Part shown: positions 1 through 64,000 of the stretch, piece by piece
How positions within the stretch are numbered: the stretch's first letter is position 1
Layout: each line of letters starts with the position of its first letter
From: Chloroflexus sp. Y-396-1
Lineage (GTDB): Bacteria > Chloroflexota > Chloroflexia > Chloroflexales > Chloroflexaceae
Direction of reading: 5' to 3'
DNA length: 64,000 bases
NCBI RefSeq assembly: GCF_000516515.1
Contig: NZ_KI911784.1
Span: forward strand, 4,130,633-4,194,632
Made by a program: the position numbers and the translations under genes
The notes under the pieces: generated by a model
Told to the model about the DNA's origin: nothing
Seen by the model: only the letters and a program-made list of their open reading frames with translations
Database searches by the model: none

Positions 1-1757
1 CCAAAGTAATCGCGTAGCTGAGCAACTGTCACACTACCCTGGGTTTCAATGGCGGTGCGAACCCACGCTTCCATCGCGGAATACGTCGCCGGAAGTAGAT
101 ACAGGTCTGGGGCAATCTTTACCAGTAATCCCTGAGCACAAGCCCAAGCCAATAGTTCATCGCCGGGTTCAACCGCTGGTATTGTATACGGCAGGCGCTT
201 CAGCGCAGTCAGATATTGATCGAGCAGCCGTTGTTGCTCGGCGGTTGGCCGAGGTGTAAAATCGGCCAGACGTACTGTTGTTTCATCGGCGCTAATGAGT
301 CCTTCGGTGAGCGCCGCCTGTAACACTCCCGGCCAGAGGCGGTTTGATACCTGTAAGCGCTGACGCACCTCTTCCTTCGACATGCCACGACGGAGCGGAA
401 AGCGCTGATGGTATGACGTTAACAGATCACGCAATGTTGCGCGCAAGCGATCCCAGCCTACGCTGGTGATCAACCCATCTTTACCTAAAGCTACCAGATG
501 TCCGCTGGCGAGTAATGGCGTTAAGGTGGCTTCTACTTCTGAGTCCGTAATCCCGGTCGTGGCTACCACATCGGCCCGCAGCCGTGGCTGACCATCGGCC
601 AGGGTTTGAAGGATGCGTTCGGATAGACTGCCCTGAGCGCGGAGATTGAGCGCAGTAATGACTTCGGCGCGAAAACGGCGATGGCGTACTGGATGAGGAT
701 CAACCACAATACCACCGGCAACCGTCCGACTGGGTGAAGGCAGGCGTAAAATGAAGCGATCGCCGACTGTGGCAACTACCGGCGTTGCCAGGCGAATCTG
801 TGCCCATCCTTCAGCGCCACCCGGTAACTCATCGGCATCAAGTAACGTGACCCGTGCGGCGGCTTCACTACTCCCGATAAACATATCTAGAGCAGCGTTA
901 TGACAGACTGGTGCGGCCTCACGAACGATCTGGACCCTAGCATCGAGCAACGTTGTTGGTCGTAATACGCCTGGAAGTGTCAGCACATTTCCGCGCTTGA
1001 GATCACGATGATGGACACCGGCCAGATTTACAGCAATGCGTGTTCCGGGTTGTCCCTGTTCGATAGGACGTTGATGACTCTGCAAGCCGCGAATTCGTGC
1101 CCGTATTCCTTGCGGTAATATCTCAACCTCCTGGCCGATAAACAATGGGCCATCGCGAAGGGTACCGGTGATGACTGTACCAAAACCGGCGATTGCAAAA
1201 CTGCGGTCAATTGCCAGTCGCGGCACACCGGTTGTCTGATGACGAATTGGCAACGTATCAAGAAGTTGGTCGAGCGTTTGGATCAGTTCAGACAGACCAA
1301 CCCCGGTGCGAACCGAGACCGGTATGATCGGTGCTGCGGCCAGGCCTGTCCCGGCCAGGACCTCGCGTACCTCATCACGGACCAGCGCCAGCCAATCGGC
1401 ATCAACCAGGTCAACTTTACTCAAAACCACAATCCCGTGGTGTATCGCCAGCAGATCGATGATCGCCAGATGTTCTCGAGTCTGAGGCATCACCGATTCG
1501 TCGGCGGCAATGACGAGTAGTACGGCGTCGATACCACCAACGCCGGCGAGCATATTCTTAATAAAGCGCTCGTGCCCCGGTACGTCTATCAAACTTACCT
1601 CACGCCCGCTCGGCAAGGTAAGCCAGGCGAAACCCAGATCAATCGTCATTTCGCGTTGCTGTTCTTCGCGCAACCGATCGGGATCAATACCGGTGAGCGT
1701 CTTAACTAGCGTTGACTTCCCATGATCGACATGACCAGCGGTACCGATGGTAAACAT
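1..1757 (-). CDS. selB: Selenocysteine-specific translation elongation factor SelB (3' end outside window)
   Basis: SelB is a GTPase that delivers selenocysteinyl-tRNA to UGA codons carrying a SECIS element. The frame is open from ATG at 1757 to the window edge (about 585 codons seen). It begins with the G1 motif GHVDHGKSTL, continues through DIDPDR/REMTIDLGF and DVPGHERFIKNML (G3), and has the G4-like motif SKVDLVD. Near the edge the translation (EAWVRTAIETQGSVTVAQLRDYFG in short) resembles the C-terminal winged-helix domain of SelB, so little is missing. It is divergent from the glycosylase gene at 1941. No selA, selD or tRNA-Sec is visible here, so the rest of the system must lie elsewhere if it is functional. 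Family assignment is firm. Confidence 0.9.
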   Translation of the reverse strand, partial: MFTIGTAGHVDHGKSTLVKTLTGIDPDRLREEQQREMTIDLGFAWLTLPSGREVSLIDVPGHERFIKNMLAGVGGIDAVLLVIAADESVMPQTREHLAIIDLLAIHHGIVVLSKVDLVDADWLALVRDEVREVLAGTGLAAAPIIPVSVRTGVGLSELIQTLDQLLDTLPIRHQTTGVPRLAIDRSFAIAGFGTVITGTLRDGPLFIGQEVEILPQGIRARIRGLQSHQRPIEQGQPGTRIAVNLAGVHHRDLKRGNVLTLPGVLRPTTLLDARVQIVREAAPVCHNAALDMFIGSSEAAARVTLLDADELPGGAEGWAQIRLATPVVATVGDRFILRLPSPSRTVAGGIVVDPHPVRHRRFRAEVITALNLRAQGSLSERILQTLADGQPRLRADVVATTGITDSEVEATLTPLLASGHLVALGKDGLITSVGWDRLRATLRDLLTSYHQRFPLRRGMSKEEVRQRLQVSNRLWPGVLQAALTEGLISADETTVRLADFTPRPTAEQQRLLDQYLTALKRLPYTIPAVEPGDELLAWACAQGLLVKIAPDLYLLPATYSAMEAWVRTAIETQGSVTVAQLRDYF

Positions 1758-1940
1758 TGCAGTACAAGTTTGATAGTCGAGTACAATATCTCTAAACGTG
1801 TGTCCGCGAAAAGGTACGGTTCGCGACTTTCATTTGTCCTTTGGCCCTTTTCTTTGCCCACAATAGGAAAGACAAGGAGAAGTTGTAACTGAAAACTCTC
1901 GCCAGAGGACGGTGCTCTAGTATTATAGTACGATGAAACG

Positions 1941-2573
1941 ATGGAACATGCACTTCATCATCTTTGCCGCGTTGATCCAACCTTAGCGCGATGGATCGAG
2001 CAGATCGGCCCGTATACGTTCCAGCGCCAGCCCCACGGCTTTGCCACGCTTGCGTATGCGATCATTAGTCAACAACTATCGCTTGCCGCAGCCCGCACGA
2101 TTCGTGACCGGCTGATTGACCGATTGGGCATTCTCGACCCGAGGACCATCCTGGCTGCCGACGAGGCTCTCTTGCGCGCTGCCGGTCTTTCGGCCCGCAA
2201 GAGCAGTTGCCTGCGTGATCTTGCCGAACGGGTGATATGTGGTCAACTTGACCTGGATCAATTACCGACGCTTGACGATGAAGCGGTGATCGCAGCGTTA
2301 ACTACGGTAAAAGGTATCGGGCGGTGGACGGCCGAAATCTATCTGATGTTTGCACTCGAACGCTCAGATGTATTGCCTGCTGCTGATCTTGGTTTGCGGG
2401 ATGCAGTGCGCTTGATATACGACCGACCACGTCTGCCAACATCTGCTGAGGTGCGTCTTCTGGGCGAACGCTGGCGACCGTACCGCAGCATTGCATGCTG
2501 GTATCTCTGGCAAGCACGCCGTATTATATTATATTGCACGGTTAAGCAATATTACGTTGTATCGCGGTTATGA
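1941..2573 (+). CDS. DNA-3-methyladenine glycosylase II (AlkA-type, HhH-GPD)
   Basis: Base-excision repair glycosylase that removes alkylated purines. The 210-residue protein shows the HhH-GPD core: an AYAIISQQLS helix (about 39-47), the helix-hairpin-helix LTTVKGIGRWTAE (about 120-132) and the catalytic aspartate in PAADLGLRDAV (Asp149). The C-terminal WRPYRSIACWYLW segment is typical of the family. There is no AlkA N-terminal extension, so it is the short thermophile-type form. The start at 1941 has only a weak ribosome site; the next in-frame starts would cut into the conserved fold. The promoter of the downstream rph gene appears to lie inside its last codons. Function is inferred from the fold and active site; substrate range cannot be read from sequence. 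Confidence 0.85.
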   Translation: MEHALHHLCRVDPTLARWIEQIGPYTFQRQPHGFATLAYAIISQQLSLAAARTIRDRLIDRLGILDPRTILAADEALLRAAGLSARKSSCLRDLAERVICGQLDLDQLPTLDDEAVIAALTTVKGIGRWTAEIYLMFALERSDVLPAADLGLRDAVRLIYDRPRLPTSAEVRLLGERWRPYRSIACWYLWQARRIILYCTVKQYYVVSRL

Positions 2574-2585
2574 ATATGGTATGAT
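2557..2585 (+). promoter_or_regulatory. Candidate sigma70-type promoter for rph
   Basis: TTGTAT (2557-2562), a 17-bp spacer and TATGAT (2580-2585) lie about 25 bp before the rph start. The -10 matches consensus at five of six positions, the -35 at three. The site overlaps the last codons of the upstream glycosylase gene, which would give rph its own transcript. Confidence 0.4.
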
Positions 2586-2610
2586 GAGCAATAAAAGGTA
2601 GAGGAAACGG

Positions 2611-3369
2611 TTGCGTATGGTGCGAATTGATGGGCGATTACCCGATCAACTACGAGCGATTTCAATTGAAGTAGGCGCTGCGCCGTATGCTGAAGGATCG
2701 GCGCTCATTGCATACGGTAACACACGTGTGCTGTGCACAGCCACGGTTGAGGATGGTGTACCGGCCTGGATGCGTGGTCAGCAGGGTGGTTGGGTAACTG
2801 CCGAATATGCAATGCTGCCACGTGCGACCCTTCAGCGTACCCGTCGTGAACGTAACGGCCCGAGTGGACGTACCCAGGAGATACAACGTCTGATCGGGAG
2901 ATCGCTACGGGCGGCAGTTGATCTCAGTGCCCTTGGTGAACGAACCATTACTATCGACTGTGACGTCCTGCAAGCCGATGGTGGTACGCGCACGGCGGCT
3001 ATCAGTGGTGGCTACGTAGCCCTGGCTCTGGCAGTTGAGCATCTCGTGCGCAGTAACGCCATTGAAGTCAGACCTGCTCTGACACCGGTAGCGGCTGTAA
3101 GTGTGGGAATGGTGCAGGGAACGCTCCTGCTTGATCTTTGTTACGAGGAAGACAGTCAGGCCGATCTTGATTGTAACGTCGTTATGAACAGCACCGGTGC
3201 TTACATTGAAATCCAGGCCACTGCTGAACGAGTACCGGCAAGCCGATCCCAACTCAATGCTCTACTCGATCTGGCTGAATATGGGATCAGACAAATTCTC
3301 GATGTGCAGGCGGCTGCTTTAGCGGCTACCCTGCCTAACAATACAATGAGCCGTGCGCAATTACCATAA
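2611..3369 (+). CDS. rph: Ribonuclease PH
   Basis: Phosphate-dependent 3' exoribonuclease that trims tRNA precursors; it forms a hexamer. The 252-residue protein has the family's R-x-DGR-xPDQLR start, the [12 protein letters not shown] strand, the [27 protein letters not shown] segment (RNA-binding arginines) and [18 protein letters not shown] (phosphate site). Length is normal. The start is ambiguous: TTG at 2611 sits 6 bp after AGAGG, while ATG at 2617 matches the usual family N-terminus (MxRxDGR) with a longer spacer. The TPR gene begins 74 bp downstream. Confidence 0.92.
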
Positions 3370-3442
3370 CCATGGTGCGCACCGTCAATCTGCGACGTCA
3401 TGGCTCGCAATGGTCGCCCTGCCACGGGCGAGGAGGCTCACA

Positions 3443-4678
3443 ATGATAGACGAGACCAAGCGCGTTGCCGGTCGTCGCCACTTACGTTACGGTTTAGCAT
3501 TCGAGCGCACGCAGCGTCCGGCGTCAGCGGCTGACCATTTTCGCATGGCAATAGCTGCCGATCCGACGCTGCGTGATGCCCATAATGCTCTGGCCTTTCA
3601 CTATCAGCAACAGGGTTTGCTGGCTAAAGCTGCCGAAGCTTTTGCGGCGGTGGCGAATTTAGCCGATGATTATTTTGCTCATTTCAATCTCGGCTTTGTC
3701 TTGATCGAACTTGAACGGTACAATGAGGCTGAACGCGAATTTCGCCGTTGTCTTGAACTTGATCCGGGCGATGTCGCGGCCCAACTCGAACTGGCGTACA
3801 TCTATGTCGCCCGTGGTGAGTATGAGACTGCGTTAAGCCTATTGGAAAAACCGCGCCAACGCTATTACGACGACTGGGCTGTTTTTCATTTGCTTGGGCG
3901 TTGCTACTTTCACCTCCAACGCTACGATGAAGCTCAGCAGGCCTGGCAACAGAGCTTAGCACTGGCTACTACCCCAGAGGCGCAACTGGAATTACTTTCT
4001 TGTTTGCAAAGTGTTGAACGAAGACGTGAGTTTCGTACATGCAACGGTAGCAAAGATGATCTCTACGTCCGTGAAGGTGTGGTCTGTCTTGGTTCGGCAA
4101 TGGATGATGGTCTGAACATACATCCGCTTGTACGCTACCAGTTGCGTGAAGAAGATGTCGCTCGTACCGTTCAGCGTTTTCTGGCCCTTGCTCGTAGCAG
4201 TGGCTGGTATTTTGGTGGAGTCGCCACCCCCGACCCGTACAGCAAACCACTAGCGTTGGCAGTGGCTCAACTGCTAGACGTTCCTCTGCTGAATCTGTAT
4301 CATTTGCCGACGATCACCGAACCAGTTTTGATCGTCATCGCTGTTGGTCACTCGGCCGATCTTCTGGCTGTTGCCCGTGAGCGTCTGCCTGTTCCCAGTC
4401 CCGGATTCTGTCTGGCACTGAATTGGATGCGCCACAGTAAGATGTTACCCGAAATCATTGGTATCATCGTTGAAGGCATGAGTACCAACCCCTGGGAGTC
4501 GGCGTTACAGGAGCTGACACCAACCGAACAAGTAGTACGCAGTCAGCAGATTGCCGAACGACTGGTGCAACACGTCAAGACTCTTCCGGCGGAAGATAAT
4601 CTTCCGCGACAGATTCGCTATTACACGCGCCACCATCGGCGATTGGCTATTAATGCGCTGTATCAAAGGTCGCGATAA
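3443..4678 (+). CDS. TPR repeat protein
   Basis: A 411-residue cytoplasmic protein with no signal peptide. The first about 200 residues form at least five tetratricopeptide repeats (ending in patterns such as AADHFRMAIAADPTLRDAHNALA, EAEREFRRCLELDPGDVAAQLELA and EAQQAWQQSLALA), a scaffold for protein contacts. The C-terminal half (about 220-400) is not repeat-like; I do not recognise it. ATG 3443 is chosen because AGGAGG lies at 3431-3436, 6 bp upstream; an in-frame ATG at 3353 overlaps rph and lacks a ribosome site. Partner and function are unknown. Confidence 0.7.
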   Translation: MIDETKRVAGRRHLRYGLAFERTQRPASAADHFRMAIAADPTLRDAHNALAFHYQQQGLLAKAAEAFAAVANLADDYFAHFNLGFVLIELERYNEAEREFRRCLELDPGDVAAQLELAYIYVARGEYETALSLLEKPRQRYYDDWAVFHLLGRCYFHLQRYDEAQQAWQQSLALATTPEAQLELLSCLQSVERRREFRTCNGSKDDLYVREGVVCLGSAMDDGLNIHPLVRYQLREEDVARTVQRFLALARSSGWYFGGVATPDPYSKPLALAVAQLLDVPLLNLYHLPTITEPVLIVIAVGHSADLLAVARERLPVPSPGFCLALNWMRHSKMLPEIIGIIVEGMSTNPWESALQELTPTEQVVRSQQIAERLVQHVKTLPAEDNLPRQIRYYTRHHRRLAINALYQRSR

Positions 4679-4737
4679 ATAATTAGAGCGTATACGCGCA
4701 GCAGCACAACCGGTTCCCCTCCCCTTCCTCTCTCTAG

Positions 4738-4768
4738 CCCCTCCTCTCCTGTCAAGGTAGAGGAGGGG
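4738..4768. repeat. Polypyrimidine/polypurine hairpin
   Basis: CCCCTCCTCT (4738-4747) and AGAGGAGGGG (4759-4768) form a perfect 10-bp stem with an 11-nt loop, 60 bp after the TPR stop. There is no T-run, so it is a poor intrinsic terminator. A similar C/T-then-G/A hairpin occurs at 53660-53677. Confidence 0.5.
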
Positions 4769-4826
4769 GAGGCTGCGGGAGGGCGAAGCCGTTTCTCCCA
4801 TTCTCTTTGTTCTCATCGCTGTCCTA

Positions 4827-4873
4827 TTGACACAATGCTATTGCGCTGGTATATTAGTGTATAATTTACACTA
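4827..4873 (+). promoter_or_regulatory. pncB promoter with overlapping palindromic operator
   Basis: TTGACA (4827-4832), a 17-bp spacer and TATATT (4850-4855) form a near-ideal promoter. Overlapping the -10 and start point is the inverted repeat TAGTGTA-TAATT-TACACTA (4855-4873), which also contains a TATAAT (4860-4865). A perfect 7-bp palindrome in this position suggests a repressor site. Because pncB is an NAD-salvage gene, an NAD-status repressor such as an NrtR-type protein is a reasonable but unproven guess. Confidence 0.65.
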
Positions 4874-4887
4874 TACAGCGAGGCGGT

Positions 4888-6435
4888 ATGAACGGTATCC
4901 AACAGCGAACTGCCACCGGCATTCTCTTCACCGACCAATATCAGTTGACGATGGCCCAGCTCTATTTTCGGATGGGCATTCACGAACGGATGGCACAGTT
5001 TGATCATTTCTTTCGGCAACCACCCAACTACGGGTTACATTCAGCCGGTTATTGTATTGCTGCCGGGCTTGAATGGTTACTCGACTGGATGGAGACTGCT
5101 TCTTTTGGCCCAACTGAGCTTGAGGTGCTCCGCAGTCAGCGCAATCGAGTCGGCAAGCCAATCTTCGATGAGGATTTCCTGTCCTACCTGAGTCGCCATG
5201 GTCATTTCGGGGGTATCACGCTTTGGGCCGTACCCGAAGGGCGGGTTGTACACGCGCAGGCGCCGATGACCATCGTGCGCGGGCCATTGATGATGGCTCA
5301 AATGCTCGAAACAGCACTGCTTAATCATCTTAATTATCAAACGTTGGTAGCAACGAAGGCCAGCCGAATTCGTGAGGCGAGTGGGGCCAGTACGGTGCTT
5401 GAGTTTGGCTTGCGTCGTGGTCAGGGCCTGGGTGCGAATGCCGGGACACGTGCAGCCTTAATTGGCGGCGCCGACTTTACATCGAATGTCGGCCTGGCGC
5501 ATACGATTGGGCAGACCGCGAAAGGTACCCATGCCCATGCCATGGTACAGGCCTTTCTGGCCCTTGGAATGAGTGAGCTTGACGCCTTCCGGGCCTATGC
5601 TGAGGTTTACCCTGACGATTGTCTGTTGCTGGTAGACACTATTGACACGTTGCAGAGTGGGGTGCCGAATGCAATTCGCGTCTTTGAGGAGCTGCGCGCC
5701 AAAGGGCATAAGCCAGTAGGAGTTCGTCTTGACTCGGGCGATCTGGCGTATTTGGCTATCCAGACGGCGCTTATGCTTGATCGGGCCGGTTTCCCTGACA
5801 CGGTGATTGTCCTTTCCAATGATCTCGACGAACTGGTGATCTGGCAGATTCAGAGCCAGATCGTTCAGGAAGCGCCGCGCTATCAAGCCGATGCCAATGC
5901 GATCATTCGCCGCCTGGTCTATGGAGTAGGTACTAGGCTGGTGACTTCACATGGTGAGGGTGCACTCGGCGGGGTGTATAAGTTGGTGGCCTTACACGAT
6001 GGGCAGACCTGGCAACCGGCAATTAAAATCGCCGAGAGTGCAGCGAAACTGACTAATCCCGGCCTGAAACGAGTATGGCGGCTGTACGATGCGCGTGGGA
6101 AGGCAACAGCCGATCTCATCGCTCTCGAAGATGAAGACCCGGCCAGTGAAGAGGTGATCCGGTTGCGCCACCCCAACGATCATACTCGGCAGCGTGCGGT
6201 ATCACGTACAGAACTGACCGGAATTGAGCCGTTGCTGGAGCCTGCTATGGTCCATGGTCGACGTCTAGCCCATCCGGTGCCAATCGAACAGATGCGCGAA
6301 CGCCGCCATGCTGACGTCGAGCGGCTTGATCTTGGTGTTCGGCGCATTATGAACCCGCACATCTACCATGTTTCGCTCAGTCAGCGGTTGTGGGATTTGA
6401 AACAGGAACTGCTCAATCGGTTTCAGGTGTATTAA
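4888..6435 (+). CDS. pncB: Nicotinate phosphoribosyltransferase
   Basis: Makes nicotinate mononucleotide from nicotinate and PRPP with ATP, the entry step of the Preiss-Handler NAD salvage route. The 515-residue protein has the family opening [15 protein letters not shown], the [17 protein letters not shown] segment, KGTHAHAMV (the region of the autophosphorylated histidine) and the PRPP-site strand [12 protein letters not shown]. Length suits the longer bacterial form. ATG 4888 follows GAGGCGG. It is a single-gene unit behind its own palindromic promoter, followed by a small hairpin at 6453. Confidence 0.93.
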
Positions 6436-6452
6436 ACGGAGTCACATGTTGA

Positions 6453-6471
6453 GGCGAGGCATCGCCTCGCC
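6453..6471. repeat. GC-rich hairpin after pncB
   Basis: GGCGAGGC (6453-6460), loop ATC, GCCTCGCC (6464-6471): a perfect 8-bp stem 18 bp after the pncB stop. No T-run follows, so termination is uncertain. Confidence 0.45.
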
Positions 6472-6754
6472 CTAAAGGGTGTATGGAGGCGCGCATCTTC
6501 GTAGACTACGGCTACAATCCTGTCGTATCACCGATTATGCACGAGTGACTAGGGAGGGGATAATGGTGGGCTGATGCGACAGACGATAGTTCCCGGCTCT
6601 ATACATGGCACATGCGGGCCGGAGGCCCGCGCTCCTTGGCGTCTACGTGGATCGGTGATCGCTGCGACTGAGAATACGGTTCATTGGCGGACACGACGAA
6701 CAACTGAAAACTCTGCAAACCGGTTCTCTTACCTAATTTTTTATTCGTGACAGT
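6472..6754. other. Intergenic region without a gene
   Basis: I see no coding signal. It contains one copy of the GCGGGCC-GGA-GGCCCGC palindrome (6614-6630), which recurs at 42730-42746 and 45298-45314, and a short AACTGAAAACTC phrase that recurs near 1888. Confidence 0.5.
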
Positions 6755-6765
6755 TATAGTATACT
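6755..6765 (+). promoter_or_regulatory. Candidate -10 region of rnpB
   Basis: Overlapping TATAGT and TATACT hexamers (6755-6765) lie 11 bp before the first paired base of the RNase P RNA, as expected for a start near 6772. No convincing -35 hexamer is visible; a T-rich tract sits there instead. Confidence 0.4.
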
Positions 6766-6775
6766 ATACATGGCG

Positions 6776-7210
6776 CCGACGTATGACGGGCCGTCGCTGG
6801 GGGATACCCCAGAGGAACTTCCCGACTCCCCGCCCACCGAACGGTGGAAGGTCGCCCCGCGAAACAGGAAGCGGGGGCGCCGGTGGAGTAATCTGCCGGT
6901 GACGCAAGACGGCAACAGAGAGGAGTCCCGCCGGGTTTCCGGTAAGGGGTGAAACGGTCGGGTAAGAGCCGACCAGCGTCGGCAGCAATGCCGGCGGCTA
7001 GGCGACTGCGCCGACTGATGGGGAGCAAGGTGCGTGGGGCGGGCTTAACGGTGGGAGAACACCGCTGCTGTTCAATAAACCACTGCGCTCGCTCGCATCG
7101 CAGCCACGACGACAATCCGGGTAACACCCGGTGCGTTAGGAGTGGCCGCTGCCTCTGGCAGCGAGAGAGATGACGGCTAGAACAGAATCGGGGGTACGGT
7201 CATACGTCGG
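6776..7210 (+). ncRNA. rnpB: RNase P RNA (bacterial type)
   Basis: Catalytic RNA of RNase P, which cuts 5' leaders from tRNA precursors. Conserved landmarks occur in the right order: GAGGAACTTCCCGACTCC (6811-6828; CR I region), ACAGAGAGGAG (CR II region), GGTAAGGGGTGAAACGGTCGGGTAAGAGCCGACCAGCG in short (6939-6975; CR III), GGGGAGCAAGGTGCG and AGATGACGGCTAGAACAGAAT (7169-7188; CR V). The ends pair perfectly: CCGACGTATGAC (6776-6787) with GTCATACGTCGG (7199-7210), giving helix P1 and fixing both boundaries. The last about 11 nt lie on the opposite strand of the sensor kinase stop codon and C-terminal codons. P1 pairing plus the conserved core make the call firm. Confidence 0.93.
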
Positions 7211-9050
7211 CTCGCTCGCCCACGGTTCGCGATGCAGTAGCAATTGGTAAGTCGCAGAAGAAGATCGAACCTTCCCCAAGTTTACTCTCTACTCCGATCT
7301 TGCCTCCCATGTGCTGGATCAGTCGCCGACAGATTGCCAGTCCAAGACCAACGCCGCTAACTGATCGGCCATTAGACTGCTTGATGCGCTGAAATTCCTC
7401 GAAGATCAGTTCCTGATCGGTGGGAGCAATGCCGATTCCGGTATCGCGAACGCTAATGCGAATGAAGTCGCCGTGGTTTGCTGCCTTAATTTCGATAAGT
7501 CCCTGTGGCCGGTTAAACTTGATCGCATTGCTGAGGAGATTGATCAGGACCTGTTCGAGACGGCCGGCATGAGCTTGTACAGGCGGCAAATCGGCTGGAA
7601 TTGTTGTACGCAACTGTAATCCGTGTTCACGAATCTGCGGTAACATTTGCCCCACGACATTCTGAACAACCGCTGCAACCGGAACTGGTTCAAGCTCGAT
7701 TGTCATCTGGCCGATTTCCATGCGTGAAAATTCGAGAATATCGTTGATCAACCGCATGAGATTGAGACTGGCCTGGCGCATATATCCCAGGGTTTCCCGA
7801 ACTTCAGGGCTAAGCTCACCTAGTACCCTCCGCTGAAGTATATCGGTGTAGCCAAGAATAGAAGTAAGCGGGGTACGTAGTTCATGACTAACGGTTGCCA
7901 GGAATCCGGTTTTGAGTCGGTCGGCACGTTGCACCTGTTCGTACAGGCGAATGCGGATCAGCGCGTCGGTAATCAATTCTCCAATTGCGGTGACCAGTTC
8001 GGCCAGTACTGGTGTCATACTCTTCACTTCACTTGAGGCCAGACCTAAAATACCGGTCGCATTCTGATCGTGACGTAGTGGCGCCAGTAACAGCGAGCGG
8101 ATGCCCTCCTGGTGGAGACCAATTGCCAGTGGATCATCGACCGTGAGTTCATCGGTATTGATCAGTTCCGGTTGCCCTTGCTGTATACGTTCAATCAGTT
8201 TCGCCGCGGCTGCGCCACTTATGACCTGGTCTTGTAATCGCCCAACACCGGTAGGGGTATAATCAATCTTGATGCTAATACGCTGCCCTTCTTCGATCAA
8301 ACCAATCGCGACCCGTTGCCAGTGCCCTTCTTGCACGATGATGCGGGCAATGGTTGTCAGCAGTGAGGATGTCTCCTGAGCAGTATTGGCACTGCGGGCA
8401 ATTGCGTTGATCAGACGCAAAGCGGCAATATGACGGGCGCGCTCCTGTTCAACGCGGATTCGCTCACTGACGTCACGTATTAACAGCAGCGATCCGGTCG
8501 TGATGCCGGCTGCTGATTGTAATGGACGGATTCTTACTTCAATAGCCTGATGACCACTTTCGCAGATCAGTGGTCGGCTAGAGGTTGTCACTGAAGCATT
8601 GAGCAGACGGCGCAAATCGTGTTCAAATGGCGAATTGGTGATCAGTTGGGCCAGCGAACGACCAATCCAACGCTTGCCGTGGATACCGAGCAGGCGAGGA
8701 GCGTGCTGGTTGATTTCGGCAACGAGACCGCGGCTGTCAAGGACGATTAGTCCATCCGGGAGACCGGCAATCACTTCGCGTTCGGCCAGGGGAGCAAGAT
8801 CGAACAGTTGATAGCGCATCGTGGTATACATTGCCAGTGCTGCCGAGATGAAAAGCAGGATCGGGGTAGGATCATCGTTCCACGATCCGAAGATGCCACT
8901 CAGGAACACAGCGTTGCCAAATGCCGGAATGAGGGCGGCAGTAAGCATCAATCGAGCGTGGTACCGATGAACTGGTGGCGCCTGAGCGGAGGCGCGGGCC
9001 AGAATAGCGATCCCGGTGAACAGACAAGCGTAAGCGTAGATGCTGTGCAT
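7200..9050 (-). CDS. Sensor histidine kinase, soluble part of a split 7TM-PAS-GAF-HisKA-HATPase gene
   Basis: A 616-residue reading frame that starts at ATG 9050, directly after an in-frame TGA (9053-9051). It carries the last membrane segments of a 7TM sensor domain (1-80), PAS (about 92-200), GAF (about 215-365), HisKA with VSHELRTPL (His389), and HATPase with LINLLSNAIKFN, DTGIGI and GVGLGLAICRRL. The N-terminal 145 residues of the same protein lie upstream in the same frame (9051-9488). GAGG occurs 12 nt before the ATG, so re-initiation is conceivable but weak. No response regulator is adjacent. The stop codon overlaps the P1 helix of rnpB on the other strand. Confidence 0.8.
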   Translation of the reverse strand: MHSIYAYACLFTGIAILARASAQAPPVHRYHARLMLTAALIPAFGNAVFLSGIFGSWNDDPTPILLFISAALAMYTTMRYQLFDLAPLAEREVIAGLPDGLIVLDSRGLVAEINQHAPRLLGIHGKRWIGRSLAQLITNSPFEHDLRRLLNASVTTSSRPLICESGHQAIEVRIRPLQSAAGITTGSLLLIRDVSERIRVEQERARHIAALRLINAIARSANTAQETSSLLTTIARIIVQEGHWQRVAIGLIEEGQRISIKIDYTPTGVGRLQDQVISGAAAAKLIERIQQGQPELINTDELTVDDPLAIGLHQEGIRSLLLAPLRHDQNATGILGLASSEVKSMTPVLAELVTAIGELITDALIRIRLYEQVQRADRLKTGFLATVSHELRTPLTSILGYTDILQRRVLGELSPEVRETLGYMRQASLNLMRLINDILEFSRMEIGQMTIELEPVPVAAVVQNVVGQMLPQIREHGLQLRTTIPADLPPVQAHAGRLEQVLINLLSNAIKFNRPQGLIEIKAANHGDFIRISVRDTGIGIAPTDQELIFEEFQRIKQSNGRSVSGVGLGLAICRRLIQHMGGKIGVESKLGEGSIFFCDLPIATASRTVGERADV

Positions 9051-9488
9051 TCAGAAGACCGGTCCTCGCGTCACCGACATCCAGAAGAATGGACGTGAGG
9101 TGTCAGCCGTGACCGTTGACCACCAGAGGTTATGCAGGTTATTGGTCAGCGCGAAGAGCAAGGCAACCAGTTCGGGGATAAAAATGCCGCGCCGAATCCA
9201 GCGCGGAACACGCCACCATTCACCGGAGTATGCGAGCGCAATCAGCAGCCAACACGGCCCGATGAGAACGATACCAACGTTTTGTAACAATGACCAGAAC
9301 AGGGTTCCTTCAAGTGTGGTGTCGGCGATACTTAGGGCGTGGCAGAGATTCCACCATGCAATCGCCACCAATAGGAGAGTAAAGGGACGCCCGCCACGGT
9401 AGTAACGCCGTTTCCACATAACAATTGCCAGCCCACCAGAAAAGATTGCCGGAATAAGATAGACCATAACGAAAGGGAGCGCCGCCAT
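9051..9488 (-). CDS. N-terminal membrane half of the split sensor kinase
   Basis: 145 residues, mostly hydrophobic, forming about five transmembrane helices of the histidine-kinase 7TM sensor domain. It starts at ATG 9488 and stops at TGA 9053-9051, immediately followed in the same frame by ATG and the rest of the kinase. The break falls at ...TRGPVF-stop-MHSIYAYACL; homologous 7TM kinases, as I recall them, read GPxFWxHxxYxYxL here, so TGA sits where tryptophan (TGG) is expected. The simplest reading is a TGG to TGA nonsense change, or a base error. The two pieces together would make a normal 762-residue kinase. Confidence 0.75.
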   Translation of the reverse strand: MAALPFVMVYLIPAIFSGGLAIVMWKRRYYRGGRPFTLLLVAIAWWNLCHALSIADTTLEGTLFWSLLQNVGIVLIGPCWLLIALAYSGEWWRVPRWIRRGIFIPELVALLFALTNNLHNLWWSTVTADTSRPFFWMSVTRGPVF

Positions 9489-10036
9489 GCGTAAACTCCT
9501 GGCGAGTTAACTATTTTGCATGATATAAATGATATAACTTGTGGCGTTGTTGTTTGATGTTGAGCAACCGCCACCTTCTTTCATTTGCGAGTCTAATGAG
9601 TGACATCTGTATTATGCGGTTATATCATGGAACGGTACCAATTTGTCAGCTCAATATACTGCCACTTATTGTACTCTGGAATATTGAACGAAGAAATAGC
9701 TCTACTTTATCAAAAACCCGTCGTCGTTTCGACGTGACGCACCGGCATTCCTCACATACAACCTGATGTAATAACCGGGTGATCGATCCGATGTCGAATG
9801 GTGGCGATAAACCACCGTCAATAGGTAAGGCATCGCTGATACCGATATATCACCACCGTTGGTATCAATTTACCAACCATATTGTTCGTATCGCCCCGCC
9901 GACGCGGCGGCGTGGTGCGTATCGCCCCAGTTCTGGAACCGGTAGGGGCGCGGCGATGCCGTTCCCCCGTCAAATATCAACGATACAGTGCCCAGTTATG
10001 TTTCGTTCGTGGTCTGATAGAACGCCGAATTCGGTC
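9489..10036. other. Intergenic region between sensor kinase and metal transporter
   Basis: No gene seen. It holds the inverted repeat TTGGTA-N6-TACCAA near 9859-9876, a twice-repeated CGTATCGCCCC phrase around 9889 and 9919, and an AT-rich tract next to the kinase start that may contain its promoter. Confidence 0.45.
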
Positions 10037-10082
10037 TTGACAGATGCATCATCATTTGTTATTTTAGGTTTGGCTAAAAAAT
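10037..10082 (+). promoter_or_regulatory. Metal-transporter promoter with DtxR/IdeR/MntR-type operator
   Basis: TTGACA (10037-10042), exactly 17 bp, then TATTTT (10060-10065). Overlapping the -10 and transcription start is TTAGGTTTGGCTAAAAAAT (10064-10082), which matches the classical DtxR/IdeR box (TTAGGTTAGGCTAACCTAA) at 14 of its first 15 or so positions, with a degenerate right arm. This is where a metal-bound DtxR-family repressor would block transcription. It lies 19 bp before the first gene of the metal ABC operon. Confidence 0.7.
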
Positions 10083-10100
10083 ATTTTAGTGGAGAAAAAT

Positions 10101-11018
10101 ATGTGGTTTCGCGCTGTCATTATCGGGATTGTTTTGTTCGCCCTGACCGCCTGCGCTACGCCGGTTGTCGATGGTCGTCTGCGGGTGGTTGCCACAACTG
10201 GTCAGATCGGTGATGTGGTGCACGCAATAGCCGGTGACCGGGTGCTGTTGCGTACCCTGCTAGGGCCTGGGATTGACCCTCATACTTATATTGCGACGGA
10301 GAGCGATCTGTTTGCTTTGCAAGAGGCGAATCTCATCTTGTACAACGGGCTTCATCTGGAAGCCGGGCTATCACGGGTATTTGAGAATATTCATCGTAGG
10401 GGGTATGTGCGAGCGGTTGCTGTTGCTGAAGCGGTGCCACAACATTTGCTGCTCGAATGGCCCGATAATAATAAAGCGTATGATCCACATGTCTGGCACG
10501 ATCCGCGGCGCTGGCACTACGCTGTCGTTGCGATCCGAGATGCGCTGATCGCGGTTGATCCGGCAGGAAGCGAGATCTATCGGCAGCGTAGTGAGCGCTA
10601 TCTTGCCGATTTGCAAGCACTTGATCGCGAATTACGAGCGATGGCCGAGCGTATTCCACCAGAACGTCGGATTCTGGTTACTGCTCACGATGCCTTTCGG
10701 TATTTCGGGCAGGCATACGGCTTACGAGTGGAAGCTGTGCAGGGAATCAGTACAGCGACGGAAGCCAGTGCGTCTACAATCCGAGCATTAACCGAGTTAG
10801 TCGTTACGAATCGTATTCCGGCTATCTTTGTTGAGACGAGCGTTTCACCGCGCACGATTGAAGCGGTGCAGAGCGCCGCACGCGCTGTTGGACATGAGGT
10901 GCAGATGGGTGGTGAACTCTACTCCGACTCACTGGGTGAACCTGATGGGCCGGCTGGTACCTATTTTGGTATGATGCGGCACAACATGCAGACAATCGTT
11001 GAGGCTTTAACGTCGTAG
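10101..11018 (+). CDS. Metal ABC transporter substrate-binding lipoprotein (ZnuA/MntA family)
   Basis: Binds a divalent metal outside the membrane and passes it to the permeases encoded downstream. 305 residues from ATG 10101, chosen because GGAG lies 6 bp upstream; a GTG four codons earlier is in frame but lacks a ribosome site. A lipoprotein signal ends in LTAC (Cys18). Candidate ligands of the cluster A-I fold are His in GPGIDPHTY, His in DPHVWHDP, Glu in STATEAS and Asp in ELYSDSLGE. The absence of a His-rich loop argues for Mn or Fe over Zn, but that is inference. First gene of a four-gene operon behind a DtxR-type operator. Confidence 0.85.
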
Positions 11019-11032
11019 AATTGGAGGTTGTG

Positions 11033-11809
11033 ATGGAAATCGCGGTGGATATTCAGGATTTGACAGTGGCATATGGTGATAAACCGGTCTTGTGGGATGT
11101 TGATCTGCAAGTCCCACGAGGGGTATTGATGGCCATCATTGGCCCGAACGGTGCTGGCAAGACAACATTACTCAAATCGACGCTGGGGCTTGTCAAACCA
11201 GCGGCAGGCAGTGTACGGATTTTTGGGAAACCGTATGAACAGCAGCGCCATTTGATCGCTTACGTTCCGCAACGTAGTAGTGTTGATTGGGATTTCCCGA
11301 CAACGGTGCTCGATGTTGTGTTAATGGGGCGCTACGGTCATCTGGGCTGGTTCCGTCGTCCAGGTCGTGCCGAGCGTGCAGCAGCGCTTGCCGCACTTGA
11401 ACAGGTGCAGATGGCCGATTTTGCCCACCGCCAGATCGGTCAGCTCTCTGGGGGTCAGCAGCAGCGCGTGTTTTTAGCCCGTGCGCTGGCGCAGGATGCT
11501 GAGATTTACTTTATGGACGAGCCGTTTCAGGGGGTTGATGCGGTCACCGAACGCGCCATCATCAATATCTTGCGTGATTTGCGGGCTGCCGGTAAGACGG
11601 TTGTGGTCGTTCACCATGATTTGCAGACAGTGACCGAATATTTCGATCAGGTAGCACTGATCAATGTGCGTCGGATCGCTGCTGGGCCGGTACGTGATGT
11701 TTTTACCGAAGCAAACCTGCGCGCAACGTATGGCGGTCGGTTGGCGCTACTTGAGGCGAGTCGGGTTGCAGCTCCTGCTTCGTCGGCTGCTCCGGCGCCG
11801 GGTGATTAA
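11033..11809 (+). CDS. Metal ABC transporter ATP-binding protein
   Basis: ATPase of the metal importer. 258 residues with Walker [11 protein letters not shown]-loop [12 protein letters not shown] (typical of Mn/Zn/Fe importers), signature [15 protein letters not shown], Walker [13 protein letters not shown] and the switch histidine in [11 protein letters not shown] 11033 follows GGAGG by 5 bp; an in-frame TTG at 11021 overlaps that ribosome site and is less likely. Starts 14 bp after the binding-protein stop. The C-terminus ends in an Ala/Pro-rich tail. Confidence 0.9.
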
Positions 11810-11830
11810 TGGACTGGCGGAGGTGTATCT

Positions 11831-12706
11831 ATGGAGCTGTTTACCGATTATACTCTGCGCACAGTGACAATTGGTGCGATGCTCCTGGGAGCGATCAGTG
11901 GTTTTCTTGGCTGTTTCGCTGTGCTGCGTCGTCAGGCGCTCCTCGGTGATGTGATGTCACACGCAGCACTGCCCGGCATTGCACTTGCGTTTCTCCTTAC
12001 CGGTCAGCGCGATCCGTTTATCTTGTTCGTCGGCGCCGCTAGCGCTGCTTTGCTGGCGGCACTCTGGCTACTCGTTGTGGTACGTACTACGCGGATCAAG
12101 GACGATGCGGCATTGGCGCTGATCTTGGCCGTCTTTTTCGGTTTTGGTCTGGTGTTGCTTTCGTATCTGCAACGGCAACCGAATGCAGCACAGGCTGGTT
12201 TGAAGAGTTTTCTGTTCGGACAGGCGGCTGCACTGATCGAACGTGATTTGTGGGCAATGCTGGTCGTTGGGCTTCCAGCGCTCGCACTCGTGCTGATCTT
12301 CTGGCCGCAGGTAAAGTTGGTCAGTTTCGATCCCGACTTTGCCCGTAGCATCGGTCTACCGGTGCGTCGGTTTGATGTGTTACTGACCGTTGTGATGGTA
12401 GCCGCTATCGTGATTGGAATCCAGACTGTCGGGGTCGTGTTAATGAGCGCGATGCTGGTTGCGCCGGCAGTCGCGGCTCGGCAATGGACGAACCGGCTCG
12501 AAACGATGGTTGTGCTGGCAGCGAGTTTCGGTGCACTGGCAGCACTGGTCGGCGCCTGGCTCAGTACCCTCGGTGAGGGGCTGGCAACCGGCCCGCTGAT
12601 TGTCTTGATGATGAGTTTGGTAACGGTACTTTCGCTGTTGTTTGCACCTGAACGCGGTCTACTGTGGCGTTATCTTCGCCGCCAACGGATACTTCAGATT
12701 GGTTAA
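11831..12706 (+). CDS. Metal ABC transporter permease, first
   Basis: Integral membrane subunit of the ABC-3 family. 291 residues, about eight or nine hydrophobic helices, with the conserved GDVMSHAALPGIALAFLL segment and SFDPDFARSIGLPVRRFDVLL before the late helices. Preceded by GGAGG. It ends at TAA 12704-12706, with the ribosome site of the next permease starting on the next base, so the two are tightly coupled and probably form a heterodimer. Confidence 0.88.
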   Translation: MELFTDYTLRTVTIGAMLLGAISGFLGCFAVLRRQALLGDVMSHAALPGIALAFLLTGQRDPFILFVGAASAALLAALWLLVVVRTTRIKDDAALALILAVFFGFGLVLLSYLQRQPNAAQAGLKSFLFGQAAALIERDLWAMLVVGLPALALVLIFWPQVKLVSFDPDFARSIGLPVRRFDVLLTVVMVAAIVIGIQTVGVVLMSAMLVAPAVAARQWTNRLETMVVLAASFGALAALVGAWLSTLGEGLATGPLIVLMMSLVTVLSLLFAPERGLLWRYLRRQRILQIG

Positions 12707-12718
12707 GTGAGGAACACG

Positions 12719-13822
12719 ATGAGTCCCCAACTTGAAGTTCAATTGATTGCGGTGGTCGTTGCCGCTGCCTGCACAATCCCCGGTGTCTTTCTGGTCTTGC
12801 GACGAATGGCAATGCTCAGTGACGCTATCAGTCATACGGTCTTACTCGGCATTGTACTGGCTTATCTGATCAGCAATTCCTTAACCTCACCGCTGCTCTT
12901 TGTCGGTGCGGTTGCAATGGGCGTGATAACGGTGTGGTTGGTCGAACTGGTCAGCGGCAGCCGACTGGTTCATGAAGACTCTGCGATCGGTCTAGTCTTT
13001 CCGGCACTCTTCGCGCTGGCGGTGCTACTCATCTCTCGCTTTGCCGGGAATGTTCACCTCGATACCGATAGTGTCTTGCTTGGCGAACTGGCGTTTGCGC
13101 CGTTTGATCGGATTGTGTTCTTTGGCCTTGATCTGCCGCGAGCACTGGTTGTTGGTATCGGTACGCTCATTCTCAATCTGACTTTGCTGCTCCTCTTCTA
13201 CAAAGAGCTGAAGCTGGTCACGTTCGATCCGGCACTGGCCGCCACTCTTGGCTTCACGCCGACCCTGATCCACTATGGTTTGATGACCAGCGTCTCACTC
13301 ACTGCGGTAACGGCCTTTGATGCGGTTGGTTCCGTGTTGGTCGTTGCCCTGATGATCGCGCCTCCTGCAACTGCCTATCTCCTGACTGACCGTCTCCCAC
13401 GTATGATTGTCCTCAGTGTCGCGATTGGCATTGCTGCTGCGCTCAGCGGCTATTGGCTGGCCCGCCTTTTCGATGTCTCGATTGCCGGAACGATGGCTAC
13501 GATGACCGGTGTTGGTTTTTTAGGCACCTTTCTCTTTGCACCACGGCGAGGAATTGTTGCGCAAGTTCGTCAGCAGCAGATCAATCGTGAACGGTTTGCG
13601 CTTCAAATGTTGACGCTGCATCTGCTCAATCACGAGGGCACCGGCAACGCGGGGGTTGAGTGTCACCCTCATCACCTGATCGAAGAGTTGCGTTGGCCGG
13701 CATCATTTGCTACAAGCGTTGTACGACGAGCCGAACAGCGCGGATTGGTGCAGCGCCAGGGTGAATTACTCATCTTGACCGAGCAGGGTCGACAGTTTGC
13801 GGATGCGGCGATAGTGGCTTAG
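12719..13822 (+). CDS. Metal ABC transporter permease, second, with C-terminal winged-helix domain
   Basis: About 367 residues. Residues 1-280 are an ABC-3 permease (LSDAISHTVLLGIVLAYLI; TFDPALAATLGFTPTLIHYGLM). After the last helix the protein continues about 80 residues into the cytoplasm: a helical stretch (MLTLHLLNHE), a helix-turn-helix-like part (HHLIEELRWPASFATSVVRRAEQRGLV) and a wing (RQGELLILTEQGRQFA), resembling the DNA-binding domain of DtxR/MntR-type repressors. ATG 12719 is chosen over the in-frame GTG 12707 because GTGAGG at 12707-12712 fits as its ribosome site. Similar fusions are known in some other bacteria; here it pairs with a DtxR-type operator upstream. Confidence 0.82.
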   Translation: MSPQLEVQLIAVVVAAACTIPGVFLVLRRMAMLSDAISHTVLLGIVLAYLISNSLTSPLLFVGAVAMGVITVWLVELVSGSRLVHEDSAIGLVFPALFALAVLLISRFAGNVHLDTDSVLLGELAFAPFDRIVFFGLDLPRALVVGIGTLILNLTLLLLFYKELKLVTFDPALAATLGFTPTLIHYGLMTSVSLTAVTAFDAVGSVLVVALMIAPPATAYLLTDRLPRMIVLSVAIGIAAALSGYWLARLFDVSIAGTMATMTGVGFLGTFLFAPRRGIVAQVRQQQINRERFALQMLTLHLLNHEGTGNAGVECHPHHLIEELRWPASFATSVVRRAEQRGLVQRQGELLILTEQGRQFADAAIVA

Positions 13823-14015
13823 AAGGTGACTAGGACGGACGAGGCTCGCGATCTGTCCCTGATACGGCTGGCAAGCACCTGCGGAACAAAGGACGCTTTG
13901 AGGCATTCGCCTGGCTCCTTCGTTCAATCGCTACGGGGGCAGATCGGATCCGGCCTTGCCGGTGCGTTAGAATCTCGCCGGCGGGTGTAGATGGGATATC
14001 TCTCCTTGCTCATTC

Positions 14016-15737
14016 CTACATGTCTGCGCTCGCAACATCGATACGCCAAATGGCTACGGCCTGTCGGGCCATCTCTTGCTGACGTTGTTCGAGTAGCGCA
14101 GGTGTCCATTCTTCTGGTGCCATGTCTGAAATCTGACGAGTCAGCATATATGCACTCTGACTGTACACGGCTTGTTTTTCGGAATAGAGTGCATTCCCTA
14201 CTTGTCGATTATCAGCAGGACTCAGGAGCGTCAGATTACCGAGGCGGTAGATAGCCATTTCCCACTGGGTACGTGGAAATGATTCTTCCCATTCTTGGGT
14301 TGGATTTTCGGGCAAGATGTGTTCAATTGAGGCAGGATCAGTTTCGGGATCACAGGATCGACCAGACAAGTGACTTTCGAGCCTGGTTAGGATGTACTTG
14401 ACGACTTTCTTGCGTTGTCCGCTGGTAGGTATGGAAAGAGAAGCAAAATCGTTCAGGAATTTTTGATCAGGAACATAAATCGGCTTCAAAAGAGCAAAGA
14501 TCTCTGATGGTAATGTAGCCCGCTTTTCGATAATCGCCCGTGCCGCTGAGTGGTAGATCGACTCCAGTTCATTTGGGTTTAACGCACTGACTACGGTGTA
14601 ACGAAATGAAATGATACTAATCATTCTGAGTACGCGCACGAAGTTATCAGGTGTAAGATGCTCCCAGGCGGCAAAGAGCACCGGCATCATCTGGCGGACA
14701 CGAAACAAGACAAGTTCACGCACATACTGGCGTGCATCGGGGAGATCGATCCAATAGCTGTGAGTTGGGTCTGATAAGGCAGCAAACAGTTCAGCACGCG
14801 GTTCGAGCGCATCGATCAGCGCAAATACCTGTTGAGGTGTTTGTATTCGTTCGCGTACCAGTCTGAACAAACGTTGGCTACGTACCTGTGGCACTTCACA
14901 TAGCAAGTGGTAGCGGAGAAACTCTGGGAATCGTTCGGATGTAACTGTCTCGATAAGTCGTTGCCAGCGGCGTTGAAGGGCCTGCATATCACTTGCCACC
15001 CTGATCCGCGAGAAAAGATAGTTCTTGAGCAAGTCGGTAATGGTCAATTCAAGACCACGAGCGTTGAGCGTTTCAAAGATGGTGTAGGCGTTCAGTTCAT
15101 CGGCAACTGTGATCAGAATGAAGAGCAATCGCCGGGCAATGGTTTCTGACAAGAGACGGGTGATCACTGCACCGTCAAGCTGATCCTTAAACAGGTCATT
15201 CAGTTTTTCTTTGAAGTACTGAAAGCATTGCCACAACAAGCGGTTGGATCGCGGTAAACCTCGCGGGTTGAGAGGGGGCCGCAATTGGACAAGATAATCC
15301 TGGTACAGGGGATCGTCAGTCTCGTTGAGTGTCAGCCGACTACTCTCAATCAGTGAGGCCGGGTCACGCTCGCCGATGAATCGATGACGCAGCTCGCGCA
15401 TGCGTTCGCGATTACGATCCGGATCGATCCCCCGTTGCGCAAGCTCACTGAGCAGGGCAATCACTGCCAACGACAGGATACTCAGCGTGGCCATGCGCTG
15501 TTGCCCATCAATAATGAGGAGATCGCGATCGCTCTCAGCCTGAACCACTAGCGCACCCATGTAATGGTAGCTGTCGGTCTGATTGTGGAGATCAACAATA
15601 TCATTCCACAGATCGTCCCACTGCTCTTCATTCCACGAATAGTCGCGTTGGTACGGCGGTACACGGTAGCGTTTCCCGTTCCCGATCAGCTCAAGGTAAC
15701 TGATCGTGCGCGTGTTCAACATTGTGCCCAGACTCAT
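14016..15737 (-). CDS. DUF262/DUF1524 (GmrSD-like) nuclease family protein
   Basis: 573 residues. The N-terminal DUF262 domain has YRVPPYQRDYSWNEEQW and the hallmark IDGQQRMATL (nucleotide-binding/ParB-like fold). The C-terminal DUF1524 domain has an HNH-like nuclease motif, SIEHILPENPTQEW with RLGNLTLLSPADN. Members of this family include type IV restriction enzymes that cut modified DNA in an NTP-dependent way (GmrSD); others are uncharacterised. It stands alone, flanked by a metal transporter and fdhD on other units, with no methylase or other defence gene nearby. A role in phage defence is inference. Confidence 0.8.
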   Translation of the reverse strand: MSLGTMLNTRTISYLELIGNGKRYRVPPYQRDYSWNEEQWDDLWNDIVDLHNQTDSYHYMGALVVQAESDRDLLIIDGQQRMATLSILSLAVIALLSELAQRGIDPDRNRERMRELRHRFIGERDPASLIESSRLTLNETDDPLYQDYLVQLRPPLNPRGLPRSNRLLWQCFQYFKEKLNDLFKDQLDGAVITRLLSETIARRLLFILITVADELNAYTIFETLNARGLELTITDLLKNYLFSRIRVASDMQALQRRWQRLIETVTSERFPEFLRYHLLCEVPQVRSQRLFRLVRERIQTPQQVFALIDALEPRAELFAALSDPTHSYWIDLPDARQYVRELVLFRVRQMMPVLFAAWEHLTPDNFVRVLRMISIISFRYTVVSALNPNELESIYHSAARAIIEKRATLPSEIFALLKPIYVPDQKFLNDFASLSIPTSGQRKKVVKYILTRLESHLSGRSCDPETDPASIEHILPENPTQEWEESFPRTQWEMAIYRLGNLTLLSPADNRQVGNALYSEKQAVYSQSAYMLTRQISDMAPEEWTPALLEQRQQEMARQAVAIWRIDVASADM

Positions 15738-16127
15738 AAGGCGATCCCCTTATGTAACGGTGTTCTTTAACCTCGCGCACGGTATCATAGCAAATCTTCA
15801 CGCAGGGCGGTACTGTTATGCTGGGGAATCGTCACCTTCCCTTCCCTAGATGAGAGCTGGGCGTGTGTCTGAAGAACGGGTTGCATCGCCAAAGTGCGTG
15901 GCCGGAACGATGTTGGAATAGAACGAGGTGTGAATGCTATGGGCTGCTGAAGTGTGGCTTCAGCCGTCCAAGGGATAAGTGTGACCTGTTTACAGCCAAT
16001 TCGGCCACGCAGCACTAGGTAGCATCGCGCCAACTGCGAGGCGTATCAATCCCGTCCGTTTCCCCTTTCCGCACGCCGACGCCTGCGGTTAATGGGATGA
16101 AATACGGGGGCATTGCCAAGATTGGTA
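15738..16127. other. Intergenic region without a supported gene
   Basis: Only a short weak reading frame on the minus strand (about 82 codons), with no ribosome site or recognisable product. A stretch near 15931-15975 (TATGGGCTGCTGAAGTGTGG, then GCTTCAGCCGTCCAAGG) partly resembles one near 25855-25892, suggesting a decayed dispersed repeat. Confidence 0.4.
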
Positions 16128-16979
16128 TCACTCTATCCGTTCTGCACCAGCGTAAATGTTAAACGACGCGCCGCGTAGAAACCCGATCAGGGTGATGTTG
16201 AACTGCTGAGCCAGCGACACTGCGAGCGCGGAAGGCGCTCCGACTGCAACCACAATCGGGATACGCCCCATCAGGGCTTTCTGCATAATCTCGAAACTGG
16301 CCCGTCCACTGACCATTAGCATCGACTGTTTCAGGAGATCACGCCGCTCATTGAGCAAATATTCGCCGATCAATTTATCAACGGCGTTGTGACGTCCGAT
16401 GTCTTCGTGCAGTGAGTAAAGCTGACCATCAGGCGAGAAGAGAGCCGCCGCGTGTAGTCCGCCCGTGCGAGTGAACAGTGCCTGGGCTTGCTGTACCTTT
16501 TGGTCGAGGCCGGTTAGCACGGTGGAACTTACCCGGATGAGTGGATGATCATTGAGTGGGGTACATCCGCGCAGGCGCAGAGACTCTAGCGAGATTTTGC
16601 CACAGACGCCACATGATGATGAGACGAAAAAGAGTCGGCGGACGTGGTCGAGATTGATCTCGAGCGCTGACCGTAGTGTGACAATCAGCGTGTTAAAACG
16701 TGCTTCTTCATCGCGATCCGCATCGAGGCAATACCGGATCGTCGCAATATCACAGCGCTCACGGATAATCCCTTCGCTGAACAGAAATCCGGCGGCCAGT
16801 TCAACATCGGCGCCTGGAGTACGCATCACCGTTGCCAGCGGAATGCTATGTGTATCACCCTGAGTAGCCAGCCGAATCTCAAGTGGTTCTTCAACCACAA
16901 CCGCATCTTTCGTCTGTTGGCGGTGCCCTTCTCGCACCTTTATAACAGTACGGCGCTGGAATCCTGTTCGTGAAATCAT
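16128..16979 (-). CDS. fdhD: Formate dehydrogenase accessory sulfurtransferase FdhD
   Basis: Transfers sulfur from a cysteine desulfurase to the molybdenum cofactor of formate-dehydrogenase-type enzymes. 283 residues with VVEEPLEIRL near the N-terminus, AAGFLFSEGII, the sulfur-carrying CGVCGK loop and EDIGRHNAVDKLIG. Length is normal. It lies 84 bp downstream of the molybdopterin oxidoreductase gene on the same strand, its likely client. Possible ribosome site AAGG before ATG 16979. Confidence 0.93.
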   Translation of the reverse strand: MISRTGFQRRTVIKVREGHRQQTKDAVVVEEPLEIRLATQGDTHSIPLATVMRTPGADVELAAGFLFSEGIIRERCDIATIRYCLDADRDEEARFNTLIVTLRSALEINLDHVRRLFFVSSSCGVCGKISLESLRLRGCTPLNDHPLIRVSSTVLTGLDQKVQQAQALFTRTGGLHAAALFSPDGQLYSLHEDIGRHNAVDKLIGEYLLNERRDLLKQSMLMVSGRASFEIMQKALMGRIPIVVAVGAPSALAVSLAQQFNITLIGFLRGASFNIYAGAERIE

Positions 16980-17063
16980 CTACTTAACCTTACTTTACGC
17001 ATGGTTGAATATGCTCTCTCTTGCTCTGCCGTGGCAGAGGGGAGATGAGAACCGTCCGCCGCA

Positions 17064-19304
17064 CTACTGGGTTTCCTGCATCACGGTGTCTTTTACCGGA
17101 TGGATGCTTACCAGAGCCTTATAGGCCGGTACTCCGGCAACCGGATCACGCCGATGGGCATCGATCAAGACATTACCTTCCGGCCAGTGTACCTGCACGT
17201 TACCTGGTTTGAGGTCGGCAAACTTAATTCGGGCGCGCATCTCGCCCGTCGCTGAACGGAGCACAACCCAATCGCCTTCACGCACACCGAGCCTGTCTGC
17301 ATCAGATGGATGCATCAGCACATCATCACGATGGGCGCCGTTAAGTGGATCACGTTCACTATGGATGAGCGAATTGAACTGCTTGCCTCGTCGGGTTTTG
17401 AGCATAAACATATTGGGAGGTAATGACATGGTCGGAGGAGTAAGCGGAGTAAAGACGGCCCGACCATCAGGCGTGCCGAAGTGACCATCACGACACAGGA
17501 TGCGGCCCCCCCATTGGACGTGATCGCCTGCCCGTTGCAAATGCTGAATCCCCTCATATTCGGGCACTATACGGGCAATCTCACGCCGAATCTGCTGCCC
17601 ATCACTAAAGTGGATGAGATGCGCTCGTTCGGGTTGCGTTCGTTCCGCGACATTGAGCAAAATCTCCCATTCACTGCGGGCCTCGGCCGGTGGTGGTGAA
17701 ATGTACGGCGAGAAAATGATCTCGCGCTCGGTGGTTGTTTCCGTACCACCATCACGCTGTTCGTAACGGGTTGCTGCCGGTAGCAAGATAACCGTCTCGG
17801 CTGGATCAACCAGCATTTGCGTTGTCAGCACAATGTCTTGATGCACTCGCAATCGTGGCCGCCCGAGCGCCGTCCGGATGTAGTCAGGGTTGGGCATGGT
17901 ATCGAGAAAGTTTCCCCCAACCGCGTAGAAAACATCGAGTTCGCCAGCGGCAGCGGCATCAAGCATCTCGCCACAGCTCAATCCCTTCCAATCAGGTACC
18001 GTAAAACCCCACTGTTCGCTCAACCAACGTGCAGATTCTGTGTTTATCGGTCGGCCACCAGGAAATGTTGTGGCGGTACAGCCCATCTCACCGCCGCCTT
18101 GCACCCCGCTATGGCCGCGGATCGGCATGACCCCGCAATACTCACGCCCAATAAAGCCACGAGCTAGCGCCAGATTAAGAATGGCTTTAACATTTTCGAC
18201 TCCATATTCGTGCTGGGTGATGCCCATGCTCCAAACGAACACGGCACTTTTGGCCTGAGCCAATGCCTCGGCGAAGGCCAGCATCTCGGCCTGGGTTGCG
18301 CCGCTCGCCTGTTCTAGCTCGGCCCACGACTGTTGTGCCAGAGTTGCCTGGACTTCGGCAAAATTGCGGGTATGCGCTTCAATAAACTCGCGATCAAGCC
18401 AGTTCCGTTCAATCAGGTGTTTCAGTGTGCCGTTTAAGAAGGCAATATCGCCACCTGTGTGAATCTGGAAGAAGCGATCGGCGAGTCGTGTTCCAAACAG
18501 GGCACTTTCAAAGACACTTGGTACCCAGTAGCGCTCAAGCCCTGGTTCACGGTATGGATTAATCACCATAATTCGCGTGCCATGCTGTTTGGCGTAATAC
18601 AGGTATTTTGTTGTCACCGGCTGATTATTAGGGGCATCGCTGCCGATAAAGACCAGCAGATCGGTACCGATCCAATCGCGGTAACTACAGGTCGAAGCGG
18701 CGACACCGAGGGTTTGCTTCATTGCCGTCGTGCTCGGTGCGTGGCATAGACGAGCAGCGTTATCAACATTGTTCGTGCCCAGGAAACGTGCTACTTTTTG
18801 AGCAACGTAATAGGTTTCGTTCGTAATCCCGCGCGACGTGACATAAAAGGCTATCCGCCGTGGATCGGTGTTGCGCATATACGAGGCAATCTCATGTAGG
18901 GCCTCTTCCCAGCCGATCCGCCGAAAACCACGCTCACCGCGTCGCCGTATCATCGGGTACGGGAGTCGGCCCAATGCCCGTAGCGCTCGTCCGTTCAGAT
19001 GGTGTAGGGTGCTTACATCGTGCAGGCGATGAACATCTAGGGGGGGCATTGTGTTCAGGCGCAACAGGTTCAGACGTACTGTACAGAGGTGCACTCCCTT
19101 CATCGTGAAATCACGTAATCCGGTCGTTCCCAGTGCGCAACCATCGCATACCCCTTCGTTCAAGATGCGCCACGCCTTGCCGAGGTTGTCGCGATTCTCC
19201 CAGACAGTGCGTACAATTTCCCAATAGTGGTTGGGCTTGACCTGGCCCAACCCATTCGGTACCAGGCTCACCCACGTTGCGGGATTCCAGCGTCGTCGCT
19301 TCAT
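17064..19304 (-). CDS. FdhF/YdeP family molybdopterin oxidoreductase
   Basis: 746-residue cytoplasmic molybdopterin-guanine-dinucleotide oxidoreductase. N-terminal cysteines Cys53, Cys56 and Cys74 (VCDGCALG ... HLC) are where formate dehydrogenases hold a [4Fe-4S] cluster, but the spacing differs from the canonical CxxCxxxC. Cofactor-domain motifs include SDAPNNQPVTTKY, MGITQHEYGVENVKAI, GHSGVQGGGEMG and the C-terminal MHPSDADRLGVREGDWV. No in-frame TGA occurs, so it is not a selenoprotein despite selB in the window. The YdeP branch has no well-established substrate; formate oxidation should not be assumed. Cotranscription with fdhD is likely. Confidence 0.85.
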   Translation of the reverse strand: MKRRRWNPATWVSLVPNGLGQVKPNHYWEIVRTVWENRDNLGKAWRILNEGVCDGCALGTTGLRDFTMKGVHLCTVRLNLLRLNTMPPLDVHRLHDVSTLHHLNGRALRALGRLPYPMIRRRGERGFRRIGWEEALHEIASYMRNTDPRRIAFYVTSRGITNETYYVAQKVARFLGTNNVDNAARLCHAPSTTAMKQTLGVAASTCSYRDWIGTDLLVFIGSDAPNNQPVTTKYLYYAKQHGTRIMVINPYREPGLERYWVPSVFESALFGTRLADRFFQIHTGGDIAFLNGTLKHLIERNWLDREFIEAHTRNFAEVQATLAQQSWAELEQASGATQAEMLAFAEALAQAKSAVFVWSMGITQHEYGVENVKAILNLALARGFIGREYCGVMPIRGHSGVQGGGEMGCTATTFPGGRPINTESARWLSEQWGFTVPDWKGLSCGEMLDAAAAGELDVFYAVGGNFLDTMPNPDYIRTALGRPRLRVHQDIVLTTQMLVDPAETVILLPAATRYEQRDGGTETTTEREIIFSPYISPPPAEARSEWEILLNVAERTQPERAHLIHFSDGQQIRREIARIVPEYEGIQHLQRAGDHVQWGGRILCRDGHFGTPDGRAVFTPLTPPTMSLPPNMFMLKTRRGKQFNSLIHSERDPLNGAHRDDVLMHPSDADRLGVREGDWVVLRSATGEMRARIKFADLKPGNVQVHWPEGNVLIDAHRRDPVAGVPAYKALVSIHPVKDTVMQETQ

Positions 19305-19706
19305 ATTGCCACCTCGTGGTTTGCATTACCGGGAATCTATGTGTATTGTACCAGTAAATACCGGTGAGGCGGTAACATTTGCTGAAACAAGTATTTGTGA
19401 AAGGTTTCTAGATGTCGGTCATCGAATGGGGACAGAGGGGTTTTCAACGTTTTTTCTTTGTCTCGACAGGAGTAACAAAGGCGTGCGAAGTGAGAGGGCG
19501 GGGCAGGTTCTCAACCCGATCGCAGCGCGTGCAGGTATTCGCTGCTTACCGTTCCGATGTTAGTCTCGCCAATGATACTCGGTACCGCAGCAGTAGGGGT
19601 GGGTTCACCCCCCTGTCCGTGGGGGCCTGGGGTGATGGTATGTGATGCCCCAAACGATGAGTTCCGTCCATGTACTGTGCGATGCAGAGGGCATGGGGCG
19701 ACTTCT
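19305..19706. other. Intergenic region without a gene
   Basis: No coding signal. It contains TACCG-N6-CGGTA near 19358, a TTTTCAACGTTTT phrase near 19441 that recurs near 42375, and a G/C-run hairpin-rich stretch near 19600-19635. Confidence 0.4.
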
Positions 19707-20525
19707 TCAACCTGTATAACCGTGCCGGCTGGCAACGAACTCTGTAGCGACACGGGTCGCAAAAGCCAGAATTGCCTCCCAATCCCATCCCTGCCAGATA
19801 CCGTACACCACCCCTGCCCGAAAGACATCGCCAGCGCCGGTCGTATTCGTAACCACTGATGAAACTGGTGTGACGGCGTGCCATGTGCCTGATACCAGCA
19901 CACGGGCTGGTTGCGCCCCGGCAGTGAGAAAGATCGGGGCACCGCGCACCTGTTGCAACATTGTAGCTTGATGAAGCGGATCGGCTCCGAGCAGATCAGC
20001 CGATGTCACAATTACATCGGCTGCCTGAGCCAGAGGATGGGTCGGATCTGCCACATCACCTGCCACGACAAACCGATTGAGGCGCCTTGCTAGCAGAACA
20101 ACGTCGGTGGTATGCAGACCGTAACGACTGACACTCACGATCTGGGTCATCGCCAGTTGATCGGGCTGCGGTGGAGCCGCCGCAGTTTGCTGGCGCAGAG
20201 CAATGATCGTTCGTTCACCGTCGGGGGTGATAAGAATATGGCAGACCGGTGTTGCTACGTCGGCACGGCGCTCGATATGGGTCATGAGACCCAACGTGGT
20301 CAGCTCAGTAGCGATCAGATCGCCAGCCGGATCATAACCCAATAGATCGCCATACAGGAGGGGTTGCACCCCCAGACGTATCAGCGCACGCGCCTCGTTG
20401 AGCGCATTGCCACCGGCCATCCAGCGACTATTCAGCGCGTGTAGACCACGACCCGGCTGCGGCCAGTATGGCAACCAGATATAAAGATCGGCACAAATTG
20501 ACCCGTAGCAGAGGATGTCAGACAT
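19707..20525 (-). CDS. PfkB-family carbohydrate/nucleoside kinase
   Basis: About 272 residues from ATG 20525, where the conserved fold begins (MSDILCYGSICADLYI). It has the N-terminal GGNALNEARALIRLG segment and the C-terminal ATP/anion-hole signature NTTGAGDVFRAGVVYG with the catalytic Asp. The sugar or nucleoside substrate cannot be told. An in-frame ATG at 20615 would add 30 residues read through the hairpin at 20569-20596 and is unlikely. Ribosome site is weak. Lies downstream of lon on the same strand, separated by that hairpin. Confidence 0.8.
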   Translation of the reverse strand: MSDILCYGSICADLYIWLPYWPQPGRGLHALNSRWMAGGNALNEARALIRLGVQPLLYGDLLGYDPAGDLIATELTTLGLMTHIERRADVATPVCHILITPDGERTIIALRQQTAAAPPQPDQLAMTQIVSVSRYGLHTTDVVLLARRLNRFVVAGDVADPTHPLAQAADVIVTSADLLGADPLHQATMLQQVRGAPIFLTAGAQPARVLVSGTWHAVTPVSSVVTNTTGAGDVFRAGVVYGIWQGWDWEAILAFATRVATEFVASRHGYTG

Positions 20526-20568
20526 AGCATGAAAGCTCGCGAAGTTCGTGCAGGCATCCAGCCTACAC

Positions 20569-20596
20569 CCGCTGGAGGTAGAAACACCTCCAGCGG
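20569..20596 (-). terminator. Hairpin between lon and the PfkB kinase
   Basis: CCGCTGGAGGT (20569-20579), loop AGAAAC, ACCTCCAGCGG (20586-20596): a perfect 11-bp stem 20 bp after the lon stop. No T-run follows on either strand, so it may act as an attenuator, an mRNA 3' stabiliser or simply a palindromic repeat. Confidence 0.45.
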
Positions 20597-20615
20597 CTAC
20601 GAACACACACGTCAA

Positions 20616-23138
20616 CTACACGCCGGTTGATGCGGTGGGAGTTTGTTGCCCACGGTTATTCTGGTAATGTGAGCCGTTTTGATCACCGGTCGCCGTCGGC
20701 ATCCGACTGAGAGCAATGCGCAGCACCTCATCCATCGAGGAGACCGGAATAAGGTTCAGCTCACGCCGCACCTTCTCAGGTAACTCGCCAATGTCTTTTG
20801 CGTTTTCTTTAGGCAAGATAAATGTACGGATGCCGGCACGGTGTGCGGCCAGTGTCTTCTCTTTCAGGCCACCGATAGGCAGCACCTTCCCGCGCAGAGT
20901 TACCTCACCGGTCATTGCTACATCACGTCGCACAGGTGTCCCGGTGAGCGCACTGATCAGCGCCGTCGTCAGCGTAATACCGGCGGAAGGACCATCTTTG
21001 GGGACGGCACCTTCGGGAATATGAATATGGATGTTCAACTCTTCAAAAATCTTCGGATCGATACCGAACTCAGCAGCTCGCGAGCGCACATAACTCACCG
21101 CAGCCTGGGCGCTTTCCTTCATTACTTCGCCGAGCTGACCGGTCAGTTGGAGTTGACCTTTGCCCTTAAACGGCAGCACCTCGATATTGAGAATATCACC
21201 GCCGGCGCTTGTCCAGGCTACCCCGGTTGCTACCCCAACCTCATCTTTTTCCTCAACGATACCGAAGGTATAACGTTCGGGGCCGAGGTATTGCAGCACT
21301 GCCGCCTCATCAATCACGAACTTCTGCGGTGCACTATCTAAGGCCTCGCTTTGTTCGGCGACCTTGCGCGCCACCTTCCGGCACAGGCTGGCGATCTCGC
21401 GCTCGAGATTGCGCACACCGGCCTCGCGTGTGTACTCGCGAATGAGCTTGATAATTGCACTATCGGTAAATTCGATCTGATCTTCACGCAAGCCATGGGC
21501 TTCACGTTGCTTGGGGATCAGAAAACCGCGGGCAATCTCCATCTTCTCATCTTCGGTATAGCCGCTGATCTCGATGATTTCCATTCGATCACGCAACGGT
21601 AATGGAATAGGATCAAGTTGATTCGCCGTTGCGATAAAGATCACCTTGCTGAGATCGAACGGAATCTCGAGATAGTGATCGCTAAACGCATTATTCTGTT
21701 CTGGATCAAGTACCTCAAGCAGCGCCGAGGTGGGATCACCACGAAAATCAATCCCGATCTTATCAACCTCATCAAGCACGTATACCGGACTGCGTGATTT
21801 CGCCGTCTTCATGGCCTGAATAATCCGGCCAGGCAACGCCCCGATGTACGTCCGCCGATGCCCACGAATCTCTGCCTCATCACGCACGCCGCCCAAGCTG
21901 GTACGCACAAACTTGCGCCCTAACGCACGGGCAATACTGCGACCAAGGCTGGTCTTACCAACACCGGGCGGGCCAACGAAGCAGAGAACTGGCGCACGCA
22001 GTTTATCACCGGCGAGTTTGCGCACGGCCAGATATTCCAGAATCCGCTCTTTCACCTTTTCGAGACCGTAGTGGTCTTCGTCAAGCACCCGCCGCGCCTC
22101 AGTAATGCTGATCTCAGGTAATTCCTCGTCGGCCCAGGGCAACGAGAGAATCCAGTCGAGATAGGTGCGGATCACACCGGACTCAGGATTATGCATTCCC
22201 TGCTGCGAGAGGCGCTTTAGCTCGTGCAGGGCTTGATTCTTCACATACTCTGGTGCGTTCAGTTCGTTGATTTTCCGCCGCAGTTCATCGATTGGGTCTT
22301 CGCCCTCTTCATCTTCACCCAACTCGCGGCGGATCACACGCAATTGCTCGCGCAAGAAATACTCACGCTGACTCTGGTCAAGGATTTCACGAGTATCTTG
22401 CTGGATTTTGACTCGTAACTTTAGTAGCTCAAGCTGGCGGGCCAAAACCAGGTAAGCTTTGCGCAGACGCTCAACCGGATCAAGGGTATTGAGAATCTCA
22501 AGCCGATCTTTAAAATCAAATGCTGGCCCCCAGGTCACAATATCGGCCAGATGGCCAGGACGATCAATGCGATGAACAAACTGTACCGCTTCTTGCGGCA
22601 CCTCACCGAGATGCTCAACAAACTCATCAACCTGCTGTTTGACCGTCTCCATCAGCGCTTCGACCTCGATGCCGCTCACCGGTGGATCAAACACGGGTCG
22701 GCAGCGCACTCGATAGAACGGTGTAATCTGAACTGCCTCAATGATCTGGGCACGATGTTGACCTTCCAGAATCACTCGAGCAGTACCATCAGGGAGCTTA
22801 GCAAACTCTTGCAGTTGGGCAATCACCCCAATGGGTGGTAAATTTTGCGGTTGGTTGCTTTTATAGCCTTCAAGCTGATGCTCACGGACAAAAATGAGCA
22901 AGACGTCGCGATCCTCCTCCCATGCCCGCTCCATTGCTCGATAGGATTTCCCCTGTGGCACTTGGAGGGGAATGGTCATGTGTGGCATAATCACCATTTC
23001 ACCGAGCACAACCATCGGTAGACGGCGCTCAGGTTCTGTCAGCAGATCATCTTGCTCTTCAGGCAGATCGTCAAACATAGACATTGGTTCATTCATAAGG
23101 CTATTATCTCCCGCGTTCAGAGTGAACGTTTTTCCCAT
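20616..23138 (-). CDS. lon: ATP-dependent protease Lon
   Basis: Cytoplasmic AAA+ serine protease that degrades misfolded and regulatory proteins. 840 residues: N-terminal substrate-binding domain (LPMVVLGEMVIMPHMTIPLQV), coiled coil, AAA+ module with Walker A GPPGVGKTSL and Walker B VYVLDEVDKIG, and a C-terminal protease domain with the Ser-Lys dyad in PKDGPSAGITL and GGLKEKTLAAHRAG. ATG 23138 sits 7 bp after AAGGTG, both inside the end of the upstream ABC gene (22-bp overlap), implying translational coupling; ATG 23096 is an alternative. Placement behind MarR and an exporter is unusual. Confidence 0.95.
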   Translation of the reverse strand: MGKTFTLNAGDNSLMNEPMSMFDDLPEEQDDLLTEPERRLPMVVLGEMVIMPHMTIPLQVPQGKSYRAMERAWEEDRDVLLIFVREHQLEGYKSNQPQNLPPIGVIAQLQEFAKLPDGTARVILEGQHRAQIIEAVQITPFYRVRCRPVFDPPVSGIEVEALMETVKQQVDEFVEHLGEVPQEAVQFVHRIDRPGHLADIVTWGPAFDFKDRLEILNTLDPVERLRKAYLVLARQLELLKLRVKIQQDTREILDQSQREYFLREQLRVIRRELGEDEEGEDPIDELRRKINELNAPEYVKNQALHELKRLSQQGMHNPESGVIRTYLDWILSLPWADEELPEISITEARRVLDEDHYGLEKVKERILEYLAVRKLAGDKLRAPVLCFVGPPGVGKTSLGRSIARALGRKFVRTSLGGVRDEAEIRGHRRTYIGALPGRIIQAMKTAKSRSPVYVLDEVDKIGIDFRGDPTSALLEVLDPEQNNAFSDHYLEIPFDLSKVIFIATANQLDPIPLPLRDRMEIIEISGYTEDEKMEIARGFLIPKQREAHGLREDQIEFTDSAIIKLIREYTREAGVRNLEREIASLCRKVARKVAEQSEALDSAPQKFVIDEAAVLQYLGPERYTFGIVEEKDEVGVATGVAWTSAGGDILNIEVLPFKGKGQLQLTGQLGEVMKESAQAAVSYVRSRAAEFGIDPKIFEELNIHIHIPEGAVPKDGPSAGITLTTALISALTGTPVRRDVAMTGEVTLRGKVLPIGGLKEKTLAAHRAGIRTFILPKENAKDIGELPEKVRRELNLIPVSSMDEVLRIALSRMPTATGDQNGSHYQNNRGQQTPTASTGV

Positions 23139-25024
23139 CGTATATCACCTTCATACTCACCGACAACCATTGTCGGTGTTGGCTGCCGGAATTGCAGTTC
23201 GTACAGGCGAGCGTATACGCCATCGCGAGCCAGCAATTCCTGATGCGTTCCAATCTCAACCAGTTCACCAGCTACTATCACCGCAATCCGATCGGCACGT
23301 TGCACCGTGCTCAGCCGATGGGCAATAACGATGCTGGTGCGACCGGCCATTAGACGTTCCAACGCCTCTTGTACCAACCGTTCACTCTCACTATCGAGCG
23401 AACTGGTTGCTTCATCTAGGATCAAAATCCGTGGATTTTTTAAGATCGCACGTGCAATGGCGATCCGCTGCCGCTGACCACCACTCAGGCGGACACCACG
23501 TTCACCGACCAGTGTATCGTACCCCTCTGGCAACTGACAGATAAAATCGTGGGCATTCGCCATACGGGCGGCGGCTTCAATGTCAGCATCGCTGGCATCA
23601 AGCCGACCATAGCGAATATTGTCACGAATACTTCCACTAAAAAGCTGTGTCTCCTGGGGCACAATTCCGATCTGTTCACGTAGCGTATGGATCTGCACTC
23701 GTCGCACATCATAACCGTCGATTCGCACGCAACCGGCAGTCACATCGTAAAAACGTGGGATCAGACTGGCGATCGTGCTCTTACCGGCACCGCTAGGCCC
23801 AACCAGCGCCAACATCTCACCTGCTTCAATGGTCAGAGATAGGTTCCGTAGAACCAGTGGCGCTGATGCCCCATTATTCGTGTCTTGAGACCGATACGCA
23901 AATGACACACCTTGAAACTCAACCCGACCCTGCACAGGGGGGAGCGGAATAGCATCGGGCGCATCAGCTACTCGTGGTTGCTGATCGAGCAACTCAAACA
24001 CGCGCGCCACTGCGCCGAGTGCTTCCTGTACCTGACCAAACAGACCGGCAAATGCCCCCATCGATCCGGCGGCTGTTGCGGCGTAGAACAGAAAAGATAC
24101 GAGATCGCCAGGCGTCAGAGCGCCGGTCATCACCAGATAGCCGCCGATTGCCAGAATGCCGATCAACGTCACCCATACAGCCAGCGACATAACCGGCTGA
24201 AAAATGGCCCGAATACGGGCACGCTTCAGAGCTGTGGCCACCGTTGCTTCAATGGCTGCCCGAAAACGGGCAACCTCGTAGGCTTCACGTCCGAACGAAC
24301 GTACTACCCGTATTCCAGCAACCGTCTCCTCCAGGATACTGGTTGCATCAGCCAATCGATCTTGCACCATCGTTGAGACAAGACGAAGCCGACGTCCGAA
24401 CCAGATCGCGATTAAAACCAGCGTTGGTACCAGGAGCAACGCCAATCCGCTGAGTTGCCACGAAACCACAACCATCAAGATCACTGCACCGAGCAACTGA
24501 ATGACACCCTGGAGTAAGGTTGCCAGGCTCGTTGTTACCGTTGATTGGATAAGTGTCACATCATTGGTTATCCGTGACGTGATCTCACCTGTTCGTCGCT
24601 GCTCAAAGAAGGCCAGATCGAGGGTCTGTAAATGCTCGTAAGCAGCAATTCGCAGATCTCCAACCACTTGCTCTCCCACAAAGCTCAGACAATAGGTCTG
24701 AATCACACCGGTAACGAGCTGTCCTAATACAACCAGACCCAGAATCTGAGCAAGCTGCAGAATGGGTAGCGCCTGATCACCGGTTATCAGATTTACTACC
24801 TGTCCTATAGCCAATGGAACTACCAACCCTAAACCGGAGCCGATAATCATTGCGATCATTGCTGCCACCATCCAGCCACGGTATGGACGGAGATAGGTGA
24901 AAAGCCGTGACCAACCAGCACTACCTATATTCAGGGGAGGCAGCGTCAATTGCAACGGTACTCGCAACAAAGTCTTCTCCTTAGACAAAGACAGGTGTGC
25001 CTGTCTTCGTCGACCATCTGTCAT
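23117..25024 (-). CDS. ABC exporter, fused permease and ATPase (multidrug/lipid type)
   Basis: 635-residue half-transporter, expected to work as a homodimer in the inner membrane. Six transmembrane helices (about 35-330) precede an ATPase domain with Walker A GPSGAGKST, signature LSGGQRQRIAIARAIL, Walker B ILILDEATSSLD and switch histidine AHRLST. It starts at ATG 25024, immediately after the TAA of the marR-family gene, and ends inside the lon start region, so all three genes form one operon. Drug or lipid export is typical of the family; the substrate is unknown. Confidence 0.88.
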   Translation of the reverse strand: MTDGRRRQAHLSLSKEKTLLRVPLQLTLPPLNIGSAGWSRLFTYLRPYRGWMVAAMIAMIIGSGLGLVVPLAIGQVVNLITGDQALPILQLAQILGLVVLGQLVTGVIQTYCLSFVGEQVVGDLRIAAYEHLQTLDLAFFEQRRTGEITSRITNDVTLIQSTVTTSLATLLQGVIQLLGAVILMVVVSWQLSGLALLLVPTLVLIAIWFGRRLRLVSTMVQDRLADATSILEETVAGIRVVRSFGREAYEVARFRAAIEATVATALKRARIRAIFQPVMSLAVWVTLIGILAIGGYLVMTGALTPGDLVSFLFYAATAAGSMGAFAGLFGQVQEALGAVARVFELLDQQPRVADAPDAIPLPPVQGRVEFQGVSFAYRSQDTNNGASAPLVLRNLSLTIEAGEMLALVGPSGAGKSTIASLIPRFYDVTAGCVRIDGYDVRRVQIHTLREQIGIVPQETQLFSGSIRDNIRYGRLDASDADIEAAARMANAHDFICQLPEGYDTLVGERGVRLSGGQRQRIAIARAILKNPRILILDEATSSLDSESERLVQEALERLMAGRTSIVIAHRLSTVQRADRIAVIVAGELVEIGTHQELLARDGVYARLYELQFRQPTPTMVVGEYEGDIRWEKRSL

Positions 25025-25525
25025 TTACGCCAGTCGGCTCGTTTCATTCCGTTCGAGGATGCGTGACATGCCGATCAACACACCTTCAAGCAGTTCCAAT
25101 AATCGTTCTGCATCGGCTGCCGGAAGATGACCGAGAGCAGCGTGAATTTGTTCACGCCGTGCCTGACGAATCTCGGCAATCAGCGCTAACCCCCGCGGAG
25201 TTACCTGTACCATTACTTGTCGGCGATCCCGCTCGTGGCGTGTACGCTCGACCAATTGCTTGTCGAGCAGACGATCAACGACACCGGTAAGTGCGGCTGC
25301 CGACTGCTGAGTCGCTTCGGCAAGATCCGACATCTTGCATTCACCGTTGGTCTGGGCCAGGTGTAACAGGGTGTAAAACTGAGTCAGCGTCAGATTAAAC
25401 CGTTCATCGTCGAGAAGCTGGATGAACTGACGCTGCGCCAGCCAACTGATGCGCAAGATCATCTGCTCGATAGCGTCGAGCGTCGAGGGGTTATTAGTTT
25501 CATCGCCCAGCTTTAATTCGGTCAT
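25025..25525 (-). CDS. MarR-family transcriptional regulator
   Basis: 166 residues with the MarR winged-helix fold: LTLTQFYTLLHLAQTNGECKMSDLAEATQQSAAALTGVVDRLLDKQLVERTRHERDRRQVMVQVT in pieces shows the recognition helix and the Asp-Arg-Arg wing. First gene of the MarR, ABC exporter, lon operon, and probably its own repressor through the TCAACA-A-TGTTGA palindrome overlapping the promoter upstream. Inducing ligand unknown. Confidence 0.88.
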   Translation of the reverse strand: MTELKLGDETNNPSTLDAIEQMILRISWLAQRQFIQLLDDERFNLTLTQFYTLLHLAQTNGECKMSDLAEATQQSAAALTGVVDRLLDKQLVERTRHERDRRQVMVQVTPRGLALIAEIRQARREQIHAALGHLPAADAERLLELLEGVLIGMSRILERNETSRLA

Positions 25526-25556
25526 GCGTTGCCCTATTGCTAGCGCGTATAGATAT

Positions 25557-25597
25557 TCAACAATGTTGAGTATATCAGAAGCAATTAATTTTGTAAA
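25557..25597 (-). promoter_or_regulatory. MarR operon promoter with palindromic operator
   Basis: On the minus strand TTTACA (25597-25592), 17 bp, then TATACT (25574-25569) form a strong promoter. The palindrome TCAACA-A-TGTTGA (25557-25569) begins at the -10 and covers the start point, about 35 bp before the MarR start: the usual place for autorepression. Confidence 0.65.
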
Positions 25598-26082
25598 GGG
25601 AATGTGTAGGGATGTCTGGGGATGTTCAGAGTGTTTAGCGAGTGATCAACAACCTAGGCTCTTACCGAGTCTCGACTTAGACTCTGAGAAATCTTGTTGG
25701 CTGGGAGCGTGGGTATCCGGCTCGCATTGAGCGGTGCGCGGCTGGAACCCGTCTCGTTCGTCTCGTCAGCATGCCATCCGGGGAGTAAGGGGAACCCTCC
25801 CTGCTTGTTGCAGTGACAGGTATCATCGGCGAGCGTGGCTTCGGTTTCGGTATGTATGGACTTTGCTACAAGCATCGCTTCCGCAGTCCAAAGGTCAGTC
25901 CAAGGTTCGTGCCGAGGGGTACGCTCCTCTCATTTCCCTGAGCTGCTTCCGCTCCCACAAGGTATAAGAAAGGGGTCGCATGAGATAGGGTTGGAAATCC
26001 GTTCCCTTCTCCGTCACCAATCCGTAGCGTACAAACGCCGAAACGTCCTGGAGATATGGAAATTCCGGACTCCGATTTCTCC
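25598..26082. other. Intergenic region without a supported gene
   Basis: Several short frames exist on both strands, but none has a ribosome site or recognisable product. It holds the inverted repeat GAGTCT-N6-AGACTC near 25669-25686, and a stretch near 25855-25892 weakly similar to one near 15931-15975. Confidence 0.4.
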
Positions 26083-26111
26083 TTGACAAAGCGTTTGCTA
26101 TTAGGTACGAT
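26083..26111 (+). promoter_or_regulatory. Candidate promoter of the molybdenum hydroxylase operon
   Basis: TTGACA (26083-26088), exactly 17 bp, then TACGAT (26106-26111; four of six matches to TATAAT). It lies 165 bp upstream of the first gene, leaving a leader in which no riboswitch is recognised. Confidence 0.5.
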
Positions 26112-26276
26112 AGATATGGAACCCATAGCCAAATGTACATAACTTCACCGTTGCACGTATTACCATTATAGCCATCGCCCTGCGCGCTACCTTGCTATAC
26201 GCAGGCGAACATGGCATCGCTTCGTGGTAGTGGTTGACCGGATTGGTATTATCAACCCGGTTCACAAGGAGTCAGT

Positions 26277-27071
26277 GTGAAGATCGCCGGTAACTACACT
26301 TTTGCCGCCAGACGTGAAGAAGTGTGGGCTGCATTAAATGATCCAGAGGTGTTAGCCCGCACGATTCCCGGCTGTCAACGTCTTGAGCAAGTTGGCGAAA
26401 ACGAATATGAGAGCACATTGAAGATCGGCTTACAAGCGGTTCGTGGGGTATATAGCGGGCGGGTCAAGATTGACAATCTGCGTCCACCTGAGTACTACGA
26501 AATACACGTTGACGGTAAAGGTAACAACGGTTTTCTTAAGGGTTCGGGGAGTATTCAGCTTCGCGAAGAGAATGGGCATACCATTCTTGATTATGGTGGT
26601 GAAGCCCATGTTGGTGGCACGATTGCCAGTGTCGGTCAACGTTTGCTCGACGGTGCAGCCAAGACGCTTATCTCACAAAGTCTCAAAGCCTTAGCTGCTC
26701 AGATTGAAGCCCGGCGCAGTGGCGGAGTAACATCTGATACACCCATAGTTTCGGCTGAACCTTCACCGGTTGCTGAACCAGCTACGACAACGCCTGAACC
26801 TGTTTCGCCACCAACTCCATCTGCTGCCGAACCGACAGCGACATCGCCCGAACCGACGCCACGTTCGTCGCCACATGTTGCCGAAACGCTTTCATCGGCG
26901 ACTACCGAATCAGCTTCGTTCCGTCGCACAATTCACGTTCCGGCAGGAGAAGGTTTGAGCGAGATTGATGTGGCTCTGGGTGTCGTCGAAGACTTCTTGA
27001 AAGAGCGTCCATGGGTGCCGTGGGTCATTATTGCTTTCTTACTTGGCTATTTACTCGGTCAGCGACGCTAA
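26277..27071 (+). CDS. CoxG-like SRPBCC protein with C-terminal membrane anchor
   Basis: 264 residues. Residues 1-145 are a CoxG/SRPBCC domain (YTFAARREEVWAALNDPEVLARTIPGCQRLEQ; KGSGSIQLREENGHTILDYGGEAHVGG), followed by a long Pro/Thr/Ser/Glu-rich linker and one transmembrane helix at the C-terminus (PWVPWVIIAFLLGYLLGQRR). CoxG in Afipia (Oligotropha) recruits CO dehydrogenase to the membrane; the same job fits here. GTG start at 26277, with AAGGAG about 7 bp upstream. First gene of the operon with the three hydroxylase subunits. Confidence 0.82.
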   Translation: MKIAGNYTFAARREEVWAALNDPEVLARTIPGCQRLEQVGENEYESTLKIGLQAVRGVYSGRVKIDNLRPPEYYEIHVDGKGNNGFLKGSGSIQLREENGHTILDYGGEAHVGGTIASVGQRLLDGAAKTLISQSLKALAAQIEARRSGGVTSDTPIVSAEPSPVAEPATTTPEPVSPPTPSAAEPTATSPEPTPRSSPHVAETLSSATTESASFRRTIHVPAGEGLSEIDVALGVVEDFLKERPWVPWVIIAFLLGYLLGQRR

Positions 27072-27206
27072 TGGCACGTCGCTGGTGATGCGTATATTCA
27101 GTTCATCAACTGGGCGATCTTGCTTCCACTCTTACCCTACCCGGTTCGCCCGCTCTGATCGCAGGTCGTTGGTAGTTCGCTTTACAGACAACGAGGAGGT
27201 TGGAGA

Positions 27207-27689
27207 GTGACAACGATTACGGTCACGGTCAACGGTGTTCGCCATACCAGCGAGGTAGAACCTCGTTTGCTGCTGGTACACTATCTGCGCGAACATCTGA
27301 ATCTGACGGGAACTCACATCGGGTGTGATACCAGCCAGTGTGGTGCATGTGTCGTGCATGTCAACGGGGTCAGCGTGAAATCGTGTACGATGCTGGCGGT
27401 ACAGTGTGACGGTGCCGAAATTACTACGATTGAAGGCCTGGCTCAAGATGGCAAGCTCCATCCGCTACAAGAAGGTTTCTGGGAGAAGCATGGTCTTCAA
27501 TGCGGCTTTTGCACGCCTGGGATGATCATGGCTGCTGCCGATCTGCTCAAACGCAACCCCAATCCTACCGAAGAAGAAATCCGCCACGGTCTCGAAGGGA
27601 ACCTCTGTCGCTGTACCGGCTACGAGAATATCGTCCGAGCGGTTCGCTACGCTGCCGAAAAGATGGCAGCAATGCAAGCTGCTGATTAA
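27207..27689 (+). CDS. Molybdenum hydroxylase small [2Fe-2S] subunit (CoxS-like)
   Basis: Electron-transfer subunit of the xanthine dehydrogenase/CO dehydrogenase family. 160 residues: a plant-type [2Fe-2S] ferredoxin domain ([16 protein letters not shown]...SC) and an all-helical [2Fe-2S] domain (CGFCTPGM ... CRCTGYENI), so all eight ligand cysteines are present. GTG start at 27207 follows GGAGG. Lies 135 bp after coxG-like and 44 bp before the large subunit. Confidence 0.92.
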
Positions 27690-27733
27690 TTCGTCTGATA
27701 ACAGTTCACAAAGAACCTAGTGAGGAGTCAAGG

Positions 27734-30100
27734 ATGACCGCTACCGAAATGAAGGAGCGACTAATTGGGCGGGCGCTGAAGCGTCGGGAAGATCCGAAGC
27801 TAATTACCGGACACGGCAACTATCTCGACGACATCAAGTTGCCGGGTATGTTGCACATCGCGCTGGTGCGTAGCCCATACGCGCATGCGAAGATTGTCTC
27901 TATCGATGCCAGTAAAGCTCTGGCTATGCCGGGTGTTGTGGCTGTCTTTACCGGCAAGGATATGCTCGACATTAATCCAATGCCGGCGGCCTGGCAGGCA
28001 GCAGGGGTCAAGAATTACCCTGTTCCCCCACGGGCCCTAGCGGTTGACAAAGTAGCGCTGGTGGGTGACCCGGTAGCTATGGTGGTAGCCGAGGATCGGT
28101 ACATCGCTCGTGATGCAGCCGATGCGGTTGAGGTTGAGTACGAACCTTTGCCAGCAGTTGTCGATGCTCGCAAGGCGGTCGAACCCGGCGCACCTCAGAT
28201 CCACGAGGCAGCACCTAACAATATTGTGTTTGAATGGGAGTGTGGTAACAAGGCAGCCGCTGATGCGGCAATTGCGAGCGCTGAGGTTGTGGTCAAGGAA
28301 GAGATCATCAATCAGCGGCTAATACCTACCCCGATGGAGACGCGCGGTTCGATTGCGCGTTACGACGCTACAACCGGCGAATGGACCGTCTGGATGACCT
28401 CACAAGCGCCGCACGTGCATCGCCTCCTGCTTACGGCGTTTGTCTTTGGGGTACCTGAAACCAAGCTGCGCTGCATCGCCCCTAATGTAGGTGGTGGTTT
28501 CGGGCAGAAAATCTTCTGCTACAACGATATGGCCTTCACGATGTGGGCTGCACGCAAGCTGGGTCGTCCGGTGAAGTTTGTAGAAGATCGCTCCGAAAAT
28601 TACAAGTATTCGACCCACGGACGCGACCACATTACCGAGGCTGAACTGGCCGGTACCCGTGACGGTAAGATCACCGGTTTACGGGTGAAGACGTGGGCGA
28701 ATATTGGTGCCTACTTCTCAACCGTTGCCGCTGGTATTCCGACAACGCTGTATGGCCGGATCATCACCGGTGTGTACAAGATACCGGCTGCATATGTGCA
28801 CGTCACGGGTGCCTATACCAACACGGCGATGGTCGATGCCTACCGTGGCGCCGGTCGTCCAGAGGCGAGCTATCTAATCGAACGGATGGTTGATCGGTTT
28901 GCCGCCGAAATTGGCATGGATCCGGCTGAGGTTCGGCGCAAGAACTTTATCCAGCCAGAGGATTTCCCCTACGATAATGGGCTTGGTCTGTTACCCTACG
29001 ACAGTGGGAACTACGAACTGGCCCTGAATAAGGCGCTCGAAATTGCCGGTTATGCCGAGTTTCGCAAGCAACAGGCAGAATTGCGCAAGCAGGGTCGCTA
29101 TCTCGGTATCGGGATCTCTTCGTATGTTGAGATCTGCGGTATCGCACCAAGTGCCTGGATGGGTGGTCAGGGCTGGGGAGCTGGCCTCTGGGAGAGTGCC
29201 AATGTGCGGGTCCACCTGACCGGCAAGGTGGTCGTTACTACCGGCTCACTCCCGCATGGGCAGGGTCTCGAAACAACCTTTGCTCAGATCGTTGCCGATG
29301 AGTTGGGTGTGCCGTATGAGGATGTCGAAATTCAATGGGGTGATACGCAAGGCACACCGTTCGGCTACGGCACGTATGGTTCACGCTCGCTGGCTGTCGG
29401 TGGCGTGGCGATTAAGCGTAGTGTCGATAAGATCAAGGAGAAGGCGCGTAAGCTGGCTGCCCACCTGCTCGAAGCGAACGAAGCTGACATTGTCTTCGAG
29501 AACGGTCGCGCTTACGTCAAAGGTTCACCTGACAAGGCTAAGACCATCGGTGAGCTGGCAGCGGCGGCAGCAGTCGCCTACAATTTGCCGCCCGGTATGG
29601 AACCATTCCTCGACGAGACCAGCTACTACGATCCACCGAACTGTACCTTCCCCTTCGGTACCCACGTGAGCATTGTTGAGGTTGATCCTGAAACCGGTCA
29701 CGTGAAGTTGCTGCGCTATATCGCCGTAGACGACTGCGGCAATCAGATCAATCCAATGATTGTTGAAGGTCAGATTCATGGCGGTATTGCGCAGGGTCTA
29801 GCACAAGCCCTCTACGAGAGTGCCGTCTACAACGAGGATGGTCAATTGCTCACCGGTACGCTGATGGACTACGCAGTCCCGACGGCAGCGATGGTTCCCC
29901 ACATCGAAACCGACCATACGGTTACTCCATCGCCGGTTAATCCGTTGGGAGTCAAGGGTGCTGGTGAAGCAGGGACTATTGCTTCAGCGCAGTGCGTGAT
30001 GAACGCCATTATCGATGCGCTGGCACCATTTGGGGTGAAACATCTCCAGATGCCGGCAACGCCGGAGCGGATCTGGAAAGCGATCCACGGCAGTAAGTGA
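27734..30100 (+). CDS. Molybdenum hydroxylase large subunit (form II CoxL-like)
   Basis: 788-residue catalytic subunit holding the Mo-pterin cofactor. It has GGGFGQK, the form-defining loop AYRGAGRPE and the base-catalyst region KGAGEAGTIAS near the C-terminus. True (form I) aerobic CO dehydrogenases have AYXCSFR with the Cu-binding cysteine; AYRGAGR marks form II, whose members mostly hydroxylate other substrates such as aldehydes or N-heterocycles, and whose CO activity is doubtful. The genome-database label carbon monoxide dehydrogenase should therefore not be taken at face value. Start ATG 27734 with GGAG upstream. Confidence 0.9.
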   Translation: MTATEMKERLIGRALKRREDPKLITGHGNYLDDIKLPGMLHIALVRSPYAHAKIVSIDASKALAMPGVVAVFTGKDMLDINPMPAAWQAAGVKNYPVPPRALAVDKVALVGDPVAMVVAEDRYIARDAADAVEVEYEPLPAVVDARKAVEPGAPQIHEAAPNNIVFEWECGNKAAADAAIASAEVVVKEEIINQRLIPTPMETRGSIARYDATTGEWTVWMTSQAPHVHRLLLTAFVFGVPETKLRCIAPNVGGGFGQKIFCYNDMAFTMWAARKLGRPVKFVEDRSENYKYSTHGRDHITEAELAGTRDGKITGLRVKTWANIGAYFSTVAAGIPTTLYGRIITGVYKIPAAYVHVTGAYTNTAMVDAYRGAGRPEASYLIERMVDRFAAEIGMDPAEVRRKNFIQPEDFPYDNGLGLLPYDSGNYELALNKALEIAGYAEFRKQQAELRKQGRYLGIGISSYVEICGIAPSAWMGGQGWGAGLWESANVRVHLTGKVVVTTGSLPHGQGLETTFAQIVADELGVPYEDVEIQWGDTQGTPFGYGTYGSRSLAVGGVAIKRSVDKIKEKARKLAAHLLEANEADIVFENGRAYVKGSPDKAKTIGELAAAAAVAYNLPPGMEPFLDETSYYDPPNCTFPFGTHVSIVEVDPETGHVKLLRYIAVDDCGNQINPMIVEGQIHGGIAQGLAQALYESAVYNEDGQLLTGTLMDYAVPTAAMVPHIETDHTVTPSPVNPLGVKGAGEAGTIASAQCVMNAIIDALAPFGVKHLQMPATPERIWKAIHGSK

Positions 30101-30170
30101 GGGGTAAAAGTTCATGGGCACAGGTAGCTATCGACCTGTGCCCCTCTGTCACGAATAAAAGGGAGTAGCT

Positions 30171-31031
30171 ATGATTCCAGCCCCATTTGATTATTACGCG
30201 CCGAACAGTCTGGCCGAGGCGCTGACACTGCTACAGCAGCATGGTGACGACGCTAAGATTCTGGCCGGTGGTCACTCACTCCTCCCGGCAATGAAATTGC
30301 GTCTGGCCTCGCCAGCAGTCTTGATCGATATTAATAAGGTTTCTGAACTGCGCGGAATCAAGGTGAATGGTACGGTCGAGATCGGCGCCTTGACGACCTG
30401 GAGTGCTATCGAGCAAGATGCCGCACTAGCCAAAGCCTGCCCGATGCTGCCTGAAGCGGTCAGCTTGATTGGCGATATTCAAGTGCGTAATCGCGGCACC
30501 ATTGGTGGGTCGCTTGCTCATGCCGATCCAGCCGCCGATATGCCGGCAGTAGTCCTTGCCCTCGATGCTCATATTCACGTTGAAGGCCCAAATGGACCGC
30601 GCGCGATTGCTGCTACTGATTTCTTCACCGATATGTTGAGCACAGCCCTCGAGCCGGGGGAAATTATTACCTCGATCACGTTCAACAGCCTTGGTCCGGG
30701 TGAAGGCGCCGCATACGCCAAGTTCCCTCATCCGGCCAGTCGGTATGCCATTGTTGGTGCGGCAGCCTACGTGAAAATGGAGAACGGTCAGGTCACGGCT
30801 TGTCGGGTAGCGATCACCGGTGCCGGCCCCAAGGCCGAACGCCAATCGGCGGTTGAGCAGGCATTGATCGGGACTGATGGTAGCGCTGATGCAATCGCTG
30901 CGGCTGCGGCTCATGCGGGTGAAGGAATGGACATGCTTGGCGATATTCACGCCAGTGCAGAGTATCGACGGGCGATGTGTAAGGTGTACGCGAAACGCGC
31001 GTTGCTCAAGGCGGTCGAACGGGCACGGTAA
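30171..31031 (+). CDS. Molybdenum hydroxylase FAD subunit (CoxM-like)
   Basis: 286-residue medium subunit of the hydroxylase, carrying FAD between the iron-sulfur subunit and the acceptor. FAD-loop motifs AGGHSLLPAMKLR (about 32-44) and TIGGSLAHADPAADMP (about 108-123) are present. Last gene of the operon, followed 18 bp later by a clear terminator hairpin. The order G-S-L-M differs from the usual M-S-L. Confidence 0.9.
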   Translation: MIPAPFDYYAPNSLAEALTLLQQHGDDAKILAGGHSLLPAMKLRLASPAVLIDINKVSELRGIKVNGTVEIGALTTWSAIEQDAALAKACPMLPEAVSLIGDIQVRNRGTIGGSLAHADPAADMPAVVLALDAHIHVEGPNGPRAIAATDFFTDMLSTALEPGEIITSITFNSLGPGEGAAYAKFPHPASRYAIVGAAAYVKMENGQVTACRVAITGAGPKAERQSAVEQALIGTDGSADAIAAAAAHAGEGMDMLGDIHASAEYRRAMCKVYAKRALLKAVERAR

Positions 31032-31048
31032 AGTTAGATCGAAGATGA

Positions 31049-31083
31049 GCGGGTAGGCGTTGCGCTTACCCGCTTCGTTTTCT
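31049..31083 (+). terminator. Intrinsic terminator after the molybdenum hydroxylase operon
   Basis: GCGGGTAGGCG (31049-31059), loop TTG, CGCTTACCCGC (31063-31073): an 11-bp stem with one G-T pair, then TTCGTTTTCT. Confidence 0.75.
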
Positions 31084-31474
31084 ATTAAGCGCGATTGACG
31101 GTTTTTTAGCCAGTTACAGCGATTTTCGAGCATTACAACGTCTTACTCGTATGGGTACACATTGCAACCAACAGCTAGATAATTATATTATCCAGAAGCA
31201 TTTTGACGGAACTTCGTCCGCTCAACGCAAATTGTGTCGGCGTAGACGACTAACAGGCGAAAGTGTAACGGTATAGGTCTTACACTCCAAGCAGATGAGT
31301 TGGCTAATCAATATTAGACTGTCTACCGGGCACTGCCCAAATAAGAGGCTTGTCTATCACTTCTCAATGATTATCCCGGCTCTAAGATAAAGATCACGAA
31401 ACTATCTCCAATTCACCCGAGTCGTTAAGTTTTTTCAAGTCTCTAGAGATTCGCTACATGATGAGAGGTGACTG
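31084..31474. other. Upstream region of the nitrilase/RCCR-like operon, with palindromes
   Basis: No gene seen. AT-rich compared with its surroundings. Contains the palindrome GATAAT-TAT-ATTATC (31178-31192) and the inverted repeat AGTGTAA-N11-TTACACT (31262-31286), both candidate operators. No convincing -35/-10 pair is visible, so the operon may depend on an activator. Confidence 0.45.
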
Positions 31475-33136
31475 TTGGCTATGGAATTTCGGGTTCGAGT
31501 GGCGGCAGTCCAATTCGGTGTAGGTACAGATCTGACCGCTAATGCGCAGACGTGTCTGCGCATGATTGACCAGGCAGGGAAGGTTCGACCGAACATCATG
31601 GTTCTGCCAGAATTTATCAATCACCTTGCGTGGTATGAAAGTCCTGAACACTGCTACGCTGTGTCGGTTGCGCCGAATGACCCCTTCTTGCAGGCTATCG
31701 CAGCTAAAGCTAGGTTGTATCGCTGCTATATAAAGGTTAATGTTACCATGCGTCGGGCGTATGGCGTGGTCACAGGCACGAATATTCTGTTCGACCCAAG
31801 CGGGCGGATCTGTGCCATGAACGACAAGCAAGTCTTAATGGGAAATGAAAACAACTTCCTGACCCCTGCTACTGACATTGCTCCAGTGATTGAAACGGAA
31901 TATGGACGGCTGGGAATGTATGCCTGTATGGATGGTGTCATTCCCGAAGTAACTCGATCGCTCGCCATTCGGGGATCACACTTGCTGCTCAATAGCCTGA
32001 ACTCATTTGCGTTTGATGAGGCTTCGCTGCACATTCCCGTGCGCGCAGCGGAGAATAAAGTGTTTGTGGCTGCTGCCAATAAGGTCGGTTCACTTGTTCC
32101 TGAAGAACTGCGAGAAACAGTCGCAGCGCGATTGAAAATTGCTCCCGAATTTCTTGAAGGGGCAGGAGAAAGTCAAATTGTTGCCCCAGATGGCAAGATT
32201 CTCGCGAAAGCGCCAAGGAGGGGTGAAGCGGTGGTTTTTGCAGATATTGATCTGCGTGAGGCGGAAAATAAGCTGCGCCCTGACGGTACGGATATTTTCT
32301 TGACCCGACGCCCTGAATTGTATGTCACTTTGGGAGAACCCCCTCAGGAGAGTTACCCCGAGAGCGGGGCTTCCGATGTACTGGCGGGGGTTCTTCAAGT
32401 GTCAGGTAGAGGACAGAAGGTGCTCGCGTTTGCGGTAGAAAAAGTTGCAGAAGCTGTAGCAGCAGGAGCAAAACTTGTTGTGCTGCCGGAGTTATTTCAT
32501 ATCACCACATTCGATCATGTAGAAGAGGTCTCCACTGAGATGATACGTGTGCTTCAGGTTGTAGCAGGGAATTGTTACATTGCTACTTCAATTGTGGAAG
32601 ACGAGACCCACACGGGCATATTATTTAATCAACACGGAGTGGTACTGAAACAGCCCCAGCTACACCCTTGTGGTAGACACCCATGGTCCAGGTTAGGAAA
32701 CGCATTAAACGTATTTGATTGTGAATGGGGTCGCATAGCGCTGATAGTAGGGAATGACTCGATTTATCCAGAAACGTTCCGTCTGGCGGCATTGCAAGGC
32801 GTTGAAGTAGTTGCTGTACCGACACAGGTTTTAGAAGAGTGGGAACTGACATTAGGATTTAGGGAGCGTGCCGCCGAAAACAGAATGAATGTCTTAGTGG
32901 CTAGTTCAACTACAAGTGCCATCTACGCTATTACCAAAGATTTCACCCTGTGGACCGAATGGAGCGAGCGTCCCTTCGATGGCAACATAAACGCTCCGGT
33001 TGTCACGATGATACGCAGTGATGGTCTGAAATTAGCTGAGATTCATCCGGCAGCGGCAGCGAACAAGATGATATCATATCGCACTCATCTGTTAAATAGT
33101 AGACCCTGGAGACTGATGCAGCCGATAATTTCCTGA
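31475..33136 (+). CDS. Tandem nitrilase/amidase-superfamily protein (second domain inactive)
   Basis: 553 residues made of two carbon-nitrogen hydrolase domains. Domain 1 keeps the catalytic triad: Glu46 (VLPEF), Lys118 (NDKQV) and Cys151 (MYACMDGVIPE). Domain 2 keeps Glu339 (VLPEL) and Lys392, but glycine (Gly426, LIVGNDSIYPE) stands where the nucleophilic cysteine should be, so it is probably non-catalytic. The family hydrolyses nitriles, amides or carbamoyl groups. Start is TTG 31475 (4-5 bp after GAGAGGTG) or ATG 31481. First gene of a four-gene operon with an RCCR-like protein, a flavin monooxygenase and an aldehyde dehydrogenase. Substrate unknown. Confidence 0.8.
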   Translation: MAMEFRVRVAAVQFGVGTDLTANAQTCLRMIDQAGKVRPNIMVLPEFINHLAWYESPEHCYAVSVAPNDPFLQAIAAKARLYRCYIKVNVTMRRAYGVVTGTNILFDPSGRICAMNDKQVLMGNENNFLTPATDIAPVIETEYGRLGMYACMDGVIPEVTRSLAIRGSHLLLNSLNSFAFDEASLHIPVRAAENKVFVAAANKVGSLVPEELRETVAARLKIAPEFLEGAGESQIVAPDGKILAKAPRRGEAVVFADIDLREAENKLRPDGTDIFLTRRPELYVTLGEPPQESYPESGASDVLAGVLQVSGRGQKVLAFAVEKVAEAVAAGAKLVVLPELFHITTFDHVEEVSTEMIRVLQVVAGNCYIATSIVEDETHTGILFNQHGVVLKQPQLHPCGRHPWSRLGNALNVFDCEWGRIALIVGNDSIYPETFRLAALQGVEVVAVPTQVLEEWELTLGFRERAAENRMNVLVASSTTSAIYAITKDFTLWTEWSERPFDGNINAPVVTMIRSDGLKLAEIHPAAAANKMISYRTHLLNSRPWRLMQPIIS

Positions 33137-33141
33137 AAAAG

Positions 33142-33945
33142 ATGAGGGGGAGACCAATCACGGGAGATACGGTACAACATCTGGCTGACGTGCTGGATTC
33201 AAGGGAGCCTGTTGACAATACCGAAACGTTCCGTTACTTACTGAACGTCCGTGAGCGAGCGTGGGAAATTATTCGTACTAGTGTACATTTGCGTGAAGAT
33301 TTGACGTGCAAAGATATTCAACAAATCCCGGACCCCCAGGGTAATATTGTTGGCAATATACATACGTATACAGGCGAAAAGGTAGACTGGATTGTCCGTT
33401 CGTGGATAGGAAGACCGGAGACAGGCTTTACAAATATCCACCTGACTTGCTGGGTGAATGAGGAAACAGACGTTCCACATCTGGGTCTGGCGTTGGGCAC
33501 CGCTCCAGATGTGTTTTGCTATGTAGACTTCCTTCCCCGCTACGATCCTCCACTGAGTTTTGACCATCTGCACCAATATCATGAAACGATGAATGAGATC
33601 TGGATTGCCCTACGCCGAAATCCACGCTACAAGACCTTCACACCCGTTCATTTGTACACTCGCTCAACACTCTCACCGATCGCGATTTGTGGCCTGTTAC
33701 CTCTTGACGATTTTAAAGCGATTGTAGAGCCGGTTATGCTGCAATACGTGTGCCAATGGGTGGAGTTTATCAAAAATGCGCAACCATTGGATGCTGAAAA
33801 GCGTGCTGCTATCAAGCAACGCGATATATTGCTACGTCGCACTATTGTAGAAAAAGATCCGGCCAACACGCTGGCAGACCGTTTAGTAGGTGTAATGATG
33901 CGTGAACGATTGGTACGCATTTTACACGCCGAAGAGCGAGAATAA
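33142..33945 (+). CDS. Red chlorophyll catabolite reductase-like protein
   Basis: 267 soluble residues. I do not know a characterised bacterial homologue. Several blocks resemble plant red chlorophyll catabolite reductase (RCCR; related to ferredoxin-dependent bilin reductases): HTYTGEKVDWIVRSW (74-88), VPHLGLALG then FCYVDFLPRYDP (111-136), LYTRSTLSPIA (171-181) and a basic C-terminal helix around QRDILLRRTI. RCCR reduces an open-chain tetrapyrrole with ferredoxin electrons. No cofactor-binding motif is visible, as expected for that fold. It begins 5 bp after the nitrilase stop and is followed 24 bp later by a flavin monooxygenase. Family assignment is from memory and moderate; activity is not established. 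Confidence 0.5.
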   Translation: MRGRPITGDTVQHLADVLDSREPVDNTETFRYLLNVRERAWEIIRTSVHLREDLTCKDIQQIPDPQGNIVGNIHTYTGEKVDWIVRSWIGRPETGFTNIHLTCWVNEETDVPHLGLALGTAPDVFCYVDFLPRYDPPLSFDHLHQYHETMNEIWIALRRNPRYKTFTPVHLYTRSTLSPIAICGLLPLDDFKAIVEPVMLQYVCQWVEFIKNAQPLDAEKRAAIKQRDILLRRTIVEKDPANTLADRLVGVMMRERLVRILHAEERE

Positions 33946-33969
33946 ACGCTAAAAGGTTGGTTGTTCACT

Positions 33970-35160
33970 ATGAACTCGATAAGTCCTCAGTTCCCCGTAT
34001 TGATCGTAGGTGCAGGTCCGGTTGGTCTTTCACTTGCACTGGCATTAGCGCGGAAGGGTGTCCCTGCTGAGGTCTTTGAGAAAGATCCCGAACTTAACGT
34101 GCAAATTCGCGCTAGTACTTTTCATCCCAGAACTTTGGAGTTGTTCCATAAATGGGGTGTTGCAGAGGATGTCATTCAGCAGGGATATAAGGTGAACCGT
34201 CTGCAGTACTGGGAACGCTGGCCTCGGCAGTTAATTGCCGAATTCGATTATGCCCATATTGCTGGCGACACACCTTTCCCATATCGATTACAATGTCCAC
34301 AACACATTGTTACACGTATTTTGAAACCCGCCGTCGAAGCCAGCCCGACAGGTAGGGTTCATATGGGGCACGAGCTGATAGACTTTACCGATCACGGAAC
34401 CCATGTGACCGCACGCTTTGCTACTGCGTATGGGATCGTTGAGCGCCAGGGTGCGTATCTTGTTGGAGCAGATGGCTCTCATAGCACAGTTCGCAAGCGA
34501 CTAAACATTAACTTCAAGGGAAAAACATATGAAGATCGCTTCTTACTAATCGGTAGCGATCTTAAGATTAGCTCTCTATTCCCCAATGCAGCACCGGTGT
34601 GCTACATCTTTGACCCCCAAGAATGGGTCATTATTCTGAATTTGCCCGACATCGTGCGCGTTGTGTTTCGGATGACAAATGACGAAGATGAAGCGATAGC
34701 TTTACGAGAGGAAAATCTGCGGGCGCGTATGGGGAATTTCTTCGGCCAGTTGCCCGCTTTCAATATTAAGACGACGCAACTGTATCGTGTTCACCAGCGC
34801 GTTGCCGATACATTTCGGGTCGGACGCATCATTTTAGTCGGCGATGCTGCACATAACAATAACCCTGCTGGTGGAATGGGTATGAATAGTGGTATTCATG
34901 ATGCTGCCAATTTAGCCGATAAATTGTATCGCATACAGAGCGGAGAACCGGAGTCCCTGCTCAACGTATATGCCGAAGAGCGTCGGCGATATGCGATGGA
35001 GTCGGTGCAGCTTTACACCGACCAGCAGTACACGAGCATGGTAATGAGCGATGAGGCAGAGCGGAAGCGCAGAAACGAAATCCTCTCTGCGACCGCCAAA
35101 GATCCGACGCGAGCGCGGGCATATCTATTGCGAGCAAGTATGTTGGAAGATCGAATATAA
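33970..35160 (+). CDS. FAD-dependent aromatic-ring monooxygenase (group A, PheA/TfdB-like)
   Basis: 396 residues from ATG 33970, with AAAAGGTTGG upstream; an in-frame TTG 9 bp earlier is an alternative. It has the Rossmann GAGPVG (14-19), the DG motif GADGSHSTVRKRL and the GD motif GRIILVGDAAHNNNPAGGMGMNSGIHDA. Group A enzymes use NAD(P)H and O2 to hydroxylate an activated aromatic or heteroaromatic ring. It lacks the C-terminal thioredoxin-like domain of phenol hydroxylases, so it is the short form. Third gene of the operon. Substrate not readable from sequence. Confidence 0.85.
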   Translation: MNSISPQFPVLIVGAGPVGLSLALALARKGVPAEVFEKDPELNVQIRASTFHPRTLELFHKWGVAEDVIQQGYKVNRLQYWERWPRQLIAEFDYAHIAGDTPFPYRLQCPQHIVTRILKPAVEASPTGRVHMGHELIDFTDHGTHVTARFATAYGIVERQGAYLVGADGSHSTVRKRLNINFKGKTYEDRFLLIGSDLKISSLFPNAAPVCYIFDPQEWVIILNLPDIVRVVFRMTNDEDEAIALREENLRARMGNFFGQLPAFNIKTTQLYRVHQRVADTFRVGRIILVGDAAHNNNPAGGMGMNSGIHDAANLADKLYRIQSGEPESLLNVYAEERRRYAMESVQLYTDQQYTSMVMSDEAERKRRNEILSATAKDPTRARAYLLRASMLEDRI

Positions 35161-35216
35161 ACAAAATGTAGTTCACCTTATGAAATGATCCTGCCTCTGC
35201 CCTAGGAGAGTCGTCT

Positions 35217-36662
35217 ATGAAAACGTATGGACATTTCATCCATGGAAATGAGATTCCCGCTGTCAGAGGCGAAACGTTTCCTAGCATCGCTCCCGCAAGC
35301 GGCGAAATTCTCGGTTATGCTGCACGTGGCACAGAGGCTGATGTAGAAATTGCGGTTTCCTCGGCGCGAGCAGGATTCTCTTCCTGGTCATCGCTGCCAA
35401 TTGCTCAGCGCGAGCACATATTGTTCAAATGCGCCGAAGCAGTAGAGGCCAATTATAACCGTCTACTCAATTTACTTATTGATGAGAGTGGTTCCACGAT
35501 TGTCAAAGCAAGATATGAAGTTCTGTACACCGCATCAGTTTTACGTGCAGCAGCCGGTGAAGTTCGACGGCTTTACGGAGATACATTGCCGGCTGAAAAG
35601 CTGCATCGTCTTTCAATGGTGGTGCGAGAACCGGTGGGCGTAGTTGTCGTGATTTCACCCTTCAATGCGCCGCTGGCGCTTTTAGCGAAAATGACCGCGT
35701 TTCCGCTTGGGGCCGGTAATGCCGTAATTGCCAAGCCATCGGAAGAAACCCCACTGATTGCGATTGAACTTGCTAACGTTTTGTACGAAGCAGGATTACC
35801 GGCTGGCGTCTTCAACGTTGTGACTGGTTTGGGGTCGGAATGTGGCGAACCGCTTCTCAAGCATCCTGGAGTAAACGGTGTGGCATTTACAGGATCAACG
35901 GCTACTGGCATTAGGGTTGGTCAGATCGCAATTCAAACGATGAAACGACTGCAACTAGAACTGGGAGGAAAAAACCCTCTCCTGGTGCTGGGTGATATGG
36001 ATATGGCGGAAGCAGCGGAAATTGCTGCAATAGGTGCATTTACCCACGGTGGACAAATCTGCATGTCAAGTGCCCGTATCATTGTCGAGGCGCCGTATGG
36101 TCTTGCCTTCGCCAATGCTCTGGCAAAGAAGGCCTCTAGCCTGTATCTGGGTGATTTGCGTGATGAGCGCACAGCTTATGGTCCACTTATCAATCAGCGC
36201 GCTATAGAGAAAGTGATTCGTCATGTGCGGGCGGCCAGGGAAGGTGGAGGACAAATCTTGGCGGGTGGAGGCGTGCATCACGGCCTGGTCTTTCAGCCAA
36301 CTGTAGTTTACAACCCGCCAAGGTTGGGCGAATGCTGGGAAGAAGAGACATTTGGGCCGGTAGCCCTGGTCACCGAAGCCGATTCTCTTGAGGAAATGAT
36401 TACCATTGCCAACGAAAGCCAGTACGGACTGAGTGCTGGCATCCTCACCAATGATTTGAAACGTGGCTTGAGGGCAGCGCGTCAAATTCGCTGTGGCGCG
36501 ATTCATCTCGGAACGCATTCGTTTCAATCAGACCCGATGGCGCCAATCGGTGGGTACGGCATGTCCGGAATTGGTCGTAGCGGTGGCAAATACTCGATTG
36601 AACACTTTACCGAACTTAAGTGGATTTCAGTAGAGCTAGGAGAAATACCGAGACCCTTCTAA
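35217..36662 (+). CDS. Aldehyde dehydrogenase (benzaldehyde/vanillin dehydrogenase-like)
   Basis: 481 residues. NAD-site GSTATG (226-231), catalytic Glu248 in ELGGKNP and nucleophile Cys282 in GGQICMSS are all present. The pattern around the cysteine is closest, in my judgement, to aromatic-aldehyde dehydrogenases, which fits the neighbouring ring monooxygenase. ATG 35217 follows AGGAG. Last gene of the operon; a gap of 97 bp separates it from the convergent phosphatase-superfamily gene. Confidence 0.87.
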   Translation: MKTYGHFIHGNEIPAVRGETFPSIAPASGEILGYAARGTEADVEIAVSSARAGFSSWSSLPIAQREHILFKCAEAVEANYNRLLNLLIDESGSTIVKARYEVLYTASVLRAAAGEVRRLYGDTLPAEKLHRLSMVVREPVGVVVVISPFNAPLALLAKMTAFPLGAGNAVIAKPSEETPLIAIELANVLYEAGLPAGVFNVVTGLGSECGEPLLKHPGVNGVAFTGSTATGIRVGQIAIQTMKRLQLELGGKNPLLVLGDMDMAEAAEIAAIGAFTHGGQICMSSARIIVEAPYGLAFANALAKKASSLYLGDLRDERTAYGPLINQRAIEKVIRHVRAAREGGGQILAGGGVHHGLVFQPTVVYNPPRLGECWEEETFGPVALVTEADSLEEMITIANESQYGLSAGILTNDLKRGLRAARQIRCGAIHLGTHSFQSDPMAPIGGYGMSGIGRSGGKYSIEHFTELKWISVELGEIPRPF

Positions 36663-36759
36663 TTGTTAGTCAATTGTATCCACTTGCCAAAGAGAGAATG
36701 CAACGTCAGAAACCAGAAGAATATGACCGCCTTGTGACAGTATTAACGGCATAAACTCA

Positions 36760-38169
36760 TCACAATTCCAGCGCCGTACCGCGTAGTCCTTCAGGGATAG
36801 CTATGTTGAACCGTCTCAACAGGGTAGGCAGTATATCGTAAATCTGCACATTGTCGAGACGCCGCCCGCCGCCGGGTCGCTTTGGATCGCGCCAGATGAA
36901 CAGCCCATGTTGTGCATGGTTGGCATCATCGGGACCGGTGTCGTTCTCCTGAGTGAATATCCCGTTACCACCAACTGTTCCCACTGCACGCCAGGCGAGA
37001 TTACCGAAGTAGACGATCAGGTCGGGGGCAACACCGCGTACAGCACGATAGAGGTGCTGTGGTATGAAGACCCTGTTTCCAAGCAGATGACCGTCTGGAC
37101 CAGGCATCGCTTCCAGCCGTGCTGCGAGGTCAGCACGTACACGCTCGTACTCCATCGGCGGAATAATGCCCTGCGGTTCACGCCCGCGCACATTGAGAAA
37201 GATGCGTCCGTAGTAGCCACCTGCACCCCAAGCGCGGGTGCGCGACCAGTCAACTTCCACCTGATCGAGGTTGGCTGGTTCGTCTGGCGTTGTTCGCAAC
37301 GTCAGCTCACCCTGCGCGCTCAACCATTGATTGATCCGCACTCCACCCAGCAACGGACGCGCACCGTGGTCGGATACCACCAGCACTGCTGTCTGATAGT
37401 CGCAGCGTGATAGCAAATTTGCAATCTGGGCATCTACGTAGCGATAGTATGCGTGAATCGTCTCTGCAAAGGGCGAATCGGGAACAAACAGTGGATGCTG
37501 TGGGTCCATATGTTTCCAGAACGCATGATGAATCCGATCAACCCCCATATCAACCAGCATGAGAAAATCAGGGCGCTCTTCCTCAATCAGTGCTGTGGCA
37601 ACCGCGAAACGCTGATCGCATATAGCGTAGATGTCGCGCACAATCCGTTCTTTGTCATCAGAGCGAAAATTAGGAACATCAAGCAGGTATGAGCGTCCCG
37701 GTGTCACTTTCGCGATCCAGGTATCAACACGTTCTGCGAATGTCGGTGGAAAGGTATAGGTCACATCCGTCGACGGTGCAAGAAAGCACGAGATTAGCAC
37801 ACCATTCACAGCAGACGGCGGATAGGTGCCGGGAACGCCGATCACTGCCACGCGCCATCCCGTCTCACCGAGGATGTCCCACAAACGTGGAAACCGAATG
37901 GCACGGCTGTCGGCGACAATCATACGGCTATAGGATCGATCAAGGCGGTTGCGAAACCCGTAAACGCCAAGTTCACCCGGATCGCGCCCGCTCATCATAC
38001 AACTCCAGGCCGGGACGGTGATCGCCGGGATGCAACTTTCCAGTTCACCGTAGACCCCCTCCGCCATCAGACGGTTGAGAGTCGGCAGATCGGCGCGCCA
38101 GCGGCCAAATACCAGCGATGGTTCGGCGGAATCGAGGCCAATAATAATGAGACGGGGAGCAACGGTCAT
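36760..38169 (-). CDS. Alkaline-phosphatase-superfamily phosphodiesterase
   Basis: 469 residues of the type I phosphodiesterase/nucleotide pyrophosphatase family. Metal ligands begin at IIGLDSAEP; the nucleophile is the threonine in CIPAITVPAWSCMMSG; later ligands appear in DMGVDRIHHAFW and VVSDHGARP. No signal peptide, so it probably acts in the cytoplasm. It overlaps lgt by 4 bp (ATGA), the last gene of a three-gene operon with lgt and a second superfamily member. Substrate unknown. Confidence 0.8.
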   Translation of the reverse strand: MTVAPRLIIIGLDSAEPSLVFGRWRADLPTLNRLMAEGVYGELESCIPAITVPAWSCMMSGRDPGELGVYGFRNRLDRSYSRMIVADSRAIRFPRLWDILGETGWRVAVIGVPGTYPPSAVNGVLISCFLAPSTDVTYTFPPTFAERVDTWIAKVTPGRSYLLDVPNFRSDDKERIVRDIYAICDQRFAVATALIEEERPDFLMLVDMGVDRIHHAFWKHMDPQHPLFVPDSPFAETIHAYYRYVDAQIANLLSRCDYQTAVLVVSDHGARPLLGGVRINQWLSAQGELTLRTTPDEPANLDQVEVDWSRTRAWGAGGYYGRIFLNVRGREPQGIIPPMEYERVRADLAARLEAMPGPDGHLLGNRVFIPQHLYRAVRGVAPDLIVYFGNLAWRAVGTVGGNGIFTQENDTGPDDANHAQHGLFIWRDPKRPGGGRRLDNVQIYDILPTLLRRFNIAIPEGLRGTALEL

Positions 38170-39011
38170 GACTCGGCTCTTGTGCTTACAGTTGAATATC
38201 GGTGTCGGCGGTAGAGCAGCACGGAGGCCACGATGACTGCAACGAGCGAAAGAATATGTACAACATTGAATGGCGTTCCAGGAAAAAACCAGGAGTCAGT
38301 ACGGAGAAACTCGATAAAGAAGCGCCCTAGCGGATACCATAAAAGATACATAATCGATATATCGCCGTCGCGTAGCCGATCGCCATAGCGACGCCAGATG
38401 GAAAAGATCACTGCAAAGCCGATGAGGTTCCAGAGCGATTCGTACAGAAAAAGTGGATGGAAACGGGTCGTTTCTGGAAATGCCACTAGATCTCGGTACG
38501 GACCGATACGATGTTCGGCGTCGATACGCAACCCCCACGGCAAGGTCGTCGGCGGCCCATAAAGCTCCTGGTTGATAAAGTTTGCCCATCGTCCAACTGC
38601 CTGGCCCAGGGGGAGACCGAGTGCAATCGCGTCGGCGTACACGAGAAGTGGCGCCTTCCGTAGATGGGCAAACGCCCATAATCCGAGCGCACCAAAGATG
38701 AACCCACCGAAAATGTGCAACCCCCCTTCCCATACTGCCAGAATGCTCGCCGGATTACTTAGAAAGCGTCCTAACCCCTCTGGCCCACGCGGTGACTGAA
38801 TGAACACATAGTAGAGGCGTGCGCCGATCAATCCAGGGATCAGTACCCAAAGCAACAGATCCCACACTGAATCGCGATCTAGCCCGCAGCGCTCAATATG
38901 GCGGGAACCAACCCACGCTGCTAGCATAACGCCGGCCATGATTAGCACGCCATACCAGCGCAGTGTCAGTGGACCAAGCTGCACGATAACTGGGTCAACG
39001 GGAGGATACAT
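38166..39011 (-). CDS. lgt: Prolipoprotein diacylglyceryl transferase
   Basis: Moves diacylglycerol from phosphatidylglycerol to the lipobox cysteine of prolipoproteins. 281 residues, about seven membrane helices, with LRWYGVLIMAGV, WEGGLHIFGGFIFG (essential His region) and the signature GQAVGRWANFINQELYG. This window encodes at least three lipoprotein clients (at 10101, 55745 and 61620). Sits between two alkaline-phosphatase-superfamily genes with a 5-bp gap and a 4-bp overlap. Confidence 0.94.
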   Translation of the reverse strand: MYPPVDPVIVQLGPLTLRWYGVLIMAGVMLAAWVGSRHIERCGLDRDSVWDLLLWVLIPGLIGARLYYVFIQSPRGPEGLGRFLSNPASILAVWEGGLHIFGGFIFGALGLWAFAHLRKAPLLVYADAIALGLPLGQAVGRWANFINQELYGPPTTLPWGLRIDAEHRIGPYRDLVAFPETTRFHPLFLYESLWNLIGFAVIFSIWRRYGDRLRDGDISIMYLLWYPLGRFFIEFLRTDSWFFPGTPFNVVHILSLVAVIVASVLLYRRHRYSTVSTRAES

Positions 39012-39016
39012 GGTCG

Positions 39017-40555
39017 TTACTCAAGATACCCCAACTCTCTCAGACGTCGCTGGACAATCGGATCATCCACTTCCTCAGCACGTCGGATGAGTGGCGTTCT
39101 AGTAATGGTGCGACGAACAAAAGCACTGAGGATCGCCTGTAGTTCTTCAACTCTTTCCGGCAAGATTGCCGCCAAATCAACTGTTTCGCAGGGATCAGCA
39201 TCAACATCATACAGTTCAACCTGGTCTTCACCGATCTGAATCAATTTGTGTGCACCACTAATCACTGCACGGCGCGGTTGATCGAAGCGGCGCGTATGCA
39301 CGAGATCAGGCCGTCGTCGTAGCATAATTCCCAAAACGTTTTGCGGCGGTTCCGCCTCGCTGAAGATAATACCGCTATCAGGATCAGCAGCAGGCGATTG
39401 CGCCAGTGAACGATCACGCTCGATGCCACTGGCAATCCCAGCGGCACTCAGCAAGGTGTGGAAGACTCGTCGCAACGAGAGCGGGTGATCAACTACTGCA
39501 CCACGTGGAAAGTCACCAACCGGATCACGCACTATCAGTGGAACGTGGATCAGTTCGTTGTAGACCGACATCATGTGCCCGACAAGCCCTTTTTCACCCA
39601 GGTGTTCGCCGTGATCGGCACATATCAGCAGCAAGGTACGGTTCAGCGCGCCACTCTCGCGTAGGCGGCGTAGGAACACGCCAAGATGGGCATCCTGCGT
39701 GGCAACCTCGGCATCGTACACATCACTGAGCACGTGATGATACCGCTCATCTACCCCAGAGAACGGGGCAAACCATCCGAACACATCACCGTTGAACCGA
39801 CGCACATAGCGCGCTGCTTCCCGGTCACGGATCACCTCTGGCGCAAACCGTTCAAGCATCCGTCGGTCCGGATGGTACGGTGTGTGAACACCCATCAGAT
39901 TGATGAAGGCAAAAATAGGCTGATTTGGCTCAACGCCACGTCGTTCGATAAGCAGACGCGCCGCGTCGTTGAGCGATTTGGGAGTATTCCCCTTGAAACT
40001 GAGCGCCGTCTGCCAGAGTGGCACCATCAATGGCGTAAACGCGAACTCCAGCAGCAGTTCAGAGTGGGCAAATGAGTTCTGAATGCGGTTAAGGAGCGCT
40101 GCCAGACGCCCCTTAAACCACTGTCGATAACGCCCGATCAGTCCTGGGTGCGCGCCGGCCTGATTCGGACGCGAGGTCAGCAGGCCGCTGTAATTCAAAA
40201 AACTCTCAAAACCGCGCCGCAACCCGTTGTTAACAACGCCCACCAGCGGGTTATTGCAGAATGCTGCCGTCATGTACCCGCCTTCACGCAGCCGTTCCGC
40301 CAGCGTCGGAATGTTGGCAGGGAGCACCGCTGATGATTGGTTAGTCGCATGCTCCGATGGGTAGAGACCGGTAAACATCGAAGCGTGTGATGGAATCGTC
40401 CACTGCGCAGTGGTATAAACGCGACGGAAGAGAGTCGCGTCAGCCGCAAGTTCATCGAGGTAGGGTGAGGTCGGTCGAGAATAGCCGTAGCACGAAAGTC
40501 TGTCGTAACGTTGGGTATCCAGCACAAGCAGCACAATATCGGGGCGCCGGCTCAC
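39017..40555 (-). CDS. Sulfatase-like hydrolase/transferase with threonine nucleophile
   Basis: 512 residues of the sulfatase/alkaline-phosphatase superfamily: N-terminal IVLLVLDTQRYDRLSCYGY (metal Asp13) and ICADHGEHLGEKG. The modified cysteine of true sulfatases (CxPxR) is replaced by TIPSH with Thr53, as in phosphoglycerol transferases and other phospho-group enzymes, so sulfatase activity is unlikely. GTG start at 40555 is secure: AGGAGG lies 7 bp upstream. First gene of the operon with lgt. No clear signal peptide. Confidence 0.82.
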   Translation of the reverse strand: MSRRPDIVLLVLDTQRYDRLSCYGYSRPTSPYLDELAADATLFRRVYTTAQWTIPSHASMFTGLYPSEHATNQSSAVLPANIPTLAERLREGGYMTAAFCNNPLVGVVNNGLRRGFESFLNYSGLLTSRPNQAGAHPGLIGRYRQWFKGRLAALLNRIQNSFAHSELLLEFAFTPLMVPLWQTALSFKGNTPKSLNDAARLLIERRGVEPNQPIFAFINLMGVHTPYHPDRRMLERFAPEVIRDREAARYVRRFNGDVFGWFAPFSGVDERYHHVLSDVYDAEVATQDAHLGVFLRRLRESGALNRTLLLICADHGEHLGEKGLVGHMMSVYNELIHVPLIVRDPVGDFPRGAVVDHPLSLRRVFHTLLSAAGIASGIERDRSLAQSPAADPDSGIIFSEAEPPQNVLGIMLRRRPDLVHTRRFDQPRRAVISGAHKLIQIGEDQVELYDVDADPCETVDLAAILPERVEELQAILSAFVRRTITRTPLIRRAEEVDDPIVQRRLRELGYLE

Positions 40556-41020
40556 AAATGATCCTCCTCAGGGAAAACCGGTTGGAACACCATGATTATA
40601 CCATGTTTAGTGCCTGCATACCGGAAGAACGTGCAGCATAATACATGGATGTTTTGTGCAGGTCACACATCTACCCGAAACGCAGTGCATACCAGAGCAC
40701 ATTGTATGCGCCAGCCGTAACATAGGCATCAACGAAGTGATTGCCAATCCGCACGAACAGGATACCTATTTTGCGCTTGATGATACGAAGAATCGATTAG
40801 CTTGAACGATCACATTCTATCATGAGCCAGAGTACCAACAATACCATATTTAAACGCTATCCGTTTTGAGAACTGCTTGCCGCTATTGCCGTTGCAGTTG
40901 GGACAGACATTCGGCGTGGATGCACTGACAGTGCGCAATGCACAGAAGAGGATTGAGAGTGGCGTGCTTCTGTATCAAAAAAGCACGGGAGTGTCACTGC
41001 TGAAGATATTCAAGGTATGT
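40556..41020. other. Intergenic region with a possible gene remnant
   Basis: No complete gene. On the minus strand 40671-40796 reads 41 uninterrupted codons ending at TAG and rich in hydrophobic and aromatic residues (for example RIGNHFVDAYVTAGAYNVL), preceded directly by an in-frame stop. It could be the surviving C-terminus of a deleted gene or chance. Confidence 0.3.
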
Positions 41021-42112
41021 TCAAGGAAAGAAATCACTACACACAATATCCGTTTGAAAGATCACATTCTCTAGCGACTCTCCCCCTGTAACTGAAAACT
41101 GCTTACTACTGTAAGGAAAAAAAGCGGCGTTTCCGCCGCTATTACAGGTACCTTCGAGCACACCGGGTCGAATTTCCATAACACCATCAGGTGTTTCCGG
41201 CACAAAATCCGAAGGCGAGGCAAAGGTACTATCCGGTCTGATGTCAACCAGAATGTTGAACCAGTTGTCGCCGACCCCAGCCAGAGGATGATCGGACGGG
41301 TAGATCGGCCCACGGATTGAAAGTGACGCTTTGCTAATGTTGACTCCACTATCTGGCCGATGAACCATATCCCAGAAAAGGCCCGACTCAACAAACGCTC
41401 TGGCAACGCGCTCGACATAAACAGTTCCACTTACCGAGGCAACTCCTGTGCGATAGCTGCCGTATAATTCCTTCCCCAACAAGCCAAGCAAGACGCGGTA
41501 CTGTGGTGGGTTGTCAGGATGATACTCAAACCGTGCTCGCTCGAACCACTGCGTCAACACCGTTGCCCCTTCTGCATTCGTCTCTACCATTGGTTCCGAA
41601 ATAGGATAACCGAAGAGAGCAAGTGATTCGACCCAGGCTCTTCCACCCATTCCTAAATCTAACCCATGGCTGTACCAGAAGCTGCGGAACGGTTCGCAGA
41701 GAGTATGACCCGTTTCAGGAAAGAAATCACATCCAGGAGTTGGTGTGCCTTTAGGAAAGTCTGCCCAGTTGCGTCCTTGTTTGAGCAACACTTCAACGCC
41801 AATTCGGATGGGTACCACGCGATAGGGTTCTGGGTGGGTAGGACAATACTCTAGCCGTTGACGCTCGAACATTTGGGTTGCACAGAGATGACCATCCTCA
41901 GAATTATGTACGAGTTTTGCTGGCGCTAACGGATAACCGAAGATGGGGAGTCCACCGTTGCGATCCCAGAAGCTGTAAAATGGCGGAGCAATCCAGTTTT
42001 GTGTTTCACCAAAAAAAGCTGCCACAGTTTTCTGTTCTGATACGTCAGCCGCTACCGTACCAGTGCTGAATACAAGCAAGAGCACAATGTTTATAAGACA
42101 GATTCGACGCAT
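41021..42112 (-). CDS. Secreted protein with two FGYP/FERxRxEY repeats
   Basis: 363 residues. A signal peptide (about 1-21, ending near TVAA) precedes two repeats of about 90 residues, each running FWxxxG...FGYP...TQxFERxRxEYxPxxPxxYRVxxxxxGxExL. Such repeats are common in secreted Chloroflexota proteins. The last about 120 residues (VARAFVESGLFWDMVHRPDSG...) form a different domain, perhaps a binding module. A terminator-like hairpin with a T-run is embedded in the coding strand about 100 bp before the stop. Function unknown. Confidence 0.7.
   Translation of the reverse strand: MRRICLINIVLLLVFSTGTVAADVSEQKTVAAFFGETQNWIAPPFYSFWDRNGGLPIFGYPLAPAKLVHNSEDGHLCATQMFERQRLEYCPTHPEPYRVVPIRIGVEVLLKQGRNWADFPKGTPTPGCDFFPETGHTLCEPFRSFWYSHGLDLGMGGRAWVESLALFGYPISEPMVETNAEGATVLTQWFERARFEYHPDNPPQYRVLLGLLGKELYGSYRTGVASVSGTVYVERVARAFVESGLFWDMVHRPDSGVNISKASLSIRGPIYPSDHPLAGVGDNWFNILVDIRPDSTFASPSDFVPETPDGVMEIRPGVLEGTCNSGGNAAFFPYSSKQFSVTGGESLENVIFQTDIVCSDFFP
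41117..41140 (-). terminator. Intrinsic-terminator-like hairpin inside a coding region
   Basis: Minus strand: AGCGGCG (41140-41134), tetraloop GAAA, CGCCGCT (41129-41123), with seven consecutive T ending at 41117. A stable GNRA-capped 7-bp stem directly followed by T7 is a textbook intrinsic terminator, yet it encodes NSGGNAAFF within the secreted protein, roughly 95 bp before its stop codon. Confidence 0.6.
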
Positions 42113-42171
42113 GCCTAGCCTTTCTGTCTACATTGATGCCACAAGGGAGGGTGAATATTCAACTTAGTAAG

Positions 42172-42287
42172 TGCCTATCCGGAATACCCTGTCGCAGAAG
42201 AAGATCGGTTGGCGCGCAGCACCGCTGCGCCCGTACATCTATCAGGTTTCGTCCGCCGTACCGTGAGACGATTATTCGGATAGGCTC
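42172..42287 (-). mobile_element. MITE-like element, copy A
   Basis: 116 bp, flanked by TAAG direct repeats (42168-42171 and 42288-42291). Terminal inverted repeats: TGCCTATCCGGAATA on the left and, read inwards from the right, GAGCCTATCCGAATA. Internally it holds the hairpin GCGCAGC-GGT-GCTGCGC. It is closely similar to the inverted copy at 45049-45162. No transposase. With two copies and matching target duplications, a non-autonomous transposable element is the likely explanation. Confidence 0.7.
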
Positions 42288-42986
42288 TAAGAATGTACAA
42301 CACTGGAGAGTTATATTATCGCTATACCACCACCTTTTGAGATGTTCAATGTTTCCGAATTTCTTTAAGGCTTTTCAACGTTTTCTTCTGCCCGGCAGAT
42401 GAGAGGAAAACGGCGCGATTCCCCAATTCGTCCGCTGTGCGTGCAGCGTTTCCTCGTTGGTGCGCCGATGATTCCCGTCTCCGCGTTGGTAGGGGCGAGT
42501 TCCAAACCCATCCGCATCGTGGGTGCTTGCGATGGTTGTAGGTTCCATCGCGGCCAATGCAAGACGCGGGCCAACGGCCTGCGCATCCAGGTGATCGCCT
42601 AGGTCAGGAGTCATCGGTAACGGATGGGTGATGTTCGTCGGGATCGCTCCGTTGGTGAACCGTTCGGTCATTGAATGTACCCCGAAACCGCGAACTCTGA
42701 AAACCCCCGGATTGCTTGTACCTGGGAGCGCGGGCCGGAGGCCCGCGTCCTGCGTTGTGTGCGTGGAACTAGTACGACTCCCCAAACCTTGGCCGGCGGA
42801 GGAAAGGGTGAATCGTCCATCCCGCATCTGCTCGCCTTCTTCACCACTGCCGGGTAGGTAAAGAACTCAGAACAGACCTGCTGAATGTTCTCCTAATCAT
42901 GTCCAACGGTTTGAATAACGCCCGGCACTTTGTTATGTGACAGTAAATCTTACCAAACGTTTCCAAACCCCGTCCGGCTGTAGCCT
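42288..42986. other. Intergenic region with palindromic repeats
   Basis: No gene supported; frames on both strands are short, lack ribosome sites and overlap each other. It includes the palindrome CGCGGGCC-GGA-GGCCCGCG (42729-42747), shared with 6614-6630 and 45298-45314. Confidence 0.45.
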
Positions 42987-44795
42987 TCATCGCAACGCCC
43001 GACTCTGCATTCGTGCCAGTTCCTCCTCGACGACCGATTCATCAAGCTTTTTGAACAACGGCTGTGGTTGACGTAACACTTGCCCGACTGGTAATGCCGA
43101 CGCTTCCCAACGCCCAACCCACTGCTCGTAGTCGCCGGTCAGCACGCGGTGGGTACGACCATCGGCTTCAGTTATATCACGGAAATAGAGGGGACCGGCG
43201 ATATACCCATCGTAACCTAAATACTCGTGCAACCGCTGGCAGGAGAAGGGTAGGAAGGGGGTAAAGATAATCTTGAGTGTGTCAACACAGCGTAAGGCTA
43301 CATACCAGATGGTTGCTGCACGGTCGCGATCACTCTTGATGACCTTCCACGGTTCCTGTTCGCTTAGGTAGATATTGACCTGCGCTGCCAGGCGCATTGC
43401 TTCGCTTAAGGCCGCTTTAAATCTTGCGGTTGCCAGCAGGTTGCCAACGGTCTCGATTCCATCGGTCACTTCGGCCAATACCTGTTCGTCGGCCACGGTC
43501 AGGTGACCAGGTTGCGGAACACTCCCAAAGTTTTTGTAGACATTGGTCAGCGTGCGGTTGACCAGATTCCCCCAAGTTGCAACCAGCTCATCGTTGTTCC
43601 GGCGCACAAATTCGGCCCAGGTAAAATCGGTGTCCTGATTCTCTGGTCCAGCGATGGTCAGGAAATAACGCAAGGCATCGGCATCGTAGCGACTGAGAAA
43701 ATCGTTCACATATATCACAATCCCGCGCGAACTGGAGAATTTCTTACCCTCCATCGTCAGAAATTCGCTTGAAACGACGTTGTAAGGTAATTGTAGAGGA
43801 ACACCGGCAAAGCGCTCGTCGGACGTTGCACCGTAGTGTCCACCGGCGCCGTAGCCGAGCAGCATTGCTGGCCAGATTACGGTGTGGAAGACGATATTGT
43901 CCTTCCCCATAAAGTAGAAGTGGCGGGCATCAGGATTCTGCCACCACTCACGCCAGGCATCTGGCCGACCACTATTGTGAGCCCACTCAATGCTGGCTGA
44001 CAGATAGCCGATAACCGCATCGAACCAGACATAAATCTTTTTGTCATCACGGTTGGCGTATTCCGGTAGCGGAATTGGCACACCCCATTCGAGGTCACGA
44101 GTGATGGCCCGTGGTTTCAAATCTTTGAGAAAATTGAGTGAAAAATTACGCACATTAGGCCGCCAATGTCCCTGCTGTTCTATCCAGCGGTGCAACTGCT
44201 CGGCGAAAGCTGGTAGGTCAAGGAAGAAGTGCTCTGTTGGCTTAAAAACCGGTGGCTGACCATCAACTTTCGAGCGAGGATTGATCAGATCGGTGGGATC
44301 AAGTTGGCTACCACACTGATCACACTGATCACCACGCGCTTCATCGTAACCACAGAGCGGACACGTACCTTCAATGTAGCGGTCGGGTAGGGTTCGTCCG
44401 GTCGTTGCCGAAAACGCACCTAATGTCTCTCGTCGAACAATGTAGCCACGCTCGTACAGGGTACGAAAGATGTCTTGGGTCACCGCATAATGATTAGATG
44501 TAGTGGTGCGGGTGAAGATGTCGTAGCTCAACCCAAGATTGTAGAGGTCGTCGCCGATAATTTTGTTGTAGCGATCGGCAATAGCTTGGGGGGTTGTCCC
44601 TTCTTTATCGGCCACCAACGTAATTGGCGTACCGTGCTCATCCGTTCCCGAAACCATCAGTACCCGATTACCCCGCAAGCGGTGGTAACGGGCAAAAATA
44701 TCGGCTGGTACACCAAAACCGGCAACGTGTCCAATGTGGCGCGGGCCGTTTGCATACGGCCAGGCAACCGCAACCAGAATATGTTCAGGCATCAT
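42987..44795 (-). CDS. metG: Methionyl-tRNA synthetase
   Basis: Charges tRNA-Met. 602 residues with the class I HIGH motif ([11 protein letters not shown], about 17-27), a zinc knuckle [18 protein letters not shown] (about 145-162), the catalytic-core segment [13 protein letters not shown] and the KMSKS-equivalent KKFSSSRG. It lacks the C-terminal EMAP-like tRNA-binding domain. Two adjacent ATG codons (44795, 44792) follow GAGGTGG; the second has better spacing. The gene is bracketed by the two inverted MITE-like copies. Confidence 0.95.
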
Positions 44796-45048
44796 ACCAC
44801 CTCAAATACCGATTCCTTTGAAACATCTCCGGGATACAGATAGGAATTTTCGATCCAAAGAACAAAGGGGAATGTGATGTCCTGGCGGTCAAGCCGCCAT
44901 AAAGCCGCGGGCGGTCAGACGTAGACCGCACCAACGGGCGGGGAGAAAACAGAGCTGACTCGTTGCGACCTGCGACTCCATGACAACCCCACACGCTATC
45001 CTTACCGTGAGAGTAGTATAACAGATTGTAGAGCATTTGTTGAACTTA
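44796..45048. other. Intergenic region between metG and MITE-like copy B
   Basis: About 250 bp containing the promoter side of metG. No gene and no recognisable T-box or other leader. Confidence 0.4.
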
Positions 45049-45162
45049 GAGCCTATCCGAATAATCGTCTCGCGGTACGGCGGATGAAACCTGATTGATG
45101 TACGGGCACAGCGCCGCTGTGACCCAACCGAATCTCCTTCGACAGGATATTCCAGATAGGCT
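45049..45162 (+). mobile_element. MITE-like element, copy B
   Basis: 114 bp, flanked by CTTA on both sides (45045-45048 and 45163-45166). Starts GAGCCTATCCGAATAATCG and ends in the inverse of AGCCTATCTGGAATATC. It matches copy A read in reverse over its whole length. Its internal hairpin CACAGC-GCC-GCTGTG differs from copy A by a paired change (CGCAGC/GCTGCG), preserving the stem. Confidence 0.7.
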
Positions 45163-45297
45163 CTTACTGCAAAGGGAAAAGAACGCACTAGAGGCCAGGC
45201 GTGGGGAATCACACAATAAGTTATGGTTGCAAATCAAGTCCATCCATACCCGTTAGTACGAGTGTCGGTGGCCCGTGCTCGCAGGCGAGATGCGGAG

Positions 45298-45314
45298 GCG
45301 GGCCGGAGGCCCGC
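45298..45314. repeat. GCGGGCC-GGA-GGCCCGC palindrome
   Basis: Third copy in the window of this 7-bp-stem hairpin (others at 6614-6630 and 42730-42746); all three continue with G/C then TCC, and all lie between genes. Confidence 0.6.
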
Positions 45315-45333
45315 GCTCCCAGGAGACGAAACC

Positions 45334-46518
45334 CTACACAAACGCCGCAATTCCGGTAATCTCACGGCCAACGACTAAGGTATTGATTTCGTTGGTACCT
45401 TCATACGTATAAACAGCTTCAATGTCGGCAAAATGACGGGCAATGTGGCGGTCAAGCAAAATACCATTTCCGCCGAGCACTTCACGCCCCAGAGCCACAA
45501 TCTGGCGTGCCTTCGCTGCACAATATTGCTTGGCAAGTGATGCCATTCCTTCTGTTATCTGCGTTTCGTCTTCGTCACGCAGCTTGCTCAGCCGCCACGC
45601 CATCAACTGAATCGCTGTCAGATCACCGAGCATGTGTACCAGTTTCTGCTGCACTAGCTGAAAGCCGGCAATGGGACGCCCAAACTGCTCGCGTTGGAGT
45701 GTGTATTCAAGCGCTAGTTCGTAAGCAGCCTGCGCATGCCCGACAGCCTCCCAGGCAACTCCGTAGCGGGTATTCTTCAGAATGTTGGCCGTATCGCGGA
45801 ACGAGCGCGCAAACGGTAATCGATTCTCTTCCGGTACAAAGACATTTTCAAGCGTAATATCCGCATTGATCACCGAACGTTTGGCGATCTTGCCCTCGAT
45901 CTTCGTCGCCTGATACCCCGGAGTGCCCTTTTCGACCAGAAAACCACCGACCCGTCCGGTCTCTTCATCTTGGGCCCAGACGACAATCACGTCGGCAAAG
46001 GTGGCGTTGCCAATCCAGCGTTTGGCGCCATTGAGCATGTATCCTCCGCTCACACGGCGGGCGGTGGTGCGGATGTGGGCCGCATCAGAACCGACATGAG
46101 GCTCAGTCAGAGCAAATGCCCCGATCTTCTCGAGACGGGCCATAGCCGGTAGCCAGCGCTGTTTCTGCTCTTCTGAACCACAGGCAGCAATGGCGCCCAT
46201 GGCCAGACCACTGGTTACGCCCACAAAGGTACCAACACTGCCATCACCACGCGCCAGCTCGGCGGCGATGATCCCTACTTCAACACTCGAAAACCCTGGG
46301 CACCCATACCCCTTAATCGTGCCGCCTACGATGCCTAATTCGGCAATGCGCGGGATGAGTTCAAAAGGAAACTCAGCTCGCTCCCAGTAATCATTGATGA
46401 TCGGGATGACATGCTCATTACAAAATGCGCGCACTTTATCACGGAGTGCACGCTCGCGCGGGGTGAGGAGTTCATCGAAACGAAAGAGATCGATACCGCG
46501 CTCGCTTGCGATCGTCAT
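45334..46518 (-). CDS. Acyl-CoA dehydrogenase (glutaryl-CoA dehydrogenase-like)
   Basis: FAD enzyme that oxidises acyl-CoA to enoyl-CoA. 394 residues from ATG 46518, which follows GGAGG by 6 bp; the frame extends further upstream without a ribosome site. Motifs: ALTEPHVGSDAAHIRTTA (FAD/substrate loop), REQFGRPIAGFQLVQQKL, REVLGGNGILLDRHIARHFADIEAVYTYEGTNEINT with the catalytic Glu in YEGT. The short-chain glutaryl-CoA/isovaleryl branch looks closest. Single gene; no CoA-transferase or ETF genes adjacent. Confidence 0.85.
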   Translation of the reverse strand: MTIASERGIDLFRFDELLTPRERALRDKVRAFCNEHVIPIINDYWERAEFPFELIPRIAELGIVGGTIKGYGCPGFSSVEVGIIAAELARGDGSVGTFVGVTSGLAMGAIAACGSEEQKQRWLPAMARLEKIGAFALTEPHVGSDAAHIRTTARRVSGGYMLNGAKRWIGNATFADVIVVWAQDEETGRVGGFLVEKGTPGYQATKIEGKIAKRSVINADITLENVFVPEENRLPFARSFRDTANILKNTRYGVAWEAVGHAQAAYELALEYTLQREQFGRPIAGFQLVQQKLVHMLGDLTAIQLMAWRLSKLRDEDETQITEGMASLAKQYCAAKARQIVALGREVLGGNGILLDRHIARHFADIEAVYTYEGTNEINTLVVGREITGIAAFV

Positions 46519-46863
46519 TGTTCGCCTCCTACGTACATAAATGGTGGTATGACGCACTGCGTAATCATTATAGCACAGAATGTTTATCACGGGTTGAATA
46601 GAGGCGAAACCAATTGACAGCTTGTCCCCAGGAGCGCGAGCTGCTGGCCTACATCCGGCGCTGTATGGCTAAAGACCATTATCGCCTCCAGGATTTGCAT
46701 TACCCTCTTGGCCCCCGCTTGCAGGGGGCGAGGGGTAGAACCCGCCCCTACCGCTGCGGTGACGCACCTGATTCGGCGCGCTAACGAGGATCGAGTAGAC
46801 CGCTGTCGGAACAGGAGCGGCATTCCTCTGATGGTAGCACATCTGGCCGGGAACGGGCCAAAA
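46519..46863. other. Intergenic region without a gene
   Basis: Contains the hairpin CCCCC-GCTTGCA-GGGGG near 46713-46729 and a GTAGGGGCG-like repeat fragment. No coding signal. Confidence 0.4.
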
Positions 46864-49032
46864 TCACCGGGTTGTCATCTCGCCCGTTGCGACTACCGTC
46901 AACCGATAGCGGTTGGTAAACTCCGGCCCGGCCCCACTCAGGCGTAACTCAATGGTGTAATCGCCAGCACGAATCGGGGTCAGGCGCAGCCGATCGATCT
47001 CCGTCGCCAGCGAATCGGCGGGCAGATCGAGATAGCGGATAACAGTTGCCAGTTCGCTGTCGGTTGGATCGCACAATCTGATGGTTAGTTGTGCGCCGGT
47101 AAGCGGTTCACGGGCATCGTTGACCGCATAAATTGGCAGATCGATTGCCTCGCCAATCGTAAACGTGCGTGGTTCGATGAGGGTAAAGACATACTGTGGT
47201 CGGAAACAGTCACGCAGGGCGTAGTATGAGCGTTTCGGAACTCGCCAATAATCGATAACGCTCCACAAGACCGCGGGATACGGATCGACGAACAGAAAGG
47301 CAATAATACCACCTGTTGGGCGATATTTGTGGTAACGTAACCGATCAATGTAGAACCGGTTAAGTTCAGCCTGATAATTTTGTGATAACTCGATCACCTC
47401 GGCCAGCGATTTTGCCTGCCGCCACGGGTACCACGCCGACATAATGTCAGCCTGTAGACCATGCCGTTCGACCAGGCGCTTGATAGCGTCGTCATCGAGT
47501 GGGTCGGGCATGAAACGCAGACTGCTCTCGAGATTGGGAAAGCTCTGAGCGCCGAATTCGGTGACAAAGCGTAAGTTGCTGGGGAAACGCGCTCGAACAG
47601 CTTCCCCATCGGCAAGGGTGCCATAGGTACGGTACCAGCCGAAGTAGGCATGGGCATCGGTACCGGTACGCACGTAGGGTACGTCTGGCTCACCTGATGA
47701 ACGAATGACCGGGCGGGTAGGGTCTTCTTCTTCGACAATCTTTTTCAACTGCACATCCATTACATCCCGGTTCCAGCTAAAAATGAAGGCCGACTGGTAG
47801 GTACGCAGACGTGCCGCCAATGATTCATCGGCGGTATCTTCGAGATGAATGGCTTCGTTGTGCATACACCAGATTGCGATGCTGGGATGGTTGCCGAGGA
47901 GACGGACCATTGCCCGTGCCTGATGGCGGGCCGCCGGCAGCACTTCTGGGCGGTACAGCCACTGAAGAGGAAAGTCTTGCCAGAGCAATATGCCAGCGGC
48001 ATCGGCAGCATCATAAAACGCAGGATGATCGATATGAGCATGCACCCGCAGCATATTCATGTGGCAATCACGGGCTAGGGCCAGATCTCGCTCAGCCCGT
48101 TCGCGGTTCATCGTGGCTATGCGCATATCTCCTGGAGGGTAATTATTGCCCTTTACTAAAAAGCGTTCACCGTTGAGGTGAGGAATCCAGTCTCGCAACT
48201 CGAATGTACGCACACCATACGCAAAGGACTGCTCATCACTCAAGATACCATTAAGCCAGATGCGCACAGTTACCTGATAGAGATCGGGCTGACCGAGATC
48301 GTGCGTCCACCATCGGCGCGGCTCACGCAGCTTTAGCAGACCGGCCACCGTCTGCGTGCCGCTACGTAGTCGGCGTTGCAGGGTAAAGATTTGCGTTTCA
48401 CCGTGAAAGGTAAGTGGCGCAAAACTGAACTCAATCTGGATCGGAGAGGGCTGAGTGACATCCAGATCAAGGGCGAAACGCAACTGGGCGAGGTGGGCAT
48501 CGCAGTGCTCGGTACGTAAACGGGCATGATGGAGCCTGACCGGCCCACTACGGTGTAGTTCAACCGGCAACCAAATCCCCCCCGGATTCGCTTGCGGATC
48601 GAAGCAATCCCAGTGAGAGAAGACACCGGTGATCATCCGCTTCCCAACCTTGTTGTGTTCATCGGGGCAATCGAGTTCAATAATGAGCGTATTGTGAGTT
48701 CGTAACAGCGCAGTAATATCGTGTTCGGTTGGCTCGAAGTAGCCCTCATGAGCGCCCAAATCAACACCGTTGAAGTAGGTGTGTCGGTAGTAGAATGCGC
48801 CGTTGATTCGCAACCAGTACCGTTCGCCGGGGATAGGTCCAACCGGTGCTGAATGCGTGAAACGGCAACGGTAGACAACTTTACCACTGTGTGTTTCCAG
48901 GCCGGGCAATTGTTGCCAGTGTGCTGGCACAATAGCCGGTAACCAACCGTCGTCGTTGCGCGGGTAAATGCCGTGCGAAAATTCACTCAGCGGACGAATC
49001 TGCCAATTATCGTTCAGCGTGGCGTAATACAT
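46864..49032 (-). CDS. Glycoside hydrolase family 2 (beta-mannosidase-like)
   Basis: 722 residues, no signal peptide, so probably cytoplasmic. Order: sugar-binding jelly-roll domain (about 1-180, with WLRINGAFYYRHTYFNGVDLGAHEGYF), immunoglobulin-like domain, TIM barrel with RVHAHIDHPAFYDAADAAGILLWQDFP, acid/base Glu in IWCMHNE, and nucleophile Glu in FVTEFGAQ, then a small C-terminal beta domain. The WCMHNE and LLWQDFP patterns favour beta-mannosidase-type activity. A glycosyltransferase gene lies 18 bp upstream on the same strand. Confidence 0.85.
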   Translation of the reverse strand: MYYATLNDNWQIRPLSEFSHGIYPRNDDGWLPAIVPAHWQQLPGLETHSGKVVYRCRFTHSAPVGPIPGERYWLRINGAFYYRHTYFNGVDLGAHEGYFEPTEHDITALLRTHNTLIIELDCPDEHNKVGKRMITGVFSHWDCFDPQANPGGIWLPVELHRSGPVRLHHARLRTEHCDAHLAQLRFALDLDVTQPSPIQIEFSFAPLTFHGETQIFTLQRRLRSGTQTVAGLLKLREPRRWWTHDLGQPDLYQVTVRIWLNGILSDEQSFAYGVRTFELRDWIPHLNGERFLVKGNNYPPGDMRIATMNRERAERDLALARDCHMNMLRVHAHIDHPAFYDAADAAGILLWQDFPLQWLYRPEVLPAARHQARAMVRLLGNHPSIAIWCMHNEAIHLEDTADESLAARLRTYQSAFIFSWNRDVMDVQLKKIVEEEDPTRPVIRSSGEPDVPYVRTGTDAHAYFGWYRTYGTLADGEAVRARFPSNLRFVTEFGAQSFPNLESSLRFMPDPLDDDAIKRLVERHGLQADIMSAWYPWRQAKSLAEVIELSQNYQAELNRFYIDRLRYHKYRPTGGIIAFLFVDPYPAVLWSVIDYWRVPKRSYYALRDCFRPQYVFTLIEPRTFTIGEAIDLPIYAVNDAREPLTGAQLTIRLCDPTDSELATVIRYLDLPADSLATEIDRLRLTPIRAGDYTIELRLSGAGPEFTNRYRLTVVATGEMTTR

Positions 49033-49050
49033 ATCGAGAATCGGTGGCTG

Positions 49051-50049
49051 TCATCGATTATTCTGTAGTGTATACAACACTTGCTGGTAGAGTGCAATCC
49101 GTTGTCTGCGAAGTGCAGGGCGGTGACCAATCACTAATTTCATTGCCTCTATGATCAATTCATATTGATACCCCAGACAGATCAGGTGGCGCAACAGGGC
49201 TGCCGTGAGCCAGCCATACCAGATTCGGGCCAAGAGCAGACGACTCTGCTGAAAGTAGCGATGGCGAGCGAGCGGTACCTGTTCGCTACTTTTGCCTTCG
49301 TGGTGTACAACAACCGCTGTCGGGAGGTACCAGATTTGACTGCACACATCAACATGCTCACGCCGGGATCGGTTGGGCGGTAGAGCAGTCGGACTAGCCC
49401 ATTGTAAACGCCACTGCCACTCCAGTTCCTCGCTGTACATAAAAAAGCGTTCATCGAGGAAACCGGCTTTCCGAATGGCCGCTGTTCGTACCAGGAACGC
49501 AGCCCCGACCAGCCAGCCCACTCGCTGCACCCGATCAGGAGAGCGGTCGAGACAGTGGTACATGCGTGCCCATGGGTTATGCGGCCAGAGTCGTTCCCAA
49601 GGGGTGCTTTCCCAAATCATGGTCAGCGGTGTCGGGAAGCGACGGCGTGATGATTGTTGACTGCCATCACTGTAACGTAAGCGTGGCCCAACCGCAATTG
49701 CTGCCGGATGCTCCTGCAAAAAAGTAACCATTTGGGGAATCGCATCCGCCTGCGGTTCGGTGTCCGGGTTGAGCAAGAGGATAAACTCCGGGCCGCCGTC
49801 TGGTCGCTTAAGCAGTGTTCTAAGGGCAAGATTATTACCGGCGGTAAAGCCGAGGTTGGCCCCCGCTTCAATAAGCTGCACGGCAGGAAATTCCTTCCTG
49901 ACCATCTCAACCGTTCCATCGCGGCTATCATTGTCAACCACGATGATCTCAGCGGTCAGGTTACCCTCCGCGAGCGACGATTGCACAGCAGTGAGACAAC
50001 GACGAAGCAGGTCGCGTACATTCCAAGATACGATGATTATTGCCAGCAT
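49051..50049 (-). CDS. Glycosyltransferase family 2 (rhamnosyltransferase-like)
   Basis: 332 residues. GT-A fold: IIIVSWNVRDLLRRCL, VVDNDSRDGT, ANLGFTAGNN, LLNPDTE (metal-binding acidic motif) and GAAFLVRTAAIRKAGFLDERFFMYSEELEWQWR, which resembles rhamnosyltransferases of cell-surface polysaccharide synthesis. A short C-terminal helix region follows. ATG 50049. Probably cotranscribed with the GH2 gene downstream. Donor and acceptor unknown. Confidence 0.83.
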   Translation of the reverse strand: MLAIIIVSWNVRDLLRRCLTAVQSSLAEGNLTAEIIVVDNDSRDGTVEMVRKEFPAVQLIEAGANLGFTAGNNLALRTLLKRPDGGPEFILLLNPDTEPQADAIPQMVTFLQEHPAAIAVGPRLRYSDGSQQSSRRRFPTPLTMIWESTPWERLWPHNPWARMYHCLDRSPDRVQRVGWLVGAAFLVRTAAIRKAGFLDERFFMYSEELEWQWRLQWASPTALPPNRSRREHVDVCSQIWYLPTAVVVHHEGKSSEQVPLARHRYFQQSRLLLARIWYGWLTAALLRHLICLGYQYELIIEAMKLVIGHRPALRRQRIALYQQVLYTLQNNR

Positions 50050-50579
50050 AGGTTACTCTATATTATATGCTGTTGCCTTGATAGTGTACCATAGCTGAGG
50101 GTTGCGACAAAGCGTGAGCGTGGTCGTGGAGGTTTTCAGTGTTTTCGTTGCCCGTGCAGCGGGGCGTGCCTCCGCCTCAATTTCCCTGGCCCCCTTCCGT
50201 TTCCACCTGGGGAGAGAAAAAGGGAAAGACCGTTGAAAAGTGCTCTCGTGTGCTATACGATGAGCGCGTTTGGGTAACTGTCTGTATAATAAAATGCATC
50301 GTTGGTCGAGATACATTTCAGACCGAAACGATGAGGAAAAGACTGCGAAAACGGCTGCGATTTCAGTGATGGTCTCCGCCTGTGGTCGAGACGATATGAC
50401 TCCCGATCTCCCACCTCGTGCCGTGCCCCACCTTGTGCCATAGCCTTCCGTGTTCTAAACGACAGGCATAGCAATTTGTCATTAAATTTCACCACTACGA
50501 CCAGGCGTCAATTGACGACTTGACAGTACATGAATAGAATAGAAGGCGAGTTTCGCCATCATTAGCGCCCGGCATCACT
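50050..50579. other. Intergenic region without a gene
   Basis: About 530 bp. Contains a C/T- then G/A-rich low-complexity stretch (about 50180-50230) similar in style to 4720-4770 and 53650-53700. No coding or RNA signal recognised. Confidence 0.4.
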
Positions 50580-51290
50580 ATGAGTACACGTGATCTGATC
50601 GGACTGGTGACCTCGTTCGGATACGCATTTGGGCTCCTCATCATTGCTGAAGTCATTCGCCGTTGGCGAGGCTATCCACAAGATTTCACCCGTAAATTCG
50701 TCCACATTGGTGCCGGGATGTGGGTATTCGGTGTCCTGGCGTTATTTGAAAACTGGACGATCGGGATTATTCCCTTCGCCACCTTTATTGTGCTTAATTT
50801 TATATTCTTCCGTTTCCGGCTCCTGGAATCGGTAGATGCGCCCGACAGTACTCCTGGAACTGTTTACTTCGCCCTGTCAATCACATTATTATTTCTGATC
50901 TTCTGGCGCACCAATTCCCCTGATGATCGCGGATATATTGCCGCAGCCGGAACAATGGCTATGACCTGGGGCGATGCCCTGGCGGCTATTGTTGGCAAAC
51001 GTTGGGGACGGCACCACTACCAGATTGGTCGAGGGCGACGCTCATTTGAAGGATCGGCAGCCATGTTCGCTGCCAGCTTCGTGGCGATGCTGCTCACCTT
51101 GTTATTGACGCCAGGATCGGCGCTTAGTCCACAAAGCGTACCGATAGGCTTTAGTGCAGCCCTAATTGCAAGTCTCGTAGCTGCTCTGGCCGCAACAATT
51201 GCCGAAGGAGTCTCGCCCCACGGAACTGATAACCTGAGTGTTCCTCTCCTGTCCAGCTTCGTCGTTGCCGGAGTGCTGGCAGTTGTGTGA
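50580..51290 (+). CDS. Phytol/dolichol/diacylglycerol kinase-like membrane protein
   Basis: 236 residues, about seven hydrophobic helices, of the CTP-dependent polyprenol kinase/cytidylyltransferase superfamily: RKFVHIGAGMWVFG (typical of phytol kinase VTE5 relatives) and the nucleotide-binding GDALAAIVGKRWGRHHYQIGRGRRSFEGSAAMF. In a phototroph a phytol or geranylgeraniol salvage kinase is plausible, but dolichol/undecaprenol kinase cannot be excluded. Stands 50 bp before rsbS on the same strand. Confidence 0.75.
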   Translation: MSTRDLIGLVTSFGYAFGLLIIAEVIRRWRGYPQDFTRKFVHIGAGMWVFGVLALFENWTIGIIPFATFIVLNFIFFRFRLLESVDAPDSTPGTVYFALSITLLFLIFWRTNSPDDRGYIAAAGTMAMTWGDALAAIVGKRWGRHHYQIGRGRRSFEGSAAMFAASFVAMLLTLLLTPGSALSPQSVPIGFSAALIASLVAALAATIAEGVSPHGTDNLSVPLLSSFVVAGVLAVV

Positions 51291-51340
51291 TAATATAGCT
51301 TTGAGGCAAATGCTCACTGAAGAGGTAGAGGAGCGGCATC

Positions 51341-51727
51341 TTGGATAACCTGCGCATTCCGATATTGAAAATTGGCGACATTCTGATCGCTTCGATCCAG
51401 GTGGCATTACACGATGCCTCGGCGGTACAATTTAAAGATGACTTATTGCAAAAGATTCATGACACCCGAGCAAAAGGTGTGATCATCGATTTAACAGCTC
51501 TCGATGTTGTTGATAGCTTTATCGGTCGACTGATTGCCGACATTGCCGCGATGGCCGGATTGATGGGTGCACGAGTTGTGCTGACCGGTCTGCAACCGGC
51601 AGTCGCAATTACATTGGTTGAATTAGGACTTGAACTACCGCGTGTGCTCACGGCCCTCAATCTCGAAAAGGGGCTGGCTATGATGCAGCGGATGACCAGT
51701 GAGGAGAGCGACGATGGCGCAGAGTAA
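51341..51727 (+). CDS. rsbS: STAS-domain stressosome scaffold RsbS
   Basis: 128 residues, a single STAS domain very like Bacillus RsbS: LDVVDSFIGRLI with the phosphorylated serine at Ser59, and GLQPAVAITLVELGLELPRVLTALNLEKGL. RsbS holds RsbT in the stressosome until phosphorylated. TTG start at 51341 is supported by GAGGAG 7 bp upstream. Overlaps rsbT by 14 bp. No RsbR gene adjoins. Confidence 0.88.
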   Translation: MDNLRIPILKIGDILIASIQVALHDASAVQFKDDLLQKIHDTRAKGVIIDLTALDVVDSFIGRLIADIAAMAGLMGARVVLTGLQPAVAITLVELGLELPRVLTALNLEKGLAMMQRMTSEESDDGAE

Positions 51728-52115
51728 GACTGCTGTCATCCGAAGTGACCTTGATATCGTCATCGCGCGCACCATGGCTCGCGATATGGCCAAGGCGCTC
51801 GGTTTTGGACCAATCGATCAGGCACGCATCGCGACCGCCGTGAGCGAGTTAGCCCGAAATATCTTTCTCTATGCGGGTACCGGTAACGTTACGGTGCGTG
51901 ATATTGAGAAGGGTTCGCGAAAGGGGATCGAGATTATTTGTGAAGATCAGGGGCCTGGTATTCCGAATATCGATTTGGTGATGCAAGATGGGTATAGCAC
52001 ATCACGCGGTATGGGTATGGGGCTGCCCGGTGCAAAACGCTTGATGGACGAGTTTGATATTAAGTCGAAAGAGGGTGAGGGAACGACGATCATTTGCCGA
52101 AAGTGGCGTAACTGA
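51714..52115 (+). CDS. rsbT: Serine/threonine kinase/switch protein RsbT
   Basis: 133 residues from ATG 51714 (GAGGAG upstream). GHKL ATPase fold: N-box AVSELARNIFLYAG, G1 DQGPGIP, G2 RGMGMGLPGAKRLMD. It phosphorylates RsbS (and RsbR) and, when freed, activates a downstream partner such as an RsbU-type phosphatase or a diguanylate cyclase. No partner, sigma factor or RsbX lies next to it. Followed by a strong terminator at 52141. Confidence 0.88.
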   Translation: MAQSKTAVIRSDLDIVIARTMARDMAKALGFGPIDQARIATAVSELARNIFLYAGTGNVTVRDIEKGSRKGIEIICEDQGPGIPNIDLVMQDGYSTSRGMGMGLPGAKRLMDEFDIKSKEGEGTTIICRKWRN

Positions 52116-52140
52116 TCTGCAACCAGTATCACGATTGGTC

Positions 52141-52182
52141 AAGGGCGTGAGGGTGATACGATTAACCCTCACGCCCTTTGTT
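52141..52182 (+). terminator. Intrinsic terminator after rsbT
   Basis: AAGGGCGTGAGGGT (52141-52154) pairs perfectly with ACCCTCACGCCCTT (52165-52178): 14 bp with a 10-nt loop, then TTGTT. It lies between convergent rsbT and the alcohol dehydrogenase gene and may serve both. Confidence 0.75.
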
Positions 52183-52211
52183 ATGGCTCAATGCACTTCA
52201 TTCACTGGCCC

Positions 52212-53396
52212 CTACGCCATCCGATCGCCTTCGTCGTATGCCTTTGCATACAACTCAATAATCTCTTGTTTGGTAGGCTTGCGTGGATTATTCGCCGGAC
52301 TACCGCTATCGATAGCAGCATCGGCCATCGCTGGAGCCAGTTCCATCAGCCGTTCACGTTCAACACCCAACTGACGGAGCGAGGGGATTTTAATGTCGCG
52401 CACCAGACGGCGAATAGCAACGACCGCTCGATCGGCCGCTTCCATCAACGACAGACCCTCTATTGGTTCTCCCATGGCACGGGCAATATCGGCGTAGCGC
52501 TTTGGATCGCCGACCAGGCTGAATTCTGTGACTACAGCCAGCAGTGCCGCATTAGAAACTCCATGCGCGATGTGGAAGTAGGCGCCAATCGGACGCGACA
52601 TTCCGTGAACGAGAGCGACCGATGAGTTGCTAAACGCAATTCCGGCCTGAGTCGCGCCTAACATCATCTTCTCGCGAGCCTCGATGTTGTTGCCGTTTGC
52701 CCAAGCTTGACGAATATTACCGGCGATCAGTTCAATGGCCGACAGACATAAGACATCGGTCATTGGCTGACGTTTGACCGAAACGTATGCTTCAATCGCA
52801 TGCACTAGCGCATCAACACCGGTTGCCGCAGTCACACTCGGTGGTGACGAGATGGTTAGCAGTGGGTCAACAATGGCAATCGTAGGCATCAGATACGGGC
52901 TGCCAATCAGCATTTTAACATCGGTCTTCTGATCGGTTATCACGGTGTAGATCGTAGCTTCACTCCCAGTACCGGCAGTCGTGGGAATGGCAACAACCGG
53001 CACGCCAGGCGCAGGAATTTTACCGATGCCCTTGTATTGTTCGATTGAGCCGGGATTGGTGACGAGAACGGCAATGGCTTTCGCTGTATCGATTGGACTG
53101 CCACCACCAACGGCGACGACGAAATCACAACCGCCCTCACGATACGCCGCTAACCCCTCTTGTACATATTCAACAACCGGCTCAGTATTGACACCAGCAT
53201 AGACCACGCTGCTAATGCCGTGGTTGGCCAGATTCTGCTCGACCTGACCAACCACACCGAGCTTTTGCATAATTTGATCGGTAACGATTAATGCCTTCTG
53301 CCAGCCCCGCTTCGCGCATTGCGTACCAACCTGTTCAACCGCACCTGAGCCAATCACCATCTGTGACGGCATGATAAATTCGCGTGGCGACATCAT
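52212..53396 (-). CDS. Iron-containing (type III) alcohol dehydrogenase
   Basis: 394 residues. NAD-binding VAVGGGSPIDTAKAIA and TTAGTGSEAT; iron ligands Asp in AIVDPLLT and His in GVDALVHAIEAY, ALVHGMSRPIGAYFHIAHG. Reduces aldehydes or oxidises primary alcohols or diols; substrate not readable. ATG 53396 follows AAGGAG with 7 bp spacing. Single gene convergent with rsbST. Confidence 0.88.
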   Translation of the reverse strand: MMSPREFIMPSQMVIGSGAVEQVGTQCAKRGWQKALIVTDQIMQKLGVVGQVEQNLANHGISSVVYAGVNTEPVVEYVQEGLAAYREGGCDFVVAVGGGSPIDTAKAIAVLVTNPGSIEQYKGIGKIPAPGVPVVAIPTTAGTGSEATIYTVITDQKTDVKMLIGSPYLMPTIAIVDPLLTISSPPSVTAATGVDALVHAIEAYVSVKRQPMTDVLCLSAIELIAGNIRQAWANGNNIEAREKMMLGATQAGIAFSNSSVALVHGMSRPIGAYFHIAHGVSNAALLAVVTEFSLVGDPKRYADIARAMGEPIEGLSLMEAADRAVVAIRRLVRDIKIPSLRQLGVERERLMELAPAMADAAIDSGSPANNPRKPTKQEIIELYAKAYDEGDRMA

Positions 53397-53741
53397 GTCC
53401 CCTCTCCTTTCTCGTTAAGCAACGACATTGTAGAACAGCAAGTGGTAAGTTGAAAGCACCAGGAAAGTTGTTTGAAGTGTAATACGTTTTTTCCTTCACG
53501 TCAAAGATACGAGGGAGGGTCTGGCGAAAAGCGAAGTGAGCGAGTAAAGGAGGGTTCACAACTCATCTGCGGCGCTTGCGGAGGTGCGCAGCTCCCCGTT
53601 TCGACATGCCTAAAGGGAGCGAACCGGCTCGTAGAGGCGTGCTGTTCACTTTTCCTCTTCCCCTTTGTTGAAAGGGGCTAGGGGAAAGGTGAGGGGTATC
53701 AGACGCACTTCGCAGGACGGGCGCTAAACCCATTGAACCAC
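53397..53741. other. Intergenic region before tRNA-Asn
   Basis: No gene. Contains the hairpin CCCCTTT-GTTG-AAAGGGG (53660-53677) within a C/T- then G/A-rich stretch. Confidence 0.4.
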
Positions 53742-53770
53742 TTGCACGTTTTGGAAACTTGTGCTATACT
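53742..53770 (+). promoter_or_regulatory. tRNA-Asn promoter
   Basis: TTGCAC (53742-53747), exactly 17 bp, TATACT (53765-53770), ending 15 bp before the mature tRNA 5' end. Confidence 0.75.
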
Positions 53771-53785
53771 CTCAGGCGAAATCAA

Positions 53786-53860
53786 TCCCCAATAGCTCAA
53801 CGGTAGAGCAGCTGACTGTTAATCAGCGGGTTCCTGGTTCGAATCCAGGTTGGGGAGCCA
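53786..53860 (+). tRNA. tRNA-Asn (anticodon GTT)
   Basis: 75 nt with CCA encoded. Acceptor TCCCCAA/TTGGGGA, D-arm GCTC-AACGGTA-GAGC, anticodon arm GCTGA-CTGTTAA-TCAGC (anticodon GTT), T-arm CCTGG-TTCGAAT-CCAGG, discriminator G. All arms pair. Standing alone between its own promoter and a perfect terminator. Confidence 0.97.
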
Positions 53861-53898
53861 ATAAAATAGCCGCCAGTTTTGGCGGCTATTTTATTTTT
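53861..53898 (+). terminator. Terminator of tRNA-Asn
   Basis: ATAAAATAGCCGCCA (53861-53875), loop GTTT, TGGCGGCTATTTTAT (53880-53894): a perfect 15-bp stem followed by TTTT. It begins on the base after the encoded CCA. Confidence 0.9.
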
Positions 53899-54122
53899 GG
53901 CCGGTGTCACGCGAATAAGCGAGACCAGGTCTGACAGGTAAAGACTCCTTACGCCCACTTCTCTCACGGTATGCACATCATTAGCTGAATGCGAGCATCG
54001 TGATCTTCAGCCGCCCTCCGCTTCTCCTTTTGTAAGCCGGGGTAAGTCTCCGCTTTGTACGACTCATGGCTGTGATACGGTACAATTCGGCTAACCCACT
54101 ATGTAGTTCTGAGGAGTACGCT

Positions 54123-55544
54123 ATGCATCCTGATGAATTCCGGCGTCTTGGGTATCAAATTGTCGATATGATCGCCGATTATCGTGCTACGATTGCTAGT
54201 CGACCGGTCTGGTCACAATTGCGTCCCGGTGAGCTACGCAGCCAGTTGCCGACGAATCCCCCTGAACATCCCGAACCGCCAGAGTCCATCCTCGCCGATG
54301 TTGAACGGTTGATTATTCCCGGTCTTTCTAACTGGCAGCATCCGCGTTTTTTTGGGTACTTTCCGGCCAACGCCAGCCTGTCCTCGCTGCTCGGTGACAT
54401 GCTCAGTGGTGGACTGGGTCAGTTAGGACTCAACTGGCAGGCTAGTCCTCCTTTGACCGAGCTGGAAGAACTGACAACGGACTGGATGCGACAGTTGCTT
54501 GGTTTGAGTGAGGCATGGCGTGGGGTGATTCAGGATACGGCCAGCACCAGCACGCTGGTTGCGCTCCTGTGTGCCCGTGAACGCACCAGCGATCATAGTC
54601 AAGTGCGCGGTGGCCTGCAAGCCCTTCCCCAGCCGCTGGTCGTCTATACTTCAACGCAAAGCCATAGCTCAGTGGAAAAAGCTGTCCTCCTGGCCGGCTT
54701 TGGGCGCGAAAACCTGCGCCTGTTGCCGGTCGATGATCAATTTGCGCTGCGCGTCGATGCGCTTGAAGCGGCGATTGCAGCCGACCGTGCGGCGGGTCGT
54801 GTGCCCTGTGCAGTCGTTGCCAGCATTGGCGCTACAGCCACAACAGCCTGTGATCCGCTAGAACCGATTGGCGAACTGTGCCAGCGTGAGGGAATCTGGC
54901 TCCATGTCGATGCTGCTATGGCCGGTTCAGCAATGATACTCCCAGAATGCCGGCATTTGTGGCAGGGTATCGAACATGCCGATAGTCTGGTACTCAATCC
55001 GCACAAATGGTTGGGGGCCGCATTTGACTGCTCGCTCTACTATGTGCGCGATCCACAACACCTGATCAGGGTTATGTCGACAAATCCGAGCTATCTGCAA
55101 ACCAGTGCTGATGGTGCAGTAACGAACTATCGTGATTGGGGCATTCCCCTTGGACGACGCTTCCGCGCCTTGAAGCTCTACTTTCTTTTGCGTTGTGAAG
55201 GCGCCGAGGGGTTACGCGCTCGTTTACGCCGCGACCTCGCCAATGCCCGCTGGTTGGCAGAACAGATCGATACTACGCCGTATTGGCGAAGATTAGCTCC
55301 GGTACCATTGCAAACGGTTTGTGTACGCCACGAACCGCCTGGCCTTAGTGGTGATGATCTTGATCGTCATACGTTGCGCTGGGTAGGGATGATTAATGCT
55401 AGCGGTGCCGCATACGTAACCCCGGCAATGCTCGATGGCCGCTGGATGGTGCGTGTCAGTATCGGCGCCGAGCCAACCGAACACGCTGATGTAGTAGCCT
55501 TGTGGGAACTGATGCAAAAGACAGCGGCGCAAGCAATGGGGTAA
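54123..55544 (+). CDS. Pyridoxal-phosphate-dependent aromatic amino acid decarboxylase family
   Basis: 473 residues from ATG 54123, which follows GAGGAG; an in-frame ATG at 54066 has no ribosome site. Group II decarboxylase fold: HPRFFGYFPANAS (substrate region), HVDAAMAGSAMI with the PLP-binding Asp, and LNPHKWLG with the Schiff-base lysine. Plant and animal homologues act on DOPA, tryptophan or tyrosine; the bacterial substrate is unknown. Single gene. Confidence 0.85.
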   Translation: MHPDEFRRLGYQIVDMIADYRATIASRPVWSQLRPGELRSQLPTNPPEHPEPPESILADVERLIIPGLSNWQHPRFFGYFPANASLSSLLGDMLSGGLGQLGLNWQASPPLTELEELTTDWMRQLLGLSEAWRGVIQDTASTSTLVALLCARERTSDHSQVRGGLQALPQPLVVYTSTQSHSSVEKAVLLAGFGRENLRLLPVDDQFALRVDALEAAIAADRAAGRVPCAVVASIGATATTACDPLEPIGELCQREGIWLHVDAAMAGSAMILPECRHLWQGIEHADSLVLNPHKWLGAAFDCSLYYVRDPQHLIRVMSTNPSYLQTSADGAVTNYRDWGIPLGRRFRALKLYFLLRCEGAEGLRARLRRDLANARWLAEQIDTTPYWRRLAPVPLQTVCVRHEPPGLSGDDLDRHTLRWVGMINASGAAYVTPAMLDGRWMVRVSIGAEPTEHADVVALWELMQKTAAQAMG

Positions 55545-55744
55545 ATACCACGGAGGGCGGGTTGGGAATCTGCCCCGCCCATCGTATGGTAACATCGTAG
55601 GTGCGCAGCGATGCTGTGCCTGTGGCAGAACGGTCACAGTTTGTTGAACGCACAGGTCTATCGCATCGTAGGGGCGCAGCATTGCCCAGTACGGTGACAA
55701 GCGGATTTGATGGGCGTCCCAAACAATACGGCGATGTTACATGT

Positions 55745-56239
55745 CTATTGAAGTACCCGCCGTTGCCAGGTATTTTTATCGTACACGGCCAGCGCGTTAA
55801 CAAAGATTTGCACCGTCTTGTCATCTGCCGTCGTGACCGAGACAAAATATGGTGCTCCATCAACAACCCAGGCCATGGTAATCAGGTCTGGATCAACGAT
55901 GGCAATGCCCTGCACCCCTCGCAACACCGTCTTCTTCACCCGATTACTACCTGCGTTCGGTTGATGCTGCTCCCATACCTTACGAGCAGCCGAACCACCA
56001 GCAATCGTGATCGTCGCCGTCCCACCACGTGGGCGCAGGGCAACCAAAAAACCCTTCTCATCGGCAAAGGGCGCCGGTTCTAGCAACACATCGTAGTCAT
56101 CAGCAAATGTCGGTGGGAGCAGGTATTGCACCTGCACCGCTGCATTGGGGGGAGCCAACACCGGCTCAGGGATGAACGAACGACCGGCACAGCCACCGAG
56201 AAAAACCAGTACTGCCAAGAGAGGAAGGTATCGACGCAT
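55745..56239 (-). CDS. Putative lipoprotein, function unknown
   Basis: About 164 residues from ATG 56239, where a lipoprotein signal begins (MRRYLPLLAVLVFLGGC, lipobox LGGC); an upstream in-frame ATG at 56338 would spoil the signal. The mature part (YLLPPTFADDYDVLLEPAPFADEKGFLVAL; VDGAPYFVSVTTADDKTVQIFVNALAVYDKN) looks like a small beta-rich domain that I do not recognise. Downstream (55550-55700) are degenerate CATCGTAGGGGCGCAGC repeats. Confidence 0.6.
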   Translation of the reverse strand: MRRYLPLLAVLVFLGGCAGRSFIPEPVLAPPNAAVQVQYLLPPTFADDYDVLLEPAPFADEKGFLVALRPRGGTATITIAGGSAARKVWEQHQPNAGSNRVKKTVLRGVQGIAIVDPDLITMAWVVDGAPYFVSVTTADDKTVQIFVNALAVYDKNTWQRRVLQ

Positions 56240-56621
56240 AGCAGAAGCCTTGCATTTACATCGTAACCACATTGAGCATATCAATTTCAACCGCAATGGC
56301 AAGTGACGACAGATGTAGATTCCAAAATCGCATACCACCTCTGCCTCTATTTGAGAAGCAGAAGGGGCAGGAAGGATGAGCGTATCAACCGCCGACCTTT
56401 TCGTATGAGCTTAGCGCGTATCTGAAAAAAACCTGCTTCTGTCATCACCCGGAGACACCAACCGCTGATGCGCCCGTGCAGAGAGCGAATGCAGCCGATG
56501 GCGCAACACACGAACATACCATACGGGGCAGATTCCGATCACGCCCCGTATGGCCCAGCGACCGACAGGATCGGCAAGTCTCGCCATTCTCCTGGTGTCA
56601 GCGCGAACGACCATGGATGAA
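56240..56621. other. Intergenic region without a gene
   Basis: About 380 bp; no coding signal, terminator or RNA recognised. Confidence 0.35.
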
Positions 56622-58034
56622 TTAGAGATGAATCGGTGATCCATGCACTAGTGCGTGCGCAGCTTCACCGATTGCTTCGTAAAGGGTTGGATGCGCATGG
56701 ATCGTTTGCATCAGGCTCTCGCCGGTAGCCTCGTGGCTGAGGGCAATGCCACCCTCGGCAATCATTTCAGTCACCCGCGGGCCGATCATGTGAACGCCCA
56801 AAATCTCATCGTACTGGGCATCGGCCACCAGTTTGATAAAGCCGAAACGAGTTTGACCAATGACCCGGGCCTTACCATTGGCCGAGAAGGGGAATTTACC
56901 TATTTTCACTTGATAGCCGCGCTCACGCGCTTTAGCTTCGGTGAGACCAACGCTGGCAATTTCGGGGTTGCAGTAGGTACAGGCAGCGATCTTGCCATAA
57001 TCAATTGGGGTGACATGATGACCGGCGATATGTTCAGCGGCCAGAATGCCTTCAGCACTGGCCTTGTGGGCCAGCCACGGCGTGTTGGCCGTACAATCGC
57101 CAATTGCGTAAATCCCCTCGGCGCTGGTGCGCAAGAAGCCATCAGTCTCGATAAAACCACGACTGTTCACTTTGACACCGACCTCTTCCAGGCCGATATT
57201 CTCGGTATTTGGCGCAATGCCAATCGAGACCAGTAGCTTTTCGACGGCAATTTGTTGCGGTTTGCCGGTATTATCCACCACGGTAACAACGATCTTATCA
57301 CCGCCGACATCAACCCCTTCGACTTTCGCACCGGCTAGGGTTTTGATCCCACGACGCTGGAATGCCTTGGTCAATTCAACGCTTACCTCTTCATCTTCGT
57401 TAGGCACAATCCGCGGGAGCGCTTCAACAATTGTCACCTCGCTCCCGAAGGAACGAAACATCGACGCAAACTCAACCCCAATCGCGCCGGCGCCTATTGC
57501 CAGTAGGCTGGACGGAACCGCTTTCAGATTCAGCATATCGGTCGAGGAGAGCACCCGCTCGCCATCGAAAGGAATGCCGGGGAAGGGACGCGGCCGGCCG
57601 CCGGTGGCGACGATGATATGTTTGGCCGCCAGCACACGCTCACCACCCTCGTTCAATTGCACGTGTACTTGACCTCGTCCGATCAGGCGACCACGACCGG
57701 CGACCACCTCGATTTTATTCTTCTTCATCAAGAAGGCTACGCCATCGGTACTCTGCTTGACGACTGTATCCTTATGCTTCATCGCACCGGTCAGCTCGAA
57801 GGTAACGTGCTCTACATTAATGCCAAAACGCTTCGCCTCTTTCACTTCTTCCAGCAGATCGGCGCTGTGTAGCAACGCTTTGGTGGGGATACAACCGATG
57901 TTGAGACAAACACCGCCAAGCGCATTGACTTCGACGATTGCTATTTTCATACCAAGTTGGGCGGCCCGAATGGCTGCAACGTAGCCTCCCGGTCCAGAGC
58001 CAAGGACTACCAGATCATACACCTGTTCGCTCAC
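56622..58034 (-). CDS. lpdA: Dihydrolipoyl dehydrogenase
   Basis: E3 subunit of 2-oxoacid dehydrogenase and glycine-cleavage complexes; reoxidises dihydrolipoate with NAD. About 470 residues from GTG 58034 (VSEQVYDLVVLGSGPGGY), preceded by AAAGGG; the frame upstream is open but not conserved. FAD motif GSGPGGYVAA, redox pair in GGVCLNIGCIPTKALLHS, NAD motif GAGAIGVEFA, and the C-terminal His-Glu in HAHPTLYEAIGE. Lies downstream of lipA, in a lipoate-related neighbourhood. Confidence 0.94.
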   Translation of the reverse strand: MSEQVYDLVVLGSGPGGYVAAIRAAQLGMKIAIVEVNALGGVCLNIGCIPTKALLHSADLLEEVKEAKRFGINVEHVTFELTGAMKHKDTVVKQSTDGVAFLMKKNKIEVVAGRGRLIGRGQVHVQLNEGGERVLAAKHIIVATGGRPRPFPGIPFDGERVLSSTDMLNLKAVPSSLLAIGAGAIGVEFASMFRSFGSEVTIVEALPRIVPNEDEEVSVELTKAFQRRGIKTLAGAKVEGVDVGGDKIVVTVVDNTGKPQQIAVEKLLVSIGIAPNTENIGLEEVGVKVNSRGFIETDGFLRTSAEGIYAIGDCTANTPWLAHKASAEGILAAEHIAGHHVTPIDYGKIAACTYCNPEIASVGLTEAKARERGYQVKIGKFPFSANGKARVIGQTRFGFIKLVADAQYDEILGVHMIGPRVTEMIAEGGIALSHEATGESLMQTIHAHPTLYEAIGEAAHALVHGSPIHL

Positions 58035-58156
58035 AGTATAACCCTTTCTTTTTAGAGCAGCGATCCACCAATCGCTGCATCGTCCGATCATACGACCGCA
58101 TTGAAATGATAGGCAAGAGCGCAGATCACCGATGAACCCTGCGCTCTTGGAAACGC

Positions 58157-59077
58157 TTAGTGTTGAGCCGCACCGACGTGGAGGTGAGCATTGTAGCTTG
58201 ATCGTACCAGTGGGCCACTCTCAACGTGGGTAAAGCCTCGTGCCAGAGCGTAGCGACGAAACTCGGCAAATTCATCAGGCGTGACGTAGCGATGGACTGG
58301 CCAGTAGCTTGCATCAGGGGCTAGATATTGGCCTATCGTCAGCACATTCACATCGACCTCACGCAAGCGATCAATAACCTCAAAGACTTCCTCATTCGTC
58401 TCGCCAGCGCCTACCATCATACCACTTTTGGTCACCAAATGAGGACGAGCTGCCCTAGCACGAGCCAATAACTCGATACTCTGCTCGAACGTTGCCCGCG
58501 GTCGGAACCGTCGAAACAGACGTGGCACCGTCTCGATGTTATGGTTAAGCACATCCGGCTCGGCTGCTAAAACTGTTGCCAGCGCGTCCCAATTGCCGTC
58601 AAAATCGGGAATGAGCACTTCGACCTTGCAATCGGGAACTTTCTGTCGGATCAGTTCAATAGTGCGAGCAAAGATATGCGCACCACCATCGGGTACATCA
58701 TCACGATTTACCGAGGTCAGCACGGCAAATTTCAGCTTCAGATGGGCAACCGACTCGGCTACCCGTTCAGGTTCTTGTTCATCAATTGGCTTCGGTTTCC
58801 CTTTACCGATTGCACAGTACCGGCAACCACGGGTACAAATATCGCCAAGCAAAAGGAATGTCGCAGTGCGATGATTCCAGCATTCGCCAATATTTGGACA
58901 GCGGGCTTCTTCACAAACGGTGTGCAGATTCTTCTCACGCATCAGGCGCAACACATCGTGATAGTTGACACCACCCGGCGCCCGCGCTTTCAACCATTCA
59001 GGGCGACGTGGTCGGTTGGTTGCAGTCGGTGTAGATTGCGTTACACCTACATCACTAAGTGGGATAAGTTCTGCCAT
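58157..59077 (-). CDS. lipA: Lipoyl synthase
   Basis: Radical-SAM enzyme that inserts two sulfurs into octanoyl groups on E2 or GcvH. 306 residues with the auxiliary cluster CEEARCPNIGECW, the radical-SAM triad CTRGCRYCAIGKG, and the C-terminal RSSYNAH (Arg-Ser-Ser-Tyr) that ligates the auxiliary cluster. Completes the octanoyltransferase (lipB) and lpdA set on the same strand. Confidence 0.95.
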   Translation of the reverse strand: MAELIPLSDVGVTQSTPTATNRPRRPEWLKARAPGGVNYHDVLRLMREKNLHTVCEEARCPNIGECWNHRTATFLLLGDICTRGCRYCAIGKGKPKPIDEQEPERVAESVAHLKLKFAVLTSVNRDDVPDGGAHIFARTIELIRQKVPDCKVEVLIPDFDGNWDALATVLAAEPDVLNHNIETVPRLFRRFRPRATFEQSIELLARARAARPHLVTKSGMMVGAGETNEEVFEVIDRLREVDVNVLTIGQYLAPDASYWPVHRYVTPDEFAEFRRYALARGFTHVESGPLVRSSYNAHLHVGAAQH

Positions 59078-59164
59078 TGGCGTTCTCGCCTTCCAGTGAT
59101 CGTCGATCAGGTCACACGATCAGATAACGATTCAATTGGCATACATATTGTACCGCAGATCATT

Positions 59165-59918
59165 CTAAACTGAGCGACCGGTCTTTTTACGATGCTTCTG
59201 TTCGTACATTCGTTGATCGGCTAGAGCCAGTAACTCTACACCCGAACCTTCTTCAGCCCAGGCAAATCCATAGCTGACCTGAAAGCAATCCACTACTTGG
59301 TATAACTTTTCTACTTGCTGTCTGGATAGGAGGACGGCAAATTCATCGCCGCCTAAGCGAAACGCTTCAAACCCTGCCTGCCGCAGGGCTTCAGCAAAAC
59401 GTTGCAACAATTGATCTCCGGCCTGATGCCCCTGGCTATCATTCACCTTTTTCAAATCATCGAGATCAAGGAATGCTAATCCCCATCCTCTTGGAAGACT
59501 ATCCGCCAATCGCCGCTCAAGCGCACGTCGATTCCCTAAACCGGTCAGCCAATCGTATCGAGCCTGTCGCTCAAGTTCTTCGCGATATCCTGCGGCATAC
59601 AGAGCCGAAAGTAAATAATCACAGAAGAGAGCCGCTAAGTCGCAGTTCTGTTGGATCATCGATATTGGGTATTTCAAGGAGAAGATACATTGGATGAGGA
59701 GGACCGAAAAAGTAAGCGCCATATCCCCCGGCAATCCGACCACGGCTGGGAAGTCCCTGGGCAGAGTCGGGATCAAGCACCCTGAGCTTCCCAAGCTCGA
59801 ATATCCAGCCTACATAGCGTTGAGCGTGGTCAAGGACACCAGAAACCGGCAGATTTGTATAACCGGTTGCTGTTTCGTGTAAGAGTAACAACCGTACTAA
59901 CAGCGTCTCAAGACTCAT
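59165..59918 (-). pseudogene. Diguanylate cyclase (GGDEF) gene with a frameshift
   Basis: Two overlapping frames make one protein: 59918-59619 (99 codons, an N-terminal region with no domain I can name) and 59794-59165, which carries the GGDEF domain (YDWLTGLGNRRALERRLA; FLDLDDLKKVND; RLGGDEFAVLL intact). The frames overlap around 59622-59650; ...SGSLL|CDYLLSAL would be continuous if one base were restored near TCTCTTCTGTGA. Its ATG overlaps the TGA of the upstream gene (ATGA at 59915-59918). Either a real one-base deletion or a sequence error; if real, the cyclase domain would be translated poorly or not at all. Confidence 0.65.
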
Positions 59919-60404
59919 ACCTTATCGACCGGAATGTTCAGCAAATCCGTCCAGGTATTAATGAACGCAAATACCCCTACGACTGCGACTGCCTCTTGCA
60001 CTTCAATATCGCTCAGACCTGACTCACGCAGTTCCTCCAGAAGATGTGTATCAGGTGAAGCAGTTGCTTGCAGCCTGAGCAAAACGGAGTAATGCCTGAA
60101 CACGAGTGGGTAGTGTCGGTAAGATTTCGCCACGACGTAACGAATCGAGCAAACTCGCTTCCAACCCCTGAACCATCAAAGCGTGCAGATGAATTTCGGC
60201 AGCGTATCGTGATCCACGAGACTGTGAACTGACAACTCCCATCATCTCTTTCACGGTACGCGGCAACACTCCACGCAATACCACATGACGGAAGGCTTTC
60301 CAGAGTGCTGTCTGTATATCGGTGCTTTGAGCATGGGCAAAGATATTCGGGATAACTCCAAATCCAAGTTCATCCACTATCTCCTGTACCGTATCTTTCG
60401 ACAT
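59915..60404 (-). pseudogene. Carboxymuconolactone decarboxylase/AhpD-like gene with a frameshift
   Basis: Start ATG 60404 follows GGAGG by 5 bp. The first frame (to a stop at 60051) covers SKDTVQEIVDELGFGVIPNIFAH ... LPTRVQALLRFAQA; a second frame from about 60085 down to 59915 continues the alpha-helical fold (ASPDTHLLEELRESGLSDIEVQEAVAVVGVFAFINTWTDLLNIPVD). Joining needs a one-base shift near 60060-60085. The usual AhpD CxxC is absent (AAEIHLHAL at its place). Adjacent and coupled to the frameshifted GGDEF gene. Role unknown. Confidence 0.65.
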
Positions 60405-60677
60405 ACATACCTCCGAATCGATACAAATAGTGAAACTACGTGCCAGTGCTTTGGGCTGAAAAGGTTTATTGTGCACAAATCTTTCGTTGCCAGTGTGTTG
60501 CTATTGTATCATGAAAAATAGAATAAACTGGTAAGAAAGGCGTCATTATTCGGGAATGCAAAATTCGGTAAGAAGAAAGAGATTTTTTGTCTTCACTAAA
60601 TAGAAGTAAATACAAACTCTAAAAAGATAAGATAAAAGTAGATATTCGATATAAAATGTCAACCTTCAAAAAACAAG

Positions 60678-61352
60678 CTATGCCATTAACAACACCTCTT
60701 CACGTGGCACCAGTTCAAACACCTCGCACATCCTTGCAATAAGTCGTTCAGTAACCTCGGCAAAGGATGGTACGATACCGAGTTCGTTAGCCAGTGACGT
60801 CACACCGCGATCTATGATCCCACAGGGAACGATCAACTCAAAGCCACTGAGGTCTGGATCAATGTTGAGCGCCAGGCCATGGGTCGTCACGCCACTTGCA
60901 CTAAGCTTCACACCAATGGCACAGATTTTCGCCGCACCGTTTCGCACCCAAACCCCGGTTAAGCCCGCGATACGCTCGCCAACCAGACCGTAGTCGGCTA
61001 ACACCCGAATCACACTCTCTTCCAACCCACGCACATAGCGGCCAACATCACTGCCGTGCTGCGAGAGTTTGAAGATCGGGTAAGCAACCAGTTGTCCCGG
61101 CGCATGATAGGTCACTTCCCCACCTCGATCACTCTGAACGACCACCACACCGCGTGCGGCTAACTCGGCAGGTGAGGCAAGCACATGCTCAGGACGTGCC
61201 TTGTTGCCTAAGGTAATTGTCGGTGGATGTTCGAGCACCAGCAGCGTATCACCGATCTGACCATGCGAACGCTTGTGGGCTAATTGGCGCTGAATATCCC
61301 ATGCCGTAGTATATGCGATACGACCAAGATGATATACCGTCAATGTGCGCAT
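60678..61352 (-). CDS. lipB: Octanoyl-[acyl-carrier-protein]-protein octanoyltransferase
   Basis: Transfers octanoate from acyl carrier protein to lipoyl domains. About 224 residues from ATG 61352 (MRTLTVYHLGRIAYTTAWDIQ), preceded by GAATGAGAG; ATG 61376 is in frame but would sit in that ribosome region. Motifs: DRGGEVTYHAPGQLVAYP, catalytic Lys in KICAIGVK and catalytic Cys in FELIVPCGI. Followed by an AT-rich 270-bp gap (60405-60677) before the broken AhpD-like gene. Confidence 0.93.
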   Translation of the reverse strand: MRTLTVYHLGRIAYTTAWDIQRQLAHKRSHGQIGDTLLVLEHPPTITLGNKARPEHVLASPAELAARGVVVVQSDRGGEVTYHAPGQLVAYPIFKLSQHGSDVGRYVRGLEESVIRVLADYGLVGERIAGLTGVWVRNGAAKICAIGVKLSASGVTTHGLALNIDPDLSGFELIVPCGIIDRGVTSLANELGIVPSFAEVTERLIARMCEVFELVPREEVLLMA

Positions 61353-61619
61353 ATTTCTCTCATTCCTAACTGACATGGTTCTTGTCCAATAGAGTATGTG
61401 GTATCACGCGAAAATCTAACTAGTGTCATCTAGTCGTGTTGGTAAACAACTTTTTTGCAATAGCTTGCAGCCTTTCCTGACTTTCGCTGCAGGGAAAAGG
61501 TCAACTATTGCGCCCTTTTCCGATCACTGTTCTCAGTATAACCGATCAGCCTGGGCTATCGGGAAGGAAACTTGTGGTAGGCTAAAGAGGGGTATCCTGA
61601 CAGTACCGAGGTCAACACA

Positions 61620-62363
61620 ATGCGAATGCTACTGATAGTGCTAACCGGCTGCCTAATCTTGAGTGCGTGTAGCGAAACGACCGCAGGCACCGATCTTACC
61701 AGACCATCACCAATGATCTTCTCGCCAGAAGCGTATACTCCAACTACCATGATTATCACTCCAGCACCGATTACGCCTACGCTTACCCCATCGCCAACAC
61801 CGGTGCTACCACCAACGATTACCCCAACACCTTTAGTGACACCGACGGCACTGCCTACTTCCACACCCGTGCTGTCGGCAACAGTAACACCTCTGGCAAC
61901 CCCATCACCGGTAGGCGACCGTACACCTGTTCGACTGGTCATTCCAGAAATAAAACTCGACCGCACCCTGATACCGGTAGGACTTGATGCGCAACATGTG
62001 CCGGTTGTGCCCGATCACGATGTTGGCTGGTACATCTACAGCGCTAAGCCGGGGCAAGGTGAGAATATCGTGTTGTGGGGTCATGTGCTGCGCTTTCGCA
62101 AAGCCCCCCAAATTCCGGCCCCCTTTGCGAATATTGATCGCTTGACCATCGGGAGTGAGATATTCCTCTACAGTGCCGATGGGACAACGTTTCGCTACGT
62201 CGTGGCTCGCAAAGAGCGCGTGACTCCCGATCAAGTGCAATACATTCTGCCCACGGGTGATGAGCGATTGACTCTTGTGTCGTGTATTGGCGACCGGGTC
62301 ATCGTTGATGGAACGGTTGAACTTACGCATCGTCTGATCACGATTGCAGTACCGGCGCCGTAG
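61620..62363 (+). CDS. Lipid-anchored sortase-family transpeptidase
   Basis: 247 residues. A lipoprotein signal ends in LSAC (Cys17), followed by an 80-residue Pro/Thr-rich stalk (repeated TPTxTP) and a sortase domain (about 105-245): VRLVIPEIKLDRTLIPVG, catalytic His in LWGHVLRF, Cys in LTLVSCIGD and Arg in HRLITIAV. Most sortases are held by a transmembrane helix; a lipobox anchor on a stalk is unusual. GAGGT lies 7 bp before ATG 61620. No pilin or LPXTG-like substrate gene is adjacent. Confidence 0.82.
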   Translation: MRMLLIVLTGCLILSACSETTAGTDLTRPSPMIFSPEAYTPTTMIITPAPITPTLTPSPTPVLPPTITPTPLVTPTALPTSTPVLSATVTPLATPSPVGDRTPVRLVIPEIKLDRTLIPVGLDAQHVPVVPDHDVGWYIYSAKPGQGENIVLWGHVLRFRKAPQIPAPFANIDRLTIGSEIFLYSADGTTFRYVVARKERVTPDQVQYILPTGDERLTLVSCIGDRVIVDGTVELTHRLITIAVPAP

Positions 62364-62556
62364 CGGCGATCACGGCTGGAGGTGTGACTGAACATAAACG
62401 GGTTAGCGTGGGCGCACAGCAATGTGTGTCTACAATGTCATACCCTACCGTGAATATAGTCCGGTATCACCACTTTTGTTCAACTGTACTATAGAGCGCG
62501 GTATGCTGTCACCCGCTACGATATGGCGACGTATGTTGCGAAGAGTACGAACCCGG

Positions 62557-63384
62557 TCAGAACATTCTCAACTGTTCATCCCTTGGCGGGTGAAATGTAC
62601 CGATGATGATAAATGGGTTGGGTGACTTTTTGTGATACTTTAGTGTCGTCCCTAGGAAGAAGTATAAGTCTTTTGTTCGAGCAAAATCATCGAAATACTT
62701 TCGACGAACATCTTCAACTGCCTTTTGTTCGTTTCCTTCGTGTCTCTCTAAACAATTCCAGAAAAGTTGTCCTGTCTCCCAATCTTCAATCATCAGATTA
62801 CTTTCTTTGCCAGAACTATCTCTGAATCGATATTTGAACGTATATGGTAGCTTCCGTACTATCTGAAATTCTTTCTCTAAGTCTTCTTCCTCATCGAGGA
62901 AAAGTTTTAATTGTTTTCTCCTTCCTTGAATTTGCTGAAATTTTCTCATATCCCACTCTCTGTCAGTTGGCTCAGCATAGAAGTCAAGGATTTCTGTAGG
63001 TTTGAAAGTAGCTAGTGATGTGTAGAGTTGTGGATTCTTTGCCTCTGCAATCAGCTCAGCAAGGTTGTCGTAGACCTTTTTCAGACAGATACGCCTACGC
63101 TCCTCCCAAAAACGCTTCGTATCGATATGGCCGACAACTTCTATTTTTGATCCTGGTACTGGTCGATAGCTCTCTGGACGAAAATCTCGTTCGTTTCTTT
63201 CCAAATCAATGGTGATCCAGTCATACTTTTTGTACCGTTCGTCGTAGGTTTTTTTACGGAAAGGAATTGGATAAATCCTTACCCATGAACCGTCCTCACG
63301 AAATCCGGCAGTACAAACGAGTTCATCGTATCTGACCGAAATGGTGGGATACGTTTTAACGGTGATGAGCACTTTCATGCGCAT
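62557..63384 (-). CDS. Conserved protein of unknown function paired with a DUF488 gene
   Basis: 275 soluble residues, rich in charged and aromatic residues. N-terminal block VLITVKTYPTISVRYDELVCTAGFREDGSWVRIYPIPFR and C-terminal block FFLGTTLKYHKKSPNPFIIIGTFHPP are the conserved-looking ends. I know similar proteins only as neighbours of DUF488 genes. GAGGGG lies 6 bp before ATG 63384, and the DUF488 stop is 10 bp upstream, so the two are coupled. No function assigned. Confidence 0.6.
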   Translation of the reverse strand: MRMKVLITVKTYPTISVRYDELVCTAGFREDGSWVRIYPIPFRKKTYDERYKKYDWITIDLERNERDFRPESYRPVPGSKIEVVGHIDTKRFWEERRRICLKKVYDNLAELIAEAKNPQLYTSLATFKPTEILDFYAEPTDREWDMRKFQQIQGRRKQLKLFLDEEEDLEKEFQIVRKLPYTFKYRFRDSSGKESNLMIEDWETGQLFWNCLERHEGNEQKAVEDVRRKYFDDFARTKDLYFFLGTTLKYHKKSPNPFIIIGTFHPPRDEQLRMF

Positions 63385-63394
63385 GACGATCCCC

Positions 63395-64000
63395 TCAGAG
63401 ATGTTCTACATCGTACGTAAAACCTGGTAACTTGCTGATGGCCTCAGCTAGATGGCGGCGGTGACAGCGTTGGCTCTCAGCTTCAAAGCATGTAAGGGCA
63501 ATCCGCCTGTATTGCTGGAGCAGGTACAGGATTTCGCGCTGCGTTGGGAGTGTGGTCGGCAATATCGTGCGTCGATATGCAGCAAATAGATCGTCGTAAT
63601 CATCTTGTGCCTTTAAGCCTTTCCGCAATGCAGGGATGATACCGACTTCTGGAAAGTGGCGGTATTCAATGTCAACATGTTTGCATATTCGTTCTAACTG
63701 ACGCTTACTAAATCCCGGTTTCATACTCACCGGATTGTTCCGCACATCTACCAACAGATTGATACCATTCCTGATCAAGATATTGAGATAATGCTCGAGC
63801 GAGCGTCCTTCATAGCCAATGGTAAATAATACGGTACGCTGTTCCACATGCCTGTACTGTTCTATTCGTTGTTGAGCTTCCTTCCCCAAAACATCGTTGA
63901 GCAGTTTGCTGCGGCTCGCATAGTATGGATACTGCTCATACAGCTCTCGCAGCAACTCATTTCTCGATTTCTTTCGGTATTTCGACCAGAGTGTCTGTAT
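63395..64000 (-). CDS. DUF488 family protein (5' end outside window)
   Basis: The frame is open to the window edge, so the start lies beyond 64000; a TTG at 63955 is in frame but the upstream codons (QTLWSKYRKKSRNELLRELYEQYPYYA) read like protein. The DUF488 domain shows VLFTIGYEGRSLEHYLNIL, LLVDVRNNPVSMKPGFSKRQLE and IALTCFEAESQRCHRRHLAEAI, the last being the conserved CxExxxxxCHR signature. The domain's role is not established; the extra N-terminal part suggests a two-domain form. Confidence 0.8.
   Translation of the reverse strand: MQTLWSKYRKKSRNELLRELYEQYPYYASRSKLLNDVLGKEAQQRIEQYRHVEQRTVLFTIGYEGRSLEHYLNILIRNGINLLVDVRNNPVSMKPGFSKRQLERICKHVDIEYRHFPEVGIIPALRKGLKAQDDYDDLFAAYRRTILPTTLPTQREILYLLQQYRRIALTCFEAESQRCHRRHLAEAISKLPGFTYDVEHL

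Follow-up and report, generated by a model that had tools for sequence, protein, structure and literature searches.

In plants, RCC reductase (RCCR) acts as the reductase of opened chlorophyll, in a breakdown route that also includes SGR, pheophytinase and PAO. In the Arabidopsis enzyme (AtRCCR/ACD2, PF06405), we take Asp291 to be the C-terminal catalytic aspartate and Glu154 to be the sheet acid, at the sheet acid position of bilin reductases. The ferredoxin-dependent bilin reductases (PcyA, PebA and PebB) and pre-PcyA have the fold of the protein described here; in phototrophs, bilin reductases serve biosynthesis, and the pre-PcyA reductases of heterotrophs yield phytobilins (PMC10151467). 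About 10^12 kg of chlorophyll is made and broken down a year (PMC7318184). In the literature searched, we found neither a described bacterial gene set for mineralising the chlorophyll ring nor any account of the operon and cluster presented below.

The window (the whole stretch of 64,000 nucleotides that was analysed) holds four intact ORFs in series on the plus strand (31475-36662), separated in order by 5, 24 and 56 bp. The initial annotation had described them as four closely spaced genes on one strand, which the ORF calls and Pfam matches bear out. The features are as follows.

31047..31075, plus strand: terminator-like hairpin (13 pairs, 8 GC), a consensus match only, of a kind seen at 8 sites where 5.7 were expected
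31475..33136 (ATG at 31481), plus strand: tandem C-N hydrolase (nitrilase-superfamily amidase), PF00795 CN_hydrolase, 1e-45
33142..33945, plus strand: RCCR-family protein, PF06405 RCC_reductase, 2.9e-14
33961..35160 (ATG probably at 33970), plus strand: FAD-dependent aromatic/N-heteroaromatic monooxygenase, PF01494 FAD_binding_3, 1.5e-60
35217..36662, plus strand: aldehyde dehydrogenase, PF00171 Aldedh, 3.2e-146
31035..42987, no strand: variable segment containing the operon, about 12 kb against 1.8-5.7 kb in five congeners, measured between the same conserved flanks

Profile searches and structure prediction confirmed that the second product is a real homologue of the RCC reductase family, a resemblance that the initial annotation had pointed out. 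The Pfam match reached 53.3 bits (cut-off 24.9). Of the solved structures, Arabidopsis RCCR came closest both in the profile comparison (8.9e-16) and in the fold comparison. The AF2 model (pLDDT 86.6) has the RCCR fold, not an unrelated one (Foldseek against AtRCCR, E 5.5e-13, TM about 0.7). The blocks VDWIVRSW, VPHLGLALG, YVDFLPRYDP and TRSTLSPIA are all found in this product. It is about 20% identical to AtRCCR, shares the RSxxSP motif and keeps the C-terminal aspartate as D239, which aligns with D291 and is invariant in 18 sequences. In contrast, Phe218 is changed to Leu. Glu154 is changed to Ala117, as in the 14 homologues of the same type (cluster-1 type), so that RCCR activity of the window protein cannot be assumed. 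The sheet Asp of the ferredoxin-dependent bilin reductases (PcyA D105 equivalent) is likewise missing from it. Unlike the plant gene, this one belongs to a bacterial operon that also encodes ring-oxidising and amide-cleaving enzymes; unlike those of bilin reductases, its neighbours are catabolic, and the scanned genes included no recognisable linked heme oxygenase or globin.

The N-terminal domain of the C-N hydrolase carries a Glu44-Lys116-Cys149 triad (read from the sequence and numbered from ATG 31481), and its C-terminal domain is without the Cys; the closest solved structure is PH0642 (1j31, E 6e-16). The nearest solved relatives of the monooxygenase are PnpA (6ain, 2.4e-47) and HspB (7da9, 6.7e-39), the latter an enzyme of nicotine degradation. 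For the aldehyde dehydrogenase, the nearest NCBIfam models were HpaE/BADH/SSADH, every one below its cut-off.

The initial annotation had proposed looking for the four-gene order across Chloroflexota. It is kept in contigs of Anaerolineae and Caldilineales with proteins 55-79% identical, indicating that the arrangement is not due to chance. Most carriers are metagenome-assembled genomes of Anaerolineae, which are generally taken as heterotrophs, and at least one is Candidatus Roseilinea. The operon was not found in any of the seven congeneric genomes searched. This absence, and its location in a variable segment of lower GC (0.497, where the remainder of the window has 0.536), indicate that it was probably acquired. 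The upstream molybdenum-hydroxylase operon (26277-31031) was excluded from the system, since its medium subunit is 90-94% identical in all the congeners, none of which carries the RCCR operon, and the terminator-like hairpin stands between the two operons.

In related bacteria, the operon is part of a set of roughly 30 genes. A second RCCR/bilin-reductase-like protein of Anaerolineae, K9, has the sheet Asp of the bilin reductases (in PHFTLDSV) as well as the C-terminal one, and thus keeps both acidic residues, in contrast to the window protein. Among 396 Anaerolineae genomes, RCCR (cluster-1 type or its paralogue K5) and K9 were present in 16 each, 15 of them in common where 0.65 were expected (hypergeometric P = 5e-25, which overstates independence, the genomes being related). 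The RCCR and K9 gene sets share one contig in one genome (G602), and in another (G112) RCCR and K9 co-occur though unlinked in one chromosome, at 1.10 and 3.95 Mb. The conserved cluster around K9 contains a Rieske oxygenase (Rieske and VanA_C domains, no PaO match), a chlorophyllase-like hydrolase (PF07224, E 2.6e-5, below the cut-off), calycin-like proteins and a cyclic-imide hydrolase of the dihydropyrimidinase type (nearest dihydropyrimidinase/allantoinase). It also includes a LeuCD/DmdB hydratase, an HMGL-like lyase and CoA-transferases, and the Anaerolineae clusters further encode a PrpB lyase, an acyl-CoA dehydrogenase and GntR regulators. One family (K0) may resemble DUF3598/BFA1/nitrobindin/CpcS-like calycins, a hint from a weak model (mean pLDDT 59). 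ORFs C10, C14, C39, K1 and K18 of the relatives were discarded as apparent antisense shadows of real genes.

The window genome has no K9, no close homologue of the partner Rieske protein and no Amdase-like protein (a further member of the cluster); lacking the partner cluster, its pathway would be partial. The 518-kb locus of G000 encodes an isochorismatase 65% identical to that of the cluster, with hydantoinase, CoA-transferase and lyase-like genes. It was not supported as the specific missing half, its isochorismatase being present in 8 of 8 genomes of the genus.

Like plant chlorophyll breakdown, the Anaerolineae clusters bring together RCCR-like proteins and a Rieske oxygenase, with the chlorophyllase-like hydrolase as a possible third element, but their Rieske protein is not of the PaO type, and they add enzymes for full carbon breakdown. 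STAY-GREEN was not linked to the RCCR operon or cluster. It occurred in 11 and RCCR in 17 of the 396 genomes with an overlap of 0, which chance alone often gives. Anaerolineae thus carry both RCCR-family proteins and STAY-GREEN, though in different genomes; a bacterial STAY-GREEN from this class has Mg-dechelatase activity (PMC11006732, PMC8531759).

The reading we favour, to which we give roughly an even chance, is that the operon is a module of an aerobic oxidative Chloroflexota pathway for open-chain tetrapyrroles or pyrrolic/maleimide fragments. Its substrate, reactions and reaction order, as we infer them, would be these. Starting from chlorophyll- or heme-derived bilin-like catabolites, or from mono- or dipyrrolic fragments, the RCCR-like protein, probably with ferredoxin, would reduce or remodel a pyrrolinone-type ring via Asp239. 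The FAD monooxygenase would then hydroxylate or open the ring, the C-N hydrolase (Glu-Lys-Cys) would cleave an amide and release ammonia, and the aldehyde dehydrogenase would oxidise the aldehyde fragment. In Anaerolineae, the upstream steps may fall to the Rieske oxygenase, the chlorophyllase-like hydrolase, K9 and calycin-like binding proteins. Downstream, the cyclic-imide hydrolase, a half-amidase, the LeuCD/DmdB hydratase, the HMGL or PrpB lyase and the CoA-transferases may carry alkylmaleimide/maleate-type products into central metabolism. The window genome may have acquired this module only, acting on a partly processed substrate or feeding other enzymes. Oxidation of tetrapyrroles is known to give maleimides and hematinic acid, and such products have been reported from lake sediments as well (PMC7318184). 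Against this reading stand the change of E154 to Ala in the window-type family, the VanA_C rather than PaO domain, the chlorophyllase match below threshold, the lack of co-occurrence with STAY-GREEN and the partner genes missing from the window genome.

A less likely reading is that the genes break down a simple N-heteroaromatic compound (of the pyridine/nicotinate/nicotine-like, pyrimidine or hydantoin kind), an RCCR-fold protein having been recruited as a ring reductase and no tetrapyrrole being involved. PnpA and HspB as nearest relatives of the monooxygenase favour it, as do the dihydropyrimidinase/allantoinase kinship of the imidase, an isochorismatase matching N-carbamoylsarcosine amidase and the putative isochorismatases 3ot4/3uao, and the PsuG-like and nucleoside-hydrolase-like genes adjoining Roseilinea-type clusters. 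Nicotinate/nicotine degradation (nic; HspB-Hpo-Nfo-Ami-Iso) also has in common with these genes, besides an FAD monooxygenase and an isochorismatase-type amidase, an alpha/beta hydrolase, an aldehyde dehydrogenase and a protein of the Amdase/maleate-isomerase superfamily. The Amdase-like protein is distant kin of maleate isomerase, but both catalytic Cys are replaced, by Met and Thr, and that identity was rejected. Moreover, the scanned cluster members included no recognisable dihydroxypyridine ring-cleaving dioxygenase, and the presence of at least two RCCR/bilin-reductase-fold proteins and of calycin-like proteins in one cluster would be left unexplained.

The calycin-like proteins and the biosynthetic precedent of bilin reductases and pre-PcyA (PMC10151467) could also suit the making or modification of a bilin-type pigment (a chromophore or secondary metabolite). 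The amidases, imide hydrolase, LeuCD, HMGL and PrpB lyases, acyl-CoA dehydrogenase, CoA-transferases and GntR regulators indicate degradation instead, which makes this improbable. Recycling of the organism's own bacteriochlorophyll, slightly more improbable still, was the part of the initial annotation that was not supported; its RCCR homology, catabolic character and tetrapyrrole/N-heterocycle link were. That annotation had assumed that the host makes bacteriochlorophyll, and Candidatus Roseilinea is among the carriers. However, absence from the seven congeners implies that the operon is not needed for pigment turnover there, the carriers are mostly Anaerolineae, and an MFS transporter in the form A cluster suggests an outside substrate. 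Finally, the operon of the window genome might be a fragment gained by transfer that, regardless of its function in Anaerolineae, serves another purpose or general detoxification. The missing partner genes, the GC and the variable segment would fit this, but all four ORFs are intact with conserved catalytic residues, and we hold it very improbable.

For the tetrapyrrole module, the link to tetrapyrrole or N-heterocycle breakdown is strengthened by the Anaerolineae partner cluster, and neither the predicted fold nor the homologue contexts examined refute it. A complete, undescribed Chloroflexota pathway for open-chain tetrapyrroles (chlorophyll/heme catabolites), of which the window operon would be a horizontally acquired module, is a more tentative proposal. 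Similarly tentative is that three RCCR/bilin-reductase-fold subfamilies, the Rieske oxygenase and an alkylmaleimide/maleate branch form its core. The locus supplies concrete candidate genes for chlorophyll-ring mineralisation and bears on the origin of plant RCCR.

Re-reading the ORF positions in the window confirmed the four-gene operon that the initial annotation had placed at 31475-36662, with intergenic gaps of 5, 24, and 56 bp. The probable ATG starts and the Pfam domains of the products are as follows.

31047-31075, terminator-like hairpin preceding the four-ORF operon
31481, same strand as the other three ORFs, CN_hydrolase (C-N hydrolase, NIT)
33142, same strand, RCC_reductase
33970, same strand, FAD_binding_3 (FAD monooxygenase, FMO)
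35217, same strand, Aldedh (aldehyde dehydrogenase, ALDH)

The likeness of the second product to red chlorophyll catabolite reductase (RCCR), proposed in the initial annotation, was borne out by Pfam profile, homologue profile, and predicted fold. It scored 53.3 bits against PF06405 (cut-off, 24.9), and the profile of 18 homologues (A1) had Arabidopsis RCCR (AtRCCR) as its top solved chain (E = 8.9e-16), followed by GtPEBB. The AlphaFold2 model (pLDDT 86.6, pTM 0.87) also had AtRCCR as its top Foldseek match (E = 5.5e-13, TM 0.7), with bilin reductases after it. AtRCCR was numbered with an offset of 43, chosen so that F218 falls on the F218V mutant site of 3agb; from structural work, we take E154 and D291 to be its catalytic acids. 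D291 aligns with D239 of the window protein, invariant in 18 of 18 sequences, and E154 with A117, which is Ala throughout the type found in the window and its relatives (cluster 1). Since D239 is kept but A117 replaces E154, the protein is assigned to the RCCR family by homology, not as a functional RCCR.

Fourteen Anaerolineae/Caldilineales loci carry a cluster-1 RCCR (66-76% identity). Form A consists of NIT-RCCR-FMO-(ALDH)-(MFS), an Amdase-like gene on the opposite strand, and after it alpha/beta hydrolase, two membrane proteins, isochorismatase-type amidase, CoA-transferase III, HpaI aldolase, PCC-domain protein, and GntR. In Roseilinea and its relatives, form B comprises NIT, Rieske oxygenase, FMO, PrpB-like lyase, Amdase-like protein, alpha/beta hydrolase, membrane protein, RCCR, isochorismatase, and PsuG- and nucleoside-hydrolase-like genes. 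A divergent family member in a gammaproteobacterial MAG (L019, 9806-10636; 31% identical over the best segment) adjoins an isocitrate/isopropylmalate dehydrogenase-like gene, an alpha/beta hydrolase, and a two-component system.

Relatives were sampled at class level, and the A1 profile matched 17 of 396 Anaerolineae genomes: cluster-1 proteins (>460 bits), a divergent paralogue, K5 (173-266 bits; PF06405, E = 5.9e-19), and weak matches of a third type, K9, in which the sheet position of bilin reductases is still Asp and the C-terminal Asp is also kept. Around K5/K9 lies a conserved block (cluster 2): GntR, K8, DUF3891, K0a, K15, chlorophyllase-like hydrolase, Rieske/VanA_C oxygenase, K9, K0b, SDR or ALDH, HMGL-like lyase, LeuC, LeuD, CoA-transferase, dihydropyrimidinase-type hydrolase, and acyl-CoA dehydrogenase. 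The families K0, K8, and K15 had no Pfam match (loci L056, L062, L114-L117). The predicted model of K0 (alignment A2) is weak, with DUF3598, BFA1, nitrobindin, and a CpcS-like protein as top matches; K0 thus resembles the calycin type and may be a substrate binder. STAY-GREEN homologues (PF12638; L066-L075) were above cut-off in 10 of the 396 genomes, none of which carries an RCCR cluster.

K9 and true RCCR (cluster-1 or K5) each occurred in 16 of the 396 genomes and together in 15, against 0.65 expected (hypergeometric P = 5e-25, strong but not literal because the genomes are related). Nearly all genomes with cluster 2 but without K5 have a cluster-1 RCCR; therefore, the two look interchangeable by distribution. 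The RCCR operon and K9 cluster lie 2.85 Mb apart in the single-contig genome G112 and form a single run on one contig in G602. This linkage and the co-occurrence tie the window-type operon functionally to K9, the Rieske oxygenase, and enzymes apparently fit to handle imides and alkylated C4 diacids.

In the proposed pathway, a cyclic imide and then its half-amide would be hydrolysed, after which a LeuCD/DmdB-type enzyme would add water and a PrpB/HMGL-type lyase would cleave the product; alkylmaleimides would require this set of reactions. A parallel, DmdAB with dimethylmalate lyase, is known from the anaerobic fermentation of nicotinate. Oxidation of chlorophyll and heme is known to end in alkylmaleimides and hematinic acid (PMC7318184). 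For a gene set that holds two RCCR/bilin-reductase proteins, the most economical interpretation is breakdown of open-chain tetrapyrroles, which we give roughly even chances. Breakdown of a simple N-heteroaromatic, the main rival, would suit an FMO closest to PnpA and HspB, but the Amdase-like protein lacks the Cys pair of maleate isomerase; we consider this rival less likely than the tetrapyrrole reading.

Upstream, window 26277-31031 encodes CoxG and a three-subunit molybdenum hydroxylase, whose large subunit carries the form II motif AYRGAGR rather than the form I motif of CO dehydrogenase and whose medium subunit shows 90-94% conservation across all congeners. Locus L024 (1965-9617; G000:C1 ~511-519 kb) holds GntR, CoA-transferase, HMG-CoA-lyase-like, hydantoinase A/B-like, and isochorismatase genes. 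Its isochorismatase shares 65% identity with that of the RCCR cluster and is present in 8 of 8 genomes of the genus. Window 36760-40576 carries phosphodiesterase/sulfatase-like, Lgt-like, and sulfatase-like genes, a block 81% identical in congener G118.

The FMO was found in none of the seven other congeneric genomes, and the RCCR was likewise absent from all other genus and family members sampled. Between the conserved flanks (28996-31034 and 42988-44806), five congeners have 1.8-5.7 kb and the window has ~12 kb, and the adjoining block 36762-40576 has a different chromosomal location in G118. GC is 0.497 in the operon versus 0.536 in the rest of the window. In the tree, the window RCCR falls, with modest support, beside the form A set of Anaerolineae, within Caldilineales and Roseilinea-type rows. 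K9, the Amdase-like protein, and a close homologue of the cluster 2 Rieske protein are missing from the window genome. Absence from congeners, the variable segment, low GC, and missing partner genes thus indicate that the host's operon is a partial and probably acquired module; recycling of the host's own pigment, as initially suggested, is unlikely to be the operon's general role.
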